A DNA stretch of 64,000 bases from Oscillatoriales cyanobacterium (GTDB taxonomy: Bacteria; Cyanobacteriota; Cyanobacteriia; CACIAM-69d): assembly GCA_004292515.1 (NCBI GenBank), contig RDXB01000032.1:1-64000 (forward strand), in the 5' to 3' direction. This document shows, piece after piece, positions 1 to 64,000 of this stretch. The notes under the pieces are model-generated. The model ran no database searches, was not told where the DNA came from, and saw only the letters and a program-made list of their open reading frames with translations. The translations under genes were made by a program, and so were the position numbers. Position 1 is the first letter of the stretch. Each line of letters begins with the position of its first letter.

Positions 1-5
1 CTTAG

Positions 6-87
6 GCGGATGTGGCGGAATTGGTAGACGCGCTAGATTTAGGTTCTAGTGCCGCAAGGCGTGTAGGTTCAAGTCCTATCATCCGCA
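6..87 (+). tRNA. trnL-TAG: tRNA-Leu (anticodon TAG)
   Basis: A class II (long variable arm) tRNA. The acceptor arms GCGGATG (6-12) and CATCCGC (80-86) pair perfectly and the discriminator base is A87. The anticodon stem CTAGA/TCTAG encloses loop TTTAGGT with anticodon TAG, reading CTA codons. The variable arm (TGCCGCAAGGCG) and T arm (GTTCAAG loop region) are normal for Leu. The 3' CCA is not encoded. The ABC ATPase gene begins 16 bp downstream on the same strand. Confidence 0.96.
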
Positions 88-102
88 TTGGGTTCAACGC
101 AA

Positions 103-1011
103 ATGTTGCGAATTGAACGGCTAGTTAAAACGTATGGTGATCGCCCGGTTTTGCGAGGACTTAGCTTGTCCCTGCGGCCGGGCGAAATTTATGGACTGCT
201 GGGGCCCAATGGGGCAGGCAAAAGCACCACGATCAATATTTTGGGACGACTGCTGGAGCCGGATAGCGGGGCTGTGTGGCTGGCTGATCGCCCCCTAGCC
301 CGTGCGCCGCGCCAGTGGTTGGGCATCGCCCCCCAAGACAACTTGCTCTACAAGAGCTTGACCTGTGCGGAAAATCTCGACTTTTTTGCCAGCTTGTATG
401 GGTTGGGGCGTGCCGATCGCGCCCGACAGGTGGCAGCTTGCTTGGCGGCGGTGGGTCTGAGCGATCGCGCCCATAGCCCCGTGGAAACCCTCAGCGGCGG
501 GATGCAACGACGGCTGAATGTGGCGATCGCTCTGGTGCATCGGCCCAAGCTAGTGATTTTGGATGAACCCACGGCGGGGCTAGATTTGGAGGCTCGCTAT
601 GAGCTGTGGGCCACGATTCGTAGCTTGAAGCAACTGGGCATGACGGTGCTGCTGACCACCCATCTATTAGATGAGGCCGAGCGGCTGTGCGATCGCCTGG
701 GCATTTTGCACCAGGGGACGATCGCCGCTGAGGGGACAATGGATGAGCTGCGATCGCGGATTCCCGCCGTTGAGCTGGTACGGGTGACCACAACCGACCC
801 CGCTGGGGCGATCGCCCGGGCTGAGTCGCTGGGTTGGGATTGGCGCGAGGTGGGCGGCGAACTGGTGTTGCGGTTGCCAGAATCCTTGAGCTTGCCGGCC
901 CTGCTCGATCGGTTGGCGGACTTGCCGATCGATGGGTTAGCCCGCCAGCCCGTGAATCTGGAGGCAGTTTATTGGGATGTGACCCGAGAAGCAGCCCAGC
1001 CCAAGGGTTAG
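103..1011 (+). CDS. ABC transporter ATP-binding protein (ABC-2/drug-export type)
   Basis: A cytoplasmic ATPase subunit of about 302 aa that would power an export-type ABC transporter. Visible motifs are Walker A GPNGAGKST, signature LSGGMQRR, Walker B LVILDEPTAGLD and the switch His in TTHLLDEAERL. The family (CcmA/NatA-like, multidrug or ABC-2 type) fits, with about 90 C-terminal residues beyond the NTPase fold. ATG at 103 is preferred; an in-frame TTG at 88 would begin on the base after tRNA-Leu and add five residues. No permease gene follows, so the partner must be encoded elsewhere or is shared. The substrate cannot be told from sequence. Confidence 0.9.
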   Translation: MLRIERLVKTYGDRPVLRGLSLSLRPGEIYGLLGPNGAGKSTTINILGRLLEPDSGAVWLADRPLARAPRQWLGIAPQDNLLYKSLTCAENLDFFASLYGLGRADRARQVAACLAAVGLSDRAHSPVETLSGGMQRRLNVAIALVHRPKLVILDEPTAGLDLEARYELWATIRSLKQLGMTVLLTTHLLDEAERLCDRLGILHQGTIAAEGTMDELRSRIPAVELVRVTTTDPAGAIARAESLGWDWREVGGELVLRLPESLSLPALLDRLADLPIDGLARQPVNLEAVYWDVTREAAQPKG

Positions 1012-1100
1012 GGTAAAAGTCCGGCCCATGATTAATCTCCGCAACCGGGGCCATAAGCACCGCAAAGGCTGGGGACTGGCCGGAAACCGCCGCCGCTTCG

Positions 1101-1106
1101 TACAAT
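1101..1106 (+). promoter_or_regulatory. Possible -10 box for the DUF2996 gene
   Basis: TACAAT lies about 100 bp upstream of the ATG at 1206, and transcription would start near 1113. No good -35 hexamer is visible 16-18 bp upstream, so this is only a candidate. Confidence 0.25.
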
Positions 1107-1205
1107 AAGACCCAGCGCGGTCGCTCGCGCGGCCCTGGCTTGGCCCCCTCCGCGATCGTTGCCCTGTCACCCCCTTGTTTTTCCTAATTTCCCCTTCCAA
1201 CCACC

Positions 1206-1646
1206 ATGGCTGAAAACCCAGAAGTCAAGGCCACCGCTCCGGCCGCCGCGCCCAAAGCTGCCGCCAAGGAAAAAGCCCCCAAGCCCGAAGACAAGCCCTT
1301 TGGCGCGTTCATCCAAACTGAGTTTTTGCCGAGCTTGCAAACATCCCTGACCGCGCGCGGTGTCGTGGGTTTGACTCTGCAATTTACCGAGGCCACTGTG
1401 CCGATCCAAGGTCTCGAAGCCAACACCTGCCACCAAGTGATCGGAATTTGGGGCGATCGGGAATTCCGTGTCTATTTTCCCAAGGAAGACATCAACGCCA
1501 CTAAGGGGTTTTCCTACACGGAAAAGGGTGGCCGCCACAGCACCTTTGAGCCGTTTTTGATCGATGAGCGCAAGGCTACGCTGGAGTTGCTGGTTTCGGC
1601 CGTGGCCCTGCGGTTGCGTGCCCAAAAGTGGATTGAACGCAACTAA
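1206..1646 (+). CDS. DUF2996-family protein
   Basis: A 146-aa soluble protein. An Ala/Lys/Pro-rich N-terminus (residues 1-35, KATAPAAAPKAAAKEKAPKP) leads into a compact domain starting EDKPFGAFIQTEFLPSL. This arrangement matches the cyanobacterial family I know as DUF2996, which also occurs in plastid-bearing organisms and has no established function that I can cite. There is no signal peptide, membrane segment or catalytic motif. It stands alone on the plus strand between the ABC ATPase and the UPF0182 gene. The family assignment is from memory of the conserved start; the function is unknown. Confidence 0.75.
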   Translation: MAENPEVKATAPAAAPKAAAKEKAPKPEDKPFGAFIQTEFLPSLQTSLTARGVVGLTLQFTEATVPIQGLEANTCHQVIGIWGDREFRVYFPKEDINATKGFSYTEKGGRHSTFEPFLIDERKATLELLVSAVALRLRAQKWIERN

Positions 1647-1744
1647 ACACAACTGCAACTAACTAAGCGCAATTAATTGAATGCAACTAAGCGATCGCCT
1701 TCCCCACAAGGGTTAATCAACGGTTGCTCCTGGACTTCTTTGGC

Positions 1745-4700
1745 ATGGTTGTGACGCGCTCTCCCCGCTCATCGTCCGTTTCCGATGCCCCCAATCGCTG
1801 GTACTTGTGGCGATTGGGGGCGTTTGGCTTGGGACTGGCGGCGGTCTGTGGTCTGTTTGTGCGCTGGGTGGGCGATGGCCTGTGGTTTGCCAACTTGGGC
1901 TACGAGGCGGTTTGGTGGACTAGGCTGGGCACGCGGGCTGGTTTGTTTGTGATTGGGGCAATGGTGTCCCTGACTGTGTTGTGGGGCAACCTGTGGCTGG
2001 CGGAGCAGCTCAATCGCCGTCCCGCCCCCGCCGCTGATCCACAGGCTGGGCGGCCCTGGTGGGAAGCGCCCCGGACGATCGCCTCCTCCCCGGAACGGCT
2101 GGTGGGAGGGCGCTTGGAACTGCTGCCCCTGCTGATGGTGTCGGGGGTGTTGGCCGGGGCGATCGCCCTGTTGCTGGGGCACTATGGACAAATTGGCTGG
2201 AATGCTTGGCTAGAAACTGTTCCCGCCGCTGTGCCCCGGCTGCAACCCCTGGTGTTGTGGCGGTTGCTGGAGCCGGTGCGATCAGGTCAATGGTGGTGGC
2301 TGGGTTTACCGGGCTTGGTGTGGGCATTGGGCGTGATCGCTCCACGCTGGGGCCTGCGCGCCCTGGGGGCGATCGCGGCCTTAAATTTTGCTTGGATTGG
2401 ATCGCAACATTGGGCCGCTTGGCTGTTGGCAGCTCACCCGGTCAGCTTCCAGCAGCGCGATCCGTTGTTTGGCTTGGATGTGAGCTGGCTGGTGTTTGGT
2501 TTACCCCTGGCGGAGCTGCTGGAGTTTTGGGCGATCGGGCTGCTGCTTTGGTCAGCCCTGCTGGTGGGGTTGTATTACCTGTTGAGCCGACAATCCCTCA
2601 CCAAAGGGCGGTTTGCGGGCTTTGCAGTGGGGGAATGGCGACATGGGTGCGGTCTATTGGGGTTGTTGTTGTTGGCGGTAGGCATCAGTGCCGGTTTAGC
2701 CTGCTTTGACTTGCTCAACTCCACTCGGGGTGCCTCCTATGGGGCCGGGTTTGCGGATATTCGGGTGCAATTGCCGGCCAATATTGGCTTGGGGGTGCTG
2801 TCGGCAGGCAGTGGGGTTTGGCTGTTGGGCTATGCGTTGACGGGGTTGCAGCCCCGTCGTTGGCTCGATGGGCGGGTGGCACGGCCGAGGGGCGATCGCC
2901 GGCCCGACTTGCCGCCCAGGATTGTGGCGATCGGTCTGTTGGCCTACGCGATCGGGGGAATTGCCTTGGGCTTGCTGTTGCCTGAGGCCGTCCAAGGGGC
3001 GATCGTGGAACCCAACGAACTGGAACAAGAGCGCCCCTACATCGAGCGCAACATCACTTGGACTCGGGCAGGCTTTGGCTTGGATCAACTGCAAGCGGAA
3101 CCCTTCAACCCGCGATCGATCCCCAGCGCGGCTGAACTGACCACCTATGACTCCACCCTCGACAAGGTGCGTCTGTGGGACACCAAGCCCCTGCTCGACA
3201 CCAATCGACAGCTTCAGCAAATTCGTTCCTACTATCGGTTTGCCAACGCCGATCTCGATCGCTACCGGCTCCCAGGCGGCTCCCAAAGTCCAGCAGATTT
3301 GTATCCCACCATTTTGTCGATGCGGGAGCTAGACACCACAGCCCTAGCCCTACCCGCCCAAACTTGGTTAAATCGCCACTTGGTCTACACCCACGGCTAT
3401 GGATTTACCCTTAGTCCGGCCAACCAGGTAGGCGTGGGTGGGCTACCCCTGTACTGGGTACGGGATATTGGGTCTAACTCCAGTGCCAACCGTCCCAACG
3501 CGGACAAGGCCAATGAGGGCAACTTACGGGCGGGCGATCGCCGAGTCAGCCAAGTGATTCCACTCGATCGCCCCCGCATCTACTTTGGCGAACTGACGGA
3601 CAGCTACATCCTCGCACCCACCGCTGTGGAGGAGCTGGACTACCCACGCGGCAACGACAACGCCTATAACCACTACGACGGCGACGGCGGCGTGGCGATC
3701 GGCGATCGCTGGTGGAAACGGTGGCTAATGGCAGCCTACCTACGCGATTGGCAACTGCTGCTAACCAACAACCTAACAACCGACACCCGCTTGCTGTGGC
3801 GACGAAACTTGCGCGATCGCCTCCAGATGATCGCTCCGTTTTTGCAGTTCGATCGCGACCCCTATGCCGTGGCGGTGAACTTAGTCCAGCCTGATCAAAC
3901 CCATCAGACCAGTCAGTTTGATCACCGCAGCCACCTCTACTGGATTGTGGATGCCTATACCACCAGCCGCCGCTATCCCTACTCAGAACCCAGCCGCGCC
4001 GGATTTAACTACATCCGCAACTCCGTCAAAGCCGTGGTCGATGCCTACAACGGCACGGTGCGGTTTTATGTGAGCGATCCCAGCGATCCGCTGATTCGCA
4101 GTTGGCAAGCAGTGTTTCCCGGATTGTTTCAGCCGCTCGATCGCTGCCCGCCTGCAATTCGATCGCACTTCCGCTACCCGATCGATCTGTTCACGGTGCA
4201 GTCAGAAAAGCTGCTGACCTACCACATGGACGATCCCCAGGAGTTCTACAACCGGGAAGACCTGTGGCAAATCCCCAACGAAATCTACGGAAACAAGCCC
4301 CAACCCATTCAGCCCTACTTTGCCCTGTTGCAACTGCCCGACAGCCCCCAGCCGGAGTTTGTGCAACTGTTGCCCTTCAGTCCCGCCAAGCGCAATAACC
4401 TGATTGGCTGGTTGGCGGCCCGCTCCGATGGCAGTCAATATGGGCGGCTGTTGCTCTACGAATTTCCCAAGGATCGCCTGGTGTTTGGCATCGAGCAAAT
4501 CGAAGCGCGGATTAACCAAGATCCCGAAATTTCTCGCCAAATCAGCCTTTGGAACCGCCAAGGATCTCGCATCATTCAAGGCAATTTGGTAACGATCCCG
4601 ATCGGCCAGTCGATTTTGTATGTGGAGCCGCTGTATTTGGCAGCCGATGCGGGCGGCCTGCCCACGCTGATTCGGGTAGTGGTGGCCTATGGCGATCGAA

Positions 4701-4786
4701 TTGCCATGCAACCCAGCCTAGATGCAGCCTTACGGGCACTCCTCGGGCAAAGCGTGACAGCGCCCGGCAGCACGCCCCCCGCCTAG
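1745..4786 (+). CDS. UPF0182-family large membrane protein
   Basis: About 1013 aa. The N-terminal third (to about residue 410) has roughly seven hydrophobic segments. The rest is a large soluble, probably extracytoplasmic domain with the family block RPYIERNITWTRAGFGLD, followed by YWVRDIGSNSS, SQVIPLDRPRIYFGEL and NNLIGWLAARSDG. This layout and length are typical of UPF0182 (COG1615), found in cyanobacteria and actinobacteria, function unknown. ATG at 1745 (MVVTRSPRSS) is preferred over an in-frame TTG at 1724. No operon partner: 98 bp follow the preceding gene and about 220 bp precede the next. Confidence 0.9.
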   Translation: MVVTRSPRSSSVSDAPNRWYLWRLGAFGLGLAAVCGLFVRWVGDGLWFANLGYEAVWWTRLGTRAGLFVIGAMVSLTVLWGNLWLAEQLNRRPAPAADPQAGRPWWEAPRTIASSPERLVGGRLELLPLLMVSGVLAGAIALLLGHYGQIGWNAWLETVPAAVPRLQPLVLWRLLEPVRSGQWWWLGLPGLVWALGVIAPRWGLRALGAIAALNFAWIGSQHWAAWLLAAHPVSFQQRDPLFGLDVSWLVFGLPLAELLEFWAIGLLLWSALLVGLYYLLSRQSLTKGRFAGFAVGEWRHGCGLLGLLLLAVGISAGLACFDLLNSTRGASYGAGFADIRVQLPANIGLGVLSAGSGVWLLGYALTGLQPRRWLDGRVARPRGDRRPDLPPRIVAIGLLAYAIGGIALGLLLPEAVQGAIVEPNELEQERPYIERNITWTRAGFGLDQLQAEPFNPRSIPSAAELTTYDSTLDKVRLWDTKPLLDTNRQLQQIRSYYRFANADLDRYRLPGGSQSPADLYPTILSMRELDTTALALPAQTWLNRHLVYTHGYGFTLSPANQVGVGGLPLYWVRDIGSNSSANRPNADKANEGNLRAGDRRVSQVIPLDRPRIYFGELTDSYILAPTAVEELDYPRGNDNAYNHYDGDGGVAIGDRWWKRWLMAAYLRDWQLLLTNNLTTDTRLLWRRNLRDRLQMIAPFLQFDRDPYAVAVNLVQPDQTHQTSQFDHRSHLYWIVDAYTTSRRYPYSEPSRAGFNYIRNSVKAVVDAYNGTVRFYVSDPSDPLIRSWQAVFPGLFQPLDRCPPAIRSHFRYPIDLFTVQSEKLLTYHMDDPQEFYNREDLWQIPNEIYGNKPQPIQPYFALLQLPDSPQPEFVQLLPFSPAKRNNLIGWLAARSDGSQYGRLLLYEFPKDRLVFGIEQIEARINQDPEISRQISLWNRQGSRIIQGNLVTIPIGQSILYVEPLYLAADAGGLPTLIRVVVAYGDRIAMQPSLDAALRALLGQSVTAPGSTPPA

Positions 4787-5010
4787 TCCTTCTCCAAGCG
4801 CCGCGATCGCCAGTGCTCATCAGCTCACGATGCCGAAAGGCCGTTCATCCGCTCCCAGCCCAGCGCGGGAGGCCGCAAACATTGGTCACCAGTCCCTTCA
4901 CCATCCCATCCTCGCCATTTCCTGCTAATTATCTCTTTAATTGACAAAGATTTTCAACTGATCCATGATCGGTCTCACCCCAAACACCTGATCATTGGAG
5001 CTAAGTTTTG

Positions 5011-5775
5011 ATGAAGCTAGGTCGCCTGCCACAAATCACCATGGTTCTGGGCCTATTGCTCAGTTCGATCGCTTGCGGTCAACAACCCAAAGCCACCGCC
5101 CCCAGCGCCACCGCCAGTCCAGCCGCCAGCGCCGCCGCCAGTCCAGCAACTAGTCCTGCCGCCAGCCCTGCCACCAGCCCCGCCACCGAAGCCATGACCC
5201 CTGGTGAGCAAGCTAACGCCAACTTTCGAGATCGTCTCAGTGGCCCCGAACTCTTGGCCCAACTGCGCAAGGGCGGACACATCATCTACCTGCGTCATGC
5301 CCAGACCGAGAAAGATTATGCGGATCAAGCCGATGCCAAGATGAGGCTAGGCGACTGCGAAACTCAACGAAAACTGAGCAAAGCAGGTGAGAATCAAGCA
5401 CAGATGATTGGCAAAGCCTTCACTGCCAAGGGGATTGCCGTTGATGAGGTGATCACTAGCCAATACTGTCGTGCTTGGAAGACGGCTGACCTGGCCTTTG
5501 GTCGCCATCGTCAAGATCCGAAGCTGAATTTCTTGCCCTTTGAGGATTACACCCCAGAGCAGATGCAAACCATGAAAAATAATGTCATGCCCTTGCTAAC
5601 AAAATCTCCGAAAACAGGTAAGAACACGGTGATTGTTGGGCATGACGACCCCTTCGAGGCGGCTACCGGAATCTATCCCGATCCTCAGGGGATGGCCTAC
5701 GTGCTGACACCGGACGGTAAGGGAGGATTCCAGCTCCAAGCGAATCTGCTACCGAACGAGTGGGACAAGCTTTAA
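5011..5775 (+). CDS. Lipoprotein with histidine-phosphatase-like domain
   Basis: A 254-aa exported lipoprotein. A hydrophobic signal ends in lipobox LLSSIAC, so lipidation would be at the Cys near residue 24. A low-complexity Ala/Ser/Pro/Thr linker built of repeated ASP-AAS/ATS units follows (about residues 33-65). The C-terminal domain carries the histidine phosphatase signature as IIYLRHAQTEKDY, with RHA in place of the usual RHG, and later SQYCRAWKTADLAFG and the second catalytic-type His in VIVGHDDPF. ATG at 5011 is supported by GGAG at 4997-5000; an in-frame TTG sits just upstream at 5008. Substrate unknown; a periplasmic phosphatase is inferred. Confidence 0.82.
   Translation: MKLGRLPQITMVLGLLLSSIACGQQPKATAPSATASPAASAAASPATSPAASPATSPATEAMTPGEQANANFRDRLSGPELLAQLRKGGHIIYLRHAQTEKDYADQADAKMRLGDCETQRKLSKAGENQAQMIGKAFTAKGIAVDEVITSQYCRAWKTADLAFGRHRQDPKLNFLPFEDYTPEQMQTMKNNVMPLLTKSPKTGKNTVIVGHDDPFEAATGIYPDPQGMAYVLTPDGKGGFQLQANLLPNEWDKL
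5101..5188 (+). repeat. In-frame 12-bp tandem repeat (Ala/Ser/Pro linker)
   Basis: Degenerate units of GCCAGTCCAGCC encode the ASPA/ASPATSPA linker of the lipoprotein. The 12-bp period keeps the reading frame. Confidence 0.7.
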
Positions 5776-5788
5776 GGGAATAGGACTT

Positions 5789-5879
5789 ATACCAATTTTG
5801 TGAATTAACGCTACGCAAGATCTAGAGCCAGTAAGGATTCCAGGTCAGCATTTGTAGCATTGGCGATCGAAATTGGTAT
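5789..5879. repeat. 91-bp element with 10-bp terminal inverted repeats
   Basis: ATACCAATTT (5789-5798) and its exact inverse AAATTGGTAT (5870-5879) bound the element. Inside the left end is TGTGAATTAACGCTACGCAA; a close copy of this left end occurs at about 11549-11582. No coding capacity, so MITE-like. Confidence 0.6.
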
Positions 5880-5898
5880 TACGCAAGATTTTCTAAAA

Positions 5899-5982
5899 CC
5901 CTCACCCCTAGCCTCTCTCCCAAGTCGGACGAGGGGAACCTGAATCAAGCTGACTCCCCGGTGATAACCCCTGGGGTGAGGG
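5899..5982. repeat. 84-bp inverted-repeat element (CCCTCACCCC family)
   Basis: Ends CCCTCACCCC (5899-5908) and GGGGTGAGGG (5973-5982) are perfect inverses. The interior has CTCCCAAGTCGG. The longer element at 58258-58381 shares the end motif and the CTCCCAAGT/ACTTGGGAG interior. Confidence 0.65.
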
Positions 5983-6013
5983 CAATTGAGGTTTTGCGTC
6001 AGTTCTACCAGAA

Positions 6014-6044
6014 ACAAAAAAAGGGACTCCGCGTGGGAATCCCT
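6014..6044 (-). terminator. Intrinsic terminator of rpmG-rpsR
   Basis: On the minus strand AGGGATTCCC, a short loop and GGAGTCCCT form a stem with one G-U pair, followed by seven T. It lies about 60 bp beyond the rpsR stop. Confidence 0.8.
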
Positions 6045-6102
6045 GATGAAAGCTGAAGGTGCAAACCGTGGAACGCTGTCCAGGTTGCCCTTAGGCTTTT
6101 TC

Positions 6103-6318
6103 TTAGGCTTCTTTGTTGATGAAGGGCAGCAGGGCCAGGATGCGGGCGCGCTTGATGGCTACAGCCAAATCCCGTTGTTGCTTGGCGGTCAAGCCGGTCA
6201 CACGGCGGGGCAGAATTTTGCCGCGCTCGGTGATGAAGCGACGCAGTAGATCGACATCTTTGTAATCGATCGGTTCTTCGGGTTTGAGGGGGGAAACACG
6301 ACGACGGTAGTAAGCCAT
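6103..6318 (-). CDS. rpsR: 30S ribosomal protein S18
   Basis: 71 aa, full length. Family-diagnostic sequence: [19 protein letters not shown] then [16 protein letters not shown] and [14 protein letters not shown]18 binds 16S rRNA in the small-subunit platform with S6. The N-terminus [11 protein letters not shown] is the usual cyanobacterial form. It follows rpmG by 176 bp on the same strand, the standard rpmG-rpsR order in cyanobacteria, and is closed by a clear terminator. Confidence 0.97.
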
Positions 6319-6494
6319 GATGATTCGCGAAGGGTAAATAGACTAAGTCAACGCCAAACTAAGTCAAGGCCGGACTAATTCCAGACTCGATTCGGATTAG
6401 GGATTGTGACCCAAGCAGCATCTGAGGCTGAGGCGCAGTTTTGCTGGGTTGGGGGATGGGATAGCGATCGGGTTAGGAACGCAACGGGCGATCG

Positions 6495-6689
6495 CTACTT
6501 AATTTCGCGGTGCACCGTGTGCTTGTTGCAGTGGGGGCAAAATTTCTTGAGTTCCAGGCGCGCAGTGGTGTTGCGGCGGTTCTTCTGGGTGGTGTAGCGC
6601 GACACGCCAGGGGAACGCTTATCGGTGTTGGTGCGGCACTCGGTGCATTCGAGTGTGATGACAAGACGAACGTCTTTACCTTTAGCCAC
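6495..6689 (-). CDS. rpmG: 50S ribosomal protein L33
   Basis: 64 aa, starting at GTG (6689) with GGAG about nine bases upstream. Sequence [18 protein letters not shown], then [16 protein letters not shown] and [13 protein letters not shown]. The CTEC and CPHC pairs form the zinc-binding (C+) version of L33. First gene of the rpmG-rpsR unit. Confidence 0.97.
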
Positions 6690-6840
6690 GGGGAAAAACT
6701 CCTAGGGTTCGATCGGTGCAAAGGGTTTGCGATTGGACAATCGTGCGCTGCCACCCCAACGGGATGGGCAGGAGGCGATCGCCGATCGAGCAGAACTGTT
6801 GTCCCGAACCGCTCACGGGTTTGGGCAGTTTTGCAGCACT

Positions 6841-7437
6841 CTATCTTCGCATAAAACGTTCGGTTTGATCGCGCAGGATGCGATACCACCGCTGCACCTT
6901 TAAATCCAAGGAAAATCCCCGGCGCGTTTGCACCACGAGGGTTCCAACGAGGCGATCGTGAAAGGATTGCTGTTGGCGGTTTTCGTCCGTTGTGGTGACC
7001 AGGCCATCGACGATCGCCGGGGCTAAACACAACAGGGCGACCGGGTTTACCTGAGATAGCAATCCCAATCCTTGTAGGGCCAGCCAAGCCTCAGCCCCCA
7101 CAATCAGTTCCCGTTTGGTCAGTTCGATCGGGGTGGGAATCCGGCGCGATCGCGGATCGACCAACTTGATATCCATGGCTAATCGCCCGATGCTTTGGCC
7201 CCGATTATTGGCCACCATCAACACCCGCAACACCAACCACAACACCCCAAACAAAGGCAGCTCAAACCCTGGCCCCAGCAATCCGCTCAACAACCCCACC
7301 AGCACGGCATCGATCGCTGTGGCCACGCCGCGCCGCCACAGGGGTACACGGGGAAACTGGGGAATGGATTCGGGGCGATCGCGCATGGTCATATTCAGGG
7401 TGGCGGTATCAAAAATTTTAGGCGCTGGGGCAATCAC
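6841..7437 (-). CDS. RDD-family membrane protein
   Basis: 198 aa. The RDD signature is present in modified form: PLWRRGVATAIDAVLVGLL (R and D of the first helix) and GQSIGRLAMDIKLVD, followed by a Thr/Asp-containing late helix (AIVDGLVTTTDENRQ) and FHDRLVGTLVV. About three membrane helices. GTG at 7437 lies 10 bp after exbD; ATG at 7392 or 7386 is an alternative. Third gene of an exbB-exbD-RDD run, so co-transcription is likely. RDD proteins are of mostly unknown role, with some acting in ion exchange. Confidence 0.82.
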   Translation of the reverse strand: MIAPAPKIFDTATLNMTMRDRPESIPQFPRVPLWRRGVATAIDAVLVGLLSGLLGPGFELPLFGVLWLVLRVLMVANNRGQSIGRLAMDIKLVDPRSRRIPTPIELTKRELIVGAEAWLALQGLGLLSQVNPVALLCLAPAIVDGLVTTTDENRQQQSFHDRLVGTLVVQTRRGFSLDLKVQRWYRILRDQTERFMRR

Positions 7438-7447
7438 TGTTCAGGCG

Positions 7448-7855
7448 CTAGGGCTGGCCGGCACGGGTGGCGATCGCCAGTTGGACGTTGGGAATTTGGC
7501 GTAGGCGATCCATTACCTGCACGACGCGGCCGTGGCTGACGGCGCGATCGGCCTCAATCGCCACAGTGCGGTTGGGTGGCTGGAGTTTCAATTCCACAAA
7601 GGCTGGTAGTTGCTCAAACTGAACAGGTTGGCGATCGATCGCCAAATTGCCGGCCGCATCGATCGTCACCACGGGCATTGATTGGGCCTGGGCTTGGCTG
7701 GTGGCCGCCGTGGGCAAATTCACGGGCAGGCCGCGCGATCGAGTCAAAAATGCCGTCGCCACCACAAAAAACGCCAAAATCGCAAAAATCACATCCACCA
7801 TCGGTGTGACATTAATTTGCAGGGGCGGATCGTCTTCAGGATCGAAAAATGGCAT
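7448..7855 (-). CDS. exbD: ExbD/TolR-family biopolymer transport protein
   Basis: About 135 aa. A single N-terminal membrane helix follows the signature INVTPMVDVIFAILAFFVVAT; the essential family Asp is the D of MVDV. The periplasmic C-terminal domain contains VTIDAAGNLAIDRQPV and HGRVVQVMDRLRQIP. ExbD/TolR works with ExbB/TolQ as a proton-driven motor for TonB-type uptake, Tol envelope functions or similar. ATG at 7855 (MPFFDPEDD) is preferred over the in-frame upstream start at 7870. The start lies inside the 3' end of exbB (67-bp overlap), which suggests coupled translation. No TonB or TolA gene is nearby. Confidence 0.92.
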   Translation of the reverse strand: MPFFDPEDDPPLQINVTPMVDVIFAILAFFVVATAFLTRSRGLPVNLPTAATSQAQAQSMPVVTIDAAGNLAIDRQPVQFEQLPAFVELKLQPPNRTVAIEADRAVSHGRVVQVMDRLRQIPNVQLAIATRAGQP

Positions 7856-8562
7856 GGCCCAACACCCCATCGCATCAGCAAAATTGCGTCAACGTTCGTC
7901 AAACGTTCATCAAACGGTACGCCGCCTTGAATTTCCCAATAGCGCCGGTAAAGCAACTCAAGCTGGCCACAGTGCTGGGCGATTGCTGCCAACTGTCGCC
8001 GGTAGAGGCTGCGAAACACGTTGGCCACCAACAGCGCTGCAATGGCCACCACCAACCCTGTGGCGGTAGACACCAACGCCTCACTCAGTCCTGCCCCAAT
8101 GCCCGCCCCATTGGGCCCGCCCGTTGATCCCACCGAATCCCAGCGCAGGGACGCAAAAGACCCCATCAACCCCAAAACCGTGCCCAGCAGCCCCAGCAAA
8201 GGCGCAATCCCGACGATCGTATCGAACACAGTGCTAAAGCGTTTCAGGTTCGGCAGTTGGGCTTGGGCGGCGCTGTCGAGGGCGAGGCGAAATTCTTCGG
8301 GGCTGGGGCGATCGAGCGCGATCGCTGCCATAAAAATCTGGACGATCGGCCAGTGGGGCGGCGCAAGCTGCAACAACCGAATTGCCTGCTCCGGGTCGCG
8401 CCCATAAACAATCAGGGCTTCGCGAATCATCACGGGTTGCTCGCGGGCCAGTTGCCACCAAAAGCGCCCGCGTTCGATGCCCAGGGCAATTGTGGCGATC
8501 GCACAGCCCAGCAACGGAACCATGACCACCCCACCGGCCGCAAACCATTGCACCACGGACAT
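7789..8562 (-). CDS. exbB: MotA/TolQ/ExbB proton channel family protein
   Basis: About 257 aa, with helices near residues 7-27, 125-150 and 175-200. The family core is FDTIVGIAPLLGLLGTVLGLM with LSEALVSTATGLVVAI after it. Partner of the ExbD protein encoded next. ATG at 8562 (MSVVQWFAAGG) is chosen; the frame is open to 8712 but those residues are charged and family-atypical. The last 22 or so residues (from about GVGPCHFSIL) are read over the start of exbD, an unusually long overlap that may be a late loss of the original stop. Confidence 0.88.
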   Translation of the reverse strand: MSVVQWFAAGGVVMVPLLGCAIATIALGIERGRFWWQLAREQPVMIREALIVYGRDPEQAIRLLQLAPPHWPIVQIFMAAIALDRPSPEEFRLALDSAAQAQLPNLKRFSTVFDTIVGIAPLLGLLGTVLGLMGSFASLRWDSVGSTGGPNGAGIGAGLSEALVSTATGLVVAIAALLVANVFRSLYRRQLAAIAQHCGQLELLYRRYWEIQGGVPFDERLTNVDAILLMRWGVGPCHFSILKTIRPCKLMSHRWWM

Positions 8563-8955
8563 CACGTACCCATCCCTGCCTTGAATTCTGATTAAAGCCT
8601 GCTTGAATCCTGCTACTGGCGGTTGGTTTGCCCAGTCTGACCGATCAGTTCTGTTTCGGTTCTGTTTCGAATGCTGACAGGTTCGATCGCGCTGGCTAGC
8701 CCGTTGTAGCACGTCAAGAGTTCTGTTCTAGCGATTGACTGTAACGGGGATCGATCTCTACCATTGAGTTACATTAATGAACTGTGAAGAACTGTTACGA
8801 TCTTGGGCGAGACATCCTGAACGCTTCCATCGCCGATCTCTTAGCTTTGCTCTCATCCTGCCTCATTTGACGACCGGGGAAACTTGGCGATCGCCACCCC
8901 ACCCTCCCGTTTGAGATTCTCCGTTTCTATCCCTGGCTTTTGGAGCGCGCCCCCT
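8563..8955. other. Divergent intergenic region exbB / TPM gene
   Basis: About 390 bp between divergent genes, with GTTCTGTTTCGGTTCTGTTTCG direct repeats near 8647-8670 and an AT-richer stretch at 8760-8800 (TTACATTAATGAACTG) that may hold promoters. No gene is seen. Confidence 0.5.
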
Positions 8956-9786
8956 ATGCAACAGGCAACGCAACTGGTTTCACGTCGCTGGTCGCAGCGG
9001 CTGGTCGCAACGTTGGGATCATTGGTGCTGTGCGCGATCGTCTGGATCGGCAGTGCGGCCCCAGCCCAGGCCTTCGACAATCCCGACCTGCTGCCCAAGG
9101 AGTTCACCACCGTTGTTGATTTGGCGAACCAGTTGCCCGACGGTCAAGAAAAAAAACTCGCCCAAATCCTCTCGGACTTTGAAGCGGAAACCGGCTGGAA
9201 ACTGCGGGTGCTGACCCAATTTGACCAAACACCGGGTTTGGCCGTGAAGCGCTTTTGGAACCTGGACGACAAGAGCCTGCTGGTGGTGGCCGATCCGCGC
9301 GGCGGCAACCTGCTGAACTTCAATGTGGGGGGCGAATTTTATAACGTTTTCCCGCGCACCTTCTGGATTGAGCTGCAAACTCGCTACGGCAACCAATTCT
9401 TTGTGCGCGACAACGGGGAAAACCAGGCGATCGTCCAATCCCTAGAGTCCGTGATGGGTTGCCTGCGCCAAGGGGGCTGCCAGTTTGTGCCGGGATTGCC
9501 CCAAGAGCAATGGATTTTGACGCTGGTGACTTCGGTGCTGGGCGGTGTGATCTGCGGGTTTGCGGCCCATCCGCGCAAGCAGGGCCAAGTGATTTCCTGG
9601 CAGTGGGCGCTGATTTTGTCGCCTCTGTGGGGGATTTTGTTCGTGGCCTTTGGGATTGGGCCAGTGGTGACGCGGACGGCAGATTGGTTGCCGCTGGTGC
9701 GCAATATTGCGGGCTTTGCGATCGGGGCGTTGGTAGCTTTCCTCACGCCGGTTTTTGGCCAGCCGCCTTCGGAAGCAGAAACCTAA
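8956..9786 (+). CDS. TPM-domain protein, exported to lumen/periplasm and membrane anchored
   Basis: About 276 aa from ATG 8956. The signal peptide with RR (RRWSQRLVATLGSLVLCAIV) has a probable cleavage at AQA/FDNP. The mature TPM domain (about residues 40-180: NPDLLPKEFTTVVDLANQLP, WKLRVLTQFDQTPG, LLVVADPRGGNLLNF) resembles plant thylakoid-lumen TPM proteins; the Psb32/TLP18.3 group is linked to PSII repair. The C-terminus adds two to three membrane helices. A TTG start at 8884 would add 24 residues before the signal and is less likely. A role in PSII maintenance is inferred from the family. Confidence 0.8.
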   Translation: MQQATQLVSRRWSQRLVATLGSLVLCAIVWIGSAAPAQAFDNPDLLPKEFTTVVDLANQLPDGQEKKLAQILSDFEAETGWKLRVLTQFDQTPGLAVKRFWNLDDKSLLVVADPRGGNLLNFNVGGEFYNVFPRTFWIELQTRYGNQFFVRDNGENQAIVQSLESVMGCLRQGGCQFVPGLPQEQWILTLVTSVLGGVICGFAAHPRKQGQVISWQWALILSPLWGILFVAFGIGPVVTRTADWLPLVRNIAGFAIGALVAFLTPVFGQPPSEAET

Positions 9787-9953
9787 TTGGCAACCCATTG
9801 TCTCCCCTGACTCGATCGCCCCGTCTGATTCCCGAGGCCGCTGGTGGGTCAACCGGGGCGATCGCGATCGTTGCCACTGGAGTTGCGATCGGCGACAGTG
9901 GAGCGGGGTCGGGCAGCGCTCGGGCCCGGCTGAGTTGGCAGGGGGGGGTTTCA

Positions 9954-10586
9954 ATGCTGGAGTGGCACGTTACAGACGCACAAAGTTTGGCTTCGATCGA
10001 CCGTGAGTTAGGCGATCGGGGCGATCGATCCCCGGCAGAATACGAACTGGTTCGCCGCGCGATCTATGCCACCGCTGATTTTGACTATGCATCGTTGCTG
10101 AGTTGCTCGGCCCAAGCCCTCAGTTCCGGGGCTGCGGCCCTGGCAGCCCGCAGCACAATCGTGGCGGATGTGCCCATGGTGCAGGTGGGGATTGCGCCAG
10201 CGCTGCAAGGCACTTTTGCTAATCCGGCGTTTTGTGCGTTGGACGCGATCGTGCGGCCCCAACAGACTCTCACCAAAGCCGCTTGGGGCATCCAAACCCT
10301 GGCCCAGCGCTATCCCGAAGCGATTTTTGTGATTGGGCAATCGCAGACCGCCCTGTTGGCCTTGATTGAGCTGATTGAAGCGGAGGAAATTTCCCCAGCT
10401 CTAGTGATCGCCACGCCTGCGGGCTTTGTGGATGCCGACACCACCAAGGCCCGGCTGCGGGATTCCCAGGCTTCTTATATTTGTGTTGAAGGTCGCAAGG
10501 GCAGCCCGATCGTGGCGATTTCTACCATGGTCGGTTTGATTGATTTGGCCTGGCAGGCCTATGGTCCCAAAGCCAAGGGCCGTTAA
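9954..10586 (+). CDS. cobH: Precorrin-8X methylmutase (CobH/CbiC)
   Basis: 210 aa. It catalyses the C11-to-C12 methyl migration that converts precorrin-8X to hydrogenobyrinate (cobyrinate in the anaerobic route) in cobalamin biosynthesis. Family features: early SPAEYELVRRAIYATADFDY, the IVADVPMVQVGI strand with its D..MV, PEAIFVIGQSQTALLAL, and VIATPAGFVDADTTKARL. ATG at 9954 is chosen; the long upstream in-frame extension is the shadow of the TPM gene. Its stop overlaps the stop of the convergent fetB-like gene through a shared TTAA. Confidence 0.92.
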   Translation: MLEWHVTDAQSLASIDRELGDRGDRSPAEYELVRRAIYATADFDYASLLSCSAQALSSGAAALAARSTIVADVPMVQVGIAPALQGTFANPAFCALDAIVRPQQTLTKAAWGIQTLAQRYPEAIFVIGQSQTALLALIELIEAEEISPALVIATPAGFVDADTTKARLRDSQASYICVEGRKGSPIVAISTMVGLIDLAWQAYGPKAKGR

Positions 10587-11446
10587 TCTCGCAACCGCTG
10601 GGCCGGGCGATCGCTACACAGGCGCTCGGCTCCAACGGCCACCACAATTGCACTGAAGGTGACAGCCAAGGCCGAAGCGAACAACACCACTACCTGCAAG
10701 CTGGCCGCCATCAGGGGATTCAGGCCGCCCAACAGGGCCCCACTCAGCAGTCCTGGCAAACTGAGCAAACCCACACTGGTCAAATTATTCAAGGTGGGGA
10801 CTAGGGCCGATCGAATGGCCTCGCGGCGACAAGGGGCGATCGCCTGGGTGAGGGTCGCGCCCAAACAAAGGCGCTGCTCAATTTCTGGGCGGCGCGATCG
10901 GGCTAACTGCATCATTTGTTCCCCAGCGATCGCCGCCCCGTGACTAGCCGCCGCCAACACCAGCGCAAAAATCGGAACCCAAGCACGCGGATCAAACCAC
11001 ATCTGGGGCCTGAGGGCCACCAACACCACCGGAGTCGCTGAAATCAGCCCCGCGCCCAACAGGGCCAAGCCCAACCAAGGCAGCAAGCCGGGCCAACGCT
11101 GACCCATTTGTTGGTGGGCAGACAGCAGCGCCAGTCCCCACAGGCCAGCCAAGACAACTGCGACGGCGGCGGGCGACGGCCAAACCCAAATTACCGACAG
11201 CAACCAACCCACCGCCGTCAGTTGCAGCAGCGATCGCCCCAGAGCCATGCCCCAAGCCCTTGTTAATCCCAATCCCTGACTCACAGACAGACCGATCGCC
11301 AACGCCCCCAAGCCCAGCGTCCAAGCCAAGTCCAGCGGCTGCAACGCGATCGTCCAATTGGCACTGGTCAGCAGCCCCTGCCACGGCCCTTGATTAATCA
11401 GGGCGATCGCCCCCATCATCAACCCGTCATCCCATCCCCAATCCAT
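10583..11446 (-). CDS. fetB: FetB/UPF0014-family ABC transporter permease
   Basis: About 287 aa with seven or so membrane helices. The family motif region is AASHGAAIAGEQMMQLARS (usually with NA before the TA-like stretch), then CLGATLTQAIAPCRREAIRSALVPTLNNLTSVGLLSLPGLLSGALLGG, which matches the YbbM/FetB signature. FetAB exports iron in E. coli. ATG at 11446 is preferred to TTG 11455, with GGGAG upstream. No ATPase (FetA) lies next to it; the ATPase at 103-1011 is far away and of another type. Convergent with cobH. Confidence 0.86.
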   Translation of the reverse strand: MDWGWDDGLMMGAIALINQGPWQGLLTSANWTIALQPLDLAWTLGLGALAIGLSVSQGLGLTRAWGMALGRSLLQLTAVGWLLSVIWVWPSPAAVAVVLAGLWGLALLSAHQQMGQRWPGLLPWLGLALLGAGLISATPVVLVALRPQMWFDPRAWVPIFALVLAAASHGAAIAGEQMMQLARSRRPEIEQRLCLGATLTQAIAPCRREAIRSALVPTLNNLTSVGLLSLPGLLSGALLGGLNPLMAASLQVVVLFASALAVTFSAIVVAVGAERLCSDRPAQRLRD

Positions 11447-12777
11447 CACGCCCAACTCCCACCCTTACCGTCACTGCCGCTTTGCTGTTGTCCTGTTGCG
11501 TTAACCGATGCTTGAGAGGCGTTGGCGAACCCTTTGAGAGAATGTCTGATCCCAATTTCGTGAATTGACGCTACTCAAGATTCTTGCCTGACAAAATTAC
11601 TGCTGTAATCACTCCTCGTCATTCCCGATCACTCGCTGACGCAACCTAGCAACATCACCCAACCTCAGCTAGACGCAAGCGATCAGCCGTTTATCCTAAT
11701 GCACTGGAACTTTGCGGCTCAATGGCCACCCATACCCGCGATCGCCCCGATTTGGGTGGCAGAATCCATCACTGAACAGGGTTTCAGGTAGGTTTTGAAA
11801 GGCTAGGGAGAGAGCGAGATCAAGCAGGGCAACGGGCGATCGCGATCGCCCCCAAAGCGCGTTACAAATTGCTTCGGACTAACTCGAAACCACAAAAAAC
11901 TTCATAAAACAGCACAGAAATCCGAATGAATTCGCATGATTTTCACAATAATTACAAGCCATTCTGATATCAGTGGCTAGATAGTTGAAGGTCTAAATTA
12001 AAAGTGTAGCAATGACAACTGAGAGTTCAGGAAGTTTTTAGATCAAAAACCCATAAAGGTCATTATCCTAAAGATATTCGATTCAGATCCGAGATACCCA
12101 CCTTCCAAAATGAATTCTAGAATTTGGATGATTTTGGCTTAATTGCCAACTCACAGTTCTAGGCGATCATCGGCGATCATTAATCTCCTAAACCAACAAA
12201 TCACACTTCACTTCTATACAGTGCCTGTAGAGATTGATTCTACTAACAGTTGATTCTAGAGCTTGATGTTATGTCGCCGGGTTGAGTTGTATTTTGCATC
12301 GGGTGTGACCTGAATTGAAGCCAAAACAGTTCAGGTGGTGGCAGATCCTCAAAAATACAATCTCAAAAGACAAGCTCAAAACCCATTCCCAAAAATCACG
12401 ATTTGTGATGGAGCCTGATCAAGATTAATAACTGCTCAATGTTGATTGGTCATTGGTCAGTCATGAATTGGTGATTCACTTCGGTATGATTGCTGGTCTT
12501 GATTGCTGACCTTGATTGGGACTGATGATGGTCACTTGAGTCGCAGCCCAAGTTGCAGCCTGAGTCATAACTTGAGTCGTCACCATTGATGGAGCGATGG
12601 TTGCGATCGATCCAGTCCTCTCCCGTGAACTCGTGATTGCCGATCGCCAATACGCCAACAAATGTTGATCGAGAACGGCTCAAATTTAGATTGATGATCG
12701 GGATGCGACGTTGCTTTTTTTCATGGATGTTGGGAGTTTTCAATTCTGCTCAATCGCTGGCGGTCAGCGCATAGGTT
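11447..12777. other. AT-rich gene-free region upstream of the hybrid kinase
   Basis: About 1.3 kb without a convincing gene. A partial copy of the 5789 element lies at about 11549-11582. From about 11880 the sequence becomes clearly richer in A+T than the flanks and almost free of HIP1 sites, and then shows a degenerate 12-bp array (12534-12581). A 97-codon frame on the minus strand (12450-12743) is low complexity and not credible. It may hold long regulatory sequence, an RNA gene or decayed foreign DNA. Confidence 0.55.
12534..12581. repeat. Degenerate 12-bp tandem repeat
   Basis: Four units follow one another: ACTTGAGTCGCA, GCCCAAGTTGCA, GCCTGAGTCATA and ACTTGAGTCGTC. Confidence 0.6.
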
Positions 12778-15126
12778 ATGAGTCAATTGTTGTTGCAATC
12801 CCTGCAATGGATGCTGACCGCTGATGGCTGTCGGCAGGTTCGATCGCTGCTGTGGCAGGCGGTGTGCGATCGCGCGGTGGAATCGGCTGTGATCGTCACA
12901 GAAACGGATGCCAACATTGATTCCAGTCCATCTGGTCATTGGGGACGACTGCCGTTCTGCCTCATTACCGGCCAGGGAGTAGCTTGGTTGCTCACCGCTC
13001 AGTGTCTTGAAACCTCCACGCCACAAGCACCCCTCCCGCAATCTCTTCGGGGTCGCCAGGGCAGTTGCTCGCGGCGCGGCCGTTGGACAGCGCCACCCGA
13101 TGATCCATCCCTGTTCTACAGCGTTCGGCTTACGAACGATCGGGCTACCATTGCGGAGTTTGCCGCAACCCATGGCCTACACAAGCTGGCGGTAGGCTGG
13201 CAGGCGATCGATGCACAACAGGAGTCGGCAGCTTTGGTAAGCTTGCTGGCTGCCTTGGCGCAACCGGGATCTGTGGTTCAGGAGTGGGAACAACACCAGC
13301 GACAGTTGCGCGATCGTTGTTTGGCAGCCATCACCAGTGCGATCGCCAACGCCCAAGAATTACCAGATATTGTCGATCGCGTCCTGGGGGATCTGTGCAA
13401 ACTGTTGCAGGTTGATCGGGCGGTGATCTATCAGTTTCAAGCCCGCCTGCAATCGATTCGGTTGTGGCGACAGGACAACGCGACGGGGCTACCCAGCAGT
13501 TGGGATGATCCGGCTTGGCAAATGACCAGCGATTGTGTGACCTACGAAGCGCGATCACATCCCCACGTGCCCTCAATTTTGTATGAAGGGGCCGATCGCT
13601 GCTTCTTGCGGCCCGATGATCAGCGGCTGCGGTCTACCCAGTTGGATCCTTGGATTACCACCGACACCAGCCTATCCGGTCAATCCCAGGTGGCCTTGCC
13701 AATTTTGGCCCCGATTGGCGGCGAAGTTGGGCTTTGGGGCTTTTTAGTCCTGCAACAGTGCGATCAGCCCCGAACCTGGTCGGCCAGTGACCTGCAACTG
13801 TTACAGCACATTGCCCGTAGCCTTTCCGTGGCAATTCGAGTTGCTCATCTCAACGCCGCCCTCCAGCAACAACAACAACTGCTGGGACAACAAATTGACA
13901 GCCAAACCCGCGCCCTCCAAGAGGCCCTGCTGGCGGCCCAATCAGCCACCCGCGCCAAGAGCGAATTCCTAGCGGCGATCAGTCACGAGTTACGCACACC
14001 CCTGACCTGTGTGATTGGCTTGTCCGCAACACTGCTGCGTTGGTCCTTTGGGCAGCTCAACCAAAAACAACGCGACTATTTACAAACCATCCATGACAGC
14101 GGCGAACATTTGCTGAAGCTGATTGAAGACCTGCTGGAAATGTCGCAGGTGGAAGCGGGCCGGATGCTGCTGAAGGTGGGGGATTTTTCGATCGCCCAGT
14201 TGGTGCAAACGGCCATCCAAAACGAACGGCACCGGGCGAACCAGCGCGGCGTTGAACTGTTGGTGAAAACCCAAGTCTCCCCACCGGACGATCGCTTCAC
14301 GGCAGACTATCAGCGGGTATTGCAAATTTTGGCCAACCTGCTGGCCAATGCAATTAAGTTCACCCCCCAAGGGGGCCAGGCGATCGTCCGTGTTTGGCGC
14401 GAGCAGGCACTCCTCATCTTGCAGGTAGAAGATACGGGCATTGGTATTCCCGAAGACCGGATTCCTCAACTGTTTGAGATGTTTCACCAGCTCGATCCCT
14501 CCTACGATCGCACCTACGAGGGGCTTGGGTTGGGCTTGGCCCTGACCAAACAACTGGTGGATCTCCATGAGGGTTGGATTGAAGTGGACTCGGCTCCAGG
14601 CAAAGGATCAACCTTCACGGTGGGGATTCCGTCCCAAGCGCTGACGGCTCAGGAGCGACGGTCAACGGCCCCCGACAGTTGGTGGCCATCAGGGGCCGTG
14701 GTGTTGATTGATGCCCAAGAAGATCGGGCGATCGCCCTGTGTGAGCTGTTGACGGCGGCCGGCTATCACGTGGTCTGGATTCCCGATGGCACGATCGCCC
14801 TGGCTCAATTGGACGTGTTGCAACCCCAAGTGGCGATCATCAGCTTCCGGCTGGTGGGGATGGATGGCTGGGAAGTGGTGGATGGTCTGCGCGAGCAGTT
14901 ACCCCACATCCAAGTGATGATGCTGGGAGACAATGCCCTCGACTCGCCGTTACTGCAAATCCATCCAGGATTGAAGGCCGACGCAATTTTGGGTGATCAG
15001 TTTGATCCAGAGCAGTTGTTGTATGAAATTAACGCCCTAGCGCGATCGGCGGCCCTCGGTAGTCATCCCCAAGGGATTCAACCGGGCATCCCGCCAAAAT
15101 CAACCCCCAACTCCACGTTCAATTGA
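12778..15126 (+). CDS. Hybrid sensor histidine kinase: GAF, HisKA, HATPase, pseudo-receiver
   Basis: 782 aa, soluble. An N-terminal region of unclear fold (1-190) precedes a GAF domain (about 190-355; LPDIVDRVLGDLCKLLQVDR) and a short Gln-rich coiled coil (about 360-395). HisKA has H403 in FLAAISHELRTPLT; the ATPase has LLANAIKFTP, VEDTGIGIP and GLGLGLALTK. The C-terminal receiver-like domain (about 640-760) has Ser689 (AIISFRLVGMDG) where the phosphoacceptor Asp should be, and lacks the conserved KP Lys (ILGDQFDP). It therefore cannot accept phosphate normally and may act as a pseudo-receiver. No cognate regulator is adjacent. Ligand of the GAF domain unknown; there is no bilin-type Cys motif. 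Confidence 0.9.
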   Translation: MSQLLLQSLQWMLTADGCRQVRSLLWQAVCDRAVESAVIVTETDANIDSSPSGHWGRLPFCLITGQGVAWLLTAQCLETSTPQAPLPQSLRGRQGSCSRRGRWTAPPDDPSLFYSVRLTNDRATIAEFAATHGLHKLAVGWQAIDAQQESAALVSLLAALAQPGSVVQEWEQHQRQLRDRCLAAITSAIANAQELPDIVDRVLGDLCKLLQVDRAVIYQFQARLQSIRLWRQDNATGLPSSWDDPAWQMTSDCVTYEARSHPHVPSILYEGADRCFLRPDDQRLRSTQLDPWITTDTSLSGQSQVALPILAPIGGEVGLWGFLVLQQCDQPRTWSASDLQLLQHIARSLSVAIRVAHLNAALQQQQQLLGQQIDSQTRALQEALLAAQSATRAKSEFLAAISHELRTPLTCVIGLSATLLRWSFGQLNQKQRDYLQTIHDSGEHLLKLIEDLLEMSQVEAGRMLLKVGDFSIAQLVQTAIQNERHRANQRGVELLVKTQVSPPDDRFTADYQRVLQILANLLANAIKFTPQGGQAIVRVWREQALLILQVEDTGIGIPEDRIPQLFEMFHQLDPSYDRTYEGLGLGLALTKQLVDLHEGWIEVDSAPGKGSTFTVGIPSQALTAQERRSTAPDSWWPSGAVVLIDAQEDRAIALCELLTAAGYHVVWIPDGTIALAQLDVLQPQVAIISFRLVGMDGWEVVDGLREQLPHIQVMMLGDNALDSPLLQIHPGLKADAILGDQFDPEQLLYEINALARSAALGSHPQGIQPGIPPKSTPNSTFN

Positions 15127-15189
15127 TACTTTCGCGGCTTTCGAGGCTAGCGGCTTTCCAGGCTCAGTGCTTTCAATAAGCAAAGTCGT

Positions 15190-15612
15190 TTAGCGATCGC
15201 GCCGTTCCGAGTCGCGCAGTTCCGAGTCACGCAGTTCCCGTCGCCCCACTTCCACCGCCTGCACATCAATCGTGCCGGGAGGCGATTGGCGCTGCACAGT
15301 CTGGCCGCCAGCGTTTAACGGTGCGCCGCAATGGGGACAAGCACTTTCCAAGCCCCGCAACACCATCACCGGCTGGCCACAGGCCGGACAAGGGCCCGTA
15401 ATCAAGTTGCGACGGAGCCACCAGAACCCCACTCCAAGCAACACCACAGGGGTGACAATCAACAAAAACAGCAGCCAGCCCACCCCCTGCACCAGCCAGC
15501 CTAGGCCGATCGCATTCAGCAGCCCGATCGCCGCCAGGATCAAGAACCAAGGGGCCAAGGCCGTCGCCAACAACTGCCAAGATTGGAGATGGTTCCAGCG
15601 AAAACGGTTCAC
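15190..15612 (-). CDS. Small membrane protein with zinc ribbon
   Basis: About 140 aa from GTG 15612 (VNRFRWNHLQSW). Two adjacent membrane helices (about residues 14-60) are followed by a zinc ribbon CPACG...CPHCG in the cytosol. The tail is charged, ending RRELRDSELRDSERRDR, and encoded by short direct repeats at 15198-15240. The frame is open upstream to 15780 but that part is arginine-rich and shadow-like. It ends 171 bp before the VWA gene on the same strand. Function unknown. Confidence 0.7.
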   Translation of the reverse strand: MNRFRWNHLQSWQLLATALAPWFLILAAIGLLNAIGLGWLVQGVGWLLFLLIVTPVVLLGVGFWWLRRNLITGPCPACGQPVMVLRGLESACPHCGAPLNAGGQTVQRQSPPGTIDVQAVEVGRRELRDSELRDSERRDR

Positions 15613-15783
15613 GATCGCAACAGCCTCCCAGCGACAAGTTTGAGCTTGATTTGCTCGCTTGCAGGCAACCAAGGGCCACCCGCCATTGATTCCAGTATGC
15701 GACAGTCGCCGGGGCCGATCGCCGCGATCCCTGGGTGAAATTGCCCCGCTTGATCGGCCGGATCGCCGCCCTCCCAGCAAGCC

Positions 15784-17058
15784 CTATTGCAGGGTGGTTT
15801 TAGCCACAATTCGCGTCTTTTTGCGATCGCCCTCCGACAGCAGATCCCCCGCTTGCAGTTTGGTGGCTTGCCCCTGCAACACCGTGGCCGCGTGGCGATC
15901 GCCCATTTGCAACGCCGTTTGGGCCGCCACCTGCAACATCGTCGCCGCCCCTCGGTGATCGCCCGTTTGCAGCTTGGCCTCCGCGATTTGGGTTTGCCGA
16001 TATTTCGCCAAAGTACTGATGTAGCCCTGGACGCGCGGATCGGGGGCGGGATGGTAGAGCTCCAGCGATCGCCCCATCACCGACAGGGACTCGGAGCGCA
16101 AATCCACCGCACCCGTCGCCGGATTGTCGTAAGCAATCTGCACCTGGGCCAGGCAATGTTCCCCCGCTGGCAGCGCCCCTACATAGCAATTCACCAAAAT
16201 CGCCCGCGCCGCGTCCACCATCAAATCGCCTAGGCGCACCTCCAGCCAGCCGTCAACCCAGTCACGGGCCACCAGTTCCACGGTTTCTGGAGCCACCTGG
16301 GCGATCGGTTTCAGTTCCGCCAGCCGCACCCTCGGGTCTAAGCGCAACAACAGCCGCGCATTGGTCAGTTGCACCGACTGCACCCGCGTCAACAGGCGAT
16401 CGAACTCCATGGGAGCATCCTCGGGCCGCTCGATGTAGCACAGGGCCCCGGCTCCCGCATCAGCAATTTGTTCGAGGGTGTCTTGGTTCCAGTGGCTGCC
16501 AAAGCCCAAGCAATGGACTGAGATGCCGTACCCTGCGGCCAGCTCCGCCATTTTCAGACAGCGCGGATCGTTGCCATGCTCGTTTGCACCATCGGTCAAC
16601 AGAAAAATCTGCGCCACGGCCGGCTGGGTTTTGGACAGGGACGGGGCCACCGGGGAGGCTTGGGGCGATCGAACCAGGGCTTCAATCCCCAGCTTCAGCC
16701 CCTCATCAATGCAAGTGCCCCCACCCGCCGCCAACCCCCCGATCGCCTGCAAAATCGACAGCGGCTCCGGGCCAATCTCCTGGCAGGGCAAAATCACCTG
16801 GGCCTCGTGGTCAAAGGCCACCAGGGCCAAGCGATCGCCCGGGGTCAACTTGCCCACCAATTGTTGGGCCGCCGCTTGCACCATCTCCAGGGGTTTGCCG
16901 CCCATGGAACCGCTGCGATCGAGCACCAAACAAAGGCTCGATCGCACCCGCTCACCACCGGGTTGTGCCGCCACCGAAATAGCAAGCTGTCGCTGATTGC
17001 AGGCCAGCCGAGCATCCAAATGAATATCGCTGAGGGCGCAATGGACAAGGGCGGGCAC
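15784..17058 (-). CDS. VWA-domain protein
   Basis: 424 aa, cytosolic. A short N-terminal strand region (VHCALSDIHLDARLACNQRQLAISV) leads into a von Willebrand A domain with a canonical MIDAS DRSGSMGG (about residue 45), TPGDRLALVAFD, GGGTCIDEGL and FLLTDGANEHG. The C-terminus is helical (YISTLAKYRQTQIAEAKLQTGDHRGAATML) and ends in a short repeat-like region. GTG 17058 is fixed by GGAGGT at 17065-17070; the upstream in-frame codons are not needed. Such cyanobacterial VWA proteins are often linked to FHA or phosphatase genes; here the zinc-ribbon membrane protein is downstream. Binding partner unknown. Confidence 0.88.
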   Translation of the reverse strand: MPALVHCALSDIHLDARLACNQRQLAISVAAQPGGERVRSSLCLVLDRSGSMGGKPLEMVQAAAQQLVGKLTPGDRLALVAFDHEAQVILPCQEIGPEPLSILQAIGGLAAGGGTCIDEGLKLGIEALVRSPQASPVAPSLSKTQPAVAQIFLLTDGANEHGNDPRCLKMAELAAGYGISVHCLGFGSHWNQDTLEQIADAGAGALCYIERPEDAPMEFDRLLTRVQSVQLTNARLLLRLDPRVRLAELKPIAQVAPETVELVARDWVDGWLEVRLGDLMVDAARAILVNCYVGALPAGEHCLAQVQIAYDNPATGAVDLRSESLSVMGRSLELYHPAPDPRVQGYISTLAKYRQTQIAEAKLQTGDHRGAATMLQVAAQTALQMGDRHAATVLQGQATKLQAGDLLSEGDRKKTRIVAKTTLQ

Positions 17059-17064
17059 AATCGC

Positions 17065-17070
17065 ACCTCC
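17065..17070 (-). promoter_or_regulatory. Ribosome binding site fixing the VWA start
   Basis: GGAGGT on the minus strand, six bases before GTG at 17058. Confidence 0.8.
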
Positions 17071-17181
17071 TAACAGTGGGAACGTTAACGCTTGATTGAG
17101 GAATCGCCAAGCACAGTAGTCCCTTGGGCTATGACTAAGGAACAACCTGACTCGGTTCCTTTCTCAGGTTTAACAAATCCT

Positions 17182-17751
17182 ATGCTGAACGTTCGTTGGA
17201 GTCTGGGGGGCTGGGGCGCGATCGCCACGGCCGCCGTGACCCTCATGGGGACTGCCATTAGTACAGTCCAGCCTGTGCAGGCGATCGTTCCTGCCCCACT
17301 CGCCCAGAGCACCCTCACCATTCCCAATGGCACCACACCGATCGCCCTCACCCTGCAAGAACTAGACGATCAATGGCGGGTCTTTACGGTCACAGGGCAA
17401 ATCGAGACCAGCAACATGCTCTCCATGACCGCCGCCGTGTTTGGGGCTTCCCCCACGGACTACTACACCAAGGGCGAAACCACCCAAATTGGCAGTGACC
17501 TCTTCTTAATCGCTTACCGCATTCCCCCCGGTCGCCTAGCCCAAGCCGAAGATGTGGTGGGTAGTGTGCCGGTGCAGTTATCCCTTGTGAATCTGCGGTT
17601 AGCGGCATCCCTCAATGATTTTCGGCCGTTTAACCTGGCCACCGAAATGGAACGCATGAAGGCAGCAATCCAAACTCGGGCCGCCTCACCCTTCAATATG
17701 TTTGGTTCCCCACCGCGTCCCATGCAACCCCTGCCTCGGCCGCGGCCCTAG
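17182..17751 (+). CDS. Exported protein of unknown function
   Basis: About 189 aa from ATG 17182 (MLNVRWSLGGWG). An N-terminal signal peptide with a hydrophobic core IATAAVTLMGTAISTV and likely cleavage at VQA/IVP. The mature part starts STLTIPNGTTPIALTLQEL and DDQWRVFTVTGQ, and ends in a Pro/Arg-rich tail. The frame is open upstream to 17092 without a better start. I recognise no family. Divergent from the VWA gene, with about 120 bp between starts. Confidence 0.65.
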   Translation: MLNVRWSLGGWGAIATAAVTLMGTAISTVQPVQAIVPAPLAQSTLTIPNGTTPIALTLQELDDQWRVFTVTGQIETSNMLSMTAAVFGASPTDYYTKGETTQIGSDLFLIAYRIPPGRLAQAEDVVGSVPVQLSLVNLRLAASLNDFRPFNLATEMERMKAAIQTRAASPFNMFGSPPRPMQPLPRPRP

Positions 17752-17925
17752 GGATCGGGAATAGGCGGTCGCCCCCATCAAGCCACAGGCCAGCCACTAA
17801 GTCGATCGCTAAGTCGATCGCCCATTCCCCCTCTGACTGCGCCGCCACCCGTCCGAACCCCTAGCACAACGACCTGAAATCGTTGGCTTAAACGTCAAGA
17901 ATCAAGGGTCAAGAGTCAGACGAAA

Positions 17926-18034
17926 CGTATCCGATTAAACGCATCCGATTAAACGCATCGGAGCAATATGGCGAAACCGCTATGGCGAAATGGCGAAACC
18001 TAGACGAAACCGCTATGGCGAAATGGCGAAACTC
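17926..18034. repeat. Tandem repeats (14 bp and 33 bp periods)
   Basis: CGTATCCGATTAAA and CGCATCCGATTAAA sit in tandem (14 bp). Then two near-identical 28-bp blocks built on CGAAACCGCTATGGCGAAAT start at 17972 and 18005. Confidence 0.75.
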
Positions 18035-18045
18035 AGTTGCGACAG

Positions 18046-18067
18046 ACAAGGGGCTTCAGCCCCTTGT
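18046..18067. repeat. Palindromic dispersed repeat (ACAAGGGGCT family)
   Basis: ACAAGGGGCT, TC, AGCCCCTTGT is a perfect inverted repeat followed by TGCAACA. Related copies are at 45633-45654 (one mismatch), about 34754-34768 (half site) and about 48764-48795 (degenerate). Confidence 0.65.
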
Positions 18068-18135
18068 TGCAACACTGGACACAGAAACTAGCCCACAACG
18101 ATACCAGCCAACTTTAGACCACCTAGCGATCGCGC

Positions 18136-19059
18136 CTAAGCGCCGCCGGGCCCATCGAGGTCAGCAAAATCAACCTTGCCGTGGACGTGATTGTGGCGCG
18201 CGGGCACGCTGTCTTCGCTTTCCATCATGCCGTTGACCGTTTCGGTCAGGGCTTTGGGATCCATGAAGATCACCTTGGAGTTGGGGCTTTCGCTGATTTT
18301 TTGGCTGGCATCCACGTAGCGCTGGGCCACAAGGAACTTCACCATTTGCTCCAATACCCCCTTGCTTTGGGGTTTATCGTGCATGGCGGCTGAAATCAGC
18401 TTCACCGCCTGCACAATCCCCTCAGCTTCTTCGATCGCCGCCTGTTTGCGTCCTTCCGCTTCGGCGATCGCTGCGGCCCGTTTGCCCTCAGCTTCTTCGA
18501 CAGCCGCTTGGCGATCTCGTTCAGCAATGCGGGTGCGCTCCATCGCTCGATCGATCTCTTCGGGCCGTTGGATATGTTGGATCGCCACCCGCAAAACTTT
18601 GATTCCCCATTCGGTGGTGACCGTGTCAATCCGATCGAGCAGGGTTTGGTTCAGCTCTTCAATCTTGGAAAAGGTTTCTTCCAGCTCGATTTGGCCGAAG
18701 CGCGCCCGCAATTCCGTCGCAACCAAGTTAGCTAGCGCAGCGTCCAGGTTATCGACGTTGTAGTAAGCAGCCTTCAGGTTGACAATCCGCCAAGAACCAA
18801 CGGCATCCACTTCGATCGACAAACCATCTTTGGTAATCACCTGTTGCGGTTTGATGTCAATTTCCCGTTCTCGCATGGTTTCGACAATTAGCGAATCCAC
18901 GAACGGAATGACAAAGTTTAGCCCCGGGTCTAGCGTGCGTTGATAACGGCCCAATCGCTCGACTAATGCTTTGTTTCCCTGTTCGATCACGCGGGCGGAG
19001 CTAGCAAAGTAGCCCAAGCCCACGGCGAGAGAAACGAGTAGCCCCAACACTGCATCCAC
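18136..19059 (-). CDS. SPFH (stomatin/prohibitin) family protein
   Basis: 307 aa from GTG 19059. One N-terminal membrane segment (AVLGLLVSLAVGLGYFA) is followed by the SPFH/Band 7 domain (VIEQGNKALVERLGRY through about residue 180) and an Ala/Glu-rich coiled coil (ERDRQAAVEEAEGKRAAAIAEAEGRKQ). This matches the paraslipin/stomatin-like group of cyanobacteria. Such proteins form large membrane rings or microdomains, often tied to proteolysis or stress. No NfeD partner is adjacent. Divergently organised relative to nothing; nrdR lies upstream on the same strand with a 218-bp gap. Confidence 0.9.
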   Translation of the reverse strand: MDAVLGLLVSLAVGLGYFASSARVIEQGNKALVERLGRYQRTLDPGLNFVIPFVDSLIVETMREREIDIKPQQVITKDGLSIEVDAVGSWRIVNLKAAYYNVDNLDAALANLVATELRARFGQIELEETFSKIEELNQTLLDRIDTVTTEWGIKVLRVAIQHIQRPEEIDRAMERTRIAERDRQAAVEEAEGKRAAAIAEAEGRKQAAIEEAEGIVQAVKLISAAMHDKPQSKGVLEQMVKFLVAQRYVDASQKISESPNSKVIFMDPKALTETVNGMMESEDSVPARHNHVHGKVDFADLDGPGGA

Positions 19060-19277
19060 GTTTGTTCACTCCATGCTAGGTGCGGCAATTGACCGGCGGC
19101 GCAGCCAATGCCCACATCTGGTCTTGCCACTTTGGTTTTGCCACTCTTGCGAGCATTTGACAAGCGCCGCCAGCCCCTGCGTCTGCCCTAGATGACACTC
19201 GCCCCCATCGCCAGCCCCAAAATTGGGAGGCCAACCAGAAAGTGCAACGCCCAAAAATGAGGCATTGATAGAGCAGA

Positions 19278-19799
19278 TCAAGGGGATGGATCGCTAGGTA
19301 CGTGGCGGTTTGGCAGGTCACTCAACCCATAGCCGGCGGGTGCTGCTTGCTCGGCCCGGAGGCGATCAAGCGTTTCAACAAAATCACGGATGCCTTGGAA
19401 TTGCTGATAGACGGAGGCAAATCGCACATAGGCGACTTCACTGAGCGATCGCAACCGATCAAGCATCAAGCCGCCTAGTTCTTGGGTTTTGACCTCACGG
19501 ATTGATCGTTGCTGCACGTCGGCTTCGATGTCATCCACGATCGACTCCAGGGTTTCGATCGCCGTGCCCGTTTTTTCACAGGCTCGAATCAGACCCCGCA
19601 ACAGCTTCGAGCGATCAAACGATTCACGCCGCCCATCCCGCTTCACCACCGTGATCGGCACAAACTCAATGCGCTCATAGGTCGTAAAGCGTCGCTGGCA
19701 GGCCAGACACTCGCGTCGCCGCCGAATGCTTTGCCCACCCTCAGCGGATCGCGACTCCAGCACTCGACTATCGACGTGATGGCAGAACGGACACCGCAC
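19278..19799 (-). CDS. nrdR: Transcriptional repressor NrdR
   Basis: 173 aa from GTG 19799. The N-terminal zinc ribbon MRCPFCHH...[15 protein letters not shown] is followed by the ATP-cone domain ([20 protein letters not shown] to about residue 140). NrdR binds NrdR boxes and represses ribonucleotide reductase genes in response to ATP/dATP. The length is close to the family's usual 150-170. No nrd gene is in the window. It follows psbT on the same strand, with about 200 bp between. Confidence 0.96.
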
Positions 19800-20003
19800 G
19801 ATCGTTCCCCCTGAGATACAGAACCCGAGCGAGCGATCGCACCGTCGAGTTGCCCCACAGACGACCCAGACTGTCGATCACACGCTCGGGCCATACTGCA
19901 ACCGCCACCGATTTAGCCGCCAACTCGCAATAGACAAACGGCCAGGCGGCTCATGGGGCGATCGCGATCGGTGATGCCGATCCTCAACGCCAGTCAGCCT
20001 TAC

Positions 20004-20099
20004 CTACTTGCCAATCTTAGGCGGTTCGCGGAAGGCAATTGCAAAAAATAGGGTTCCGATCGCCAGAGCCAAAATCAAAATGTAGGCAACGCTTTCCAT
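20004..20099 (-). CDS. psbT: Photosystem II reaction centre protein T
   Basis: 31 aa: [18 protein letters not shown] then [13 protein letters not shown]. One membrane helix, stop TAG at 20004-20006, start ATG at 20099. This is the standard PsbT sequence and size. PsbT sits at the PSII dimer interface. It follows psbB in the usual order, but here an intrinsic terminator lies between the two. Confidence 0.95.
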
Positions 20100-20245
20100 A
20101 ACTCATTTCCTAACAACTTTTCCTCAGTCTATCAAGCAAGGGTCGAAAACGTTCAGATTCCAAACCCCGCCCAGAACGGGCTTCACAACCTGAAACAATC
20201 CCTAGACCACACCGCACCTAGGCCACATCCCAATTCTGCCCACCG

Positions 20246-20290
20246 TATCGTTCCATGCATTATCGTTCCATCCATTGTTGTTCCGTCCAT
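20246..20290. repeat. 15-bp tandem repeat, three units
   Basis: TATCGTTCCATGCAT, TATCGTTCCATCCAT and TGTTGTTCCGTCCAT follow in tandem. Confidence 0.75.
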
Positions 20291-20329
20291 TGCACAACCA
20301 TCCCTGATTGGCGCACTGCGAAGGAATGG

Positions 20330-20376
20330 GTATAAAAATAGCCAAGAGAGCCTGGATAGACCAGACTCTCTTGGCT
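20330..20376 (-). terminator. Intrinsic terminator after psbB
   Basis: On the minus strand AGCCAAGAGAG and CTCTCTTGGCT form an 11-bp stem with a 15-nt loop, then TATTTTTAT. It lies about 50 bp after the psbB stop. Confidence 0.8.
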
Positions 20377-20427
20377 TTAACCATTGCTTCAACGCCCGAG
20401 TTTTTAGCTCAGGCGCGATCGCATGAA

Positions 20428-21945
20428 TTAGGCTTCCTTGCGGGTCGTCAAGTCGCCCAGCTTTTGGAACGCACCAAATTCGATTTGTTCGCCCAGATCC
20501 GCTTCAATCCCGGCAAACACATCGCGGAACAGCGTCCGAGCGCCGTGCCAGATGTGGCCAAAGAAGAACAGCAGTGCGAACGAAGCGTGGGCAAAGGTGA
20601 ACCAACCGCGAGGGCTAGTGCGGAACACCCCATCAGCCTCGGTCGTGTCAAATTCAAACGGTTCGCCCAACTGCGAGCGACGCGCCAGGCGCTTCACATC
20701 CGCAGGGTTGGTGAACGTTTGACCATTGAGCGCGCCGCCGTAAACCACGGCCGTCACGCCGGTTTGCTCCACACTCAGCTTCGACTCAGCACGACGGAAC
20801 GGAATGTCCGCACGCACCACGCCATCCGCATCGGTCATCACAACCGGGAAGGTTTCAAAGAAGTTGGGCAGACGGCGCACGTTCAGCTCGCGGCCTTCCG
20901 CGTCGGTAAACACCGCGTGACCCAGCCACTTCTTGGCCATGCCGTCGCCGCTGTTCATCTTACCTACACGGAACAGACCGCCCTTAGCGGGGCTGTTACC
21001 CACATAGTCATAGAAGGCCAGCTTTTCGGGAATTGCCGACCAGGCTTCAGCTTGGCTCTTGCCAGCAGCCACGTCGGTTTGGACGCGACGTTGAATTTCC
21101 TGTTGGAAATAGCCGCTATCCCACTGATAACGAGTGGGGCCAAACAGTTCGATCGGGGTGGTGGCGTTGCCATACCACATGGTGCCAGCGACCACGAAGG
21201 CCGAGAAGAACACTGCGGCGATACTGCTTGACAGCACGGTTTCGATGTTCCCCATCCGCAGGGCCTTGTAGAGGCGCTCGGGCGGACGGACACTCAGGTG
21301 GAACAAGCCGGCAATAATCCCCACAATCCCCGCAGCAATGTGGTGGGCCACAATTCCGCCAGGGTTGAAGGGGTTAAAGCCATCGGGCCCCCATTCGGGT
21401 GCAACGGGCTGCACATGGCCCGTGATGCCATAGGGATCAGACACCCACATCCCCGGCCCAAATAGGCCCGTGAGGTGGAATGCGCCAAAGCCAAAGCAGA
21501 GAAGACCAGACAAGAACAGGTGAATGCCGAACATCTTCGGCAAGTCGAGGGCGGGTTCGCCCGTGCGGGGATCGGTAAACAGCTCCAAATCCCAGAAGAC
21601 CCAGTGCCACACAGCAGCCAGGAACAGCAGACCAGAGAGCACGATGTGGGCAGTTGCCACACCTTCAAAGCTCCAGAAGCCAACATCGGTGGCAGTTTCA
21701 CCGGTGATGCTCCAGCCACCCCAAGATTGGGTCACACCCAAACGTGCCATGAAGGGCAGCACAAACATGCCTTGCCGCCACATGGGGTTTAGGACGGGAT
21801 CGCTCGGGTCAAAGTTCGACAGTTCAAACAGCGCCATGGAGCCGGCCCAGCCAGCCACGAGCGCTGTATGCATCAGGTGAACGGCAATCAGTCGGCCTGG
21901 GTCATTCAGGACGACTGTATGCACTCGATACCAGGGTAGTCCCAT
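20428..21945 (-). CDS. psbB: Photosystem II CP47 chlorophyll-binding protein
   Basis: 505 aa, essentially full length. It starts [19 protein letters not shown] and ends near [10 protein letters not shown], with six membrane helices and the many chlorophyll-ligating His (for example [42 protein letters not shown]). The large lumenal loop between helices five and six is about residues 260-450. CP47 is the inner antenna of PSII on the D2 side. ATG 21945 has GGAGG (minus strand, 21955-21959) about nine bases upstream. Its own terminator lies downstream, before psbT. Confidence 0.99.
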
Positions 21946-22144
21946 TGACTACGGCCTCCTCATTCGTTGGTGATACAGCAGTGCAGTAAATCGATCGCCT
22001 GTTATTAGGAGTCGCGATGCAGTTTCTCGAAAGAATCCGTTAAGGCAGTTATCTAAAAAAGTGTATAGAGTCCACATACCGATCGCAAGCAAGCGGTGAT
22101 GCAGATCTGACATGGCGGTGGCGCAGACTGCTGATTGGGTGGGT

Positions 22145-22492
22145 TCAAAATTGGCTGGGATTTTGGATTTCGCAGGTGGCTCCGGCTTTGCTGAGGCGAT
22201 CGAGGGCCTGGTCGGCGCTCATCAGACGGGTCAGCAGCACTTGCCCGATCGACTGGCCCTGGGCTGTGGAGTCTTCGGGGTGGTCGGGTTTGACTTCTAG
22301 GGTGACGATCGAGCTTTCAACCCGATACAGCCAGAGGATTTCGGTCTGTTGCACGATCGAGAGTTGGGTGCGCTCAATCCGGGGCGATCGCCGCCAAGCG
22401 ACGCTGTTCCACAGGCCGTCAGTACTCCAAACTCGACCCACATTCCATCCATCGGAGAGGAAGAAATATTTCCAATTGTCAGTGCTTTGCAT
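22145..22492 (-). CDS. Small protein of unknown function
   Basis: About 115 aa from ATG 22492 (MQSTDNWKYFFLSDGWNVGRVW). It has no signal or membrane segment. A Trp/Tyr-rich start leads into a beta-rich centre (TQLSIVQQTEILWLYRVESSIVTLEVKPD) and a short helical end (GQVLLTRLMSADQALDRL). The coherent amphipathic pattern suggests a real gene, but I recognise no family. The frame is open upstream to 22570. It follows the PP2C gene on the same strand by 135 bp. Confidence 0.55.
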   Translation of the reverse strand: MQSTDNWKYFFLSDGWNVGRVWSTDGLWNSVAWRRSPRIERTQLSIVQQTEILWLYRVESSIVTLEVKPDHPEDSTAQGQSIGQVLLTRLMSADQALDRLSKAGATCEIQNPSQF

Positions 22493-22627
22493 GGGGACTC
22501 GGGGGGGCGATCGCAATTCAGCGCCCAACTTATCACCAAACCTGGGGAGGCGGGGTCTTGAAGTCCCCAAAAATTTGGCTTACAGACCCCAGGCAACGTG
22601 CTCACCAACTTGCCGATCGATCAGGCC

Positions 22628-25042
22628 CTATGGGGGTGGGTTGAGGTTAATCGCTGGGGCGATCGGGGAATTGCAGGGGTTGGGGCGATCGGCTGGCCAA
22701 GTCATGATCCGATTGGGGAGGTCTGCGGCGCGCACAAGGAAGGTATCCCCCTTGAGGCCGAGGACGGGACGATTGCTGGTGGGACCCGCCGGACAGATCT
22801 TGATTTGGACCCAATTGATGATCGGCGACTGAGTTGGCTGGTTGGGTGAATTGAGCGAATTGGGTGAATTGGGTGAATTGGGCGAATTGGTCGGGGGCGC
22901 GGCGGTGTCAGTCTCTGAGAAGACGCGCAGGACTTGGATCGGATGGTTGGGGGCCAGCCAGCCAATGTTGGTTTTGGGGCCAACCACCTGGTAAAGACCC
23001 AACGAACTGGCTTCGGGCCGCACCACGAGGGTGGCCCCCGCCTGGATGGTTTTGCTGGGGGCGATCGCAGGGCTGGCCGCGGGACTGACCGTGGGACTGA
23101 CCGTGGGACTGACCGTGGGGCGGGAGCCGGGTGATTCGGGGCTGGACGGGGCCGTAGGGGTGGGACTCGGTGTCGCGGGTGGACTGTTGCCATCCACCAA
23201 CTGCCGAATCAGGGGCCTCGCCACCAAGGTGAACAGGCTACCCACCACAATTAGCCCTGCCAAACCGGCCAGCCAGGGGGCTAAGTTGGGGGGCTGCGAT
23301 CGACGGCGGCGACGTTCGGCCCGGTTGGCGCGATCGACTTCGCTCAGGTCAGCGATCGCCCCAGTCGCAGTTGGGATGACCGTGGCAACAGGGGGCTGAT
23401 CCCTGTCAAGGCGATCGGGGGGCAGCGCCGCATCAACCCGATCCGTGCTGGGCGACGGCATGATCATGCTCAGGGGCTGGCTGGGCAGCACTTGGCTAGC
23501 GGCCCGAATTTGCAGCAGGGCGATCGTGGCGTTGTCATGGCCGTTGTGCTGATTGGCCAGGGCGATCGCCCGTTCCACCGTGGCCACCGCATCGGCATCG
23601 CCCAAACTGGGCAAAAATAGCTCCCGCCACGATCGCTCGATCAAGTCAAAGTCGCTGACTCCATCGGAGCAAAGCACAATTTCGCAGTCTTCATCCAAAA
23701 TCAGATGGCGCACCGTCGGCGACAGGTTTTCCGAGGGGCCCATGCCCAGAGCCTGCACCAGGGCCCCGGCGGAACCAACCTGCAACAGATCGCGATAGAA
23801 CCCCAAGCCCAAGCGACTTTCACGGGTCGCCAAGTCGTCGTCAAGGGTTAAGGGATGGCAGCCAGTGGCGGTGACTTGGTAGGCACGGCTGTCGCCCACA
23901 TGGGCCAGGTAGAGCGATCGCTCGATCATCAAGGCCAACACCACAGTTGTGCCCATCCGCTGGCGTTCGGAGCGGCCTTCATCGTTGTTGCGCTGGGCGA
24001 TCGCGCTATTGGCGGCGGCGATCGCTTCGATCAGGGTTTGGGCCACGGTGGCAGAGTCGGGGGGATGGGTCGCCGCCTGTTCCACAAAAGGAGCTAGCTG
24101 TGTGGTCAGCACCTCGATCGCCAGCCGGGAAGCCACATCCCCCCCCTCATGGCCTCCCAGCCCATCACAGACCATCACCAAGCCGTAGCGATGTCCCGTT
24201 GATGGACTCGGACTGGCTGGGTAACAGGCATCTTCGTTGCGCGATCGACTAGGGCCCGGATCGCTGAGGGTGGCGCTGGCTAAGGCTACGGGCAAGTCCT
24301 GGCACGCCCACTGATTGATCGCCTGCTCTAGGGACTGGGCCAGGGTGGCGGCATCCATTCGGCCCAGGGCAATTTGCTGCATCACCGGCCTAATGATCGG
24401 TTCGATCACTGGATGCGGGATTAATTTTTGAACCAACCAGCGACCCCATTCGGCCAAGCTCTGCGATCGGCCAGCATTGTCTTTTAGGGATAACAGTCGC
24501 ACCCAGCCGCCACCCACCCGCAGTCGATCGGGATCGAACAGCGTCGCCGAGCTATTGACCGCCTGGAGTGGCTCCCACAGGCGGGCCAACTGCCAAAGCC
24601 AATTCAGTTGGCGCAGGGGCGATTGGTGGGGCCATTGCTCCAGCAACCGGGGCAAGAGCGTGCCATCCGGGGCGATCGGCCCGCCTTCGAGCAGGAGGAG
24701 TGGATCGCGCCCCGTGCTGGCATGTTTGGTGATGCCGTAAATTTGCGGAATTTGGGGCCGGTACTCAAACAGGCGTAAATAGTTGAGCGTCGCCCGCGTC
24801 ACCTCATGGGGCACATCCGGCGGTTCAGCCGGTTTGCCATCCATAAAGCAGCGATCGCCCAAGTAGAAATAGCGGTTGCCCACCCAATCCCCCGGCCGCA
24901 ACGCCTTCAGGTTCGAGCCGATCGCATACAAATACACCAGTGCCAAGGGTGCACCGCAGGACGAGCAACTGCGGGCCGTCGCGGGATTGGTGTGGCCGCA
25001 GTGGGGATTGCTGCAAGCAATTGAGCCGATCGGGGTGGTCAT
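22628..25042 (-). CDS. Zinc ribbon / kinase-like / PP2C-type phosphatase, membrane anchored
   Basis: About 804 aa. A zinc ribbon (CSNPHCGHTNPATARSCSSCG, residues 9-29) is followed by a region (about 40-250) that reads like a worn kinase fold (LRPGDWVGNRY, LLLLEGGPIAPDGTLL, LWQLARLWEPLQAV) with no HRD or DFG. The PP2C domain (about 265-515) has DPGPSRSRNEDACY, GLVMVCDGLGGHEGG, LAHVGDSRAY, LCSDGVSDF and GHDNATIALL, so its metal sites look intact. After a linker come a helix (LAPWLAGLAGLIVVGSLF), Pro/Thr/Ser repeats and a C-terminal beta domain (about 700-804) presumably outside the membrane. ATG 25042 is chosen over 25105, which reads into the upstream gene. 11 bp follow the GH116 gene, so an operon is likely. 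Confidence 0.87.
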   Translation of the reverse strand: MTTPIGSIACSNPHCGHTNPATARSCSSCGAPLALVYLYAIGSNLKALRPGDWVGNRYFYLGDRCFMDGKPAEPPDVPHEVTRATLNYLRLFEYRPQIPQIYGITKHASTGRDPLLLLEGGPIAPDGTLLPRLLEQWPHQSPLRQLNWLWQLARLWEPLQAVNSSATLFDPDRLRVGGGWVRLLSLKDNAGRSQSLAEWGRWLVQKLIPHPVIEPIIRPVMQQIALGRMDAATLAQSLEQAINQWACQDLPVALASATLSDPGPSRSRNEDACYPASPSPSTGHRYGLVMVCDGLGGHEGGDVASRLAIEVLTTQLAPFVEQAATHPPDSATVAQTLIEAIAAANSAIAQRNNDEGRSERQRMGTTVVLALMIERSLYLAHVGDSRAYQVTATGCHPLTLDDDLATRESRLGLGFYRDLLQVGSAGALVQALGMGPSENLSPTVRHLILDEDCEIVLCSDGVSDFDLIERSWRELFLPSLGDADAVATVERAIALANQHNGHDNATIALLQIRAASQVLPSQPLSMIMPSPSTDRVDAALPPDRLDRDQPPVATVIPTATGAIADLSEVDRANRAERRRRRSQPPNLAPWLAGLAGLIVVGSLFTLVARPLIRQLVDGNSPPATPSPTPTAPSSPESPGSRPTVSPTVSPTVSPAASPAIAPSKTIQAGATLVVRPEASSLGLYQVVGPKTNIGWLAPNHPIQVLRVFSETDTAAPPTNSPNSPNSPNSLNSPNQPTQSPIINWVQIKICPAGPTSNRPVLGLKGDTFLVRAADLPNRIMTWPADRPNPCNSPIAPAINLNPPP
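22844..22897 (-). repeat. In-frame 9-bp tandem repeat, six units
   Basis: Six units of GGGTGAATT (plus strand, with GAGCGAATT and GGGCGAATT variants) encode the NSP repeats in the PP2C protein's C-terminal part. Period nine keeps the frame. Confidence 0.85.
23081..23116 (-). repeat. In-frame 12-bp tandem repeat, three units
   Basis: GGGACTGACCGT is repeated three times exactly (plus strand) and encodes PTVSPTVSPTVSP in the same protein. Confidence 0.9.
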
Positions 25043-25053
25043 GCACTCATCCG

Positions 25054-27600
25054 CTAGCGAACAGTCAGCGGGGCAAACTGGGTGATTACGCCGTAGATCG
25101 CCCAAATCGCCATCGGTCGCAAGTAGGTACTGGCGCGGAAGGTATTTTGAGCCGTGATCGCTTCTGGCGTGCGGAACTGCAACCCGCCACTATAAATTTG
25201 CCCCACCACAGCAGCAGTAATCTCCATCGCCTGTTGTTCGTAACCCATTTGTAGCCAAAAGGCCGCCAACCCAAAGTTAATCCCTGTCCAAACTTCCAGG
25301 GGATGGGTGGCTTTCGGGTTTTCCGGTGCGCCGTCGGGCAGCACGCCGTTGGCCACACCCAAACTCGGCGCATCGGCGGGAATCTCCCAACCCAGCTCGC
25401 GGGCCCGATCGCCCTTACAAAACTCGTTGAACCGGACGAAACAAGCCTCATAGACCGTTTCGATCGCCGATCGAGCCGCCGCCGGTTCCACCACATCGGG
25501 CAAACCCAGCAATCGGGTATAGAACTGGCCACAGAGCTGATCGGCCATCACCACATCAGAACCGCTGCCGGTGTCGAGCCGGTACGATCGCCCATTCCAC
25601 AGCGCGTCATGGTATACAGCCCGCGATTGGGTCAGCCAGCTTTGGTAGGTATCGAGCTGGGTTTGTAGGCGGACCGGATCAACAGCCACACCCTCGGGCC
25701 AATCGTTGGGGGCCATATCTTGCAGAATCCGCCCGATCGCGATCGCCGCTTCCAAGGCCGCAATCCACAGGCCGCCGCAATAGGCACTCACCCCCACCAA
25801 CCGCCAATCATCGAAGGTCTGATCGGGCGCGCCGGAGTTTTCGGGAATCCCGTCGCCGTCTTCGTCGAAGGTTTTCAGGTAGGCCAGCGATCGCCCCACC
25901 GCTTCCCAGCAGTCCACCAAAAATTCCCGATCGGTTGCCCCGGTCAATAGATAATCACGGTAGACCTGCAAGACAAAATCGCTGGGCAGATCTTTCCAGA
26001 GGTTGCAGTCCTGATAGCTGGTGTAGTTGGTGGCTTCCCAAGGATGCTCGTTCGGTGCGCCCAAGTCGTGGGGCGTGGCATCGGCAATTTTGCGGACGGC
26101 GGCGGCTCGGTTGTAGCCAATAATCCGGGGCGTGGGGTCAGCCAACGGAATCGCCCGCGCAAAGGCTCGGATCACCGATTTTTCTAGTTCTGGCCAGAGC
26201 AGCAACAGCCCAAAGGAACCGTAGAGCCGTACATCCAAGCTTTCATACCAGCGGTAATCGAGGCATTCCAGCACGGCGAACTGGCCTTTCGGGTCGCGCT
26301 CGTCGGCAGCACTCCAGAGACTGCCGCCGGCCGTCAGATCGTAGAGTTCGTTCAGCAGGCCCATTTTGAACCAGTCGGGCCAGTCGGGGCGATCGACCAC
26401 GGGCTTTTGCCAGGTGACGATCCCCTCGCGCCAAGCGTCGTAATGCTTGAGGGCGGTGCGGGCGATCGACCAAGCCCCCTGACCATTGCGCCCAAAAAAG
26501 TCCGTGTAGCGCCGGTAATAGTTCACCCCCGGCTTAAATTCCGTGGTGGGGAAGTCCCAGGCCAGCATGAAGGGGATTTTGCGGGTTTTGCCCGGCCGAA
26601 TCGTGAAGCGCACCGCGATCGCGGCCCCGATCCGTTCACCCGCTTTGGCCGGGCGATCGTCATTTTCATCGGACAGATCTCCCGATCGGGCAAAATCTCG
26701 CCACAGATCGGAGCCATCGCCGGCCGGGTTCCAGCGGGTGTGGTGAAACACTTCCACCGCCGGGTTTTGCACCGTCATCAGTGCCCATTGGCCCATCCCT
26801 TCGGCCAAGGGGCGATCGCCCGGATCGATCAGCCCTTCCAGGTTCAGCAGGGTGCAGCCCACCCGCGAAAAATCTTCGATCCAGCGGTTGAAGTTGCCCT
26901 CACTGTCGCCCCAGCGCGGCTGATATTCATACTCGGGGCTGCCGTCGTCCCGCACCGTAATTTCGGGATTTTTCAGGCGGTTGGTGAACCAGCCCACGGT
27001 GTTTTCCCAACTGAGCAAAATGCTGACCGTGATCGGGCGATCGGTCGGGTTGTGGGCCGTCCATTCAAAAACCGCCACAGGATAGCTGGTTTCTTGGTAG
27101 TTGCCGGCCAAGATCGGCGAAAACTGCTCGCAGGTGAGCTGGCTTTGGAGCACGTTTTCGTAGGTGAACCAACTGCGGGGGTAGAGGGCGGAGTAAGTAC
27201 CGGTCGATCGCTCGGGGGTCGAGGCGGGATACCACTGCCAAGCGTCGAGGCTGCCATCGCGGGGCCCTTCCGTGGCCAGGGCATAGGCCTGGGCCGGGCC
27301 GTCTGCCGGTTGCTCAAACACCGCAAACTGACAGCCGCCTAGATTCTCAAAAATATGTTCGCCGCCGTCAATATGCCAAAAGTTGAAGTCGCCTCGGGGC
27401 GATCGACCCAGGCAACCAGCGCCAAACCCACCGAGGGGCGCACCATGCCAGGGCCCATCATCGAGATTGCTGGCATAGCGGACGGTGTAGGGGCGATCCC
27501 AGCCGAGACCGATCGGACGGCTCCAAGCACAGGAGGGAATCGCAGCCGCAGTCGGGGCCGCAGCAGTGGGGGAGTTGTTGACGGGATTTGCCTGAACCAT
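25054..27600 (-). CDS. GH116-family glycosidase (glucosylceramidase/beta-glucosidase type)
   Basis: 848 aa. An N-terminal beta domain opens with the family block HGAPLGGFGAGCLGRSPRGDF and the motif FNFWHID. The catalytic (alpha/alpha) barrel follows. The nucleophile is likely Glu445 in VLECLDYRWYESLDVRLYGSF and the acid/base Asp lies in PDQTFDDW (about 593-598), by alignment from memory with the human GBA2/TxGH116 motifs. The family hydrolyses beta-glucosides or glucosylceramide; bacterial members act on glucosides or other sugars. No signal peptide, so cytosolic. Start ATG 27600. It leads the likely operon with the PP2C gene. Confidence 0.9.
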   Translation of the reverse strand: MVQANPVNNSPTAAAPTAAAIPSCAWSRPIGLGWDRPYTVRYASNLDDGPWHGAPLGGFGAGCLGRSPRGDFNFWHIDGGEHIFENLGGCQFAVFEQPADGPAQAYALATEGPRDGSLDAWQWYPASTPERSTGTYSALYPRSWFTYENVLQSQLTCEQFSPILAGNYQETSYPVAVFEWTAHNPTDRPITVSILLSWENTVGWFTNRLKNPEITVRDDGSPEYEYQPRWGDSEGNFNRWIEDFSRVGCTLLNLEGLIDPGDRPLAEGMGQWALMTVQNPAVEVFHHTRWNPAGDGSDLWRDFARSGDLSDENDDRPAKAGERIGAAIAVRFTIRPGKTRKIPFMLAWDFPTTEFKPGVNYYRRYTDFFGRNGQGAWSIARTALKHYDAWREGIVTWQKPVVDRPDWPDWFKMGLLNELYDLTAGGSLWSAADERDPKGQFAVLECLDYRWYESLDVRLYGSFGLLLLWPELEKSVIRAFARAIPLADPTPRIIGYNRAAAVRKIADATPHDLGAPNEHPWEATNYTSYQDCNLWKDLPSDFVLQVYRDYLLTGATDREFLVDCWEAVGRSLAYLKTFDEDGDGIPENSGAPDQTFDDWRLVGVSAYCGGLWIAALEAAIAIGRILQDMAPNDWPEGVAVDPVRLQTQLDTYQSWLTQSRAVYHDALWNGRSYRLDTGSGSDVVMADQLCGQFYTRLLGLPDVVEPAAARSAIETVYEACFVRFNEFCKGDRARELGWEIPADAPSLGVANGVLPDGAPENPKATHPLEVWTGINFGLAAFWLQMGYEQQAMEITAAVVGQIYSGGLQFRTPEAITAQNTFRASTYLRPMAIWAIYGVITQFAPLTVR

Positions 27601-27794
27601 GCCGAAAATTTTAAGGCCCTTTGCTCGATCACGCCTAACCGTTGATTAACCCCCTTGGGGAATCGCCTAGGACTTGGGCCAGTGCTAAACGTTGGTCAAC
27701 GCCCATCTTGTGCGCGGGGAGTTTCTCCAGTACAACGGGGATGGGCTAATCGGGATCTGTCCCACAGCCAAGACGCAGCAGGAACAATCGACCT

Positions 27795-29021
27795 ATGGAA
27801 AGCTGGGCCTATTTGCACGGTGCGATCGCAGCGGAGTCGTCTGACCCCTTGCCCCTCTCGGGTTGGGATTGGCCCCGTTGGGGCGATCAGACGGCAGGAT
27901 CAGCGGCGATCGGGGTAATGGTGCTGGGTGCGTTGTTGGCCCCTGGACTCACCCCGGCGGCCGTGGCCTACGACAGCCTGCGGTTTGGCGATCGCGGCTT
28001 GGCGGTACAAAACCTACAACAACTGCTGCGCGGGGCCGGCATGATCGCCCCGACAACGGCGGAGTTTGACAGCGCCACAGAATTGGCATTGCGCAACTAC
28101 CAGCGACGCACCGGTAAGTTGGCAATTACGGGTCTGCTCGATCGCACCACGGCCTTGATGTTGATGACCGCCAATGGCGCGCCGATCAAGCAGGTACCTC
28201 AACCCTTTTTGGTGCGTGGCGATCAAGGCCCCTCGGTGCAGATCTTGCAGTGGCGGCTGCGTCAGGCCAGCATTCTAAATATTCCTCTGCTGACGACGGG
28301 CACTTTTGACGAAGCCACGCGATCGTCCCTGATGAGCTTCCAATCGCAGCACCGCTTACCGGCTACCGGGGTGCTGGACTTGGCCACCCAGGCCAAGCTT
28401 GATGCGGAAACGGTGGAACCCCAGCGCCAGTCCTGGCAACCGGGGCGAGGAACGAACGATGCGGTCGGTAATCGTAACGATCGCGGCTGGCTGCCAGTTA
28501 ACTATCCCAACGACTCTCGCTGGCAGCCCGTCTCGGATCTGCCGAGATCGAGCCAGCCCCGAGTGGTGCGCCCCAGCGATCGCCCCAGCACCCGCAGCAA
28601 TCGCTCCACGGGAGGGTATGGGGCCTTGGTCGCGCCGATCTATCCCGGCGAAACGAGCGACCGGGTGGCGACCCTCCAAGGCAAGCTCCGCACCTTGGGA
28701 TTCCAGCGATCGCGCACCAACACGGGTCATTTTGGTGATGTGACCCAAAAATCCTTAGTGGCCTTCCAGCGATCGCGCCGTCTGCCTGCCACGGGTTATG
28801 TGGATGCGGCCACGGCCAACGCGCTGGCCACCGTGCCCGTATCTGGCAAGCGTGGCTTCCCCTATGTGGGCATCAAACAACATCGCCGTTGGACGCGATC
28901 GAGCAGTCGCCGCCGTTGGGTACAGCCGGTCTACCAGTCTGCTGCCTATAATCCCTGTTGTGTGCGGATTTACTGCTGCGGCCCCAGCTACGGGGCAGAT
29001 GGCTATCCCGGTTGGCGCTAG
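27795..29021 (+). CDS. Exported peptidoglycan-binding protein with three PG-binding repeats
   Basis: 408 aa. The N-terminus MESWAYLHGAIAAES is followed by a hydrophobic segment (AAIGVMVLGALLAPGLTPAAVA) that ends in a signal-like AVA/YDS. Three PG_binding_1-type repeats follow: LRFGDRGLAVQNLQQLLRG, RGDQGPSVQILQWRLRQA and YPGETSDRVATLQGKLRTLG, each followed by a FDSAT/FDEAT/FGDVT turn. The C-terminus is Arg- and Cys-containing (CCVRIYCCG). Such repeats bind cell wall peptide stems. It has a smaller paralogue directly downstream. Confidence 0.85.
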   Translation: MESWAYLHGAIAAESSDPLPLSGWDWPRWGDQTAGSAAIGVMVLGALLAPGLTPAAVAYDSLRFGDRGLAVQNLQQLLRGAGMIAPTTAEFDSATELALRNYQRRTGKLAITGLLDRTTALMLMTANGAPIKQVPQPFLVRGDQGPSVQILQWRLRQASILNIPLLTTGTFDEATRSSLMSFQSQHRLPATGVLDLATQAKLDAETVEPQRQSWQPGRGTNDAVGNRNDRGWLPVNYPNDSRWQPVSDLPRSSQPRVVRPSDRPSTRSNRSTGGYGALVAPIYPGETSDRVATLQGKLRTLGFQRSRTNTGHFGDVTQKSLVAFQRSRRLPATGYVDAATANALATVPVSGKRGFPYVGIKQHRRWTRSSSRRRWVQPVYQSAAYNPCCVRIYCCGPSYGADGYPGWR

Positions 29022-29047
29022 TGGGCCATCGGCGCTGAGTCAGGGCC

Positions 29048-29119
29048 GAGTGAGCACTGAGTAAGCACTGAGTAAGCACTGAGTAAGCACTGGGTGAGCA
29101 CTGGGTGAGCACTGAGTGA
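29048..29119. repeat. 11-bp tandem repeat, about six and a half units
   Basis: Units GAGTAAGCACT with GAGTGAGCACT and GGGTGAGCACT variants run between the two PG-binding paralogues, ending just before the second gene's start. Confidence 0.9.
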
Positions 29120-29145
29120 ATGATTTGCAGTTTTGGTTACCCCCC

Positions 29146-29709
29146 ATGGAAAGTTTTGGCTACCCCCACCTGGTCTTGGCTCAGGATTCCGCCAGCGCGA
29201 TCGAAGTTCAACTGGCCGAGGCGATCGCCTGGGAACGGCTCTCAAGCCAAGGCTGGTTGCGGTTTTTGTCCCTGCTGATGGCGGCCACCCTGCTGAGTGC
29301 CGTGGCTGCACCGGCTTTGGCGGGGGGCGCTGGCAGTGATTACCCAGCCTTTGTCACACCCGATCGCCCCGCCGTGAACCGGCCCCTACCCCCGCTCACC
29401 GTGCGCCCCTGCCCCACTTTCAAAACCATCAGCAGCTATGTCTATCAGCCACCCTATCTGCGCAACAGCGGTTCCGGGCGGTTTGGTTGGGGGGCAAACC
29501 CTTGCTATAGCTGTGTGGGGGGCCGCAACATCAACACCAGCCGCCTACAACAACGCCTGAAAGATTTGGGCTATTTCCACTTCCGAGTCACGGGCTACTA
29601 CGGGCCAATCACTGAAAATGCGGTGAAGCGGTTCCAGCGCGATCGCGGCCTGGTTCCCGATGGCGTTGCGGGCCCCCGCACCAAGGCCGCATTGGGTATG
29701 TTTGGCTAG
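29146..29709 (+). CDS. Exported peptidoglycan-binding protein (single repeat)
   Basis: About 187 aa from ATG 29146 (MESFGYPHLVLAQDS). It resembles the preceding gene at the N-terminus (MES..Y.H) and has a signal-like helix WLRFLSLLMAATLLSAVAA ending APALA/GG. One C-terminal PG-binding repeat: NTSRLQQRLKDLGYFHF with YYGPITENAVKRFQRDRGL and PDGVAGPRTKAALG. An upstream GTG at 29116 falls in the repeat array and is unlikely. Cell-wall binding is inferred from the repeat. The two genes look like a diverged tandem duplication. Confidence 0.82.
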   Translation: MESFGYPHLVLAQDSASAIEVQLAEAIAWERLSSQGWLRFLSLLMAATLLSAVAAPALAGGAGSDYPAFVTPDRPAVNRPLPPLTVRPCPTFKTISSYVYQPPYLRNSGSGRFGWGANPCYSCVGGRNINTSRLQQRLKDLGYFHFRVTGYYGPITENAVKRFQRDRGLVPDGVAGPRTKAALGMFG

Positions 29710-29855
29710 GCGATCGCCCGAATCACCCAGCCTCAGCGCGATTCCCCCAACATCCTCACATCATCACATCCTCATACCCCATCAACGCACTGCTCCCCGG
29801 CCCATGACAGGACTCGGGGAGCAAATGACTCGGGTTGAGACCAGATACCGCACTT

Positions 29856-31766
29856 CTAGGGCATCGCATCCATATTGGGTTGCACCTTGACGCGAATCAG
29901 CAGCGCCGTGATGTTGTCATGGCCATTGTGCTGATTGGCCAGCTCAATCAGTTGGATCACCCCCTGATCCAGGTTGGCCCGGGAGCTGATCAGCGGGGCC
30001 AAGTGGGTTTGCCAGTGGGTTTCGATCAGGTCGTTGTCGCTCAGACCATCAGAGCAGAGCAACAACAACGAGTCTTCATCGAGTTCCAAGAACTGCACAT
30101 CGGGATCAACCCCATTGTTGTCGCGTGGGCCCAACGCTTGGGTCAGTTGGTAAGCATCGGGCCGGCTGTAGGCCGCGTCAGGATCGAGACCCCGTTGAAT
30201 TTCCCGTTGTCCCACTTCGTGATCCGTCGTCACTTGCTCTAGGCCGCGCCGCCGGGTCAGTCGATACAACCGACTGTCACCCACGTGGGCCACGGCGGCT
30301 TTGGAATTGTGGACTAACACCAACACCAGGGTAGTGCCCATGCGGCCGCTACCCGATCGCTGCTCGTCCTGGTTGGCTTCGTAAATGGATTGATTGGCCG
30401 CAAGAATGCCCTCGCGAATCGACGCAGCGGAAGGCATTTCGCCGCCCCAATGGGTTTGGGCGTAGGCTTGCAGGGTTTTGACCGCCAGGTGACTGGCCAC
30501 CTCACCGCTGGCATGGCCGCCCATCCCATCACAAAGGATATACAGGTTGTGCGCCTGAAGCGTTTTGCCGGTCGGTGTTTCGCGCTTGGTTAGCTCCGTG
30601 TAAATGCCAAAGCAATCTTCGTTGTGATCGCGTTGGCGGCCAATATCGGTGCAGCCCGCTTCATCCAGCCCCGAGAGTTTCATCGGCAAGACAACGGTGG
30701 GGGTGTCGTCCACATCGTCGTCATCACGCACCACCAACAACGCCAAGTTGGCGGGATCAGCCGCAATGGGCGGGAGCAAATCCGTGGGCAATCTGCGCTC
30801 AAGGTTGTCGGCGATCGAACGCAGGTGCTGCCGAATTGCGTCGGGGCTGGTGAACTGGCCATCTCCAATTGCCTGTGCCAGGTGAATCAACGGAATGGCA
30901 TCCTCGCGATCGACCACTTCCAGCAACTTGACCCACACTTGCCCTAAATGATTTAGGCTGCTGGCCGTGGTGGGTGTTTCGGGCCCCAATCCGGGGCTGT
31001 AGAGCCGCTTGAGACTGAGCACGCTGTCTTCGTCAACGCATAGGTTGTCGATCGCCAGTAAGCTGGCAGTGCATTGCACCGGGATCAGCTCTTCCCACAG
31101 ATCGAGCATTTCGTAGAGATCGTGCAACACCTGTAGGGTCAGCGTTTCCGGGTCACTCCACAGATCGCAGAGGGATTTCCAGTGCGATCGATCTTCAAGG
31201 AGCAACACTTGCCATTGCTGACTTTGCCAGGTGTCATAAACCTGGGGTAGGCGCTGGCCCAGTTGGGAATCTAGCAACAGGTAGGACTGGGCGATCGCGG
31301 GAATTTGCGAAGCCAAGACTGCATCACTAGGAGGGGAACTCTCCATGAAGTCACCCTCAGGCGGGACGGTAGGCTCGTCATCCCCCAGATCAGATTGGTG
31401 TAGCCAGCTTTCAAAGAAGCGAATGCGGTAGGGGTGGCGATCGAACACTTGAGTGTAGAGCTGACCACAGCGATCGATCACCTGGAGTAATCGCAGGGGT
31501 TGGTAGCGCTGAAACGGATCGCTGATTCCGCCAGTTTCAGCGGCGCTGGCTGTGTCCGTTGGCCAATCCGTCTCACCCGCAGGCGGCACAACCAGGGCTT
31601 GGAGCACCGTGCCGATTAATCCCTCACACTGCGTGCAATGCAGTTGCCCCACGCTGTTTTCAGCACCGCAGTGGGGGCAAAGGAGGCGATCGAGGGACGT
31701 GCCGCACTGCTGACAGTATTTGTTGTCGTCAGGGTTTTCGCACTGGCACTGGGGACAAATCTGCAT
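29856..31766 (-). CDS. Double zinc ribbon / kinase-like / PP2C-type phosphatase
   Basis: About 636 aa. Two zinc ribbons (CPQCQCENPDDNKYCQQCG and CPHCGAENSVGQLHCTQC) are followed by a long region (about 85-370; FQRYQPLRLLQVIDRCGQL, VLLLEDRSHWKSLCDLWSD) that again resembles a degenerate kinase without catalytic motifs. The PP2C domain (about 385-630) has DIGRQRDHNEDCFG, YILCDGMGGHASGE, VAHVGDSRLY, LLCSDGLSDND and GHDNITALLIRV, so metal ligands are intact. No membrane segment. ATG 31766 is chosen. It is a paralogue of the 22628-25042 protein with the same order of parts; substrate unknown. Confidence 0.88.
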   Translation of the reverse strand: MQICPQCQCENPDDNKYCQQCGTSLDRLLCPHCGAENSVGQLHCTQCEGLIGTVLQALVVPPAGETDWPTDTASAAETGGISDPFQRYQPLRLLQVIDRCGQLYTQVFDRHPYRIRFFESWLHQSDLGDDEPTVPPEGDFMESSPPSDAVLASQIPAIAQSYLLLDSQLGQRLPQVYDTWQSQQWQVLLLEDRSHWKSLCDLWSDPETLTLQVLHDLYEMLDLWEELIPVQCTASLLAIDNLCVDEDSVLSLKRLYSPGLGPETPTTASSLNHLGQVWVKLLEVVDREDAIPLIHLAQAIGDGQFTSPDAIRQHLRSIADNLERRLPTDLLPPIAADPANLALLVVRDDDDVDDTPTVVLPMKLSGLDEAGCTDIGRQRDHNEDCFGIYTELTKRETPTGKTLQAHNLYILCDGMGGHASGEVASHLAVKTLQAYAQTHWGGEMPSAASIREGILAANQSIYEANQDEQRSGSGRMGTTLVLVLVHNSKAAVAHVGDSRLYRLTRRRGLEQVTTDHEVGQREIQRGLDPDAAYSRPDAYQLTQALGPRDNNGVDPDVQFLELDEDSLLLLCSDGLSDNDLIETHWQTHLAPLISSRANLDQGVIQLIELANQHNGHDNITALLIRVKVQPNMDAMP

Positions 31767-32283
31767 AGCAGCTACCGTCGGATGTCTCAACATGATCGGG
31801 GTATCCGGCGATTAAGCCGTGAGGAGCAAAACATCGGGCGCAGCAAACGCATGGGGATACCCCTATACCCAATCGGGCGACTTGGGGAAGCAGCCGCGTT
31901 GCAGACCATCGGCGATCGCAGCCACGATCGAAACCGGGGTGGGGGTTGTCCCTACGCACCTTTTTGGATTCTAGCCGACGAGTTTCGAGTCTAGGGGCAA
32001 TCTCGGGGCGTAGATGACTGATCCAGCATCCTAAGTCGAGATCTACCATGCCTTGCGCTGGCGATCATTAAAGTGCCTGCATTTAGATTGCCTAAAATTT
32101 AAATTGCCTAGAATTGCCTAGCGTCATGCCAGGATCGGGGCAGAGTCGGGCGATCGCACCCTGATTGGGCTGGGGCTTGCCGGGTCGTATCTAGGTTTTA
32201 GCTAGGTTTTAGCTAGGTTGTACTGTTCCATCCTTCAGCCATCCAATCCGGGCAATCCCCCTCGGCCGTTATTCCTAGAGATC
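31767..32283. other. Spacer upstream of the PP2C gene with short repeats
   Basis: About 520 bp without a gene. ATTGCCTA-type repeats lie at about 32083-32121 and an 11-bp array at 32191-32220. Confidence 0.6.
32191..32220. repeat. 11-bp tandem repeat
   Basis: CTAGGTTTTAG occurs twice exactly and a third time partly (CTAGGTTG). Confidence 0.8.
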
Positions 32284-33237
32284 CTAGGGAGTCGCAGGAC
32301 TGAGGGGCGTAGGCAACGGCCGGGTGGGCAAATTCCGAAACGTGCGATCGCCGCTATAGCCCGACAAATCAGCAAGGCGATCGAGTGGCATCACACCCTG
32401 ATAAAGCTTTCCACCCACTTGCCAGGAGGGGAAACTGCGCACCCCCGCCTTTTGGCAAACCTCTGGCTTGGCGCGACGACCGTTGGGATCACACTCCACG
32501 TAGGGCAACTCCTTCGCGGCTTCCTTGCCAAAAAGCTCTTTTTGCTCGTGGCAGTGGGGACACCAGTAGGCCCCAAACTCTTGAGCACCCGATTCGCGCA
32601 GGTGTTTGGCGAGGGCAATTTCCGAGGGGCCAGACGTGGTGGTCATCGGAAATAGGGAATCAGTTCCCTGATCGGCCGGTGTCGCATACAGGGCCAGCGT
32701 GCCGATCAGGGTAACGATCGCAACGACCAGGGTGGCAAAGAAGGGTTTACCCCAATCGTCCCAGCGCCGACCGGCCAAAGCCAGACCCAGCAAGCTAAAG
32801 GAAAAAACCGCCGACACAACGCAGTAAACGCAGGCGGCCTTGATTTCGGAGGTGAGCAGGTACATCAAATAGCTGCTAAACACCGCCATGGACGCGCCAC
32901 CGACCACTAGCAGCAGTCCTGTCCATTCTTCCACTTGGGCTTGGCGGGCCTTTTGGGCTTCCCCGATCGCGATCGGGGCGAGGGCCAGCAGCATCATCAC
33001 CAAGTAGGCCGCCATCCCAAACAGGGACAGGGGCAACCCAAACACTTCCGCGTAGGGACTGTTTAAGACACGATCGCACCCTTCGATCGGACAAGACACC
33101 TCATTGCCAGTCAATTTAATGACCGTGAGATAACCCGTAAGCAACAGACCCACACCAGCCACACTGGCCAAGAGTGTGCGCGCGTGGCGATGAATCCAAG
33201 GAATTTGGCGGCGGCGTTTGGTGCTAGAAGCAGTCAT
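32284..33237 (-). CDS. VKOR-thioredoxin fusion (disulfide-forming protein)
   Basis: About 317 aa from ATG 33237 (MTASSTKRRRQIPW). The VKOR domain (about 25-160) has four to five helices with the loop pair CPIEGC, the motif SPYAEVFGLPLSLFG, and the active-site CVYC. The C-terminal thioredoxin-like domain has CPHC in FGAYWCPHCHEQKELFG. This is the cyanobacterial/plastid (LTO1) type that forms disulfides in lumen or periplasmic proteins and is needed for PSII assembly in plants and cyanobacteria. The frame is open upstream to 33393 without a good start. Alone on the strand. Confidence 0.92.
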   Translation of the reverse strand: MTASSTKRRRQIPWIHRHARTLLASVAGVGLLLTGYLTVIKLTGNEVSCPIEGCDRVLNSPYAEVFGLPLSLFGMAAYLVMMLLALAPIAIGEAQKARQAQVEEWTGLLLVVGGASMAVFSSYLMYLLTSEIKAACVYCVVSAVFSFSLLGLALAGRRWDDWGKPFFATLVVAIVTLIGTLALYATPADQGTDSLFPMTTTSGPSEIALAKHLRESGAQEFGAYWCPHCHEQKELFGKEAAKELPYVECDPNGRRAKPEVCQKAGVRSFPSWQVGGKLYQGVMPLDRLADLSGYSGDRTFRNLPTRPLPTPLSPATP

Positions 33238-33607
33238 GGCAAAGCACAGAGAACGATCATCAAATGATCTGAAAATAATCCACAACCGGGGCGACCGAAT
33301 CACGGCCCAACTACAGCCTTCAGGGTAGCGAACGCCCTTGAGCCTGTCTAGGCGTTGCTGTGCCAGCCCAGGATGAACGATCGCATCATCCAATCACTCA
33401 GGCGCATCATGCACTCCCGTGACGAGATTCACCCCCATGATTGGCCCAGTTTCCGGGGGCATTGTCACCCAGCGGCTGGCGATCGGTCAGGGTCACTGGG
33501 TCAGGATCGCTGAGTCAGGGTCACTAGGTCAGGGTCACTCAGTCAGAACCACCGAGCAAGGGCTACTCAGTCCAGGCTACGCAGCAATGTCGAGCTGGCT
33601 TGATCTC
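33238..33607. other. Spacer with 14-bp tandem array
   Basis: About 370 bp; contains the array at 33484-33580 and no gene. Confidence 0.6.
33484..33580. repeat. 14-bp tandem repeat, about seven units
   Basis: Units such as CGGTCAGGGTCACT, GGGTCAGGATCGCT, GAGTCAGGGTCACT and AGGTCAGGGTCACT are consecutive; the last units drift (CAGTCAGAACCACC). Confidence 0.85.
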
Positions 33608-34450
33608 CTAAGCCAAGGAGGGGGCTTCGGTGGCAGCAGGGCTGAGGGGCGATCGCGGCCGACGGGCCACCTCCACCAACTGGCTAACCCGGTTGGGATC
33701 GATCGGCAAATCGCGTCGGCCACGCCGCTTGAGGGAACTGGCCACAATAACCCCATCGGCCACATCCAGTAGTTGGGAGACGTTATCGTAGTTGGCTCCA
33801 CTACCCACAAAAATTGGCGTGTCGCCCGCCGCTGCCTTGGCTAGTTCCAGATCTTCTACGTTTGGCGGGCTGCCGGTGGCCCAACCAGACAAAATTGCCC
33901 CATCAGCGAGGCCGCGTTCGATTGTGTCCTGCACCGCCACGGTCAAATTGGGCGTGCCGATCGGTCGGGCATGTTTTACCAGTACGTCGGCCAAGATTTT
34001 GACATCGCTGCCCAACTCTCGCCGATAGCGCAGCAGCTCGTGGGCGCGACCTTCGATCAACCCCTGATCGGTGGCCATCACCCCTGACAAAACATTGACC
34101 CGAATGAAATGGGCCCCGGTGCAACTGGCGATCGCCACGGCTGATCGCGCGTCATTGCGCAGAACATTGACCCCGACCGGTAATGTCACCAGATTTTGCA
34201 AATGGTGAACCACCAAGGTCATGGCACTCACCACCGCCGGATCGACTTCATCCTTGGGAAACGGAGCGTCAAAGAAATTTTCGACCAAGATCGCATTTAC
34301 GCCACCCGCAGCGAGGGCAACGGCCTCTTGTTCTGCCCGCTCTACCACGGCTTTGAGGTTTGCTCCCCACCGAGGCGAACTCGGCAGCGGCAGTAAATGA
34401 ACGACTCCGATGATCGGCTTAGGATGTTTAAAAACTTGATCGAGATCCAC
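33608..34450 (-). CDS. btpA: Photosystem I biogenesis protein BtpA
   Basis: About 280 aa. A TIM-barrel of the BtpA/SgcQ family: KPIIGVVHLLPLPSSPRW, NAILVENFFDAPF, GVNVLRNDARSAVAIA, FIRVNVLSGVM and PIFVGSGANYDNVSQLL. BtpA is an extrinsic thylakoid protein needed for stable PSI reaction centres in Synechocystis. GTG 34450 (VDLDQVFKHP) is preferred, with CAGGT about seven bases upstream; an in-frame ATG is at 34501. No operon partner. Confidence 0.93.
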   Translation of the reverse strand: MDLDQVFKHPKPIIGVVHLLPLPSSPRWGANLKAVVERAEQEAVALAAGGVNAILVENFFDAPFPKDEVDPAVVSAMTLVVHHLQNLVTLPVGVNVLRNDARSAVAIASCTGAHFIRVNVLSGVMATDQGLIEGRAHELLRYRRELGSDVKILADVLVKHARPIGTPNLTVAVQDTIERGLADGAILSGWATGSPPNVEDLELAKAAAGDTPIFVGSGANYDNVSQLLDVADGVIVASSLKRRGRRDLPIDPNRVSQLVEVARRPRSPLSPAATEAPSLA

Positions 34451-34591
34451 GCAAAGACCTGAAAACTCAGCGAAACACAGCGGCGTTAGTATCCCACCCA
34501 TTCTATCGAGCTTAGGGATCGCAGACGGTTGAAATTTTGACGCGCCCGTTGCGATCGCTGGTGATGTTGCTAGGTCTGGACTGGGAGCGAT

Positions 34592-34657
34592 CAGACCAGA
34601 AGCAGACCAGGGGCAGACCAGGGGCAGACCGGGGGCAGACCGGGGGCAGACCGGGGT
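34592..34657. repeat. 11-bp tandem repeat, six units
   Basis: CAGACCAGAAG, CAGACCAGGGG (twice), CAGACCGGGGG (twice) and CAGACCGGGGT are consecutive. Confidence 0.9.
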
Positions 34658-34991
34658 TGGGCCAGGGCTGGGCGATCGCTTCCCATCGTCTCAGAGGATG
34701 TCGTCACCTGCTGGGACAAGCTGAAACAGTTGATTTTCCATCCCCCCATCATCGCAACAAGGGGCTACAACCGCTGATTACTCCACGATCTCGTTACTCC
34801 CTCGTTACTCCAACATCTCGTAGCTGTGCAATCAGGGTTGCAGGCGAAACAACAACACGTCCTAAGCCCCTTGCCTAAGTCGATCGCTGGAGCCTATGGA
34901 GGATCAATTCTGGCTGCTCAGACCGCCTCTTCGCCCTGTTGAGTTGTGCCCCTCCCTCCATGGAAGGATCGATTGGCTACTCCAGGGATTA

Positions 34992-35070
34992 GTTGATCTA
35001 GGGATGGGGTGATCTAGGCGTTGGGTGATCTAGGTATTGAGTAATTTGGGTATTGGTTAGTCTGGAGGTC
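34992..35070. repeat. 15-16-bp tandem repeat, five units
   Basis: GTTGATCTAGGGATG, GGGTGATCTAGGCGTT, GGGTGATCTAGGTATT, GAGTAATTTGGGTATT and GGTTAGTCTGGAGGTC. Confidence 0.8.
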
Positions 35071-35564
35071 GATCGAGCAACCAGGCTCGCGAGAACACCG
35101 TGGTCAAAACCAGTCCGCACCCATCTGCATCCGCGTCTATCTACATCCGCTGTCAATCAATCCCATAGCAGCGCCAATCAACAAAAAAATTTGATATAGA
35201 AAGTGGATTTTGCTACAGGAAGTTGATACAGGACAGTTTGCGGGATTCCTAATTTGCTCGCCAGCCCCTAGCCCACGCGCGGGGCAGTTTACCCCATCGT
35301 CTCTATTGCCTTTATCAAGAAACGAGCCATCGCTTTGAAAATCACTGAAAAATGACTAGAATCCCTGGGCGGGGAAGTGGGTGATTTACTTGATCAAAAG
35401 ACGGTGATCAAAAGACAGTGACCTCAAGGTAATAATCGGATTGTTGATTAGAGCGATAAAGCACAAATGCTAAGAAAATATCGTATTAAAAGTTGCAACG
35501 GCATCCAGGTCTTATAAAGTTTTCCAAAAAATTGTGATTTAAGCTGCTATTTTTTCTAACAATA

Positions 35565-35570
35565 TATACT
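35565..35570 (+). promoter_or_regulatory. Possible -10 box of the STAND NTPase gene
   Basis: TATACT about 57 bp before the TTG start, in AT-rich DNA. No clear -35 at 16-18 bp upstream. Confidence 0.25.
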
Positions 35571-35626
35571 GTTCGGGGCGCTACCATGTAGGGCCGTAGG
35601 ATGTTTCGCACAGAGAGATTGGTGAA

Positions 35627-37234
35627 TTGATTCCTCAAGACTTTTTGAGACAAATTGCAAGGGAGCATAGCGTCTCCAATACAGAACTCGACGTTTTGGC
35701 AGCCGCCATCAATGGTGAGCCGATGAACGCGATCGCCCAGCGATTGGGCATCCGCCCCGAAGCCGCCCGTAAGCGGTTGGGTGAGGTGTATAAGAAATTT
35801 CACATCGCTGGGGCTGGGCCGGGCAAGTTAGCGAAACTGCAACAGATCCTGGTGACCCAGTACCAAACACGCCAAGCCCAAGGGCCGATCGTGGCCATGC
35901 CGGTGGTGCAAGAGGTGGAAACCGGTGAGTTGCCTCCGCAGTATGACTGGGGTGACGCGCCCGATGTTTCGGCGTTCTATGGTCGATCGACGGAGCTAGA
36001 ATCCCTTAAAAGCTGGGTCACGGGCGATCACTGCCGGGCCGTGGCCTTGTTGGGGATCGCTGGCAGCGGCAAAACGGCCCTGGCGGTGCGCTTGGCCAAA
36101 GCCCTGGAAGCCGAGGAAGAGTTTGAGTTTATTATTTGGCGATCGCTGCGGCATGGGGTTTCACCGCGTGATGCGATCGGGCGGATGGTGCAAACCCTCT
36201 CGCGCAAGCGCCAAACCTACCTGCCGGAAAGCACCCACAACCGGATCACACTGCTGATCGACTATCTCCGCCAGCATTGCTGCTTGATCGTGCTTGATGG
36301 CGTGGAATCGGTGTTGCGCCAAGGCGACATTTCCGGTCAATATCGCGATGGTTTTGAGGATTACGGCGATTTGTTGCGCCGAATCGGGGAAGAATCACAC
36401 CAAAGCTGCTTGTTGCTAACTAGCGCTGAAAAACCACGTGAGATCGCTCGCCTTGAGGGCAATACATTGCCGGTGCGGGTCTTGCAACTCAGCGGCATGG
36501 GGCCAGAGGAAGCGGGTGAAATTTTCCGCGACAAGGGACTACAAGAGGAGAAGCTTTGGGGGGAATTGGCAGAACTTTATCGCGGCAATCCGCTGACGCT
36601 AAAGATTGCTTCGACGACTATTCAAGAGCTGTTTGGTGGCCGAGTTTCGGAGTTTCTGAAGCAATCAACGTTGGTCTTTGGTGATATCCGCGATTTGTTG
36701 CAGCGCCAGTTCGATCGCCTCTCGGAAATTGAGCGGGCGATTGTTTATTGGTTGGCGATCGAGCAACAAACGATGGCGTTGACCCAACTGCGCGACAAGA
36801 TCTCGATTCCGTTTTCCCAGCCGGAGCTGATCGAAGCTCTGGAGTCCTTGGGACGGCGATCGCTGATTGAGCGTGGTTCCTCGGGTGGAGCTTCCTTTGG
36901 GCTGCAGCCGGTGGTTTTGGAATACATCACCCAAGAGTTTGCCGACTCGGCCTGTGCAGAACTCCAAGACCTGCTGCGAACGCAAAAGATCGATCGCCTC
37001 GACCTGTTCCGGTCCCATGCCCTCACGGCCGAATCGAGTCCTGCGAGCGGCCCCATCTTGAACGATGTCAAAAACCGACTGCGCAAGATGATTCGCAACG
37101 ATCGGCAACTGGAAAGCCAACTGGAAAAAGTTTTGGCGATCCTCGAAGCCAAGTTCCCCTTAGAAGTGGGCTATGCCACCAACAATGTCCAGCAGCTCTT
37201 GGATGCGGTGCGCGTGGATTTGCAAACCGCCTAA
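35627..37234 (+). CDS. STAND-type NTPase with N-terminal HTH, no C-terminal repeats
   Basis: 535 aa from TTG 35627. An N-terminal LuxR/GerE-like HTH (NTELDVLAAAINGEPMNAIA to FHIAGAGPGKLAKLQQ, residues 18-78) leads to an NB-ARC-type NTPase with Walker A GIAGSGKTAL (Lys149), Walker B-like CCLIVLDGVES, LLLTSAEKPREI and the GNPLTLKI helical block, then winged-helix-like SLGRRSLIERG. Closest relatives I know end in WD40 repeats; here the protein stops at QQLLDAVRVDLQTA, where those repeats would begin, and a terminator follows about 340 bp later. A nine-codon upstream frame (35601-35630) overlaps the start. The sensing surface is therefore missing or supplied by another protein. Function not known; defence or regulation are possible. 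Confidence 0.85.
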   Translation: MIPQDFLRQIAREHSVSNTELDVLAAAINGEPMNAIAQRLGIRPEAARKRLGEVYKKFHIAGAGPGKLAKLQQILVTQYQTRQAQGPIVAMPVVQEVETGELPPQYDWGDAPDVSAFYGRSTELESLKSWVTGDHCRAVALLGIAGSGKTALAVRLAKALEAEEEFEFIIWRSLRHGVSPRDAIGRMVQTLSRKRQTYLPESTHNRITLLIDYLRQHCCLIVLDGVESVLRQGDISGQYRDGFEDYGDLLRRIGEESHQSCLLLTSAEKPREIARLEGNTLPVRVLQLSGMGPEEAGEIFRDKGLQEEKLWGELAELYRGNPLTLKIASTTIQELFGGRVSEFLKQSTLVFGDIRDLLQRQFDRLSEIERAIVYWLAIEQQTMALTQLRDKISIPFSQPELIEALESLGRRSLIERGSSGGASFGLQPVVLEYITQEFADSACAELQDLLRTQKIDRLDLFRSHALTAESSPASGPILNDVKNRLRKMIRNDRQLESQLEKVLAILEAKFPLEVGYATNNVQQLLDAVRVDLQTA

Positions 37235-37870
37235 GGAGGTTGGTCGCTGTCAGTTTGTCATGACAGCAATGATCGTAGGGACGACCGGATGATGACCGGA
37301 TGATGACTGCAACACGCTGGGTCATGCCGGTGGCAATTCGCTGGGGCGATCGCCCGGTGAGCACTCTGCCCACCAAGTGGGGCAGGGCACACAACTAACC
37401 AGTCCAACTGATGCCAATGGATGGTGTGATCAACAGCTCCGTGCCCGATCAAATTCCGATCGCGGCGGCTGCGTTGGGCCGGTCGCTTGGTGTGCCCCGA
37501 CGGAGATGCCAAATCGCGCCGGTTCTGCGGGGCTGATGTCCACCGCATTGCACAAGCAGCAGTCATTCAAAGCCAACAGCCCGATCAACGCAACTCGATC
37601 GGGCTGTTTTTTCCGTTTTTTTGAGTCTGGCGGGGCAACTGTTGACGGTCAATTGCCGGTTTTGAACCGAAACCCAACAGCGGGTGACGCGATCGCCCTT
37701 GAGTTGGGGTTCAGCAACCGCTTCTGCGGCTGGGATGCTTGGCCAGTGGCGGGAATTGCTTTGGCTGGAAATTGCTTTAGCTGGAAATTGCTTTAGCTGG
37801 GAATTTCTCCAGCTGGGATTGTTGTAGCCGGAATTGCTTTAGCTGGAAATTGCTTTAGCTGGAAATTGCT
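37235..37870. other. Spacer with terminator and a 16-bp tandem array
   Basis: About 640 bp. A strong plus-strand terminator lies at 37575-37612 and the array at 37751-37891. A 41-codon frame at 37411-37536 has no support. Confidence 0.65.
37575..37612 (+). terminator. Strong intrinsic terminator
   Basis: AACAGCCCGATC and GATCGGGCTGTT form a perfect 12-bp stem with a 10-nt loop, followed by six T. It would end transcription from the STAND gene. Confidence 0.85.
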
Positions 37871-37891
37871 TTAGCCGGGATTGTTGTAGCT
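37751..37891. repeat. 15-16-bp tandem repeat, nine units
   Basis: Units GGAAATTGCTTTAGCT with variants GGGAATTGCTTTGGCT, GGGAATTTCTCCAGCT and GGGATTGTTGTAGCC. The last units overlap the 3' end and stop of the adjacent ferredoxin gene. Confidence 0.92.
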
Positions 37892-38218
37892 ACGGTAGGC
37901 CAAGTGAATACGAGGATTTAACAATTCCGTCACCGGGCGATCGTGCCGTAAGTGCTCCTCCACAATTTGCGGCACATCCGACGGCTGCACGCGGGCATAC
38001 CAGGTTTCATCGGGCTGAATTCGCACGCTCGGCCCCAAGTGACACTGACTTTGACAGTCACTCACTGCCACGGTCACCCCTTCCGGCAAGTCGGCCGCTG
38101 CCAAAGCAGCCAGCACAGCCCTTGCGCCATTGCGGTAGCAGTGCACATTTTGACAAACCAAAATGCGGCGATCGGAGCAGGGGTCAGAGCGGCGATCGGA
38201 ACTGGAGGAGTCAAACAC
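37871..38218 (-). CDS. Thioredoxin-like [2Fe-2S] ferredoxin
   Basis: 115 aa. The four cluster Cys lie in two pairs: CQNVHCYRNG (about 23-28) and SDCQSQCHLGPSVRI (about 55-59), the C-x4/5-C...C-x3-C layout of thioredoxin-like ferredoxins. The usual electron-transfer role is in the cytosol; redox partner unknown. The C-terminus SYNNPG and stop are encoded inside the tandem array 37751-37891, so the end of this protein has been shaped by the repeats. No neighbouring oxidoreductase. Confidence 0.85.
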   Translation of the reverse strand: MFDSSSSDRRSDPCSDRRILVCQNVHCYRNGARAVLAALAAADLPEGVTVAVSDCQSQCHLGPSVRIQPDETWYARVQPSDVPQIVEEHLRHDRPVTELLNPRIHLAYRSYNNPG

Positions 38219-38458
38219 AGGGCTGGCCAGGTGAATGAAGAGAGTAGCGAGAGGCGTGCTGTGGAGCGATCGAGCCGCAACAGCTCGTGAGGAGTGGGGA
38301 TCGCTTCACTCCATTATGAGAGCGATTCGCAGGTTCGCGGCGGCTAGTGGCCAGAATTTTGAACCGGACTGCCCTCGTCTAGTGATCGCATGGCGATCGC
38401 CCTTGAGCCGTGGCCCCTTGGGTTCGGAAAGTTTTCGGAAAGTTTGACGATAGGGGCT

Positions 38459-38488
38459 GGGAGCTTTTAAATTGGGAGCTTTTAAATC
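38459..38488. repeat. 15-bp tandem duplication
   Basis: GGGAGCTTTTAAATT followed by GGGAGCTTTTAAATC. Confidence 0.85.
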
Positions 38489-38545
38489 GGGAATGGTGTT
38501 GATGTGCAGTTGAGCCAGTGGGAGCTTCATCGACCACTCACACCG

Positions 38546-38615
38546 GATCAATTACACCGAAGCAATTACACCGAATCGCTGACATCAGCTAATTACATCA
38601 ATCAATTACATCGAT
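38546..38615. repeat. Degenerate 14-15-bp repeats
   Basis: ATCAATTACACCGAAG, CAATTACACCGAATC, CTAATTACATCAATC and CAATTACATCGATC occur within 70 bp. Confidence 0.65.
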
Positions 38616-38711
38616 CAATCGACAATAGAAGCAGCTATCTACCAGTGGCGACCGCCCACGCGATCGCCTGCCACTCACCATCTTCGGCTTACAAAACCCA
38701 CCACCCTCGTT

Positions 38712-39653
38712 ATGTCAGCTCTCGATCGCGTCGCCGTCCCTTGGCTCTATCTGTGGCAAGAAACCCGCCGGGGATTGCGGCGCGGCGGCTGGATGAACTG
38801 GGCCGCCATTGGCACGGTGGCCGTGTCCCTGTTCCTGTTTGGGATTAGCCTGCAAGGGACTTGGTATCTCGATCGCGCCCTGTCCCAATTGGGCAGCCAA
38901 CTCGAAATTGCCGTGTATTTGCAGCCCAATGCCCAGACAGCTCAGGCGGCCAAGGCGATCGCCCAGTTGGATGGCGTAGTCGGGGTACAAACGATTTCTA
39001 AAGAACAAGCCTGGCAAGACTTGGTGCGGGATTTAGGCATTTCAGACATCGCCCGCGCCACCCAACAGCTCGAAGGCAATCCCCTAACCGACGAGCTAAA
39101 AGCCAAGGTCGCCCGCGCCGACCTCACGCCCCAGCTAGCCGCCCAAATGGCCAAGATTCCCGGCGTGGACACGGCCCGCTACGCAGCAGAGGTAGTAGTG
39201 CGGCTGCGAGAGTTAGATTGGGGGCTGAAGGTGGTGGCCACCGGGACGATCGTGTTGTTAGTCTCAGCGGCGATCGCCACGATTGTCACAGCGATTCGGT
39301 TAATTGTGGCCGCCCGCTGCCAGGAAATTGAGATCGCCCAGCTCGTGGGGGCCTTGCCCGTTTGGATTTATTTACCCTTCATTTTGCAGGGGATGATTTT
39401 TGGGGTGCAGGGGGCGGCGATCGCAGGGGTCGCCGTGGTGGCGTTGCAACAGGCCTTGGGGTCGCTGCTCAACAGCCGCCTAGGATTTGTGCAACTGTTA
39501 GCGCGGGATCTGCCCCTCGACTGGAACCGGCTGTTGCTACTACTGGCGATTTTGGTGGGATTTGGCTGCTCGGTGGGATTGGTGGGCAGCTATGTGGCCG
39601 TGCGTCGCACCACCAGCGAATTAGCCCTCAAGGGAACTGCGTTTGAGGTTTAG
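38712..39653 (+). CDS. ftsX: Cell division protein FtsX
   Basis: 313 aa with four membrane helices: one near residues 30-50, then three in the C-terminal half (about 175-200, 220-245, 275-300), and a large loop between (IAVYLQPNAQTAQAAKAIAQ to VVRLRELDW). FtsX is the permease-like partner of the FtsE ATPase that activates septal peptidoglycan hydrolases. The loop motif VQTISKEQAWQDLVRDLG is typical. No ftsE is adjacent. prxQ follows by about 100 bp on the same strand. Confidence 0.93.
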   Translation: MSALDRVAVPWLYLWQETRRGLRRGGWMNWAAIGTVAVSLFLFGISLQGTWYLDRALSQLGSQLEIAVYLQPNAQTAQAAKAIAQLDGVVGVQTISKEQAWQDLVRDLGISDIARATQQLEGNPLTDELKAKVARADLTPQLAAQMAKIPGVDTARYAAEVVVRLRELDWGLKVVATGTIVLLVSAAIATIVTAIRLIVAARCQEIEIAQLVGALPVWIYLPFILQGMIFGVQGAAIAGVAVVALQQALGSLLNSRLGFVQLLARDLPLDWNRLLLLLAILVGFGCSVGLVGSYVAVRRTTSELALKGTAFEV

Positions 39654-39751
39654 GGCGATCGAACGGGACTTGGTAAACTTTTGTAACGACTTTGATTGCG
39701 TAACGGCTTTGATGTCGCCGTTTGTTCTTCCAGCGTTCTGCCCCACCGCCC

Positions 39752-40354
39752 ATGATTTTCTTGACTGCCGATCGCCCTGGTTTGAGTTCAGTTGCCCAGC
39801 GAATTTCACAAGTGATGACGGGGGCGATCGCCCTCTTCGCGAGCCTGCTGGTTGGCCTAGCCCTGCCAACCCCTGCCCTGGCCTTGGGTGGGCCACAACC
39901 GGCGATCGATGCGCCCGCGCCCACGTTCACCCTGCCCAGCAACAGCGGCGATGGCACGATTTCCCTGAGTGATTATCGCGGCCAGTGGGTGGTGCTGTAT
40001 TTCTATCCCAAGGATTTCACTTCTGGTTGCACCGTTGAGGCGCGGCGGTTTCAGCAGGACTTGCCTAAATATCAGGCGCGTCATACGCAAATTTTGGGGG
40101 TGAGTGCCGATGACGTAGACAGCCATGCGGAATTTTGTGATTCCGAGGGGTTGCGCTTTCCGTTGTTGGCCGATGGGGATGGGCAAGTCAGCCAGGCCTA
40201 TGGGTCGTGGATGAAGCCGATGTCGATGCGCCACACCTATCTGATCGACCCTGACGGGATTTTGCGCGATCGCTTCTTGAAGGTGATTCCCACCATCCAC
40301 AGCGCGGAGGTGTTGGAGCGGCTGGATGAATTGCAGGGCGATCGCAACGGCTAA
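39752..40354 (+). CDS. PrxQ/BCP-type peroxiredoxin, exported
   Basis: About 200 aa. A signal peptide (AIALFASLLVGLALPTPALA) is followed by a peroxiredoxin domain: VVLYFYPKDFTSGCTVEA with the peroxidatic Cys, ILGVSADDVDSHAEF and MRHTYLIDPDG. The usual second PrxQ Cys five residues on is replaced (EARRF), so resolution would use the later Cys (EFCDSEG) or a partner. It reduces peroxides in the lumen or periplasm. ATG 39752 is preferred over TTG 39722. Its stop is only 3 bp from the stop of the convergent hydrolase gene. Confidence 0.9.
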   Translation: MIFLTADRPGLSSVAQRISQVMTGAIALFASLLVGLALPTPALALGGPQPAIDAPAPTFTLPSNSGDGTISLSDYRGQWVVLYFYPKDFTSGCTVEARRFQQDLPKYQARHTQILGVSADDVDSHAEFCDSEGLRFPLLADGDGQVSQAYGSWMKPMSMRHTYLIDPDGILRDRFLKVIPTIHSAEVLERLDELQGDRNG

Positions 40355-40357
40355 CGG

Positions 40358-42415
40358 CTAGCGATCGCGTCTTGGAGGCAGGGGCACAACGCGATCGAGC
40401 CGGGCTTGGGTCATGACTTGCTCCAAAATGGCCCGGCGCGATCGCTCCCGTAGCCCTTCTAGCACCACCAGATAGGTGTCATGATCGACCACCGTAGCTG
40501 CGACGGTAATCGGGTGGAGCGGATTGGCATAAAGCTGCCAGGAGCGATCGCCCCGCTGCACCGAGTCCCGCAGCGTCAGAGGAATGGCCAAGCCCAGCCG
40601 CTCCAGCGATTGGGGCAGGGTTTCATCAATCACCTGCGTGAAAGCAATTTGCCCTCCCTCGGGCAAGCTGCGGGGAGCCTGCCAAACATTCGTGAGGCCA
40701 CTCTCATCCGGTTGCCAATCGGCTGGCACCACCGATCGAATCTTGGTTCCCGGAATCGCCACAGGTTGGAAGCGGGTGGGAACCGTCGGCACTTGGGGAA
40801 TCAGTTGCACCTGCTGGACACAGCGGCCATTGGGCGGCCGCTGGGGATCATGCAAAAAGTCGCGCACTACCCCATTGGCACAATCACTGCTGGCAAACGC
40901 CCCATGACCCAAGCCCGGAAAGACGTAGTGATAGGCCCGGGGCAAGTGGTCAGCCACGCGCTGGCCGAAGGGGGGCGGCGTGACGGGATCGAGATTGCCC
41001 GACAGCAGCAGGGTCGGAATGGGTGAAGTGATGGGTTCATTAACTAAGCTGGGCAGTTTGGGCACTGACCAAACCTGGCAACTATTCAAAAATTCCTGGG
41101 GGTCGTTGATCAGCGATCGCAACTCTGGCAACAGATCCACTGGCGGGCGCAAGGATTGGCGATCGATGTTGGCCTCTTCCGCACAGAGCACCGATTGCTG
41201 CATAGCATCGGCGATCGGGCTAAACCAGTCGCTGGCCAATTCGTTCAAGGACGACCAATCGCCCCGATCCATTTCGCGGAACCACTCAGGCAGTTTGGGA
41301 ATCAAGCTGCTGTCGTAGAGCGCCGAAATGGTCAGATCGACCAGTCCATCACCATCGATCGCCACGGGCCGCCAAAACTCGCCACTGATATTCGCATCCA
41401 AAACACTGAACAAGTCAGACTGGAGCACTTGGCTGGCTTTGATTTGAGCATCCACATAGGCGATCGCGTCGAAGCCTTCTGTCATCAATGGCTCGCGCTC
41501 CAGCTTGGCCACCACCGATTGAAATAGCTGGGGCAGGTTCGGATATTCCCGCCGACAAACGGGCGATCGGCGGCATTGCTCAAACAGTTGGCGAATGGCG
41601 CGGTTGTGGCTGCTCAGAGACTCGGTGATGTAGTTGGTTTCGAGGGGCACCACCGCATCCAAAATCACGCTGCGGAGGCGATCGGGATGCCGCCGCATCA
41701 AGTGTTGCGCCAACATCGTGCCGTAGGACACGCCATAGAAATTGAAGCGACCGTAGCCCAGGGACGACATGACCAAGGGCAAATCATCGGCATTTTCCAA
41801 GCTGTTGTAAGCACTCAGGTCAACGCCCTGGCGGCTGAGGCGCTCGTAGCAAGCCTGATAGGCATCTCGGGTGCTGCGATCGATCGCAGCTTCGGTGAGG
41901 GTCGGCAACTTCGGCGAAATCTCACGATCGACCGCGTACACCTCCTGACAAAACAGGTAGGGCTTGGAAAACTGCGTGCCCCGCTGCTCAATCAACACCA
42001 CATCGCGATCGCGCAGGCCCGGTGTGCTGGTGAGCGCTTGCCACCAGGGTTCCAGCAACATCAGGGTGGAACCGCCGGGGCCCCCCTGGGCCATCACCAA
42101 CGGATCGGGCTGGGGACGATCGCGGCGACTTCTGAGGATGGCCACGGCGAGTTTGATCGTGCGGCCCTCAGGGTGGGCATGGCGCTCGGGCACGGTGACG
42201 AAACCGCACTGCAATCGGCTGCGATCGCCCGCCATCGCCGAACTGATCAACAACGACGGGCAAGGGCTGGGTTCAAAGCGCCCGATCGGCCCCGAGGCAA
42301 TCGCACGATCCGAGCTGGCCGCCATGCCAGCCCAAGTTGCAAGACCGGCCACCAGCATTCCACCCCAGGTCATTGCTCCTCGCCCCCACCAATGCCCCTG
42401 TTGCTCGCTGGTCAT
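40358..42415 (-). CDS. Secreted alpha/beta hydrolase (S33 peptidase-like)
   Basis: About 685 aa from ATG 42415; an in-frame GTG is at 42418. A signal/anchor segment (GGMLVAGLATWAGMAAS) starts an alpha/beta fold with MAQGGPGGSTL, the oxyanion region, IEQRGTQFS, the nucleophile elbow GVSYGTM (Ser), the Asp in LLSGNLDPVTPP and the His in GLGHGAF. This is the tripeptidyl-aminopeptidase/proline iminopeptidase type with a TAP-like C-terminal part. About 150 extra residues after the fold (from about 525) form a beta-rich tail of unknown role. Substrate unknown. Convergent with prxQ. Confidence 0.87.
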   Translation of the reverse strand: MTSEQQGHWWGRGAMTWGGMLVAGLATWAGMAASSDRAIASGPIGRFEPSPCPSLLISSAMAGDRSRLQCGFVTVPERHAHPEGRTIKLAVAILRSRRDRPQPDPLVMAQGGPGGSTLMLLEPWWQALTSTPGLRDRDVVLIEQRGTQFSKPYLFCQEVYAVDREISPKLPTLTEAAIDRSTRDAYQACYERLSRQGVDLSAYNSLENADDLPLVMSSLGYGRFNFYGVSYGTMLAQHLMRRHPDRLRSVILDAVVPLETNYITESLSSHNRAIRQLFEQCRRSPVCRREYPNLPQLFQSVVAKLEREPLMTEGFDAIAYVDAQIKASQVLQSDLFSVLDANISGEFWRPVAIDGDGLVDLTISALYDSSLIPKLPEWFREMDRGDWSSLNELASDWFSPIADAMQQSVLCAEEANIDRQSLRPPVDLLPELRSLINDPQEFLNSCQVWSVPKLPSLVNEPITSPIPTLLLSGNLDPVTPPPFGQRVADHLPRAYHYVFPGLGHGAFASSDCANGVVRDFLHDPQRPPNGRCVQQVQLIPQVPTVPTRFQPVAIPGTKIRSVVPADWQPDESGLTNVWQAPRSLPEGGQIAFTQVIDETLPQSLERLGLAIPLTLRDSVQRGDRSWQLYANPLHPITVAATVVDHDTYLVVLEGLRERSRRAILEQVMTQARLDRVVPLPPRRDR

Positions 42416-42538
42416 CACGGTTTCTTAAGAAAAATAAAAATTTTTGAGCACGACCCGATCGCTAGCTTAACCGATGCGCGGAAATCGACACAGCCCTTTA
42501 CAGATCGGGATTTTGCGCCACAATTGGGGTGCTAAATA

Positions 42539-42563
42539 AATCCCGACCAAAGAAATCGGGATT
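42539..42563 (+). promoter_or_regulatory. Hairpin in the thrC leader
   Basis: AATCCCGA and TCGGGATT form an 8-bp stem with a 9-nt loop, about 95 bp before the thrC start. The following GTTTG is too short for a firm terminator call, so it may be an attenuator or the end of an upstream RNA. Confidence 0.35.
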
Positions 42564-42655
42564 GTTTGCAGGCTCCTTGTAACCCGTGATACGCTTTTTG
42601 CATTCGATGGGAAATCCCTTATCCCGTTGCCGCAAAACAGGAGCGAAACCGCCCC

Positions 42656-43993
42656 ATGACTGGAGTTCTCGACACCCACCGTTCTGCCACCGAGTCGCAC
42701 GAGCATCATGAACACAGCCACAGCCACGATGGCCACTTTACGCACCTGAAGTGCAAAGAATGTGGCGCGGAATATCCCGCCGCTGCCATGCACGTGTGCG
42801 AGCTGTGTTTTGGTCCCTTGGAAGTCAAATATGACTACGAGGCGATCGCCCGCAACGTGTCTCGTGAAAAAATCGCAGCCGGCCCGAACTCCATCTGGCG
42901 CTACAAAGATTTTCTGCCCGTGGGCAGTGACCCGATCGACGTGGGCACGGGCATGACCCCCCTGCTGAAGGCTAACCGTCTCGCCCGCCGTCTGGGTCTC
43001 AAGAGCCTCTACATCAAAAACGACGCGGTGAATATGCCGACCTTGAGCTTCAAGGATCGCGTCGTCTCCGTGGCCCTCACCCGCGCCCGTGAGTTGGGCT
43101 TCACCACCGTTTCCTGCGCCAGCACCGGCAACTTGGCTAACTCCACCGCCGCGATCGCCGCCCATGCAGGCCTCGAATGCTGTGTGTTTATCCCCTCCGA
43201 CTTGGAAGCGGGCAAAGTGCTAGGCACGCTGATCTACAATCCGACCGTGATGGCCGTGCGTGGCAACTACGACCAAGTGAACCGCCTCTGCTCGGAGGTG
43301 GCCAACAGCTACGGTTGGGGCTTTGTGAACATCAACCTGCGCCCCTACTACTCCGAAGGCTCCAAGACCCTGGGTTTTGAAGTGGCGGAACAACTGGGCT
43401 GGCAACTGCCCGACCACATTGTGGCTCCCTTGGCCTCCGGCTCCCTGTTCACCAAGATTTACAAGGGCTTCCAAGAGCTGATCGCCACCGGTTTGGTGGA
43501 AGCAAAGCACGTCAGGTGTAGTGGGGCCCAGGCGGAAGGCTGTAACCCGATCGCCACGGCCTTCAAGGAAGATCGCGACTTTATTGCCCCCGTGAAACCG
43601 AACACGATCGCCAAGTCGATCGCGATCGGCAACCCCGCTGATGGGGTTTACGCGGTGGAGCAAGCCCGCAAAACCGGCGGCCACATCGACACCGCCACCG
43701 ACGAAGAAATCGTCGAAGGCATCAAACTGCTGGCGGAAACCGAAGGCATCTTCACGGAAACCGCTGGCGGCACGACGATCGCCGTGTTGAAAAAGCTGGT
43801 GGAAGCGGGCAAGATCAACCCCGACGAAACCACCGTGGTCTACATCACCGGCAACGGTCTGAAGACCCAAGAAGCCGTCCAAAGCCACGCCGGTCAGCCT
43901 TTGGAAATCGATCCGAAGCTGGATAGCTTTGAGCGCGCTTGGGAACGGGCCCGCACCCTCGATCGCCTGGAATGGCAACAGGTGTTGGTCTAA
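42656..43993 (+). CDS. thrC: Threonine synthase
   Basis: 445 aa. It converts O-phosphohomoserine to threonine with pyridoxal phosphate. The N-terminus is odd: a histidine run HEHHEHSHSHDGHFTH (about residues 15-30), then a zinc ribbon KCKECG...CELCFGPL. The PLP fold follows, with the Schiff-base Lys133 in SFKDRV, the phosphate-binding ASTGNLAN and GGTTIAVLKKL near the end. This is the cyanobacterial type and is complete. AGGAG lies about 12 bases before the start. The MoaD-like gene follows by 351 bp on the same strand. Confidence 0.96.
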   Translation: MTGVLDTHRSATESHEHHEHSHSHDGHFTHLKCKECGAEYPAAAMHVCELCFGPLEVKYDYEAIARNVSREKIAAGPNSIWRYKDFLPVGSDPIDVGTGMTPLLKANRLARRLGLKSLYIKNDAVNMPTLSFKDRVVSVALTRARELGFTTVSCASTGNLANSTAAIAAHAGLECCVFIPSDLEAGKVLGTLIYNPTVMAVRGNYDQVNRLCSEVANSYGWGFVNINLRPYYSEGSKTLGFEVAEQLGWQLPDHIVAPLASGSLFTKIYKGFQELIATGLVEAKHVRCSGAQAEGCNPIATAFKEDRDFIAPVKPNTIAKSIAIGNPADGVYAVEQARKTGGHIDTATDEEIVEGIKLLAETEGIFTETAGGTTIAVLKKLVEAGKINPDETTVVYITGNGLKTQEAVQSHAGQPLEIDPKLDSFERAWERARTLDRLEWQQVLV

Positions 43994-44344
43994 ACCTGGT
44001 TCACCCAAGCTAGTGGGATCACTAGTGCGATCGATCCCTTGGGAGTGGGTCAATCAACGGCTTGACGCTAGCAAGACTCTTGCTAGATTGGTCGAGACTT
44101 CCGGTGCGATCGCTGGGGTGAGGCGGCTCCCCGCGATTTAGGTCGCGGGACGAGAGCGCCAAAATCAATCGACTCAACCATCCTTTGGTGGGCTTGCTGA
44201 GTGATCGCGGGTTGATGCAGGTGAGTTGCTCATCGGTTAACCATCGTTCAGCAGCGCTCCCCACCAAGGATTTGAAGGGCTACTGTCGCGCGATCGCCCA
44301 GTGCAAATTCGTCTACTTTTACCGATTTCTATCAGCGCAAGGTC
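43994..44344. other. thrC to moaD-like spacer with palindromes
   Basis: 351 bp with two clear inverted repeats: CTAGCAAG ACT CTTGCTAG (44068-44086) and CCCGCGA TTTAGG TCGCGGG (44130-44149). No gene is seen. Whether the two flanking genes share a transcript is not clear. Confidence 0.5.
44130..44149. repeat. Inverted repeat, 7-bp arms
   Basis: CCCGCGA and TCGCGGG with a 6-nt loop; no T run, so not a standard terminator. Confidence 0.45.
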
Positions 44345-44620
44345 ATGGCCATTACAGTCTTGATTCCGACTCCCCTGCAAAAGTTCACCCAAGATCAAGC
44401 CGAAATCGAGTGTGGCGGCGAGACGATCGATGCCATGATTGATTCTCTTGAATCTACCTGTCCCGGCATCAAGGCGCGGATTTGTGATGAAGAAGGCAAG
44501 CTGCGTCGCTTCCTCAACATCTACGTCAACAGCGAAGATATCCGCTTTCTAGATGGCCAAAACACGAGCCTCAAAGATGGCGATGAAGTCAGCATTGTCC
44601 CGGCAGTGGCGGGGGGCTGA
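44345..44620 (+). CDS. MoaD/ThiS-like sulfur-carrier protein
   Basis: 91 aa, a beta-grasp protein: [31 protein letters not shown] and [20 protein letters not shown], ending PAVAGG with the diagonal C-terminal Gly-Gly needed for thiocarboxylation or adenylation. It sits after thrC, a pairing seen in other bacteria. MoaD-type proteins feed sulfur to molybdopterin; ThiS to thiamine; the CysO type supplies sulfur in amino-acid synthesis. No MoaE, ThiG or activating E1 enzyme is beside it, so its target is unknown. Note moaC is in the window (57326), but far away. Confidence 0.85.
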
Positions 44621-44663
44621 TCCAACCGTGATCGCGACTTCGCGATTTCGATCAGGGCGATCT

Positions 44664-44702
44664 CGATTGCAACGCCCGATTGCAACGACCAATTGCAACG
44701 AT
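44664..44702. repeat. 13-bp tandem repeat, three units
   Basis: CGATTGCAACGCC, CGATTGCAACGAC and CAATTGCAACGAT are consecutive. Confidence 0.8.
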
Positions 44703-44906
44703 GGTTGAGTCTGACCACGCCCAGCACTGCCCGCCCCGATCGCCCAGCCATTCACTGTTTTGGCTAGCCCTAGTTTCAAGTTTGCATCGAGTTTGAATTG
44801 CGATGTAAGCAAGCGCCTTGAGTGAATGCGATCGCCCCGGCTTTTCAAGGGGGCGATTGGGCTTCCCCGCGCTTGCCCATTGAGTTCATCAAAGTTTGCG
44901 GCAACA

Positions 44907-44940
44907 CGAGGCAACCGTTTTGGTCTCCTCGTTTTTTTTT
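44907..44940 (+). terminator. Intrinsic terminator
   Basis: CGAGGCAACC and GGTCTCCTCG pair with two internal mismatches around a GTTTT loop, followed by nine T. It would end the thrC/MoaD-like transcript or a short RNA. Confidence 0.65.
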
Positions 44941-44972
44941 CGCAATTTTTCGACATGGGCACTCGGCTGGGG

Positions 44973-45485
44973 CTACCCGTGCGCGATCGGGTCGTAGAGC
45001 ACCACGTTTTCTTGCTCGTTGGGATCATTCCGCGACACGATCGCCCGGGCCGGTTCCGCATCGCTCAGATTGTGGGGTTGGTGGGGCACACCGGGCGGAA
45101 TGAAGATAAAATCCCCCGCCTGATGAATCACGGACTGCTTGAGACCTGCGCCGTAGCGGGTTTCCACCCGACCTTCCAGCAAATAAATAGCGGTTTCATA
45201 GTCGCGATGGAAGTGCGGCTCTGCGGCTCCACCGGGCGGAATCACCACCAAGTTCATGGAAATACCTGTTGATCCGGCCGTGGCTTCCGAGATCCCAACA
45301 AAGTAGGGCAAGCGCTGACGGGTCAAGGTTTCCGACTCGGGCCGCACCGTCACAATCTCCGCAACCAGATCCGGTTGCGGGTCTGCGTCAGAACCCAAGG
45401 ATTGGGGGCGATCGTCCGGCAGTTCGGGCGATGGTTCGGCCAGGCGATCGAGATCGGGCGTAGCAGCCACAGCGTGATTATCCAT
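44973..45485 (-). CDS. Cupin-domain protein
   Basis: 170 aa. An Asp/Pro-rich N-terminus (about 1-50) precedes a single cupin fold with motif 1 PHFHRDYETAIYLLEG (metal-ligand His and Glu) and motif 2 HQAGDFIFIPPGVPHQPHN. The His, His, Glu, His set for a metal is present. Cytosolic; the reaction is unknown, though such small cupins often bind small metabolites. ATG 45485. No operon partner. Confidence 0.88.
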   Translation of the reverse strand: MDNHAVAATPDLDRLAEPSPELPDDRPQSLGSDADPQPDLVAEIVTVRPESETLTRQRLPYFVGISEATAGSTGISMNLVVIPPGGAAEPHFHRDYETAIYLLEGRVETRYGAGLKQSVIHQAGDFIFIPPGVPHQPHNLSDAEPARAIVSRNDPNEQENVVLYDPIAHG

Positions 45486-45632
45486 AGAACGGGTTATCCC
45501 CCTGACGGGTTATTCAAGTACCAATCATCCGGATTATGGGCTGATGTCTGGCCAAAGCTCGGGCGCGTGATGGTTAAGACCTGTCATCAATTAGCCTGAA
45601 ACCCTGATTCCACCGTGACGAGATCGTGGGGG

Positions 45633-45654
45633 GCAAGGAGCTTAAGCCCCTTGT
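45633..45654. repeat. Copy of the ACAAGGGGCT palindromic repeat
   Basis: GCAAGGAGCTTAAGCCCCTTGT is an inverted repeat with one mismatch, followed by TACGACGA; same family as 18046-18067. Lies between the cupin and J-protein genes. Confidence 0.6.
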
Positions 45655-45717
45655 TACGACGATTGAGGCTTAGAAAATCGGCAATTTCAGACTCGTGTCG
45701 GGAAATGATGACACTCC

Positions 45718-46176
45718 CTACAAGCCGGCGATTTGGGTGAGGGAAATTTCGCCGCGCAACACACCCACCAGCAACACCAGCGCAATGCCACCAATAAAAG
45801 TTAGCCCCAGGGTAAACAGGGCGAACAACTCTCCACCAGAGAGGGGGCGATCGGTCGGATCGAGATAGAGATTTGAGGATTCGTATTCGGGCGGGGGCTG
45901 CAAATTTTGCCAGGGGCGCACCACCGTCCAGCGCGAGTAGCCGATCGCCAGGTCGTATTGTTCACGGCGATCGGGACTGCTGAGGACGGCGTAGGCCTGG
46001 TTTAGTTCTTGGAATTTGACCGTGGCGATCGCAACAGGCAGGGTCGTCGTGTCCGGGTGGTAGGCCTTGCTCAATTCGCGGTACTGCCGCCGAATGTCAA
46101 TCACATCGGCGGAGGGATGCAGACCCAGCAAATCGTAGTAGGTGGGGCTAGGGAGTTCAGCGCGATCGCCCGGCAT
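45718..46176 (-). CDS. Membrane-anchored J-domain protein
   Basis: 152 aa. An N-terminal J-domain (about 10-75): TYYDLLGLHPSADVIDIRRQYRELSK, the HPD motif in KAYHPDTT, and FQELNQAYAVLSSPDRREQYD. The C-terminal 40 residues hold one or two membrane helices (LFALFTLGLTFIGGIALVLLVGVL). It would recruit Hsp70 (DnaK) to the membrane. The usual DnaJ zinc-finger and substrate domains are absent (a class III J-protein). It follows the O-antigen ligase-like gene by about 25 bp on the same strand, so co-transcription is likely. Confidence 0.9.
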   Translation of the reverse strand: MPGDRAELPSPTYYDLLGLHPSADVIDIRRQYRELSKAYHPDTTTLPVAIATVKFQELNQAYAVLSSPDRREQYDLAIGYSRWTVVRPWQNLQPPPEYESSNLYLDPTDRPLSGGELFALFTLGLTFIGGIALVLLVGVLRGEISLTQIAGL

Positions 46177-46201
46177 GGTGATTTACTCAGCCCAAAAGGG
46201 G

Positions 46202-47545
46202 CTAGCCATTGGTTTCGCTATTGTATCCCGATCGCTCCGGGGCATTGACCGCCACCCCATGAATCGCCGCTAGCAACAGCCAGCCCAGCAGATTCACCCG
46301 CAGATCGAACAGGGTCACATCCAAGAGATGAAAGGCTGCCAAGTTGCCAAAGGCCAGCAGCCAAGCGGCTAGGGCGATCGCCTCGCTCGATCGCCCCCGC
46401 AGCAGGGGCCAAGCCTGAGCCAAGATCCAGCCCACCCAACTGGTCAGGGCGATCGCCACGGGCCAGCCTGCTTCCGCCGCCAGCATCAGCACCAAGTTGT
46501 GGGGGTGGCCCAGCCAGTTTTGGGTGGCGGCTTGGTAGAGTCCGGTGAAGTTGCCGAAGCCCCAGCCGGTGAAGGGCCGCTGGGCCGCCAAGTTCCAAGC
46601 AAAGTCCCATTGACTGGTGCGCAGGGTGGCTTCGGGGCGATCGGGATAGAGTGCATCGTTCAGCCGTCCCCAAATTGCTCGGGGAACGATCGCCCGCAAC
46701 GGCCCGGCCGCTGGCTCGGGGCCAAAGGCGGCCCCTAAGGCGATTGCGATCGCCCCGCCGGCCGCCGCCAACAGCCAAAACCAGCCTACGTATAGCCCCG
46801 ATGCCAACAGGTCGATCGCTGCCAAGGCCCAGCCGCTGCGGGAATGGGTGAGGGCGATCGCCAACAGTAACAACAGCGCCAACAAGAGCGCCGTGGCTGC
46901 CCCAGCAATTCGCCGTTTGGCTGGACTGATGGCCAGATCTGGTCCAAGGTGATCGAGCACCAACAGTCCCAACGCCAACGCCAACGCCACCACAAAATAG
47001 CTGGCCGTCACGTTGGCATATTCAAACACCGAGGACAGTCGCCCCAAGGGATTGCCACCGGGAGCCAAAATCCAATCGATCAACGGTGGAATCCGAATGG
47101 GGCCGCGCCAGCCGCCAAACAGTTGCCCCAAGCCAATCAACACAGGGGGGATCGTGCCCCAGACGATCGCCCGAGCGAGGGGGATTAGGTGCGATCGCGC
47201 TGTGATCAGTTGGCTGAGGGCCCCAAAGATCCAAAGGAAGGGTAGGAAATTGGCCAAGCCCAAGGCGGCTCTTTCCAGATTGGGCGCACCGGGCAAAGCC
47301 AGCACCATCAGCGCCCCGATCGCCCAGCCGATCATGACGATTCGATCGCGCCGAATCGCTGACCACCGTTGCCGATAGGTGGCGATCGCCGCCGTCGCAA
47401 TCATGATCCCACCCAAAGCCGGACTGAAGGGCAACACCAACAGCCCCCACCAAACCGCCACCCAGCAATGGGGTAGATCGGGTGTGATCGGCAGGCTCGT
47501 TAGGGGGTGCAACCACCAGCGGCGCAGGGCAGCAGAAAAGGGCAT
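46202..47545 (-). CDS. O-antigen ligase/Wzy-like polytopic membrane protein
   Basis: About 447 aa from ATG 47545 with ten to twelve helices. The Wzy_C-type signature is near the C-terminus: GWGFGNFTGLYQAA followed by LGHPHNLVLMLAAEAGWPVAI, preceded by a loop with RTSQWDFAWNLAAQRPFTGWG. Such proteins join glycans to lipid or polymerise them; a cyanobacterial IctB group is also included in this superfamily. Which glycan is unknown; no other glycan-assembly gene is beside it. Upstream of the J-protein gene. Confidence 0.8.
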   Translation of the reverse strand: MPFSAALRRWWLHPLTSLPITPDLPHCWVAVWWGLLVLPFSPALGGIMIATAAIATYRQRWSAIRRDRIVMIGWAIGALMVLALPGAPNLERAALGLANFLPFLWIFGALSQLITARSHLIPLARAIVWGTIPPVLIGLGQLFGGWRGPIRIPPLIDWILAPGGNPLGRLSSVFEYANVTASYFVVALALALGLLVLDHLGPDLAISPAKRRIAGAATALLLALLLLLAIALTHSRSGWALAAIDLLASGLYVGWFWLLAAAGGAIAIALGAAFGPEPAAGPLRAIVPRAIWGRLNDALYPDRPEATLRTSQWDFAWNLAAQRPFTGWGFGNFTGLYQAATQNWLGHPHNLVLMLAAEAGWPVAIALTSWVGWILAQAWPLLRGRSSEAIALAAWLLAFGNLAAFHLLDVTLFDLRVNLLGWLLLAAIHGVAVNAPERSGYNSETNG

Positions 47546-47661
47546 GAGTCGATCGCAGCACAAACGGGGATCGCTTCAATCATTGATCGGATTGGGACTA
47601 GTTCAGACTGGGATGGCGCGGATGGACTGGGATCAGGATTGGCTCTGGCCATGGTCGATCC

Positions 47662-48522
47662 CTAGGCCAAACCATAGGCCAGGGCATCATCGCCGCGTGT
47701 CATCCGAATTTGGGCCAAGGCGAACACGGCGGGCACAATTCGACCGTAATTGGTGGCGATCGCCCGCCAACCCAAGTCGGCAAAAAACCAGCCCCACATG
47801 ATTGGCCCCAAGGCTGCCAACACCGTTTGGGCCGCACCATACCGCGCCGCTGTCACCAACATGCCGCGCTGGGCCATCTTGGCCGCCACTTGGGTTTCGA
47901 TCGCCGCCCGAGCCGCCCCCCCAGAAGCCGCGATCGCCACCTGAGCCGACTGGTAGCGCACCAGATGGGCCGCAAACTGCTGGGCAATTTGTCGCAACAC
48001 CAAAGGCCGCACCACCGCATCGAGGGCGACCGCGCTGCTACCTTCCAGCAGCAACCGCACCGGATCACGCCGCAGGGCCGCCGGAATCGCTTCGGCACCG
48101 GGGATCGTCGCGAGGGACTTTTGAATATCTTTGGTCAGAGCCGCTTTTTGGCGCTTGGGCAACCGTTGCCAGGCGCGATCGAGCAAACTCAAAAAAATCT
48201 CGGCTTCGAGTTCCGTCGCCGTCCAGCGATCCCCATAGGGAATGCGCAAATGTTGGCAAACGCTGACCAAGACATCGCGATAGGTCACTTCATGGAACCG
48301 ACCGCGCAAAACCGTTAACCCATCGGCAGCTAGGTAGCGAAACCGCCGATCGAGGGCCTCGACCCATTCTTCGCGGCGACGATTTTGCACCGTCAGCGGG
48401 TCAGGTGTTGCCACGTAGTCGAGGGGGTTAAACTTGCGCGCAAACAGCATTTGGGTGAGTTCGCGCAGTTCCTCATCCGTTGCCAGTTCCAATGCTGCTC
48501 GCAGTTCGTCCACAGCCTCCAC
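47662..48522 (-). CDS. YaaW-family protein
   Basis: 286 aa from GTG 48522. The start DELRAALELATDEELRELTQML and FARKFNPLDYV matches the cyanobacterial form of the YaaW/UPF0174 family, then FRYLAADGLTVLRGR and VTYRDVLVSVCQHLRIPY. The C-terminal half has hydrophobic, Ala-rich stretches (VLAALGPIMWGWFFADLGW) that may be membrane associated. Function not established. No operon partner (116 bp from the preceding gene). Confidence 0.7.
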   Translation of the reverse strand: MEAVDELRAALELATDEELRELTQMLFARKFNPLDYVATPDPLTVQNRRREEWVEALDRRFRYLAADGLTVLRGRFHEVTYRDVLVSVCQHLRIPYGDRWTATELEAEIFLSLLDRAWQRLPKRQKAALTKDIQKSLATIPGAEAIPAALRRDPVRLLLEGSSAVALDAVVRPLVLRQIAQQFAAHLVRYQSAQVAIAASGGAARAAIETQVAAKMAQRGMLVTAARYGAAQTVLAALGPIMWGWFFADLGWRAIATNYGRIVPAVFALAQIRMTRGDDALAYGLA

Positions 48523-49008
48523 TCCACACTGGTTTCAGCGTCTAAACTATTGAGATTAATGGGCTGCTCGTCCGTTTGAATAGCCGTTGAGATTGTGCTT
48601 GATCGAGCGTTATTGATTCAGCCCCATTGTACAAAGGGATGCGAAAGGCTCCGCGATCGGGTCATGGGTCGGCTTCCAAATCTTTAGATTTGCCTTGGCG
48701 TTGGGGCCAGTCGTCATTGGCTCCGATGAGGTTGAAATGGTTGATCTTCCTTGCCCCAACCGTTGTAACAAGAGTCTGCAGCCCCTCGCTGCCCAACGAT
48801 CTGTGGACGGACTGTGGACGGCAAGCTCAGGGTTTCAGGCCCAATGACGACAGGCCCTAGCAGGGGGCGCAGGTTCCTCACCCAATAGCCTTGCGATCGC
48901 GGCTGTTGTTGAGCAGCATCGCGCGATCGGTGACGGCAAACCACACCGGGGAACTGCCCCAAAAATATCCCAAACTCCCCGCCGCGATCGGCAAAATGTG
49001 ATGCATTC
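48523..49008. other. Spacer with a degenerate palindromic repeat
   Basis: About 490 bp between divergent genes, including a worn copy of the ACAAGGGGCT element at about 48764-48795. No gene or terminator is seen. Confidence 0.5.
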
Positions 49009-50076
49009 ATGACAAATTCTTCAACAGACTCGGTTTTCACGATCGTCATCGGCGCAGGCTTGGCCGGGCTGGCCGCCGCTCGCGAGTTGCAGGCCGCTGG
49101 GCGATCGGTCGTGGTGCTCGAAAAATCTCGGGGGCCGGGCGGCCGACTCAACACCCGCCGCCATCTAGAGACCCGTGCCGATCGCGGCGTGCCCTACTGG
49201 CAAAACCAGGGGCCGTTGACCCAGGCTTGGCGGGCGGAGTTGTCTGGTCATTGCGACCTGCGGCCCTGGCCGAACAAGCTCCATCACCTAACCGCACAGG
49301 GAATCACCCCAGAATCGATCGCCGATCGCTGGACGATCCCCACCGGCCTCAGCAGTGCCGCCAAGGTTTGGGCGGCGGGGTTGAGCATTGCCCGCAACCA
49401 CCGGGCGATCGCCCTGACGGCTCCCCAGTCCCCCGGCGATCCCTGGCAAATTCGCTGTGACTGTCCCCAAGCCAATCGCCCGGCCGACTTTCAAGAAGAC
49501 TGGTTAGCCGCTGCGATCGTTTTGGCGATCCCCGCCGCTCAGGCGGCCGATTTGCTGGAGCCGATCGCCCCCGACTGGGCCGGTTTGGCGCGCGGGGTAG
49601 CTTACGATCCCTGCTTCACGATCACGGCGGCCTATGCCAAAAAATTGGTGTGGCCCACCCTCGGATCGGCAGACTGGCAAGCGATCGCCCCCGAACTCTC
49701 CACCGACTGGCGCTGGCTGGCCCGCGAGGACAGCAAAACCGACGGAGCATCGCAGCCGGTGATTGTGCTGCACAGTCAGCCCGCCTTTGCGGATCATTGG
49801 TGGAACCATCCAGACCTCGAGGCGGCCGGGCGATCGCTGCTGGCTCGGGCTGCTGCCGACACGGGGATCGCGCTGACTGAGCCGGATTGGCTGCAAGTTC
49901 ACCGCTGGCGTTATGCGATCGTCTGGCAGGGGGTTGAGGCCACCTGCTGGGTCGATCAAACCCAGGCGATCGCCGTGGCGGGTGACTGGTTCAACAATGC
50001 CGATCCCCGCCAGTCCCTAGAAGCGGCCCTGCGATCGGGGCAAGCTGCCGCCCAGTCCCTCTTAGGATCGCGCTAG
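49009..50076 (+). CDS. FAD-dependent oxidoreductase, renalase-like
   Basis: 355 aa. An N-terminal Rossmann fold binds FAD: FTIVIGAGLAGLAAARELQAAG, then VVVLEKSRGPGGRLNTRR and the second dinucleotide motif region; a late C-terminal GDWFNNADPRQSLEAALRSGQAAA is the typical FAD-binding end (GD...). This is the renalase/NAD(P)-binding flavoprotein group, widespread in cyanobacteria as carotenoid- or quinone-acting-like proteins, substrate unknown. No signal peptide. Alone; the toxin-antitoxin pair follows. Confidence 0.8.
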   Translation: MTNSSTDSVFTIVIGAGLAGLAAARELQAAGRSVVVLEKSRGPGGRLNTRRHLETRADRGVPYWQNQGPLTQAWRAELSGHCDLRPWPNKLHHLTAQGITPESIADRWTIPTGLSSAAKVWAAGLSIARNHRAIALTAPQSPGDPWQIRCDCPQANRPADFQEDWLAAAIVLAIPAAQAADLLEPIAPDWAGLARGVAYDPCFTITAAYAKKLVWPTLGSADWQAIAPELSTDWRWLAREDSKTDGASQPVIVLHSQPAFADHWWNHPDLEAAGRSLLARAAADTGIALTEPDWLQVHRWRYAIVWQGVEATCWVDQTQAIAVAGDWFNNADPRQSLEAALRSGQAAAQSLLGSR

Positions 50077-50121
50077 CCTGAGATCAACAGTCTGAGATCG
50101 ATAGCCTGAGATCGACAACTG
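50077..50121. repeat. Tandem repeat, three units (15-16 bp)
   Basis: CCTGAGATCAACAGT, CTGAGATCGATAG and CCTGAGATCGACAACT. Confidence 0.7.
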
Positions 50122-50171
50122 AAATTTAGCTTGAGACCCCGTCCACCCCATCACGACCCCGGATCAATCCC

Positions 50172-50459
50172 ATGAGCACCGAAACCACCAGCCCCACGGT
50201 TGCCCAGCAAATTACCGCCACCGTCGATCGCCTGCCCCCCGCATCACAGCAGGTTGTCCTAACCTTTGTGGAATTTCTGCTGTCACGACCCGACCAAACC
50301 AGTGCGATCGCCCCTCAGCCCAACGACCACTCTGCGTCCCCTGCCCAAGACACCGACACAAGCGATCGCCTGGCACAATTCATGGCAGGTCGAGAACGCT
50401 ATGGATTTCGCTCGTCAGTAGACTATCAGTTTGATCGGAATGAAATTTATGACCGCTAA
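50172..50459 (+). CDS. Antitoxin of a VapBC-type pair
   Basis: 95 aa. The N-terminal part (VAQQITATVDRLPPASQQVVLTFVEFLLSR) matches the helical DUF2281-like antitoxin leader common in cyanobacteria, followed by a linker and a C-terminal AQFMAGRERYGFRSSVDYQFD tail that would bind the toxin. It overlaps the PIN-domain gene by 11 bp, typical of toxin-antitoxin operons. The antitoxin would neutralise the toxin and probably repress the operon. Confidence 0.78.
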   Translation: MSTETTSPTVAQQITATVDRLPPASQQVVLTFVEFLLSRPDQTSAIAPQPNDHSASPAQDTDTSDRLAQFMAGRERYGFRSSVDYQFDRNEIYDR

Positions 50460-50862
50460 GATTTTTCTAGATACCAATCTCTGGATTTATTTTTACGATC
50501 ACACCACCCCAGACAAGGGCGACCAAGTCGCCACATTAATTGCTGAGAACTACTCAAACATTGTGATCAGCACTCAGATTTTGGGTGAGGTTTATCATGT
50601 GTTGACTCGTAAAAAGTTGCAACCACCCAATCAAATTGCAGCGATTATGCGGGATTTGATGGACAATTTTCAGCCGATCGCCATTGACGTAGCCCAAGTG
50701 CGCAAGGCGATCGCCCTGCAACCGATTACGCAATACTCATACTGGGATAGCTTAGTGGTTGCCACCGCCATCACTGCGGGTTGCCTAACACTCTACTCAG
50801 AAGATTTGCAGCACCAAAGACGCTTAGAAAGTCTGACCATCGTGAATCCTTTTCAAGGCTAA
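50449..50862 (+). CDS. PIN-domain ribonuclease toxin (VapC-like)
   Basis: About 137 aa from ATG 50449 (MTAKIFLDTNLW), which overlaps the antitoxin stop by 11 bp; an upstream ATG at 50431 is less likely. A PIN nuclease with acidic residues Asp8 (FLDTN), Glu in ILGEVYHVL and Asp in YWDSLVVATAI, which would coordinate magnesium. It cleaves RNA in family members (often tRNA or rRNA). A Trp/Tyr-rich start is typical of this cyanobacterial group. The pair is mobile in cyanobacteria. Confidence 0.88.
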   Translation: MTAKIFLDTNLWIYFYDHTTPDKGDQVATLIAENYSNIVISTQILGEVYHVLTRKKLQPPNQIAAIMRDLMDNFQPIAIDVAQVRKAIALQPITQYSYWDSLVVATAITAGCLTLYSEDLQHQRRLESLTIVNPFQG

Positions 50863-51053
50863 CGACTTTAAGGATAACGACCATGCCAAACGGCTCAGAA
50901 CGGATGCCCGCGATCGCAATGATTCAAATCGCAATGGTTCAAACTGCACTGATCCGGGAAGTTGACAGCGGGGTTGAGGCTGGAAGACCAACACCAACCC
51001 ACTCCTAGCAAGCCAAGCTCGGGAGGCCGCCGTTGCGCCACTCCCTCAAAGGG

Positions 51054-51236
51054 CTAGGACACCGTTTCGCCGGGAAATGCCTCCTCAAACTCGGCCAGCA
51101 AATCATCCAACTCTTCTAGGGCTTGGTTCACGTCAATCCGCACCGGGCCCAAATCCGTCTGGTCAAGCAATGACAACAAATAATCTCGCCGATCGGCCAT
51201 CGATCGCACCTGATCCTTCAGCGCTTGCACATCCAT
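51054..51236 (-). CDS. Small acidic coiled-coil protein
   Basis: 60 aa from ATG 51236 (MDVQALKDQVRSMADRRD), fixed by AGGAG (51245-51249, minus strand) eight bases upstream. The frame is open further upstream but lacks an RBS. Highly helical (YLLSLLDQTDLG, VNQALEELDDLLAEFEEAFPG) with acidic end. Conserved small proteins of this type occur in cyanobacteria; function unknown. Codon use and the clean RBS support a real gene. Confidence 0.68.
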   Translation of the reverse strand: MDVQALKDQVRSMADRRDYLLSLLDQTDLGPVRIDVNQALEELDDLLAEFEEAFPGETVS

Positions 51237-51382
51237 TGTTCGATCTCCTTGCAATCTCGATCGCCCATCTAGCGGGCCAGCAACCATCGTGTGGGTCAGT
51301 TCCCAGCCGGCCCTAGACTAGCTCTAGACGCGCGGGGAATTCCCTTGCACAATTTACATTACTTAATAACTGGGACGCGATC

Positions 51383-51940
51383 GTGTTTGGCAGCCTTCCT
51401 CTTGCTCAGATTTTGCTCACCGCTGGCGGTATTTTGACCGTACTCGCAGGCGTTTCCTACGTGATCGGCAACTCAACGCTCAACCTGGTGACGTTCTTTT
51501 ATGGCGTGCCGATTCTGCTGGGGGGGTTGGCGCTCAAGGCCGCTGAGTTGAAGCCAGCCGCCTACAAAACACCCAGCTCACCGGAAATCATCGCCCTACG
51601 CGATCGCCTGGCCACGCCGACCCAAACCCAAATTCGCAAGGACGTGACGCGCTACCGGTATGGCGAAGAGGCCCACCTGTCGCTGGCGCTGGAGCGGTTG
51701 GGGTTGGCACCGACCAATCCTGAGCGGCCGATGCTGCTGACGGTGGAAGAGGTGGATCTCAACGGTGATTATGGGCTGATTTTGGAATTTGATGCGCCGA
51801 AGATGCCCTTTAGTAAATGGGAAACCAAACGGGACAAGATGGAGCGCTTTTTTGGCCCTGGCATTCGGGCAGAACTGGCTCAAGGCGAAGGGGCGATCGT
51901 CCGGCTATCACTGATCGCACCCGCCCAACCGACGACTTAA
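51383..51940 (+). CDS. DUF2854-family membrane protein
   Basis: 185 aa from GTG 51383. Two N-terminal helices (LAQILLTAGGILTVLAGVSYVIG and LVTFFYGVPILLGGLALKAAEL) precede a soluble domain (about 60-180: RDRLATPTQTQIRKDVTRYRYGEEAHLSLAL and DLNGDYGLILEFDAPKMPFSKWETKRDKMERFFGPGI). The arrangement matches DUF2854, shared by cyanobacteria and plants (chloroplast), function not known to me. Divergent from the small acidic protein gene by about 145 bp. Confidence 0.78.
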   Translation: MFGSLPLAQILLTAGGILTVLAGVSYVIGNSTLNLVTFFYGVPILLGGLALKAAELKPAAYKTPSSPEIIALRDRLATPTQTQIRKDVTRYRYGEEAHLSLALERLGLAPTNPERPMLLTVEEVDLNGDYGLILEFDAPKMPFSKWETKRDKMERFFGPGIRAELAQGEGAIVRLSLIAPAQPTT

Positions 51941-52278
51941 ACCCAGCGGTAACTAGCAGCAGTAGGGTGGGCAATGCCCACCGCCCCAAGGCAGCATCCA
52001 TCCTCAAAGTCATGATTACCCTCTCCCAAAGTGGTGCAGATCCATTGAGTGATGGATGATTACGTGATCAATGATTGAGTGATGGATGATTGAGTGATGG
52101 ATGACAGGTAGGCAATGCCCGCCCTACAAGCTGACTGGCTCAACCCAAAAGTGCTGCAAGTGGAAGGGCGCACAGCGGTTGATCCCTACCGGTGCTGGGC
52201 TGATCCCAGGTGAAGTAGGGACATACCGCGTACGCCCTTTAACGATCCATGATCCTATGATCCTAACCAGGCGATCGC
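51941..52278. other. Spacer with a 15-bp tandem array
   Basis: About 340 bp between convergent genes; the array is at 52044-52104. No gene is seen. Confidence 0.6.
52044..52104. repeat. 15-bp tandem repeat
   Basis: ATTGAGTGATGGATG occurs three times, twice in direct tandem after a diverged middle unit. Confidence 0.8.
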
Positions 52279-53349
52279 CTAGACCAGCGCGGGGACGGCA
52301 GCCGGGGCTTCAGTGGGCCAGCGCTTCAGGGCCCGGCCGAAATCGCCCAGCTCGGCCATCAAGCTGTCAAACTGATCCGGTGTCAGCGATTGAGGCCCAT
52401 CAGACAGGGCCTTCTTAGGGTTCGGGTGAACTTCAATCATCAGCGAGTCACAACCCACCGCCATTGACCCCTTGGCCATGACGGGCACGAAGTGAGCCCA
52501 ACCCGTGCCGTGGCTGGGATCAACCATGATCGGCAAGTGGGTTAGGCGACGCAACACGGGCACGGCTGCCAAGTCCAAGTGGTTGCGGGTGTATTGGCGA
52601 TCAAATGTCCGAATCCCCCGCTCGCACAGGATCACGTTCGGGTTGCCACCGGCCATGATGTATTCCGCAGCCATCAACCAATCTTCGATCGTGGCGGCCA
52701 TCCCCCGCTTCAGCAGCACGGGCTTGTCTTGGGCCCCGATTTGTTTCAGCAGCGAGAAATTCTGCATGTTACGCGCACCCACTTGCAACACATCAGCAAC
52801 TTCATAGATCTTGTCGAGATCCGCTGCGTCCATCACTTCGGTGATGATCCCCAAACCGGAAGCGGCCCGGGCCGCCGCCAGCAGTTCCAGAGCGCTCTCG
52901 CCGTGGCCTTGGAAAGCGTAAGGCGAAGTCCGGGGCTTGAACGCACCGCCCCGCAGGAATTGGGCCCCAGCAGCCTTTACGCGCAGGGCCGTTTCCACGA
53001 TCATTTCTTCGTTTTCCACGGAGCAGGGGCCCGCCACTACAGCGATCGGGTGGTGCTCCCCGATCGTCACAGGGCCGTTGGGCGTGGGGATCGTCACTTC
53101 GCTGGCTTCCCCGTGGCGATATTCTCGGCTGGCACGCTTGAAGGGTTGTTCAACACGCAGCACCTGTTCAATCCAGGGGCTGACTTCTTCCATCCGTTCG
53201 GGATCCATATCAGCAGTGTCGCCCACTAGGCCGATCACCACCTTATGTTTCCCAACGATTTTTTCGGGATCTAGTCCCCAACTGGTGAACTCTTCGGCCA
53301 CGCGATCGATTTCTTCAGTCGGTGCACCCGCACGCATCACAATGATCAT
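52279..53349 (-). CDS. aroF: 3-deoxy-7-phosphoheptulonate synthase (type I beta)
   Basis: 356 aa. It condenses PEP and erythrose-4-phosphate, the first step of the shikimate pathway. An N-terminal ferredoxin-like regulatory stretch (about 1-95) precedes the TIM barrel: VVAGPCSVENEEMIVETA, GAFKPRTSPYAFQGHGE, KPVLLKRGMAA, the NVILCERGIRTFD block, PIMVDPSHGTG and the metal-site MIEVHPNPKKALSDG. Complete. ATG 53349. Alone. Confidence 0.95.
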   Translation of the reverse strand: MIIVMRAGAPTEEIDRVAEEFTSWGLDPEKIVGKHKVVIGLVGDTADMDPERMEEVSPWIEQVLRVEQPFKRASREYRHGEASEVTIPTPNGPVTIGEHHPIAVVAGPCSVENEEMIVETALRVKAAGAQFLRGGAFKPRTSPYAFQGHGESALELLAAARAASGLGIITEVMDAADLDKIYEVADVLQVGARNMQNFSLLKQIGAQDKPVLLKRGMAATIEDWLMAAEYIMAGGNPNVILCERGIRTFDRQYTRNHLDLAAVPVLRRLTHLPIMVDPSHGTGWAHFVPVMAKGSMAVGCDSLMIEVHPNPKKALSDGPQSLTPDQFDSLMAELGDFGRALKRWPTEAPAAVPALV

Positions 53350-53676
53350 GATTTGCAGCCTCTGTTGATAAGTCGGTTAATGGGTCGCTTAATGGGTCGG
53401 TCGGTTGGGCAAGGTCAGACAGAGCAGGTGTCCTGGCGGTCGATCGCACTCCCAGCCAAGGGATCGGAGGAGCGATCAGTGCGATCGAGCCGGAAAGAGT
53501 TAGCCCGTAAATGCAGCCAAACCGCCCACGCGGCTGCCAAACCCTTGCCGCTTCACTGGTAAAAACATCTGCTTGCCTAACACGCCGTTACTCTACCCTT
53601 GGGGTTGGTATATCCCTAAAGCGCACGGAGCCGCCAAGTTGTTGCTTGGCAGCCCCGTTCATGGTCTCTAGTCTAA
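53350..53676. other. Spacer with short repeats
   Basis: About 330 bp. Tandem CGGTTAATGGGT/CGCTTAATGGGT lies at about 53374-53403, and a hairpin GCCGCCAAG/CTTGGCAGC at 53630-53653, without a T run on either side. No gene. Confidence 0.5.
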
Positions 53677-54219
53677 TTAAGATTTTTGCTTGTCTCGGGC
53701 CGACCGGGCTGCTTGCCAACCTTTAACCATTCGATCAAAGTTGGTGCGAAACTCGCCGATTCCCCACAAGCTGCCCGTCTGGGTTTCCTCCCAGGAAGAC
53801 GACAGCACGCCGTAGCTAAGTCCCAAAACCCCCAGCACCAGGAATCCTAAGCTAGTGCCGAAGACCAGGGAATTGGGCAGGCTAATTTCGGTGCGGGTGT
53901 TGACAAAGTAGGCTCCGATGAAGCTGGAGAAACTCAACACCGTCGGGACACCGCAGAAAACAGCCATCCGCTTGGCCATCCGCTTGCTGATCACATCGGG
54001 GATAGCCATCTCTGAGCGCGTATAAACCCGCTTCGGGGTTGCCGTTGCCTCAGGGGCGGGCGCTTTGGGCTTGTTGGAAGGGGGCAGCGGGTTCAACTTG
54101 CGGGCGGGCGATGCAGCAACCGGCGGCGATGGCTCGGGGGCAGCCTTCGCCTTGCGCCGTTTACTGGGCTCGAAGGGCAAGCGATCGCGCGGCGATGGAT
54201 TGGGGGACTCGCCTGACAC
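53677..54219 (-). CDS. PAM68-family photosystem II assembly protein
   Basis: 180 aa from GTG 54219. A Pro/Ala/Lys-rich N-terminus (1-65) precedes RVYTRSEMAIPDVISKRMAKRMAVFCG and two membrane helices (GVPTVLSFSSFIGAYFV and LVFGTSLGFLVLGVLGLSYGVLSSSW), ending with GEFRTNFDRMVKGWQAAR. This is the PAM68 family (cyanobacterial DUF3464), which helps early PSII reaction-centre assembly. It follows rpsO by 14 bp on the same strand, the usual cyanobacterial pair. Start at GTG 54219. Confidence 0.88.
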   Translation of the reverse strand: MSGESPNPSPRDRLPFEPSKRRKAKAAPEPSPPVAASPARKLNPLPPSNKPKAPAPEATATPKRVYTRSEMAIPDVISKRMAKRMAVFCGVPTVLSFSSFIGAYFVNTRTEISLPNSLVFGTSLGFLVLGVLGLSYGVLSSSWEETQTGSLWGIGEFRTNFDRMVKGWQAARSARDKQKS

Positions 54220-54233
54220 GATGAATTAGCTCC

Positions 54234-54503
54234 CTAGCCGCGAATGCCGAGTTTTTTGATCAACGCTTGGTAGCGCGCGCGGTCTTCCTTGAGGATGTAG
54301 GCCAGCAGGCGCTTGCGGCGACCAATAATCATCAACAAGCCTCGGCGGGATGCGTGATCCTTCTTGTTTTTCTTGAGGTGTTCGCTCAATTGCTCGACGC
54401 GCGCCGTCAACAGCGCCACTTGCACATCCGCCGAGCCGGTATCGGTGCCGTGGGCTTGAAAGTCGTTGATGACGGTTTGTTTGCGCTCTTGTTGCAGGGG
54501 CAT
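54234..54503 (-). CDS. rpsO: 30S ribosomal protein S15
   Basis: 89 aa, full length. Sequence QQERKQTVINDFQAHGTDTGSADVQVALLTARVEQLSEHL, HASRRGLLMIIGRRKRLLAYL and YQALIKKLGIRG. S15 binds 16S rRNA helices 20-22 and nucleates platform assembly. It is often autoregulated at its own leader. ATG 54503. First gene of rpsO-PAM68. Confidence 0.97.
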   Translation of the reverse strand: MPLQQERKQTVINDFQAHGTDTGSADVQVALLTARVEQLSEHLKKNKKDHASRRGLLMIIGRRKRLLAYILKEDRARYQALIKKLGIRG

Positions 54504-54637
54504 GACGAAGTTTGCGTTCCGTGCGTTCGTATGTTGGCGTTGGGGAGTTGCTGGGTTGATTCAGCAATTTTTGCAGTTTCTTTGCAGTCTTTTAGGATAT
54601 CACGCCCGGATGGGAGCGCAAGGGCGATCACTTCACG

Positions 54638-54665
54638 GGTCGATCGCTTCATGAAGCGATCGACC
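54638..54665. repeat. Perfect 28-bp palindrome between rpsO and glgB
   Basis: GGTCGATCGCTTCA and its exact inverse TGAAGCGATCGACC meet without a loop. It holds two CGATCG cores (HIP1-like). It lies 50 bp after the glgB stop on the minus strand and has no T run, so a terminator or protein site cannot be told. Confidence 0.7.
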
Positions 54666-54714
54666 GCCGGTCACGCCAAGGAATCTAGCCCCATCCAGGC
54701 CAGGGGCGATCGTC

Positions 54715-57018
54715 CTACAGATCTCCTTCCACATCAGCTTCAGCAGTGGCGGCGCGATCGAGCTTCAACACCAACACACCCAACGGCGGCAAGCACAAAT
54801 CGATCGAGTAGGGCCGGTTATGGAACCACCATTCCTCCGCCCATTTGCCACCCAAGTTACCCATGTTGCTGCCGTCATACTTGCGGGCATCGCTATTCAT
54901 AATTTCGCGATAGAAGCCCAATTTCGGCACACCCACCCGGTAGTGAGAATGGGGTTGCGGCGTGAAATTACAGACCACCAACACAAAATCTTGGTAATCC
55001 TTATTCCAGCGCAAGAACGACACCACGCTATGGTTGCTGTCACTGCAATCAATCCACTCAAACCCTTCTTGGCGGCAATCTTGACTGTAGAGACAAGGCT
55101 CAGTGCGATAGAGCGTATTGAGATCGGACAAGAACTGCTTGAGTTTTTGGTGAGGCTCATATTGCAGTAAATGCCATTCCAAATCTCCCCAAACATTCCA
55201 CTCACTCCACTGCCCAAACTCCATACTCATGAACAGCGTTTTCTTGCCTGGGTGGGTAAACATATAGGCATAGAGACAACGCAAATTCGCGAATTTTTGC
55301 CACTCATCACCGGGCACTTTTCCGAGCATATTGCTCTTGCCATGGACAATTTCATCGTGGGACAGAGCCAACATGAAATTTTCGCTAAAGGCGTACCAAA
55401 TGCTGAAGGTGACGTTGTTTTGGTGGAATTGGCGGAACCAGGGATCCATTGAGAAATAGTCGAGGATGTCATGCATCCAGCCCATATTCCACTTCAGGTT
55501 GAAGCCCAACCCACCCACATAGGTTGGCCAAGACACCATTGGCCAAGCGGTGGATTCTTCGGCGATCGACAGAGACCCAGGATAGTAGCTAAACAGCAAA
55601 TGGTTGGTTTGGCGGAGGAAGTCCGCTGCTTCGATGTTTTCGCGGCCGCCGTATTGGTTCGTCACCCATTCGCCATCTTTGCGGCAATAGTCAAGGTAGA
55701 GCATGGAGGCCACCGCATCGACCCGAATTCCGTCGATGTGATATTTATCGAACCAAAACAGCGCGTTAGACACCAAGAAGTTACGAACTTCATTGCGGCC
55801 GTAATTAAAAATTAGCGTCCCCCATTCCTTGTGTTCGCCCTTGCGGGGATCGGAGTGCTCGTAGAGATGAGTGCCATCAAAGTTAGCCAATCCATGGCCA
55901 TCCTTGGGGAAGTGACCGGGCACCCAGTCCACAATTACGCCAATGTCATTTTGGTGACATTGATCGATGAAATACATCAAGTCTTGGGGTGAGCCATAGC
56001 GCGATGTGGCAGCATAGTAGCCAATCACTTGGTAGCCCCAAGATCCATCAAAGGGGTGCTCGGCAACGGGCAGCAATTCGATATGCGTAAAGCCGAGTTC
56101 TTTAACGTAGGGAATCAGTTGATCGGCCAGTTCTTTGTAAGTTAAAAACCTAGCGCCGGGTTTCAGTTCCGCCACGGGCACAGGATCGGCGGGAGTGCCG
56201 TCGTAGTGCGTGCCGGGGATCGAGAAGTTGCCATGTAGCCAGGAACCTAGGTGGACTTCGTAGACGGAAACGGGCTGCTCCGTGGGGGATTGGTGGCGGC
56301 GGCGATCCATCCAGGCGCTGTCGTTCCATTGGTAGCGATCGAGGTTGGCCACGATCGAAGCGGTTTTCGGCCGCACTTCCTGTTGAAACCCGTAGGGATC
56401 GCTTTTTTCGTAGATGTGGCCTTCCCAGTTTTTGATCTCAAACTTGTAGGGATCGCCTTCTTTGACACCGGGGATAAACAAATCCCAGATGCCCCCGTCC
56501 ATTTTCCGCATTTGGTGTTTGCGGCCGTCCCAATGGTTGAAGTCGCCCAGCACTGAGACGTTGCGCGCGTTGGGGGCCCACACGGCAAAGTAAACGCCGC
56601 TCACGCCGTCGATTTCGGTGAGGTGCGCGCCCAATTTTTCATAGACCCGGTGGTGATTGCCTTCACCAAACAGGTGGATATCAAAGTCTGTGACGAGGGG
56701 CGATCGAAACGCATAGGGGTCATACATCACCCGTTCGCGATCGCCTTCTTTGATCCGCAGTTGGTAATTGCTGATCTCATGGCGGGTGATCGTGCATTCA
56801 AAGAAGTGGGGATGCTGCACCGATTCCATCGGCAGTTCTAGGCGCTCTTCGGGGAAGATTACCCAAGCGGCACTGGCGGTGGGCAAATAGGCCCGAATTG
56901 CCCAGGTTGTTTCACCGTCCTGTTGCGACACCAGGTGCGGGCCCAGGACTTCAAAGGGGTTGTGGTGATAGTTGTGGACGATCCGATCGACTTGATCTTG
57001 GGCAATGGTGGGAATCAT
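54715..57018 (-). CDS. glgB: 1,4-alpha-glucan branching enzyme
   Basis: About 767 aa from ATG 57018 ([14 protein letters not shown]). It introduces alpha-1,6 branches into glycogen. An N-terminal CBM48 region (about 120-230) precedes the GH13 barrel with [19 protein letters not shown], the nucleophile Asp in [12 protein letters not shown], the Glu in [10 protein letters not shown], and the transition-state Asp in LSHDEIVHG. The C-terminal beta domain ends [16 protein letters not shown]. The frame reaches upstream to 57087 without a better start. Alone on the strand. Confidence 0.97.
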
Positions 57019-57325
57019 AGGGCGATTGTTTAAAGCAGTGCGGGTTAAAAACAGGGGCGATCGGCAAGCGATCCGTTTTGAGACCATGACCCTGAGGGGC
57101 CCTAGGGGGTAGCAGTGTCAAGGAAAATGGGTCTAGGGGCGATCCCACGAAGATCGACTGCTGCGGCCAATCGACAGGGGGCGCATGGACAGGGCGATCG
57201 GAGTCGGGGGCGCATTGATGAATAGCTTTCGGCAATTTGATTAATGTTTGCTAACCCTTAGCAACAGAAGGTTGCATCCGGGTTGCACAGACCATAGCAA
57301 ATGCCCGATCGAGGCTCAAGGGAAA
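57019..57325. other. glgB upstream spacer
   Basis: About 305 bp between glgB and moaC on the same strand. No gene, repeat or clear terminator is seen. Confidence 0.5.
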
Positions 57326-57874
57326 TTAAGGAGCGTGGTAGTCGCCGGACTTCCCGCCGGTTTTGGAAATCAACCGAATGTTTGCGATTTGCATCGACTT
57401 TTCTAGCGCCTTTGCCATGTCATAAAGGGTCAAGGCGGCTACCGATGCGGCCGTGAGGGCTTCCATTTCAACACCGGTTTCGGCGGCTACTTTAACGGTG
57501 GCCCGAATTCGGTAGCCCGGAAGCTGGCGATCGGGATCGATCGCCACCTGCACCTTGCTCAAGGGCAGCGGGTGACAAAGGGGAATCAGGTTAGCCGTTT
57601 GCTTGGCGGCCATGATGCCAGCAATCCGAGCAGTCCCAAGCACGTCACCCTTGGGCGCGTTGCCGGACTCGATCGCCTGCAAGGTGGCGGGCAACATGCG
57701 CAAACAGGCTTCGGCCACGGCTTCGCGCGCGGTGGTTGGTTTGGCGGAAACATCGACCATGCGGGCTTCCCCGGCGCGATCGAGATGGGTCAGGGCAGCC
57801 CTTGACGACTCGGCCGCGCGATCGACCTCGGCATCAGACCTCAACGGAGATAAATTTTGGTCGGCACTTGTCAT
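57326..57874 (-). CDS. moaC: Cyclic pyranopterin monophosphate synthase
   Basis: 182 aa. It converts 3',8-cH2GTP to cPMP in molybdopterin synthesis. An N-terminal extension (about 27 aa) precedes [64 protein letters not shown] (active-site His/Lys region) and [24 protein letters not shown]. Start ATG 57874, about 60 bp divergent from tRNA-Arg. No other moa gene is nearby; the MoaD-like gene at 44345 is far away. Confidence 0.95.
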
Positions 57875-57935
57875 GCTCGGGAAAACCTGTGCTATGATTG
57901 TTCGGCGCTAAACGGTTAACCAACCGCCAAGCCGA

Positions 57936-58008
57936 GGGCGTGTAGCTCAGTGGATAGAGCACGTGACTACGGATCACGGTGTCGGGGGTTCGAATCCCTC
58001 CTCGCCCG
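57936..58008 (+). tRNA. trnR-ACG: tRNA-Arg (anticodon ACG)
   Basis: 73 nt. D, anticodon and T arms are normal: CGTGA/TCACG encloses CTACGGA with anticodon ACG, and the T loop is TTCGAAT. The acceptor GGGCGTG (57936-57942) pairs with CTCGCCC (58001-58007) except for a T-T at the sixth pair. Discriminator G, no CCA. A34 would be deaminated to inosine to read CGN codons. Confidence 0.95.
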
Positions 58009-58447
58009 TTTCAAAGACAATACGTTAAAACCTTGCTCCCTGCATCGTTTCCCCGGCAATTCACCGAGACGCGATCGCCGCAAGTTTCAACAGTCCCAAA
58101 GCCCAGCCAAACGCACCATCGGCGATCGCCCCTCACCAGGGAATCGATCATAGATGGTGCGCTTTGCGTTAGTTAGTTGATGGGTTGATTGGTTAATTGG
58201 CTAATTAATTGATTGGTTAACTGATTGACTAGATCTCTCGCTCGCGTCGGCTAGCAGCCCTCATTCCCCGACCCCTTCTCCCAAGTTGAGCGCAGGGCAG
58301 CCGGAAATCAAAGTTTTCAGCGATTGTGTTGCCGGCTTGCAAGTCTCTCTGCCGACTTGGGAGCGGGATTTAGGGTGAGGGTCGAGATTAGTGAGAGTCG
58401 AGATTAGTGTCAGAGGTCTACTGTTGATTGACTGGCGACTGAGGCGG
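58009..58447. other. Spacer with AT repeats and an inverted-repeat element
   Basis: About 440 bp downstream of tRNA-Arg. Degenerate TTGATTGGTTAA-type repeats lie at about 58163-58232 and the CCCTCA element at 58258-58381. No gene. Confidence 0.65.
58258..58381. repeat. 124-bp inverted-repeat element (CCCTCA family)
   Basis: Left end CCCTCATTCCCC, right end TTTAGGGTGAGGG; the interior has inverse TTCTCCCAAGTTG/CGACTTGGGAG arms. Second, longer copy of the element at 5899-5982. Confidence 0.65.
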
Positions 58448-59329
58448 CTAGGGGGCCACAGGACTCGCTGGGGCCACGGGGCTGGCCTCGGGGGCGGCTG
58501 CGGGACTTGGGGCGGCCGTTGCTTGGGGGCTAGGCTCGGTGGTGGCCAGCTTCCGAATTTCGTCCTTGAAGCGATCGGGGGCAAGGCCGGCCGCCGTAGC
58601 AAATAGTGCCTCGGCCTGGCTGCCCTTGCCCTGGGTTTTGAGCACTAGGGCCTTGGCCAGCACCGGGCGGAAGTCCTTGGGATTGCCTTCGAGGGCTTTG
58701 TCAAAGGCGGCGATCGCGTCTTCGTAGCGCTCCAGCTTCACATACACATCCCCTAGCAGCATCCGCACCGACACCGCATCGGCGCTGTTGGGTTTTTGCT
58801 TGTTGGCGGCGATCGCCCGATCGAGCGCTTCTTGAATCAAGCCCACAGCGGCTTGGGGCCGTTTTTGTTGCACCAGCAGGGTTGCCAGACCTTGGAGGGC
58901 TTTTAGGTTGCCCGGTTGGCGATCGATCGTGCGGCGGTAGGTAGTGGCGGCGGCTTCCAGTTCACCGGCTTCCGTTTGGGCCTGAGCGAGCAAAATGCTG
59001 TAGTCGGGTTCGTCGGGGTTCAGTTCCGCCAGCTTGGCCAGGGGTTGGATTGCGCCCTTGCGATCGCCCATTTTCAGCCTTGCTTCTAACAGGCCCCGCA
59101 ACACCGACTGGTTGTCCGGCTCCCGCTTCAGCACTAATTCATAGCCCTTGATTTCGGCGGCCAACTGCTCGCGTTCGGAGGTGGGAGAGCCGGCCCGTGG
59201 ACTGGTGGCGGGCGTTGAGGCTTGGCGCAACCCACCCAAAAAGGGCAACACCGCCAGCCCCACAAAGGCCAGCAACGCCATAAACAGGATGGCGCTGGTG
59301 AACCAACGGTTTTGATTCTGTTTTGTCAC
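58448..59329 (-). CDS. TPR-repeat protein with N-terminal membrane anchor
   Basis: About 293 aa from GTG 59329 (VTKQNQNRWF); ATG 59356 is an alternative. One membrane helix (SAILFMALLAFVGLAVLPFL) anchors the protein. The rest has about five tetratricopeptide repeats (ARLKMGDRKGAIQPLAKLAELNP, QTEAGELEAAATTYRRTIDRQP, LQKRPQAAVGLIQEALDR-type, LGDVYVKLERYEDAIAAFDKALEGNP, VLKTQGKGSQAEALFATAA). It ends in a Pro/Ala/Ser-rich low-complexity tail with repeated ASPVAP. A protein-binding scaffold; partner unknown. Confidence 0.85.
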   Translation of the reverse strand: MTKQNQNRWFTSAILFMALLAFVGLAVLPFLGGLRQASTPATSPRAGSPTSEREQLAAEIKGYELVLKREPDNQSVLRGLLEARLKMGDRKGAIQPLAKLAELNPDEPDYSILLAQAQTEAGELEAAATTYRRTIDRQPGNLKALQGLATLLVQQKRPQAAVGLIQEALDRAIAANKQKPNSADAVSVRMLLGDVYVKLERYEDAIAAFDKALEGNPKDFRPVLAKALVLKTQGKGSQAEALFATAAGLAPDRFKDEIRKLATTEPSPQATAAPSPAAAPEASPVAPASPVAP

Positions 59330-59882
59330 GGTTTTTGCCTCGCGATCGGGGCCCATAGTTCAGGCCGGGATTCTGGCTGGGGGCAAATCTCAACATCGAC
59401 CCCGGCAACCAACGGCTCGGGGGGCGATCGGCGAGACGAACCCACCACACCAGCGATCGCCATTTAACCTGAATTCCGCCCCCTTGTGGGCCCTAGGTCT
59501 CCTCCATATTCAAATGTATTCAACTGTTGATTAACCCCCAAGCCCGAAAAAGCGCGAAAACTCTACGGACTCCCTTGGGCAATCCGCGCATTCAGTAGAA
59601 TAGGCAGATTGACAGCCAGCCACCAGTAACCCACGTAGCCGCGCGGCTAGGGCACTCCCCAGGGCCGTCCGGTTAATCGCCTTGATCGCTGATCGGGTCG
59701 TCGGGTGGGATCACCAGTCGCTCCGCCGCCATCGTGCCAGAACAGACCACGCCGCTCCCATCGTTCTGCGATAGTGGAGGGCGATCGCCCCTGGTGATGA
59801 TGCGCTCAGGAACAACAAACATCCTGATCCTAGTGGCTTGTCATTCCTTCGCTCCTGTCTCCGTTTCCTGCAAGGAGGTCTT
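59330..59882. other. Divergent intergenic region
   Basis: About 550 bp between the TPR gene and the following plus-strand gene. No coding frame with support; promoters for both genes are expected here but none is clear. Confidence 0.5.
59872..59878 (+). promoter_or_regulatory. Ribosome binding site fixing the start at 59883
   Basis: AAGGAGG four bases before ATG 59883; strong match with short spacing. Confidence 0.8.
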
Positions 59883-60926
59883 ATGTGTCCGCCATCCGAG
59901 CCGCCTGCGGCCGAGTCACCCACCCCCGACAACGAACCCAAGCGGCCCAATCCGCCGCCTGTCCGCCCCAAGCCCCCAGCAGTCAAGCCCGAGGACGTTC
60001 CGCCGCCCCCCGCTGCCAAGGAATCGGCCAAGATCGTCAGTGTGCTGAAGCCGGTTCGCAAACCGGTCGAGCCAGTGCCCGTTCCGGCTCCTGCGCCAGT
60101 TCCCGCCCCCGAGGCGATCGCCCCTGCCGACGAACCGGAGCCACTAGGCAACCGCCTACATCCGATTCCTCCACCCAGCGATCCCATGCAGTATCGAGCG
60201 ATCGGCCTGGTGCGGGGTCGCTACGTTCCCTCGGAAGAACGCCTGACCAAGGGCATGTTGGTCGTCGAAAATGGCGTTGAAATTGACTCGGTGCTGCTCG
60301 GGCGGGTCATGAGTCTGGTGAAAAACCACATTGATCTTGAAAAAGAGCACCTGTGGGTGGTCTATCCCCGCACGCGCGAAGATCATCTGCACTTGCAGGT
60401 GGTGGGGGTTTGGGAACCGGAAACCCTCCATCGTCCCCCGGCTGAGGGTGAGGCAGAAGCCCTTGAACCGGCGGTGGTGGAGGAAGAGTTTTTCTCCATT
60501 CGTGGTGAGGTGATGTCACAGCGAATTGACCAAGAGGCGGTGGTGGTGCGCATTCAACAGTCCCCGCGCCGCCCCGACGATAAGGCCAAGGCCTTTAAAA
60601 TTCACCTGAAAGGCGTGCTGGGCGATCGCGCTGTGGGCTATTTCTGGGATGTGCGGGTGAAGCGGGAGGCCGATGTGCTGACGATCGTTCAAGGCACTTC
60701 GATCGCCGTGATCCCACCCAAGAAACGCAAAAAATCGGACTTCGACAACAAACGGGGTGGCCCGCGCCGGTTCAATCGGGGCGATCGACCGGGGGGAAAC
60801 CGTAGCGATCGGGGCGACCAGCGCAGTGAGCATCGGGGCGATCGCCCCCCCACGCCGCGCCCCCAACGCAGCCCCGATGGCAAGGCTCCCAAGCCCCGAC
60901 CGCGCACGGCTCCTCCCGAAAGCTAG
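59883..60926 (+). CDS. Protein with Pro-rich N-terminus and basic Arg/Gly-rich tail
   Basis: 347 aa from ATG 59883; an upstream frame to 59838 is not needed. Residues 1-105 are Pro/Ala-rich and disordered. A structured central part (about 105-275) reads YRAIGLVRGRYVPSEERLTKGML, HLWVVYPRTREDHLHLQVVGVW, EEFFSIRGEVMSQRID, VVVRIQQSPRRP and FKIHLKGVL; it is conserved across cyanobacteria but I know no function. The C-terminus has PPKKRKKSDFDNKRGG then GDR/RGG-like repeats (GDRPGGNRSDRGD), an RNA-binding-type disordered tail. Many GDR units coincide with HIP1 DNA sites. Function unknown; nucleic acid binding is inferred. Confidence 0.72.
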   Translation: MCPPSEPPAAESPTPDNEPKRPNPPPVRPKPPAVKPEDVPPPPAAKESAKIVSVLKPVRKPVEPVPVPAPAPVPAPEAIAPADEPEPLGNRLHPIPPPSDPMQYRAIGLVRGRYVPSEERLTKGMLVVENGVEIDSVLLGRVMSLVKNHIDLEKEHLWVVYPRTREDHLHLQVVGVWEPETLHRPPAEGEAEALEPAVVEEEFFSIRGEVMSQRIDQEAVVVRIQQSPRRPDDKAKAFKIHLKGVLGDRAVGYFWDVRVKREADVLTIVQGTSIAVIPPKKRKKSDFDNKRGGPRRFNRGDRPGGNRSDRGDQRSEHRGDRPPTPRPQRSPDGKAPKPRPRTAPPES

Positions 60927-60982
60927 GGGAGTTGGCTGATCGGGCCCTTGTCCGATCGCCATGTCAGTTTAAGCAGGAGTGA

Positions 60983-63900
60983 TTACGTGGGGCGATCGAG
61001 TTCGAGGCAGACCACCTGCCAGGGCTTGATCGCCTTTGTCGTTGTAGTTGGAGTAGTTGGAGTAGTTGGAGTAGTTGAATCGGCCAGCTCTAGCGGCTGC
61101 CCGAGCAGGTTCACCCGATCGCCCCCTTGCAGGCCCAAATCACTGGTCAACTGGCAGGAACCAGCATGGCCGGTACTTTCATAGGCCCGCAGCAGCCAGC
61201 GATCGGCCCGCTGGGGATGGCGCGTCAGGGCCATTAGGTGCAGGGATGGGCTGCCAAACTGCAATAGGGTCGATCGCCCGTGGCCGGGTTGACTGGCTCG
61301 ATCGCCGGGGCAGGCGGGCTGATCGGGCGGTTGTGGATTCGGCATCGACAACGGCATGGCCCGCAAGGGGAGTTGCAACTCGGCGGCCCGGTGGGGCGTG
61401 TGGGCCCCTTGCCAGCCGCCCATGTGCGGATAGATCGCGTAGGTGAAAGACCAGATGCCCCGATCGCTCTGGGGATCGGGCCAACAGGGCGATCGCAACA
61501 AACTGAGCCGCAACTGGCCCGGCCGCGCATCGAAACCGTGGGGCCCCGTCGTCAACAACGACACCCCGCGCACAGCCAGTGCTTGGGGCAGGGGATCGGT
61601 TGGGAGGCGATCGGAATCGGCAATAAAACGCGAGGCCAAGTCAGCCCAACGCAGGGCCGGCACTTCCCATTGAGCCTGTTCGGCCTCGGTTTGGGGACGG
61701 GTGGGCCGGACGATCGCCCCGCAGGGAATTTCATAGGTGGCCAAGTCCGGCGCTCCGGCCAAGTGAAAGGCCGCCTTCAGCAACACATGGGTTTCTTGCC
61801 AATGGGCCGTGGTCTGAATTTGCAGCAGGGGCGATCGCGCCTCCAGCACGTAGTCTTGGATGATCGTCGATTCGCCCACCCGCCGCCGCACCCGCACCAC
61901 CTGGCGCACCGGCCCCAGCTCATGCCAGCGGCAGTCCAGCAGTTCGGCCGGCGGCAGCGGTTTCGTTTCGTAGGCAGGATCAAGGTTCCAAGCGTCCCAA
62001 TATTGCCCCGCGTCATGGAAGGCTTGCAGTTGGTTGCTGGGGCCGCTGAGGATTTCCTGGTTTTGGGACAAGTCCACCAAACTGAGCAAGTCGCCCGTGG
62101 TCGGGTCGATCGCCACCCGCAGCCAGGGATTTTCTAGCAACATTAGCGGCTCTGGCGGAAACAGGGGGCAGTCTGCCAGGGTGGGTTCTGCGTCGGGCCA
62201 GAGCCAAATCAGTTGGTAGCCCACGCCGGGACAGTCGGGAATTTGCACCAGCAGCCGATCGCCCCGATCGCCCGATCGCTGACTGAGCAAGGGGCGGCCG
62301 TCGCCATCAAGGGCCTGCCAGGAACCCGGCGGCGGCGCAAGTTCCACCACCCCCGCTCGATCCCAGTTCAAGCCATTGAAGATCGCCACGGGGATCGCGC
62401 CGGGTTGGGGTGGCTCCGGCCAGGCAATCGACCCAGCCCAGGCAGCCCAGGCTTGATCACAGACCGCGATCGCCTCGGTTTCCGCCGTTTGCCAATCCCG
62501 ATCAGTGGTTTCATAGACCTCGCGAATTGAAGTACCGGGCAAAATGTCGTGAAATTGGTTAAACATCACCCGCTTCCAGGCCCGATCGAGGGTTTGAGCT
62601 GCCTGATCCGCCCGATCGCCCCCGATCAGTCCCGCCAGTTCCGCCAGCGAAAGCCACAACTCCGCCTCATAGAGCAGAGTTTCGCAGCGCCGGTTTGCCA
62701 GCTTTTGATCCAAATGCGTCGTGTAGCAGCCCCGGTGGAATTCTAGATAGAGTTCGTTTTGCCAGCGGGGCCAGGATTTCGCCACCAGCCGATCGCCCAA
62801 ATCTGCCACTCGCCCAAAGCCCAAACGCGGAAACAACGGCGAAGCAGCCCAGCGCCGCCACTGTTCCAACATTTCCCGCGTCGGGCCGCCACCCCGATCG
62901 CCCAGGCCCGGCAACCAAAGGCTGGTGGTTTCGCCAGTTGATCGCTCCCAATCCACGGCATAGCGGGCGATCGGCAAGGGGTCGGCATCGGTGCCAATCG
63001 GTGGCAACATCCAACCCAACACCTGAGACCCATCGGGGCTTTCCCAGGCGATCGCCTCGTGGGGAAACGGGGTGGTGTCGTTCCAGCGCAGTTTTTGGGT
63101 GGCAAAAATCTCAATCCCGCCCAGCCGCAACAGTTGGGGCAACTGCCAACAAAACCCGAAGGTGTCGGGCAGCCAGGCAATCCGCGCCGGTTGGTTGTCT
63201 ACCCATTGGCCCGTTTGGTTGAGGGCAAACCGCTGGCCGTAGAGAATTTGGCGGGCGATCGACTCGCCGCTAATGCAGTTCAGCTCCGGCTCAATCCAGA
63301 GGCCCGCCGCCAGTTCCCAGCGCCCCGCCGCCGCCCGATCGCGCACTTGCTCGAACAGGGCCGGCCGCTCCTGGGCCAGCCATTCAAACAGGGCCGGGCT
63401 GGAGTGGGTGAAGGTCAGCTCGGGAAATTGATCCTGAAGTTGCAACACTGCGCGAAAGGTGCGATCGGCTGCGTCCCAGGTGTCCGCCACGGGCCAGAGC
63501 CAAGCCAGATCCAAGTGGGCATGGCCAACCGCGTGAATTTGCCGCTGTTTGAGCCAGTCTGACCAACCGGTGCTGATCAGCAGCTCGCGGGCTTGTTGAA
63601 GCGATCGCTCAAAGGCCGGCCGATCGGGCAGCGCATCCCAAGCAATTTGATTGATCGCCTGGGCGATCGCAGCCACGGGCGGCAGATCGGCGCTCTCCAA
63701 AGTGGCAAACAGAGCCACCACCGACAGCTCATCGGCCAGCGTACCGGGATCGAGCCGATCGACCAGTTCCGCCGTTTCAAAAACCAAATCCGCCTTCACC
63801 AATGCGCCGCGATCGTGCCCCGGCGACACCAACCGCACCGCCAGATCGATCGCCTGGCCCGGCTGGGCCGAAGCGCTCAACAGCCGCCGACAAGCGGGAT

Positions 63901-64000
63901 CAAACAGATCACCCGCCTGCACAAACTGCCCATTCAGATAAATTTCGGCAAACTCTGCCCACCAGCCCAGGGCCAGCCGCAAATTCAACCCGCCGATCGG
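60983..64000 (-). CDS. Alpha-mannosidase, GH38 (5' end beyond the window)
   Basis: The frame is open through the right edge (64000), so the true start lies outside; about 1005 aa are visible. An N-terminal beta part (AEIYLNGQFVQAGDLFDPACRRLL) precedes the GH38 catalytic domain: HAHLDLAWLWPVADTW (zinc His and Asp), IAWLPDTFGFCWQLPQLLR (nucleophile Asp), FNQFHDILPGTSIREVYETT (second zinc His). The C-terminal beta domains follow. A (TPT)n stretch near the end is encoded by a 9-bp repeat. It would hydrolyse alpha-mannosidic bonds in glycans; no signal peptide is visible in the present part. Convergent with the preceding gene by 56 bp. Confidence 0.93.
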   Translation of the reverse strand, partial: PIGGLNLRLALGWWAEFAEIYLNGQFVQAGDLFDPACRRLLSASAQPGQAIDLAVRLVSPGHDRGALVKADLVFETAELVDRLDPGTLADELSVVALFATLESADLPPVAAIAQAINQIAWDALPDRPAFERSLQQARELLISTGWSDWLKQRQIHAVGHAHLDLAWLWPVADTWDAADRTFRAVLQLQDQFPELTFTHSSPALFEWLAQERPALFEQVRDRAAAGRWELAAGLWIEPELNCISGESIARQILYGQRFALNQTGQWVDNQPARIAWLPDTFGFCWQLPQLLRLGGIEIFATQKLRWNDTTPFPHEAIAWESPDGSQVLGWMLPPIGTDADPLPIARYAVDWERSTGETTSLWLPGLGDRGGGPTREMLEQWRRWAASPLFPRLGFGRVADLGDRLVAKSWPRWQNELYLEFHRGCYTTHLDQKLANRRCETLLYEAELWLSLAELAGLIGGDRADQAAQTLDRAWKRVMFNQFHDILPGTSIREVYETTDRDWQTAETEAIAVCDQAWAAWAGSIAWPEPPQPGAIPVAIFNGLNWDRAGVVELAPPPGSWQALDGDGRPLLSQRSGDRGDRLLVQIPDCPGVGYQLIWLWPDAEPTLADCPLFPPEPLMLLENPWLRVAIDPTTGDLLSLVDLSQNQEILSGPSNQLQAFHDAGQYWDAWNLDPAYETKPLPPAELLDCRWHELGPVRQVVRVRRRVGESTIIQDYVLEARSPLLQIQTTAHWQETHVLLKAAFHLAGAPDLATYEIPCGAIVRPTRPQTEAEQAQWEVPALRWADLASRFIADSDRLPTDPLPQALAVRGVSLLTTGPHGFDARPGQLRLSLLRSPCWPDPQSDRGIWSFTYAIYPHMGGWQGAHTPHRAAELQLPLRAMPLSMPNPQPPDQPACPGDRASQPGHGRSTLLQFGSPSLHLMALTRHPQRADRWLLRAYESTGHAGSCQLTSDLGLQGGDRVNLLGQPLELADSTTPTTPTTPTTTTKAIKPWQVVCLELDRPT
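61044..61080 (-). repeat. In-frame 9-bp tandem repeat
   Basis: GTTGGAGTA repeats about four times (plus strand) and encodes the TPT repeats of the mannosidase C-terminus. Confidence 0.85.

Follow-up and report, generated by a model that had tools for sequence, protein, structure and literature searches.

Spacers of Limnothrix genomes hold short tandem arrays that are private to each spacer, and, counted back from the join, the ends of duplicated units there prefer C at position -4 and T at -5. Judged from sequence, this edge preference matches where type IA topoisomerase I prefers to cleave, and a topoisomerase-like edge signature of duplications is a new result. The enzyme's cutting preference at the edges suggests that topoisomerase I creates tandem repeats from non-repetitive DNA.

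Arrays were collected with TRF (period 9-40, score at least 50) from 0.84 Mb of the Limnothrix genome G000, of which 168 kb is spacer. This spacer sequence holds 217 arrays, while 10 dinucleotide shuffles gave a mean of 0.6, so the arrays are commoner than base composition predicts. Density is 1.288/kb in spacers and 0.136/kb in coding sequence, where arrays with periods in multiples of 3 occur, and 38% of the spacers of at least 150 bp bear at least one array. The window, i.e. the whole 64-kb stretch of G000 presented here, has 1.71 arrays for every kb of spacer, the rest of the sample 1.28; the window's segment at 29.0-38.7 kb reaches 3.36 (Poisson p 0.004, for a region picked since it looked rich). 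The window displays, at raised density, a condition of the whole genome, and the arrays are real, far above chance and genus-wide in Limnothrix.

TRF confirmed an array at every site named beforehand, all within spacers by gene calls, with three (29048, 37752 and 50075) overlapping a predicted gene end by 2-21 bp. Some of the periods given were corrected: the two arrays given as 15-16 bp at 34992 and 37751 both have period 16 (34984-35039 and 37752-37891), while 50075-50117, also given as 15-16, has period 14 at 82% match. At 17926, where periods of 14 and 33 had been proposed, the 14-bp array stands (17923-17959), while 33 is the spacing of two 28-bp copies. The features of the window are as follows, with strand where one is assigned; G001 and G002 are congeners.

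8648..8669: exact two-copy 11-bp duplication GTTCTGTTTCG, microhomology 0, without same-strand C at -4
17797..17821: exact 12-bp duplication CTAAGTCGATCG, without same-strand C at -4
17923..17959: 14-bp array, 2.6 copies, AAACGCATCCGATT
17972..18032: pair of 28-bp copies at 33-bp spacing (starts 17972 and 18005)
20246..20291: 15-bp array, 3.1 copies, TATCGTTCCATCCAT; the orthologous spacer has a different, 14-bp array
29048..29119: 11-bp array, ~6.5 copies, GAGTGAGCACT, occupying nearly all of a 94-bp spacer and absent from the orthologous spacers of G001 and G002
32081..32121: 16-bp array, 2.2 copies, which overlaps AATTGCCTAG, an exact 10-bp duplication in two copies (32102-32121)
32191..32219: 11-bp array, 2.6 perfect copies, CTAGGTTTTAG
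33484..33546: 14-bp array, ~4 diverged copies, GGTCAGGGTCACTG, with a higher-order period of 28 bp
34592..34656: 11-bp array, 5.9 copies, CAGACCAGGGG; orthologous spacers lack the array
34790..34811, plus strand: exact two-copy 11-bp duplication CTCGTTACTCC, microhomology 0, plus-strand C at -4 at each edge (cacgat/.../CTCC/, slashes marking edges)
34984..35039: 16-bp array, 3.5 copies, AGGGATTGGGTGATCT
37283..37307: exact 11-bp duplication GACCGGATGAT, 2.3 copies
37752..37891: 16-bp array, 7-9 copies, AATTGCTTTAGCTGGA, within a 62-bp two-copy higher-order repeat; unique in G000
38423..38445, minus strand: exact 11-bp duplication TTCGGAAAGTT with microhomology of 1 bp; of its two placements, one puts a minus-strand C at -4 at each edge
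38458..38492, minus strand: exact 15-bp duplication TGGGAGCTTTTAAAT, microhomology 0, minus-strand C at -4 at each edge (G as the fourth base after each edge on the plus strand)
38540..38619: 13-14-bp array of diverged copies, ACACCGAATCAATT
44664..44701: 13-bp array, 2.9 copies, CGATTGCAACGAC
50075..50117: 14-bp array, 3.1 copies, AGCCTGAGATCGAC, beginning at the upstream gene's stop
52044..52104: 15-bp array, 4.1 copies, ATTGAGTGATGGATG

The units do not form one transposed family, as the original prediction had it: among exact 9-16 bp duplications of three Limnothrix genomes, 338 of 353 units are distinct (rotation and strand allowed) and private to each spacer. With the 37752-37891 array also unique in G000, a dispersed repeat or mobile family was rejected. 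Orthologous spacers of G001 and G002 have different units of the same period class. The proposal that the arrays grow spacers did not hold as a net effect, array-bearing spacers exceeding their orthologs by a mean of 84 bp and a median of 8 bp (Wilcoxon p 0.26, n=17). Three spacers (34451-35626, 37235-37870 and 38219-38711) are 1.7-2.9 times as long as those of both congeners; net genome-wide spacer expansion was rejected, coding fraction and median spacer length being similar across the three Limnothrix genomes and the ortholog differences not significant. Heptamer repeats of the Nostoc type (STRR) are likewise short tandem repeats of cyanobacterial spacers, but with period 7 the commonest, and Limnothrix was rightly predicted to differ: there is one period-7 array in 0.84 Mb of G000, against 110 in 1.27 Mb (79 loci) of other cyanobacteria. 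This near absence and the private units exclude a shared-unit heptamer class. The tandem repeats of Borg elements (PMC9879509) are similar in having independent, locus-private units, quick evolution and only multiples of three in genes, but they are A-enriched, nearly perfect and found on archaeal extrachromosomal elements.

Exact duplications are concentrated at unit lengths of 9-16 bp, a band that ends at 17 bp, with 170 such duplications in G000 spacers against 9-10 of 17-45 bp; periods 1-6 show no excess. Comparison of G001 with G002 (94% identical) gives an indel size peak at 9-16 bp, with 21 events in which one copy became two in tandem at these sizes. Twelve of them are exact, with microhomology of 0-3 bp (mean 1.2, against ~0.7 expected by chance from base composition). 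The duplication process is therefore still active, doubling non-repetitive DNA head to tail in 9-16 bp steps with 0-3 bp of microhomology. Existing arrays show 17 copy-number differences between congeners; once founded, arrays gain and lose copies and decay.

The edge signature was examined at eight offsets in 149 unique exact two-copy duplications from Limnothrix spacers. C-4/G+3 outnumbers the reverse by 217 to 90 (p 2.9e-13, a value from exploration rather than from a pre-stated test, the separate sets being pre-stated), T is preferred at -5, next to this C, and the remaining seven offsets show no comparable C/G asymmetry. The asymmetry is present in G000 alone (105 vs 42, p 2e-7), in the two congeners (113 vs 50, p 9e-7) and in each unit class (9-10, 11-13 and 14-16 bp). 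It persists without nearby HIP1 (194 vs 76), so that HIP1 context was rejected as the source, as was the dispersed motif GTTAATCAAC, which lies near none of the 149 events. At zero microhomology the counts are 163 and 56; with 2-4 bp and leftmost placement there is no signal (77 vs 78), as would be expected if the join were ambiguous. Outer flanks of a separate set of 298 diverged duplications give 194 vs 125, and those of other cyanobacteria 64 vs 36. Units of 5 bp (87 vs 49) were set aside, since both of their edges overlap.

The two edges tend to be coupled by strand. Both carry C at -4 on the same strand in 59 of the 149 duplications, against 19 expected at random sites, and both carry TC at -5/-4 in 17, against 1.4. 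When the expectation is taken from column counts (39.5), the same-strand arrangement is in excess at 59 while the opposite-strand arrangement is seen 28 times. None of 5000 permutations matched the coupling in Limnothrix spacers or in other cyanobacteria, and it is found in the clean-flank subset of the latter (p 0.011). Polymorphic one-to-two-copy events between congeners have same-strand C at -4 in 11 of 16 cases (3.7 expected). Same-strand coupling was absent from diverged duplications (52 vs 47.7 expected), whose edges are less exact, and from those in coding sequence (12 same vs 18 cross), where codon constraint acts, and some 60% of duplications are without same-strand C at -4 at both edges. 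Deletions, taken as the mirror reaction, offer few clean cases (same-strand 6 vs cross 2 in 18, or 4 of 15 by another counting).

For type IA topoisomerase I, the preferred base at -4 is C (PMC7587558), and the E. coli enzyme has the motif TCNTTA/T, cutting 4 nt past the C (PMC9352719). The Limnothrix duplications likewise have C at exactly the fourth base before the join, with T ahead of it and a tendency towards one strand; cleavage at the known sites is reversible, whereas here the preference is visible at the two edges of duplications that became fixed. In E. coli, topA R168C mutators give de novo head-to-tail duplications of 2-19 bp that need no existing repeats (PMC6954433). The authors of that study found no topoisomerase motif at duplication hotspots, called the origin of tandem repeats from non-repetitive DNA unknown and left direct enzyme action undecided. 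The Limnothrix duplications share with topoisomerase I-type duplication a non-repetitive start, a unit within 2-19 bp and C at -4, but differ from the catalytic mutant (PMC6954433) in being natural, with R168 intact, C-4/T-5 edges and 9-16 bp units. G000 has a single type IA topoisomerase, in which Tyr319 and the -4 pocket (R169, R173, Y177) are intact; R168 and R35 are conserved in G000-G003, and a change of the R168C or R35P kind was rejected. We infer that this TopA is the agent of duplication. At catalytic and pocket residues it is the same as in array-poor cyanobacteria, so the array abundance of the genus is not accounted for, and topoisomerase copy number does not separate array-rich from array-poor genomes.

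Our best explanation, which we consider probable when taken whole with TopA as the agent, is that a size-limited mutational process which is still running produces the arrays, and that they are not a functional element: topoisomerase I would cut a strand, the 3' end would be extended by 9-16 nt, and the enzyme would reseal. TopA would cut one strand after TCNNN, its tyrosine holding the 5' end and leaving a free 3'-OH, which may grow until another CNNN occupies the -4 cytosine pocket; alternatively, a 3' end produced by a second cleavage, on the sister strand, may take its place. After resealing, the next round of replication would turn the extra 9-16 nt into a tandem duplication. Slippage or unequal exchange inside the array may later raise the number of copies to many, and weak selection would let arrays persist in spacers, while in genes mainly multiples of 3 would survive. 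This scheme gives no derivation of the sharp 16-bp limit from TopA.

The original prediction had offered local slippage or a common mechanism. One common local mechanism fits the private units, but slippage of the usual kind is not supported by the periods, microhomology or edges, and polymerase-slippage microsatellites were rejected, periods 1-6 not being in excess and founding events occurring without repeats. A broader form, in which backward slippage of the nascent strand by 9-16 bp is followed by recopying via short or imperfect repeats, polymerase or primer geometry setting the unit size, would account for the copy-number differences of existing arrays. It would also fit the slightly raised match between flank and unit end at 2-6 bases outside the edge (~0.3 vs 0.25), an imperfect homology that could supply part of the strand coupling. 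We nevertheless judge this form unlikely, as founding events have so little microhomology and it does not predict C at -4 with T at -5, at C:G ratios of 2-3 to 1. De novo bacterial tandem repeats of 9-60 bp in beta-lactamase genes were attributed to direct repeats at the flanks or to same-strand complementary sequences (PMC4169377), but the fresh exact events of Limnothrix have no direct repeats longer than 3 bp. A pair of nicks on opposite strands, 9-16 bp from each other, could be filled in and rejoined, a route put forward for plant tandem duplications. It would yield blunt duplications of limited size, and was named by Bachar et al. (PMC6954433) as a possible model for the topA mutant. This route needs an opposite-strand signature, yet that arrangement falls below its expectation, and Ku is absent from G000, G001 and G002; end-joining fill-in of staggered breaks is disfavoured on the same grounds, and we regard paired nicks as very improbable.

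Some other DNA-cleaving enzyme with a C-4-like preference, such as a prokaryotic Argonaute or an unknown transposase or relaxase, is a somewhat weaker candidate than slippage. G000, G001 and G002 encode a Piwi-domain protein that G004, G016 and G018 lack, a distribution that tracks array density, but the protein is missing also from G003, which has 10 non-triplet-period arrays per 100 kb, and the C-4 signature occurs in other cyanobacteria too. We know of no C-4 rule for Argonautes. Selection for regulatory binding sites or RNAs is hardly credible, even though the arrays lie mostly in spacers and some are long and internally well conserved: units are not common to orthologous spacers, divergent (promoter) spacers are not enriched, density is higher towards the upstream gene's 3' end, and coding arrays exist. 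Regulatory arrays were rejected on position and lack of conservation.

That natural duplications prefer C at -4 at their two edges, tending to one strand, points to direct enzyme action, and the signature suggests the form of the reaction: cleave, extend, reseal. The edge test is simple and applicable to any bacterial genome. Local duplication explains how many minisatellites can be spacer-private without a transposed family. If the explanation is true, wild-type topoisomerase I seeds minisatellites from unique DNA. We give an even chance to the wider claim that the wild-type enzyme is a natural tandem-repeat generator, which cleaves a strand, allows 9-16 nt to be added to the 3' end and reseals where the next CNNN lies, and that Limnothrix and several other cyanobacteria record this reaction genome-wide.

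An array was detected by Tandem Repeats Finder (TRF) at every place named in the original prediction, always in a spacer, with three arrays touching a predicted gene end (own gene calls). The window covers bases 1-64000 of contig 39 in a draft genome (G000; 3.98 Mb, 111 contigs), which a BtpA neighbour search assigns to Limnothrix, with Limnothrix sp. CACIAM 69d as top named match (93% protein identity). In the 0.84 Mb sampled from this genome, 168 kb of spacers hold 217 arrays (TRF period 9-40, score 50 or more), compared with a mean of 0.6 in dinucleotide shuffles; of the 377 spacers that are 150 bp or longer, 143 contain one. Array density in coding sequence is a tenth of that in spacers, and the coding arrays have periods that are almost all multiples of three. 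Two Limnothrix congeners, G001 and G002 (0.66 and 0.70 Mb sampled in all), resembled G000 in smaller initial samples. The cluster at 29-38.7 kb in the window is a dense extreme of what holds genome-wide. At 37752-37891, a 62-bp block built of about four 16-bp units occurs twice, the two copies being 91% identical. Inside predicted genes of the window, tandem repeats with 9-bp and 12/24-bp units keep the reading frame (22842-22890, 23073-23119, 61044-61077 and 5098-5187) and are likely products of the same process, filtered by selection on the frame.

When repeated 7-mers and 10-mers were counted by distance, without a threshold, a band appeared at 9-16 bp with a sharp drop at 17, and distances 1-6 showed no excess. 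Exact duplications number 170 at 9-16 bp in G000 spacers versus about 10 at 17-45 bp.

The process is active at present in Limnothrix. The DNA that G001 and G002 share is 93.9% identical. An alignment of their spacers with flanks, 169 kb in all, gives clean-flank indel counts of 103 (1 bp), 42 (5-8 bp), 145 (9-16 bp) and 35 (17-24 bp). Among the 145, 45 are tandem at ≥85% (0.3% at random sites); the shorter allele of these is single-copy in 21 and already repeated in 17. An identical two-copy state requires origin by duplication, whichever direction the difference is read. Twelve exact one-to-two-copy events show microhomology of 0-3 bp. Where spacers are orthologous between G000, which is more distant, and its congeners, the arrays share a period class and have unrelated units; taken with the congener indels, this means that arrays arise locally, turn over and are species-private. 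Conserved gene order between the window and these congeners is limited to short blocks, a few to about 12 kb, with mean nucleotide identity of 77% in shared DNA.

Local slippage or a spacer-growing mechanism had been proposed. A single local mechanism stands, while ordinary slippage is not supported, and growth was not demonstrated: spacers with arrays do not significantly exceed their orthologs in length, and spacer fraction and median spacer length are similar in all three Limnothrix genomes. Three array spacers of the window do exceed their counterparts in both congeners, by a factor of 1.7-2.9.

Edge bases were read at both ends of unique exact duplications with 0-1 bp microhomology (n=149). 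Cytosine four bases before the join (C-4, equivalently G at the fourth base after the edge) occurs 217 times versus 90 (p 2.9e-13), and no other offset has a strand-symmetric bias; the adjoining outer base is T (T-5) 114 times versus 75. The C-4 bias persists when species groups or length classes are taken separately and when HIP1 is absent, and is greatest at zero microhomology. It recurs, at no other offset, in the outer flanks of 298 diverged duplications that played no part in its discovery (194 versus 125), and in outer flanks from other cyanobacteria (64 versus 36). With strand set by C-4 alone, T-5 frequency is 0.47 and 0.40 at the Limnothrix edges and 0.41 and 0.45 at those of other cyanobacteria. 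Both edges carry C-4 on the same strand in 59 of the 149 exact duplications (19 expected at random sites), and opposite-strand combinations are fewer than expected. Of 16 one-to-two-copy polymorphisms that separate G001 from G002, 11 show the same-strand arrangement (3.7 expected); these 16 share part of their members with the exact set. No such excess is seen in the diverged set (52 versus 47.7 expected) or in coding duplications, which weakens the mechanism proposed below.

This signature makes topoisomerase I (TopA) the leading candidate for making the spacer duplications. Type IA topoisomerases I, like reverse gyrases, favour a cytosine four nucleotides 5' of the cleaved bond, because this base is accommodated in a pocket, formed in E. 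coli by Arg169, Arg173 and Tyr177 (PMC7587558). The E. coli in vivo motif is TCNTTA/T, cut four nucleotides past the C (PMC9352719), and T-5 and C-4 of the Limnothrix edges agree with it. The E. coli topA mutator R168C produces head-to-tail 2-19 bp duplications that do not depend on existing repeats and make up half of sequenced galK mutations; its authors found no motif and left direct enzyme action undecided (PMC6954433). The Limnothrix duplications would be of this kind, but arise in a natural lineage whose enzyme is intact, and their edges bear a legible signature. A type IA topoisomerase was found in 30/30 genomes searched, with exactly one in G000, whose catalytic and pocket residues, including R168 and R35, are intact. 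Comparison of TopA sequences revealed no difference accounting for array-rich Limnothrix versus array-poor G004, a member of the same family.

Up to the edge signature the process is observed; for the enzyme, extension and sealing we infer the following. Cleavage after TCNNN would leave a free 3'-OH, with the 5' end held on tyrosine. The 3' end may be extended ahead of resealing, or the sister strand may supply a second cleaved 3' end. Sealing would then give a strand with 9-16 extra nucleotides, to be fixed by replication. If cytosine is required in the pocket at sealing, C-4 would be present at both edges on the same strand, which is the arrangement of those 59 exact duplications. The 9 and 16 bp limits are taken from the data, not derived from this scheme.

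Another possible agent is a Piwi-domain protein (prokaryotic Argonaute), encoded in all three Limnothrix genomes (G000:C70:97207-98022, G001:C25:47949-48470, G002:C8:113504-114043). It was not found in same-family G003 and G004 or in further genomes G016 and G018, and its absence from G003, which does have arrays, argues against it. Ku was not found in the three Limnothrix genomes. A regulatory role for the arrays does not fit their positions: divergent spacers, with 0.81 exact duplications per kb, are not enriched relative to tandem (0.74) and convergent (1.03) ones, and within tandem spacers the counts by fifths fall from 48 beside the upstream gene's 3' end through 40, 36 and 31 to 29. Both features fit tolerated mutation.

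Dispersed repeats were also noticed, two families of them in the window. A MITE-like repeat of about 150 bp (45574-45720, forward; 48698-48860, reverse complement) recurs dozens of times in G001 and G002, in either orientation. A second family (58222-58390), likewise present dozens of times in the congeners, overlaps a segment with an inverted partner, ACCCTCACCCCTAGCCTCTCTCCCAAGTCGG, at 5898-5933. G000 spacers contain 19 occurrences of the 10-mer GTTAATCAAC/GTTGATTAAC, against 0.3 expected. This 10-mer lies in or across several 11-bp insertions found in one congener only (e.g. C53:8886:9065 and C53:17934:18431, G002 versus G001), in the manner of a tiny mobile repeat.

Densities were compared across genomes, using periods 10, 11, 13, 14, 16 or 17 for arrays.

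Arrays per 100 kb, and exact 9-16 bp duplications per Mb
G000, Limnothrix: 16.7; 324
G001, Limnothrix: 10.4; 194
G002, Limnothrix: 16.2; 242
G003, same family: 10.0; 140
G004, same family: 3.3; 108
Other cyanobacteria, 79 loci: 5.2 (partly heptamer multiples); 114

Arrays of these periods number 0 per 100 kb in G016, G018 and E. coli, and 254 kb of E. coli K-12 holds three exact 9-16 bp duplications, each of 9 bp. Limnothrix thus shows the process most strongly, yet it is not limited to the genus.

Follow-up and report, generated by a model that had tools for sequence, protein, structure and literature searches.

STAND proteins are usually described as single chains that combine an effector, a switch and a sensor. 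In MalT, a STAND transcription factor of E. coli, the sensor comes after the arm, and a LuxR-type helix-turn-helix (HTH) is located at the C-terminus. CED-4 of C. elegans, a relative of APAF-1 without WD40 repeats, carries a CARD instead of an HTH and is regulated in trans by CED-9. PMC10427625 describes MalT as a transcription-controlling STAND that inhibitory proteins, MalY among them, can restrain, and PMC4381067 describes its arm as the connection between the NOD and the sensor. NB-ARC or WD40 accessory domains of cyanobacterial Sigma70_r4 proteins are reported in sections of PMC11119718. The window analyzed here, a stretch of 64,000 nucleotides from an Oscillatoriales cyanobacterium, contains a gene for a protein with an HTH and an NB-ARC-type switch. 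In the original prediction, which proposed either a lost sensor or a separate one, this protein stops where WD40 repeats should begin.

The gene and its surroundings

The window gene was intact and maintained, and it encoded a sensor-less cyanobacterial STAND switch protein. The features of the protein and its locus were as follows.

33611-34501, minus strand: divergent BtpA-family gene, a conserved neighbor within the family only
35400-35626, plus strand: AT-rich upstream region, probable promoter or 5' region
35601-35630, plus strand: nine-codon leader ORF, from ATG (35601) to TGA (35630), overlapping the TTG start and not conserved
35627-37234, plus strand: complete ORF of an HTH-NB-ARC STAND NTPase without WD40, 535 residues, TTG start
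35627-35875, plus strand: LuxR/NarL-type HTH, residues 1-83, assigned from predicted helices, VIA-align matches and the lowest dN/dS
35963-36946, plus strand: NB-ARC switch core (NTPase, helical and winged-helix domains), residues 113-440, assigned from Pfam NB-ARC/NACHT and the APAF-1, PH0952 and MalT folds
36053-36076, plus strand: Walker A GIAGSGKT, residues 143-150, with G143, G146, G148, K149 and T150 invariant in 40/40 homologues
36947-37231, plus strand: C-terminal helical arm, residues 441-535, aligned with the pre-WD40 segment of long relatives and ending just past the LEVGYAxxNxxxLL motif
37575-37612, plus strand: terminator-like hairpin, 12 bp with a T tail, -20.7 kcal/mol, z -5.06

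Orthologues of equal length, with 58-85% identity, were found in all five other genomes of the family. The TTG start, which had been considered odd, was not odd for this gene because it was conserved in 6/6 family orthologues, window included. The dN/dS ratios indicated that the window gene is under purifying selection: the whole-gene values ranged from 0.03 to 0.16, with 0.076 for the window gene compared with its Limnothrix orthologue and 0.032 for a pair of other family members. The lowest values (0.006 and 0 for these two pairs) were found in the HTH, the most conserved part of the protein. Recent truncation or decay into a pseudogene was rejected and is extremely improbable, with no supporting point found and with the conserved length, start codon and synteny, as well as the low dN/dS of both close pairs, standing against it. 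NCBIfam and PADLOC searches gave no useful match for the protein.

The region upstream of the gene was indeed AT-rich, with a GC content of 0.38 compared with 0.58 for the window, which ranked among the lowest 0.6% for stretches of 227 bp. One promoter-like site was found upstream, at 35335-35362, which was no more than expected by chance. The nine-codon leader overlapped the TTG start, as had been noted, but it is probably incidental because its ATG was replaced by ATT in two same-genus orthologues and the other three had no such ORF; a conserved leader peptide was rejected accordingly. The terminator-like hairpin, which was strong, started about 340 nt past the stop codon, and an imperfect tandem array with a 16-bp unit in about 9 copies (AATTGCTTTAGCTGGA) was located at 37752-37891 in the 3' intergenic region. 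The divergent BtpA gene was present in 5/5 other family genomes (one cut by a contig end), and the downstream ferredoxin-like, FtsX and peroxiredoxin genes were kept in 3/5. The BtpA adjacency was confined to the family loci and was therefore not used for inferring function. A gene for a double-zinc-ribbon PP2C phosphatase was also found in the window at 29859-31793 (minus strand); in Laspinema and Planktothricoides, relatives of this phosphatase were likewise encoded close to short STANDs, where they adjoined an opposite-strand kinase gene (with an FHA domain in L049).

Helix-turn-helix, switch core and arm

The Pfam NB-ARC profile (PF00931) matched the window protein with an E-value of 1.9e-10 (40.9 bits; gathering threshold, 23.5), NACHT was also matched, and NB-ARC was found at E 0.01 or better in 40/40 short homologues. 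The GxxGxGKT residues of Walker A, including the Lys149 singled out in the original prediction, and the acidic Walker B residue D224 were invariant in all 40 aligned short homologues, and with the complete frame they bore out the claim of an intact HTH plus NB-ARC NTPase. An AlphaFold2 model built with an alignment of 40 homologues had a mean pLDDT of 85.6. Its best match among solved folds was the PH0952 STAND (6mfv; Z 25.1, rmsd 4.9, 318 aligned), and it also matched full-length APAF-1 (3sfz; Z 23.8, rmsd 4.7, 345 aligned), with residues 104-535 of the model on residues 112-511 of the chain, and MalT (8bob; Z 22.7, rmsd 4.8, 348 aligned), with MalT residues 6-383 covered. The NBD-HD-WHD core was present in the model according to the 3sfz and 6mfv matches. 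By profile, Walker motifs and predicted core fold, the window protein is an NB-ARC STAND NTPase. No C-terminal WD40 propeller was present, as the chain stopped at the boundary, and the MalT/LAL architecture was not found, with the HTH at the N-terminus and nothing after the arm.

The GerE/LuxR HTH Pfam match of the window protein was weak (residues 15-59, E 0.004, 17.2 bits, below the gathering threshold of 23.5); the GerE profile reached E 0.01 or better in 32/40 short members, and Sigma70_r4_2 was also matched by 13/40. The N-terminal 95 residues were folded separately (pLDDT 74), and the model contained helices at residues 4-13, 18-28, 33-40, 44-57 and 67-83/84. VIA-align identified a LuxR-type helical fold in this predicted model, with RcsB as the best match (Z 8.8, rmsd 1.3 over 61) and the DNA-binding domains of NarL, GerE and TraR among the others, while Foldseek alone gave weak E-values, none below 0.05. 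By the Pfam, fold and HTH-model matches, the protein therefore consists of an HTH, a switch and an arm without a sensor.

Instead of binding DNA, the HTH could be an adaptor for effector recruitment, like the CARD or death-like domains in APAF-1 and CED-4. The closest switch folds included both of these proteins (the CED-4/CED-9 complex 2a5y was among the matches of the window model), and in CARD-NB-ARC proteins the CARD is N-terminal, as the HTH is here. However, all of the 50 VIA-align matches listed for the HTH model were LuxR/NarL-type regulators or their DNA-binding domains, and residues R48, R50 and K57 were invariant in 40/40 aligned short homologues, so that an adaptor function appears quite improbable. 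From the predicted fold, we infer that the HTH of the window protein binds DNA.

The short class and the WD40-bearing forms

The protein ended at about residue 535, as had been stated, and its stop coincided with the onset of the linker and propeller in the WD40 relatives, in which the same LEVGYAxxNxxxLL motif was followed by a DFS linker and the propeller. A comparison of domain lengths revealed a large class of full-length homologues without repeats, a result that had been named beforehand as a refutation. Short HTH-NB-ARC frames that ended within about 20 residues past the motif were found at 50 of the 80 loci from named genomes (one of these frames runs off its contig). In the first tree, from which 20 of the 80 loci were left out for a broken frame or a match that did not reach query residue 500, a branch with an SH-aLRT of 100 separated 51 HS rows (the 50 and the window) and L025 from 29 rows, 27 of which were scored as WD40-bearing. 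In a larger tree of 154 rows, the short forms made up a grade, and all 39 WD40 rows fell inside a 60-row group (support 99, starred), which also held some short rows resembling later losses. With three divergent STANDs as the outgroup, a nested clade of 55 rows (support 99, starred) contained 35 WD40 rows, and the window was outside it.

No WD40 remnant or restoring frameshift was found above shuffled controls in the sequence after 37234, searched to 38400. The best score was 25.4 bits on the minus strand, within the range of 20 shuffles (20.0-31.6), whereas the positive control scored 523, and the reading of a remnant or a frameshift was rejected. A WD40 ancestor could nevertheless have lost its repeats, which would make the short class an ancient and now stable sensor loss. 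The position of the window stop at the WD40 linker boundary, the GYAxxN..LL motif common to both forms and the likely secondary losses inside the WD40 clade (e.g., L307/L308, L221, L279, and L289) are consistent with such a history. It is unlikely, however, as the WD40 forms were nested in both the outgroup-rooted and the midpoint-drawn trees and the downstream sequence held no remnant. The original suggestion that a sensor has been lost was accordingly not supported, the repeat-less class being large as well. Because the WD40 proteins form a nested clade in the outgroup-rooted tree, the most parsimonious history is one in which the window protein has always lacked repeats, and a single gain of WD40 is likely, although this is not secure because the outgroup branch was long (1.68).

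A third class had the same HTH and NB-ARC and a different C-terminus of 209-246 residues, many ending near "ARQRL" (L082, L083, L087, L095-L097, L099, L100, L108, L111, L211, and L216, from Planktothrix and others). At L101, L104 and L107, the frame broke early though the match continued, and these may be pseudogenes or assembly errors. At 11078-13312 (plus strand) of L035, roughly 2 kb downstream from the orthologue in G003, lay a gene for a stand-alone WD40 protein whose N-terminus has a membrane-like segment. It was rejected as a family partner because in G005 the flanking genes were directly adjacent without it.

Kinase neighbors, input and known systems

A Ser/Thr kinase gene, mostly with an N-terminal zinc ribbon, was the next gene on the same strand in 20 of 88 short STANDs, compared with 0/36 WD40-bearing and 0/11 third-class loci. 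The Fisher p-value for short versus WD40-long loci was 0.0008, which overstates independence because the loci are related. Loci entered the count when 700 nt or more of sequence followed the STAND. The count of 20/88 excluded the kinase-search loci L247-L276, except two duplicating L210 and L212, and also L300-L302, which were picked because of the kinases already seen there; L277, L278, L284 and L285 were kept, as they were on the homologue list anyway although their kinases had been seen beforehand. Of about 43 rows outside the family that were listed with a frame shorter than 620 aa, 31 were added as short STANDs; most rows containing stops or fragments were omitted. Before merging, the count was 15/50 short loci including L300-L302, and thus 12/47 without them, versus 0/28. 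At the three other neighbor positions (upstream or on the opposite strand, up to 700 nt away), none of the 94 short, 39 WD40 and 12 third-class loci had a kinase. The gap between STAND and kinase was 110 nt or less in 22/27 linked pairs, one being a 4-nt overlap. An adjacent kinase was absent in 68/88 short relatives, including all Microcoleus-type loci inspected, and the linkage label needed 13 changes on the tree.

The catalytic and zinc-binding residues were intact in 10/10 aligned kinases (nine linked and L050). A membrane-like hydrophobic segment followed the kinase domain in 23/27 linked kinases, compared with 13/28 background and 7/28 family kinases. In the domain-scanned subset, the tails of the linked kinases contained CHASE2 (L057 from Microseira wollei NIES-4236, L059, and L105), a WD40 propeller (L210 and L212, the kinase gene within about 30 nt of the STAND), TPR (L053 and L086, the latter below the curated cut-off) or no extra domain (L044 and L046, the latter from Spirulina CCY15215). 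At L050, from Hydrococcus NIES-593, a kinase-WD40 gene was located one gene further on. For even smaller STANDs of 437-465 aa, which also lack the arm (L303-L306, L277, L278, and L284), the next gene was no more than about 45 nt away and encoded a kinase whose membrane-like tail is short. The gene order supports the linked kinase as a separate sensor for the short relatives, and signaling would run from kinase to STAND.

At the window, no Ser/Thr kinase was found within 6 kb of the gene, and none was directly downstream on the same strand at the window or family loci; the window genome had 14 kinase matches elsewhere. In a tree with part of the family's kinases, 25/28 family rows were outside the linked-kinase clade (support 94, not starred), and the other three were long-branch rows without the zinc-ribbon signature. 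The family kinase-WD40 proteins L229, L234, L237 and L198 were outside this clade and were rejected as orthologues of the linked kinases. L044 and L046, two Spirulina-type loci with the STAND-kinase pair, grouped with the window family in the first tree but not in later trees. The proposal that the protein works with a separate sensor was therefore supported for relatives, several of whose kinases bear sensors, and not for the window family, because the window locus has no kinase and most family kinases fall outside the linked clade. The window protein appears to be an orphan because the partner kinase gene is absent from the family locus, and it is best read as an orphaned but maintained form that would receive its input in trans. 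Alternatively, the NTPase core and arm might detect a nucleotide or small ligand on their own and need no sensor partner, in keeping with a family without a linked partner, the conservation of the entire core and a window genome without a second close family member. The kinase pairing in many relatives suggests that input in trans is common, and direct sensing is rather doubtful.

The explanation we favor, at slightly better than even chances, is an intact nucleotide-switched transcription regulator with a LuxR-type HTH, an APAF-1/MalT-like core and an arm, an orphan from a sensor-less grade ancestral to the WD40 fusions. ADP would keep the NB-ARC core in its closed state and ATP in its open state. 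In analogy to MalT and APAF-1, the arm would keep the ADP-bound switch shut until an input opens it, upon which ATP would bind and the protein would assemble, gathering the HTHs on DNA. Since the window protein belongs to the sensor-less grade, this input would either arrive in trans or act through the arm and the NTPase. In the relatives, the likely trans partner would be the next-gene kinase, with a cytoplasmic kinase domain, usually a zinc ribbon, mostly a membrane-like segment thereafter and, where found, a CHASE2, WD40 or TPR sensor. The WD40-fused STANDs would derive from this grade by gaining the propeller. A more specific proposal, which is less likely than not, is a cyanobacterial two-gene system in which a membrane receptor kinase with an exchangeable sensor controls the sensor-less HTH-STAND, with WD40-fused STANDs arising later as the propeller was fused and the kinase dropped. 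The kinase would combine a zinc ribbon, a Ser/Thr kinase domain, usually a membrane segment and a CHASE2, WD40 or TPR sensor, and the window would then contain an orphan of the system.

In mostly open-access literature, including parts of PMC11119718, PMC7159879, PMC2176072 and PMC10907252, no description of a short STAND and Ser/Thr kinase pair in cyanobacteria was found, and as far as this literature goes, the sensor-less class with kinase pairing may be an undescribed form of STAND signaling. A conserved chain that ends before the sensor, followed in many lineages by the gene for an often sensor-bearing kinase, would allow the trans drive of a STAND switch to be tested, and the same group would allow testing how sensors move between proteins. 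The short STANDs also provide a group of Ser/Thr kinases in cyanobacteria with a concrete candidate target.

Among known systems, CED-4 is similar to the window protein in its NB-ARC fold, its size and its lack of a repeat sensor, whereas a CED-4-like caspase partner has no support in the window data. The Sigma70_r4 and NB-ARC proteins in the sections of PMC11119718 have an HTH joined to NB-ARC, as in the window protein; those sections give domain co-occurrence only and no sensor-less class or kinase pairing. The WD40-carrying NB-ARC STANDs of cyanobacteria, which are about 1200 residues long, share the core, winged helix and arm up to GYAxxN..LL and, in some, the same HTH, but they continue into the linker and propeller and had no adjacent downstream kinase at any of 36 loci. 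Compared with MalT, the window protein has its HTH at the N-terminus and lacks the sensor, but both are STANDs with a similar switch and arm fold.
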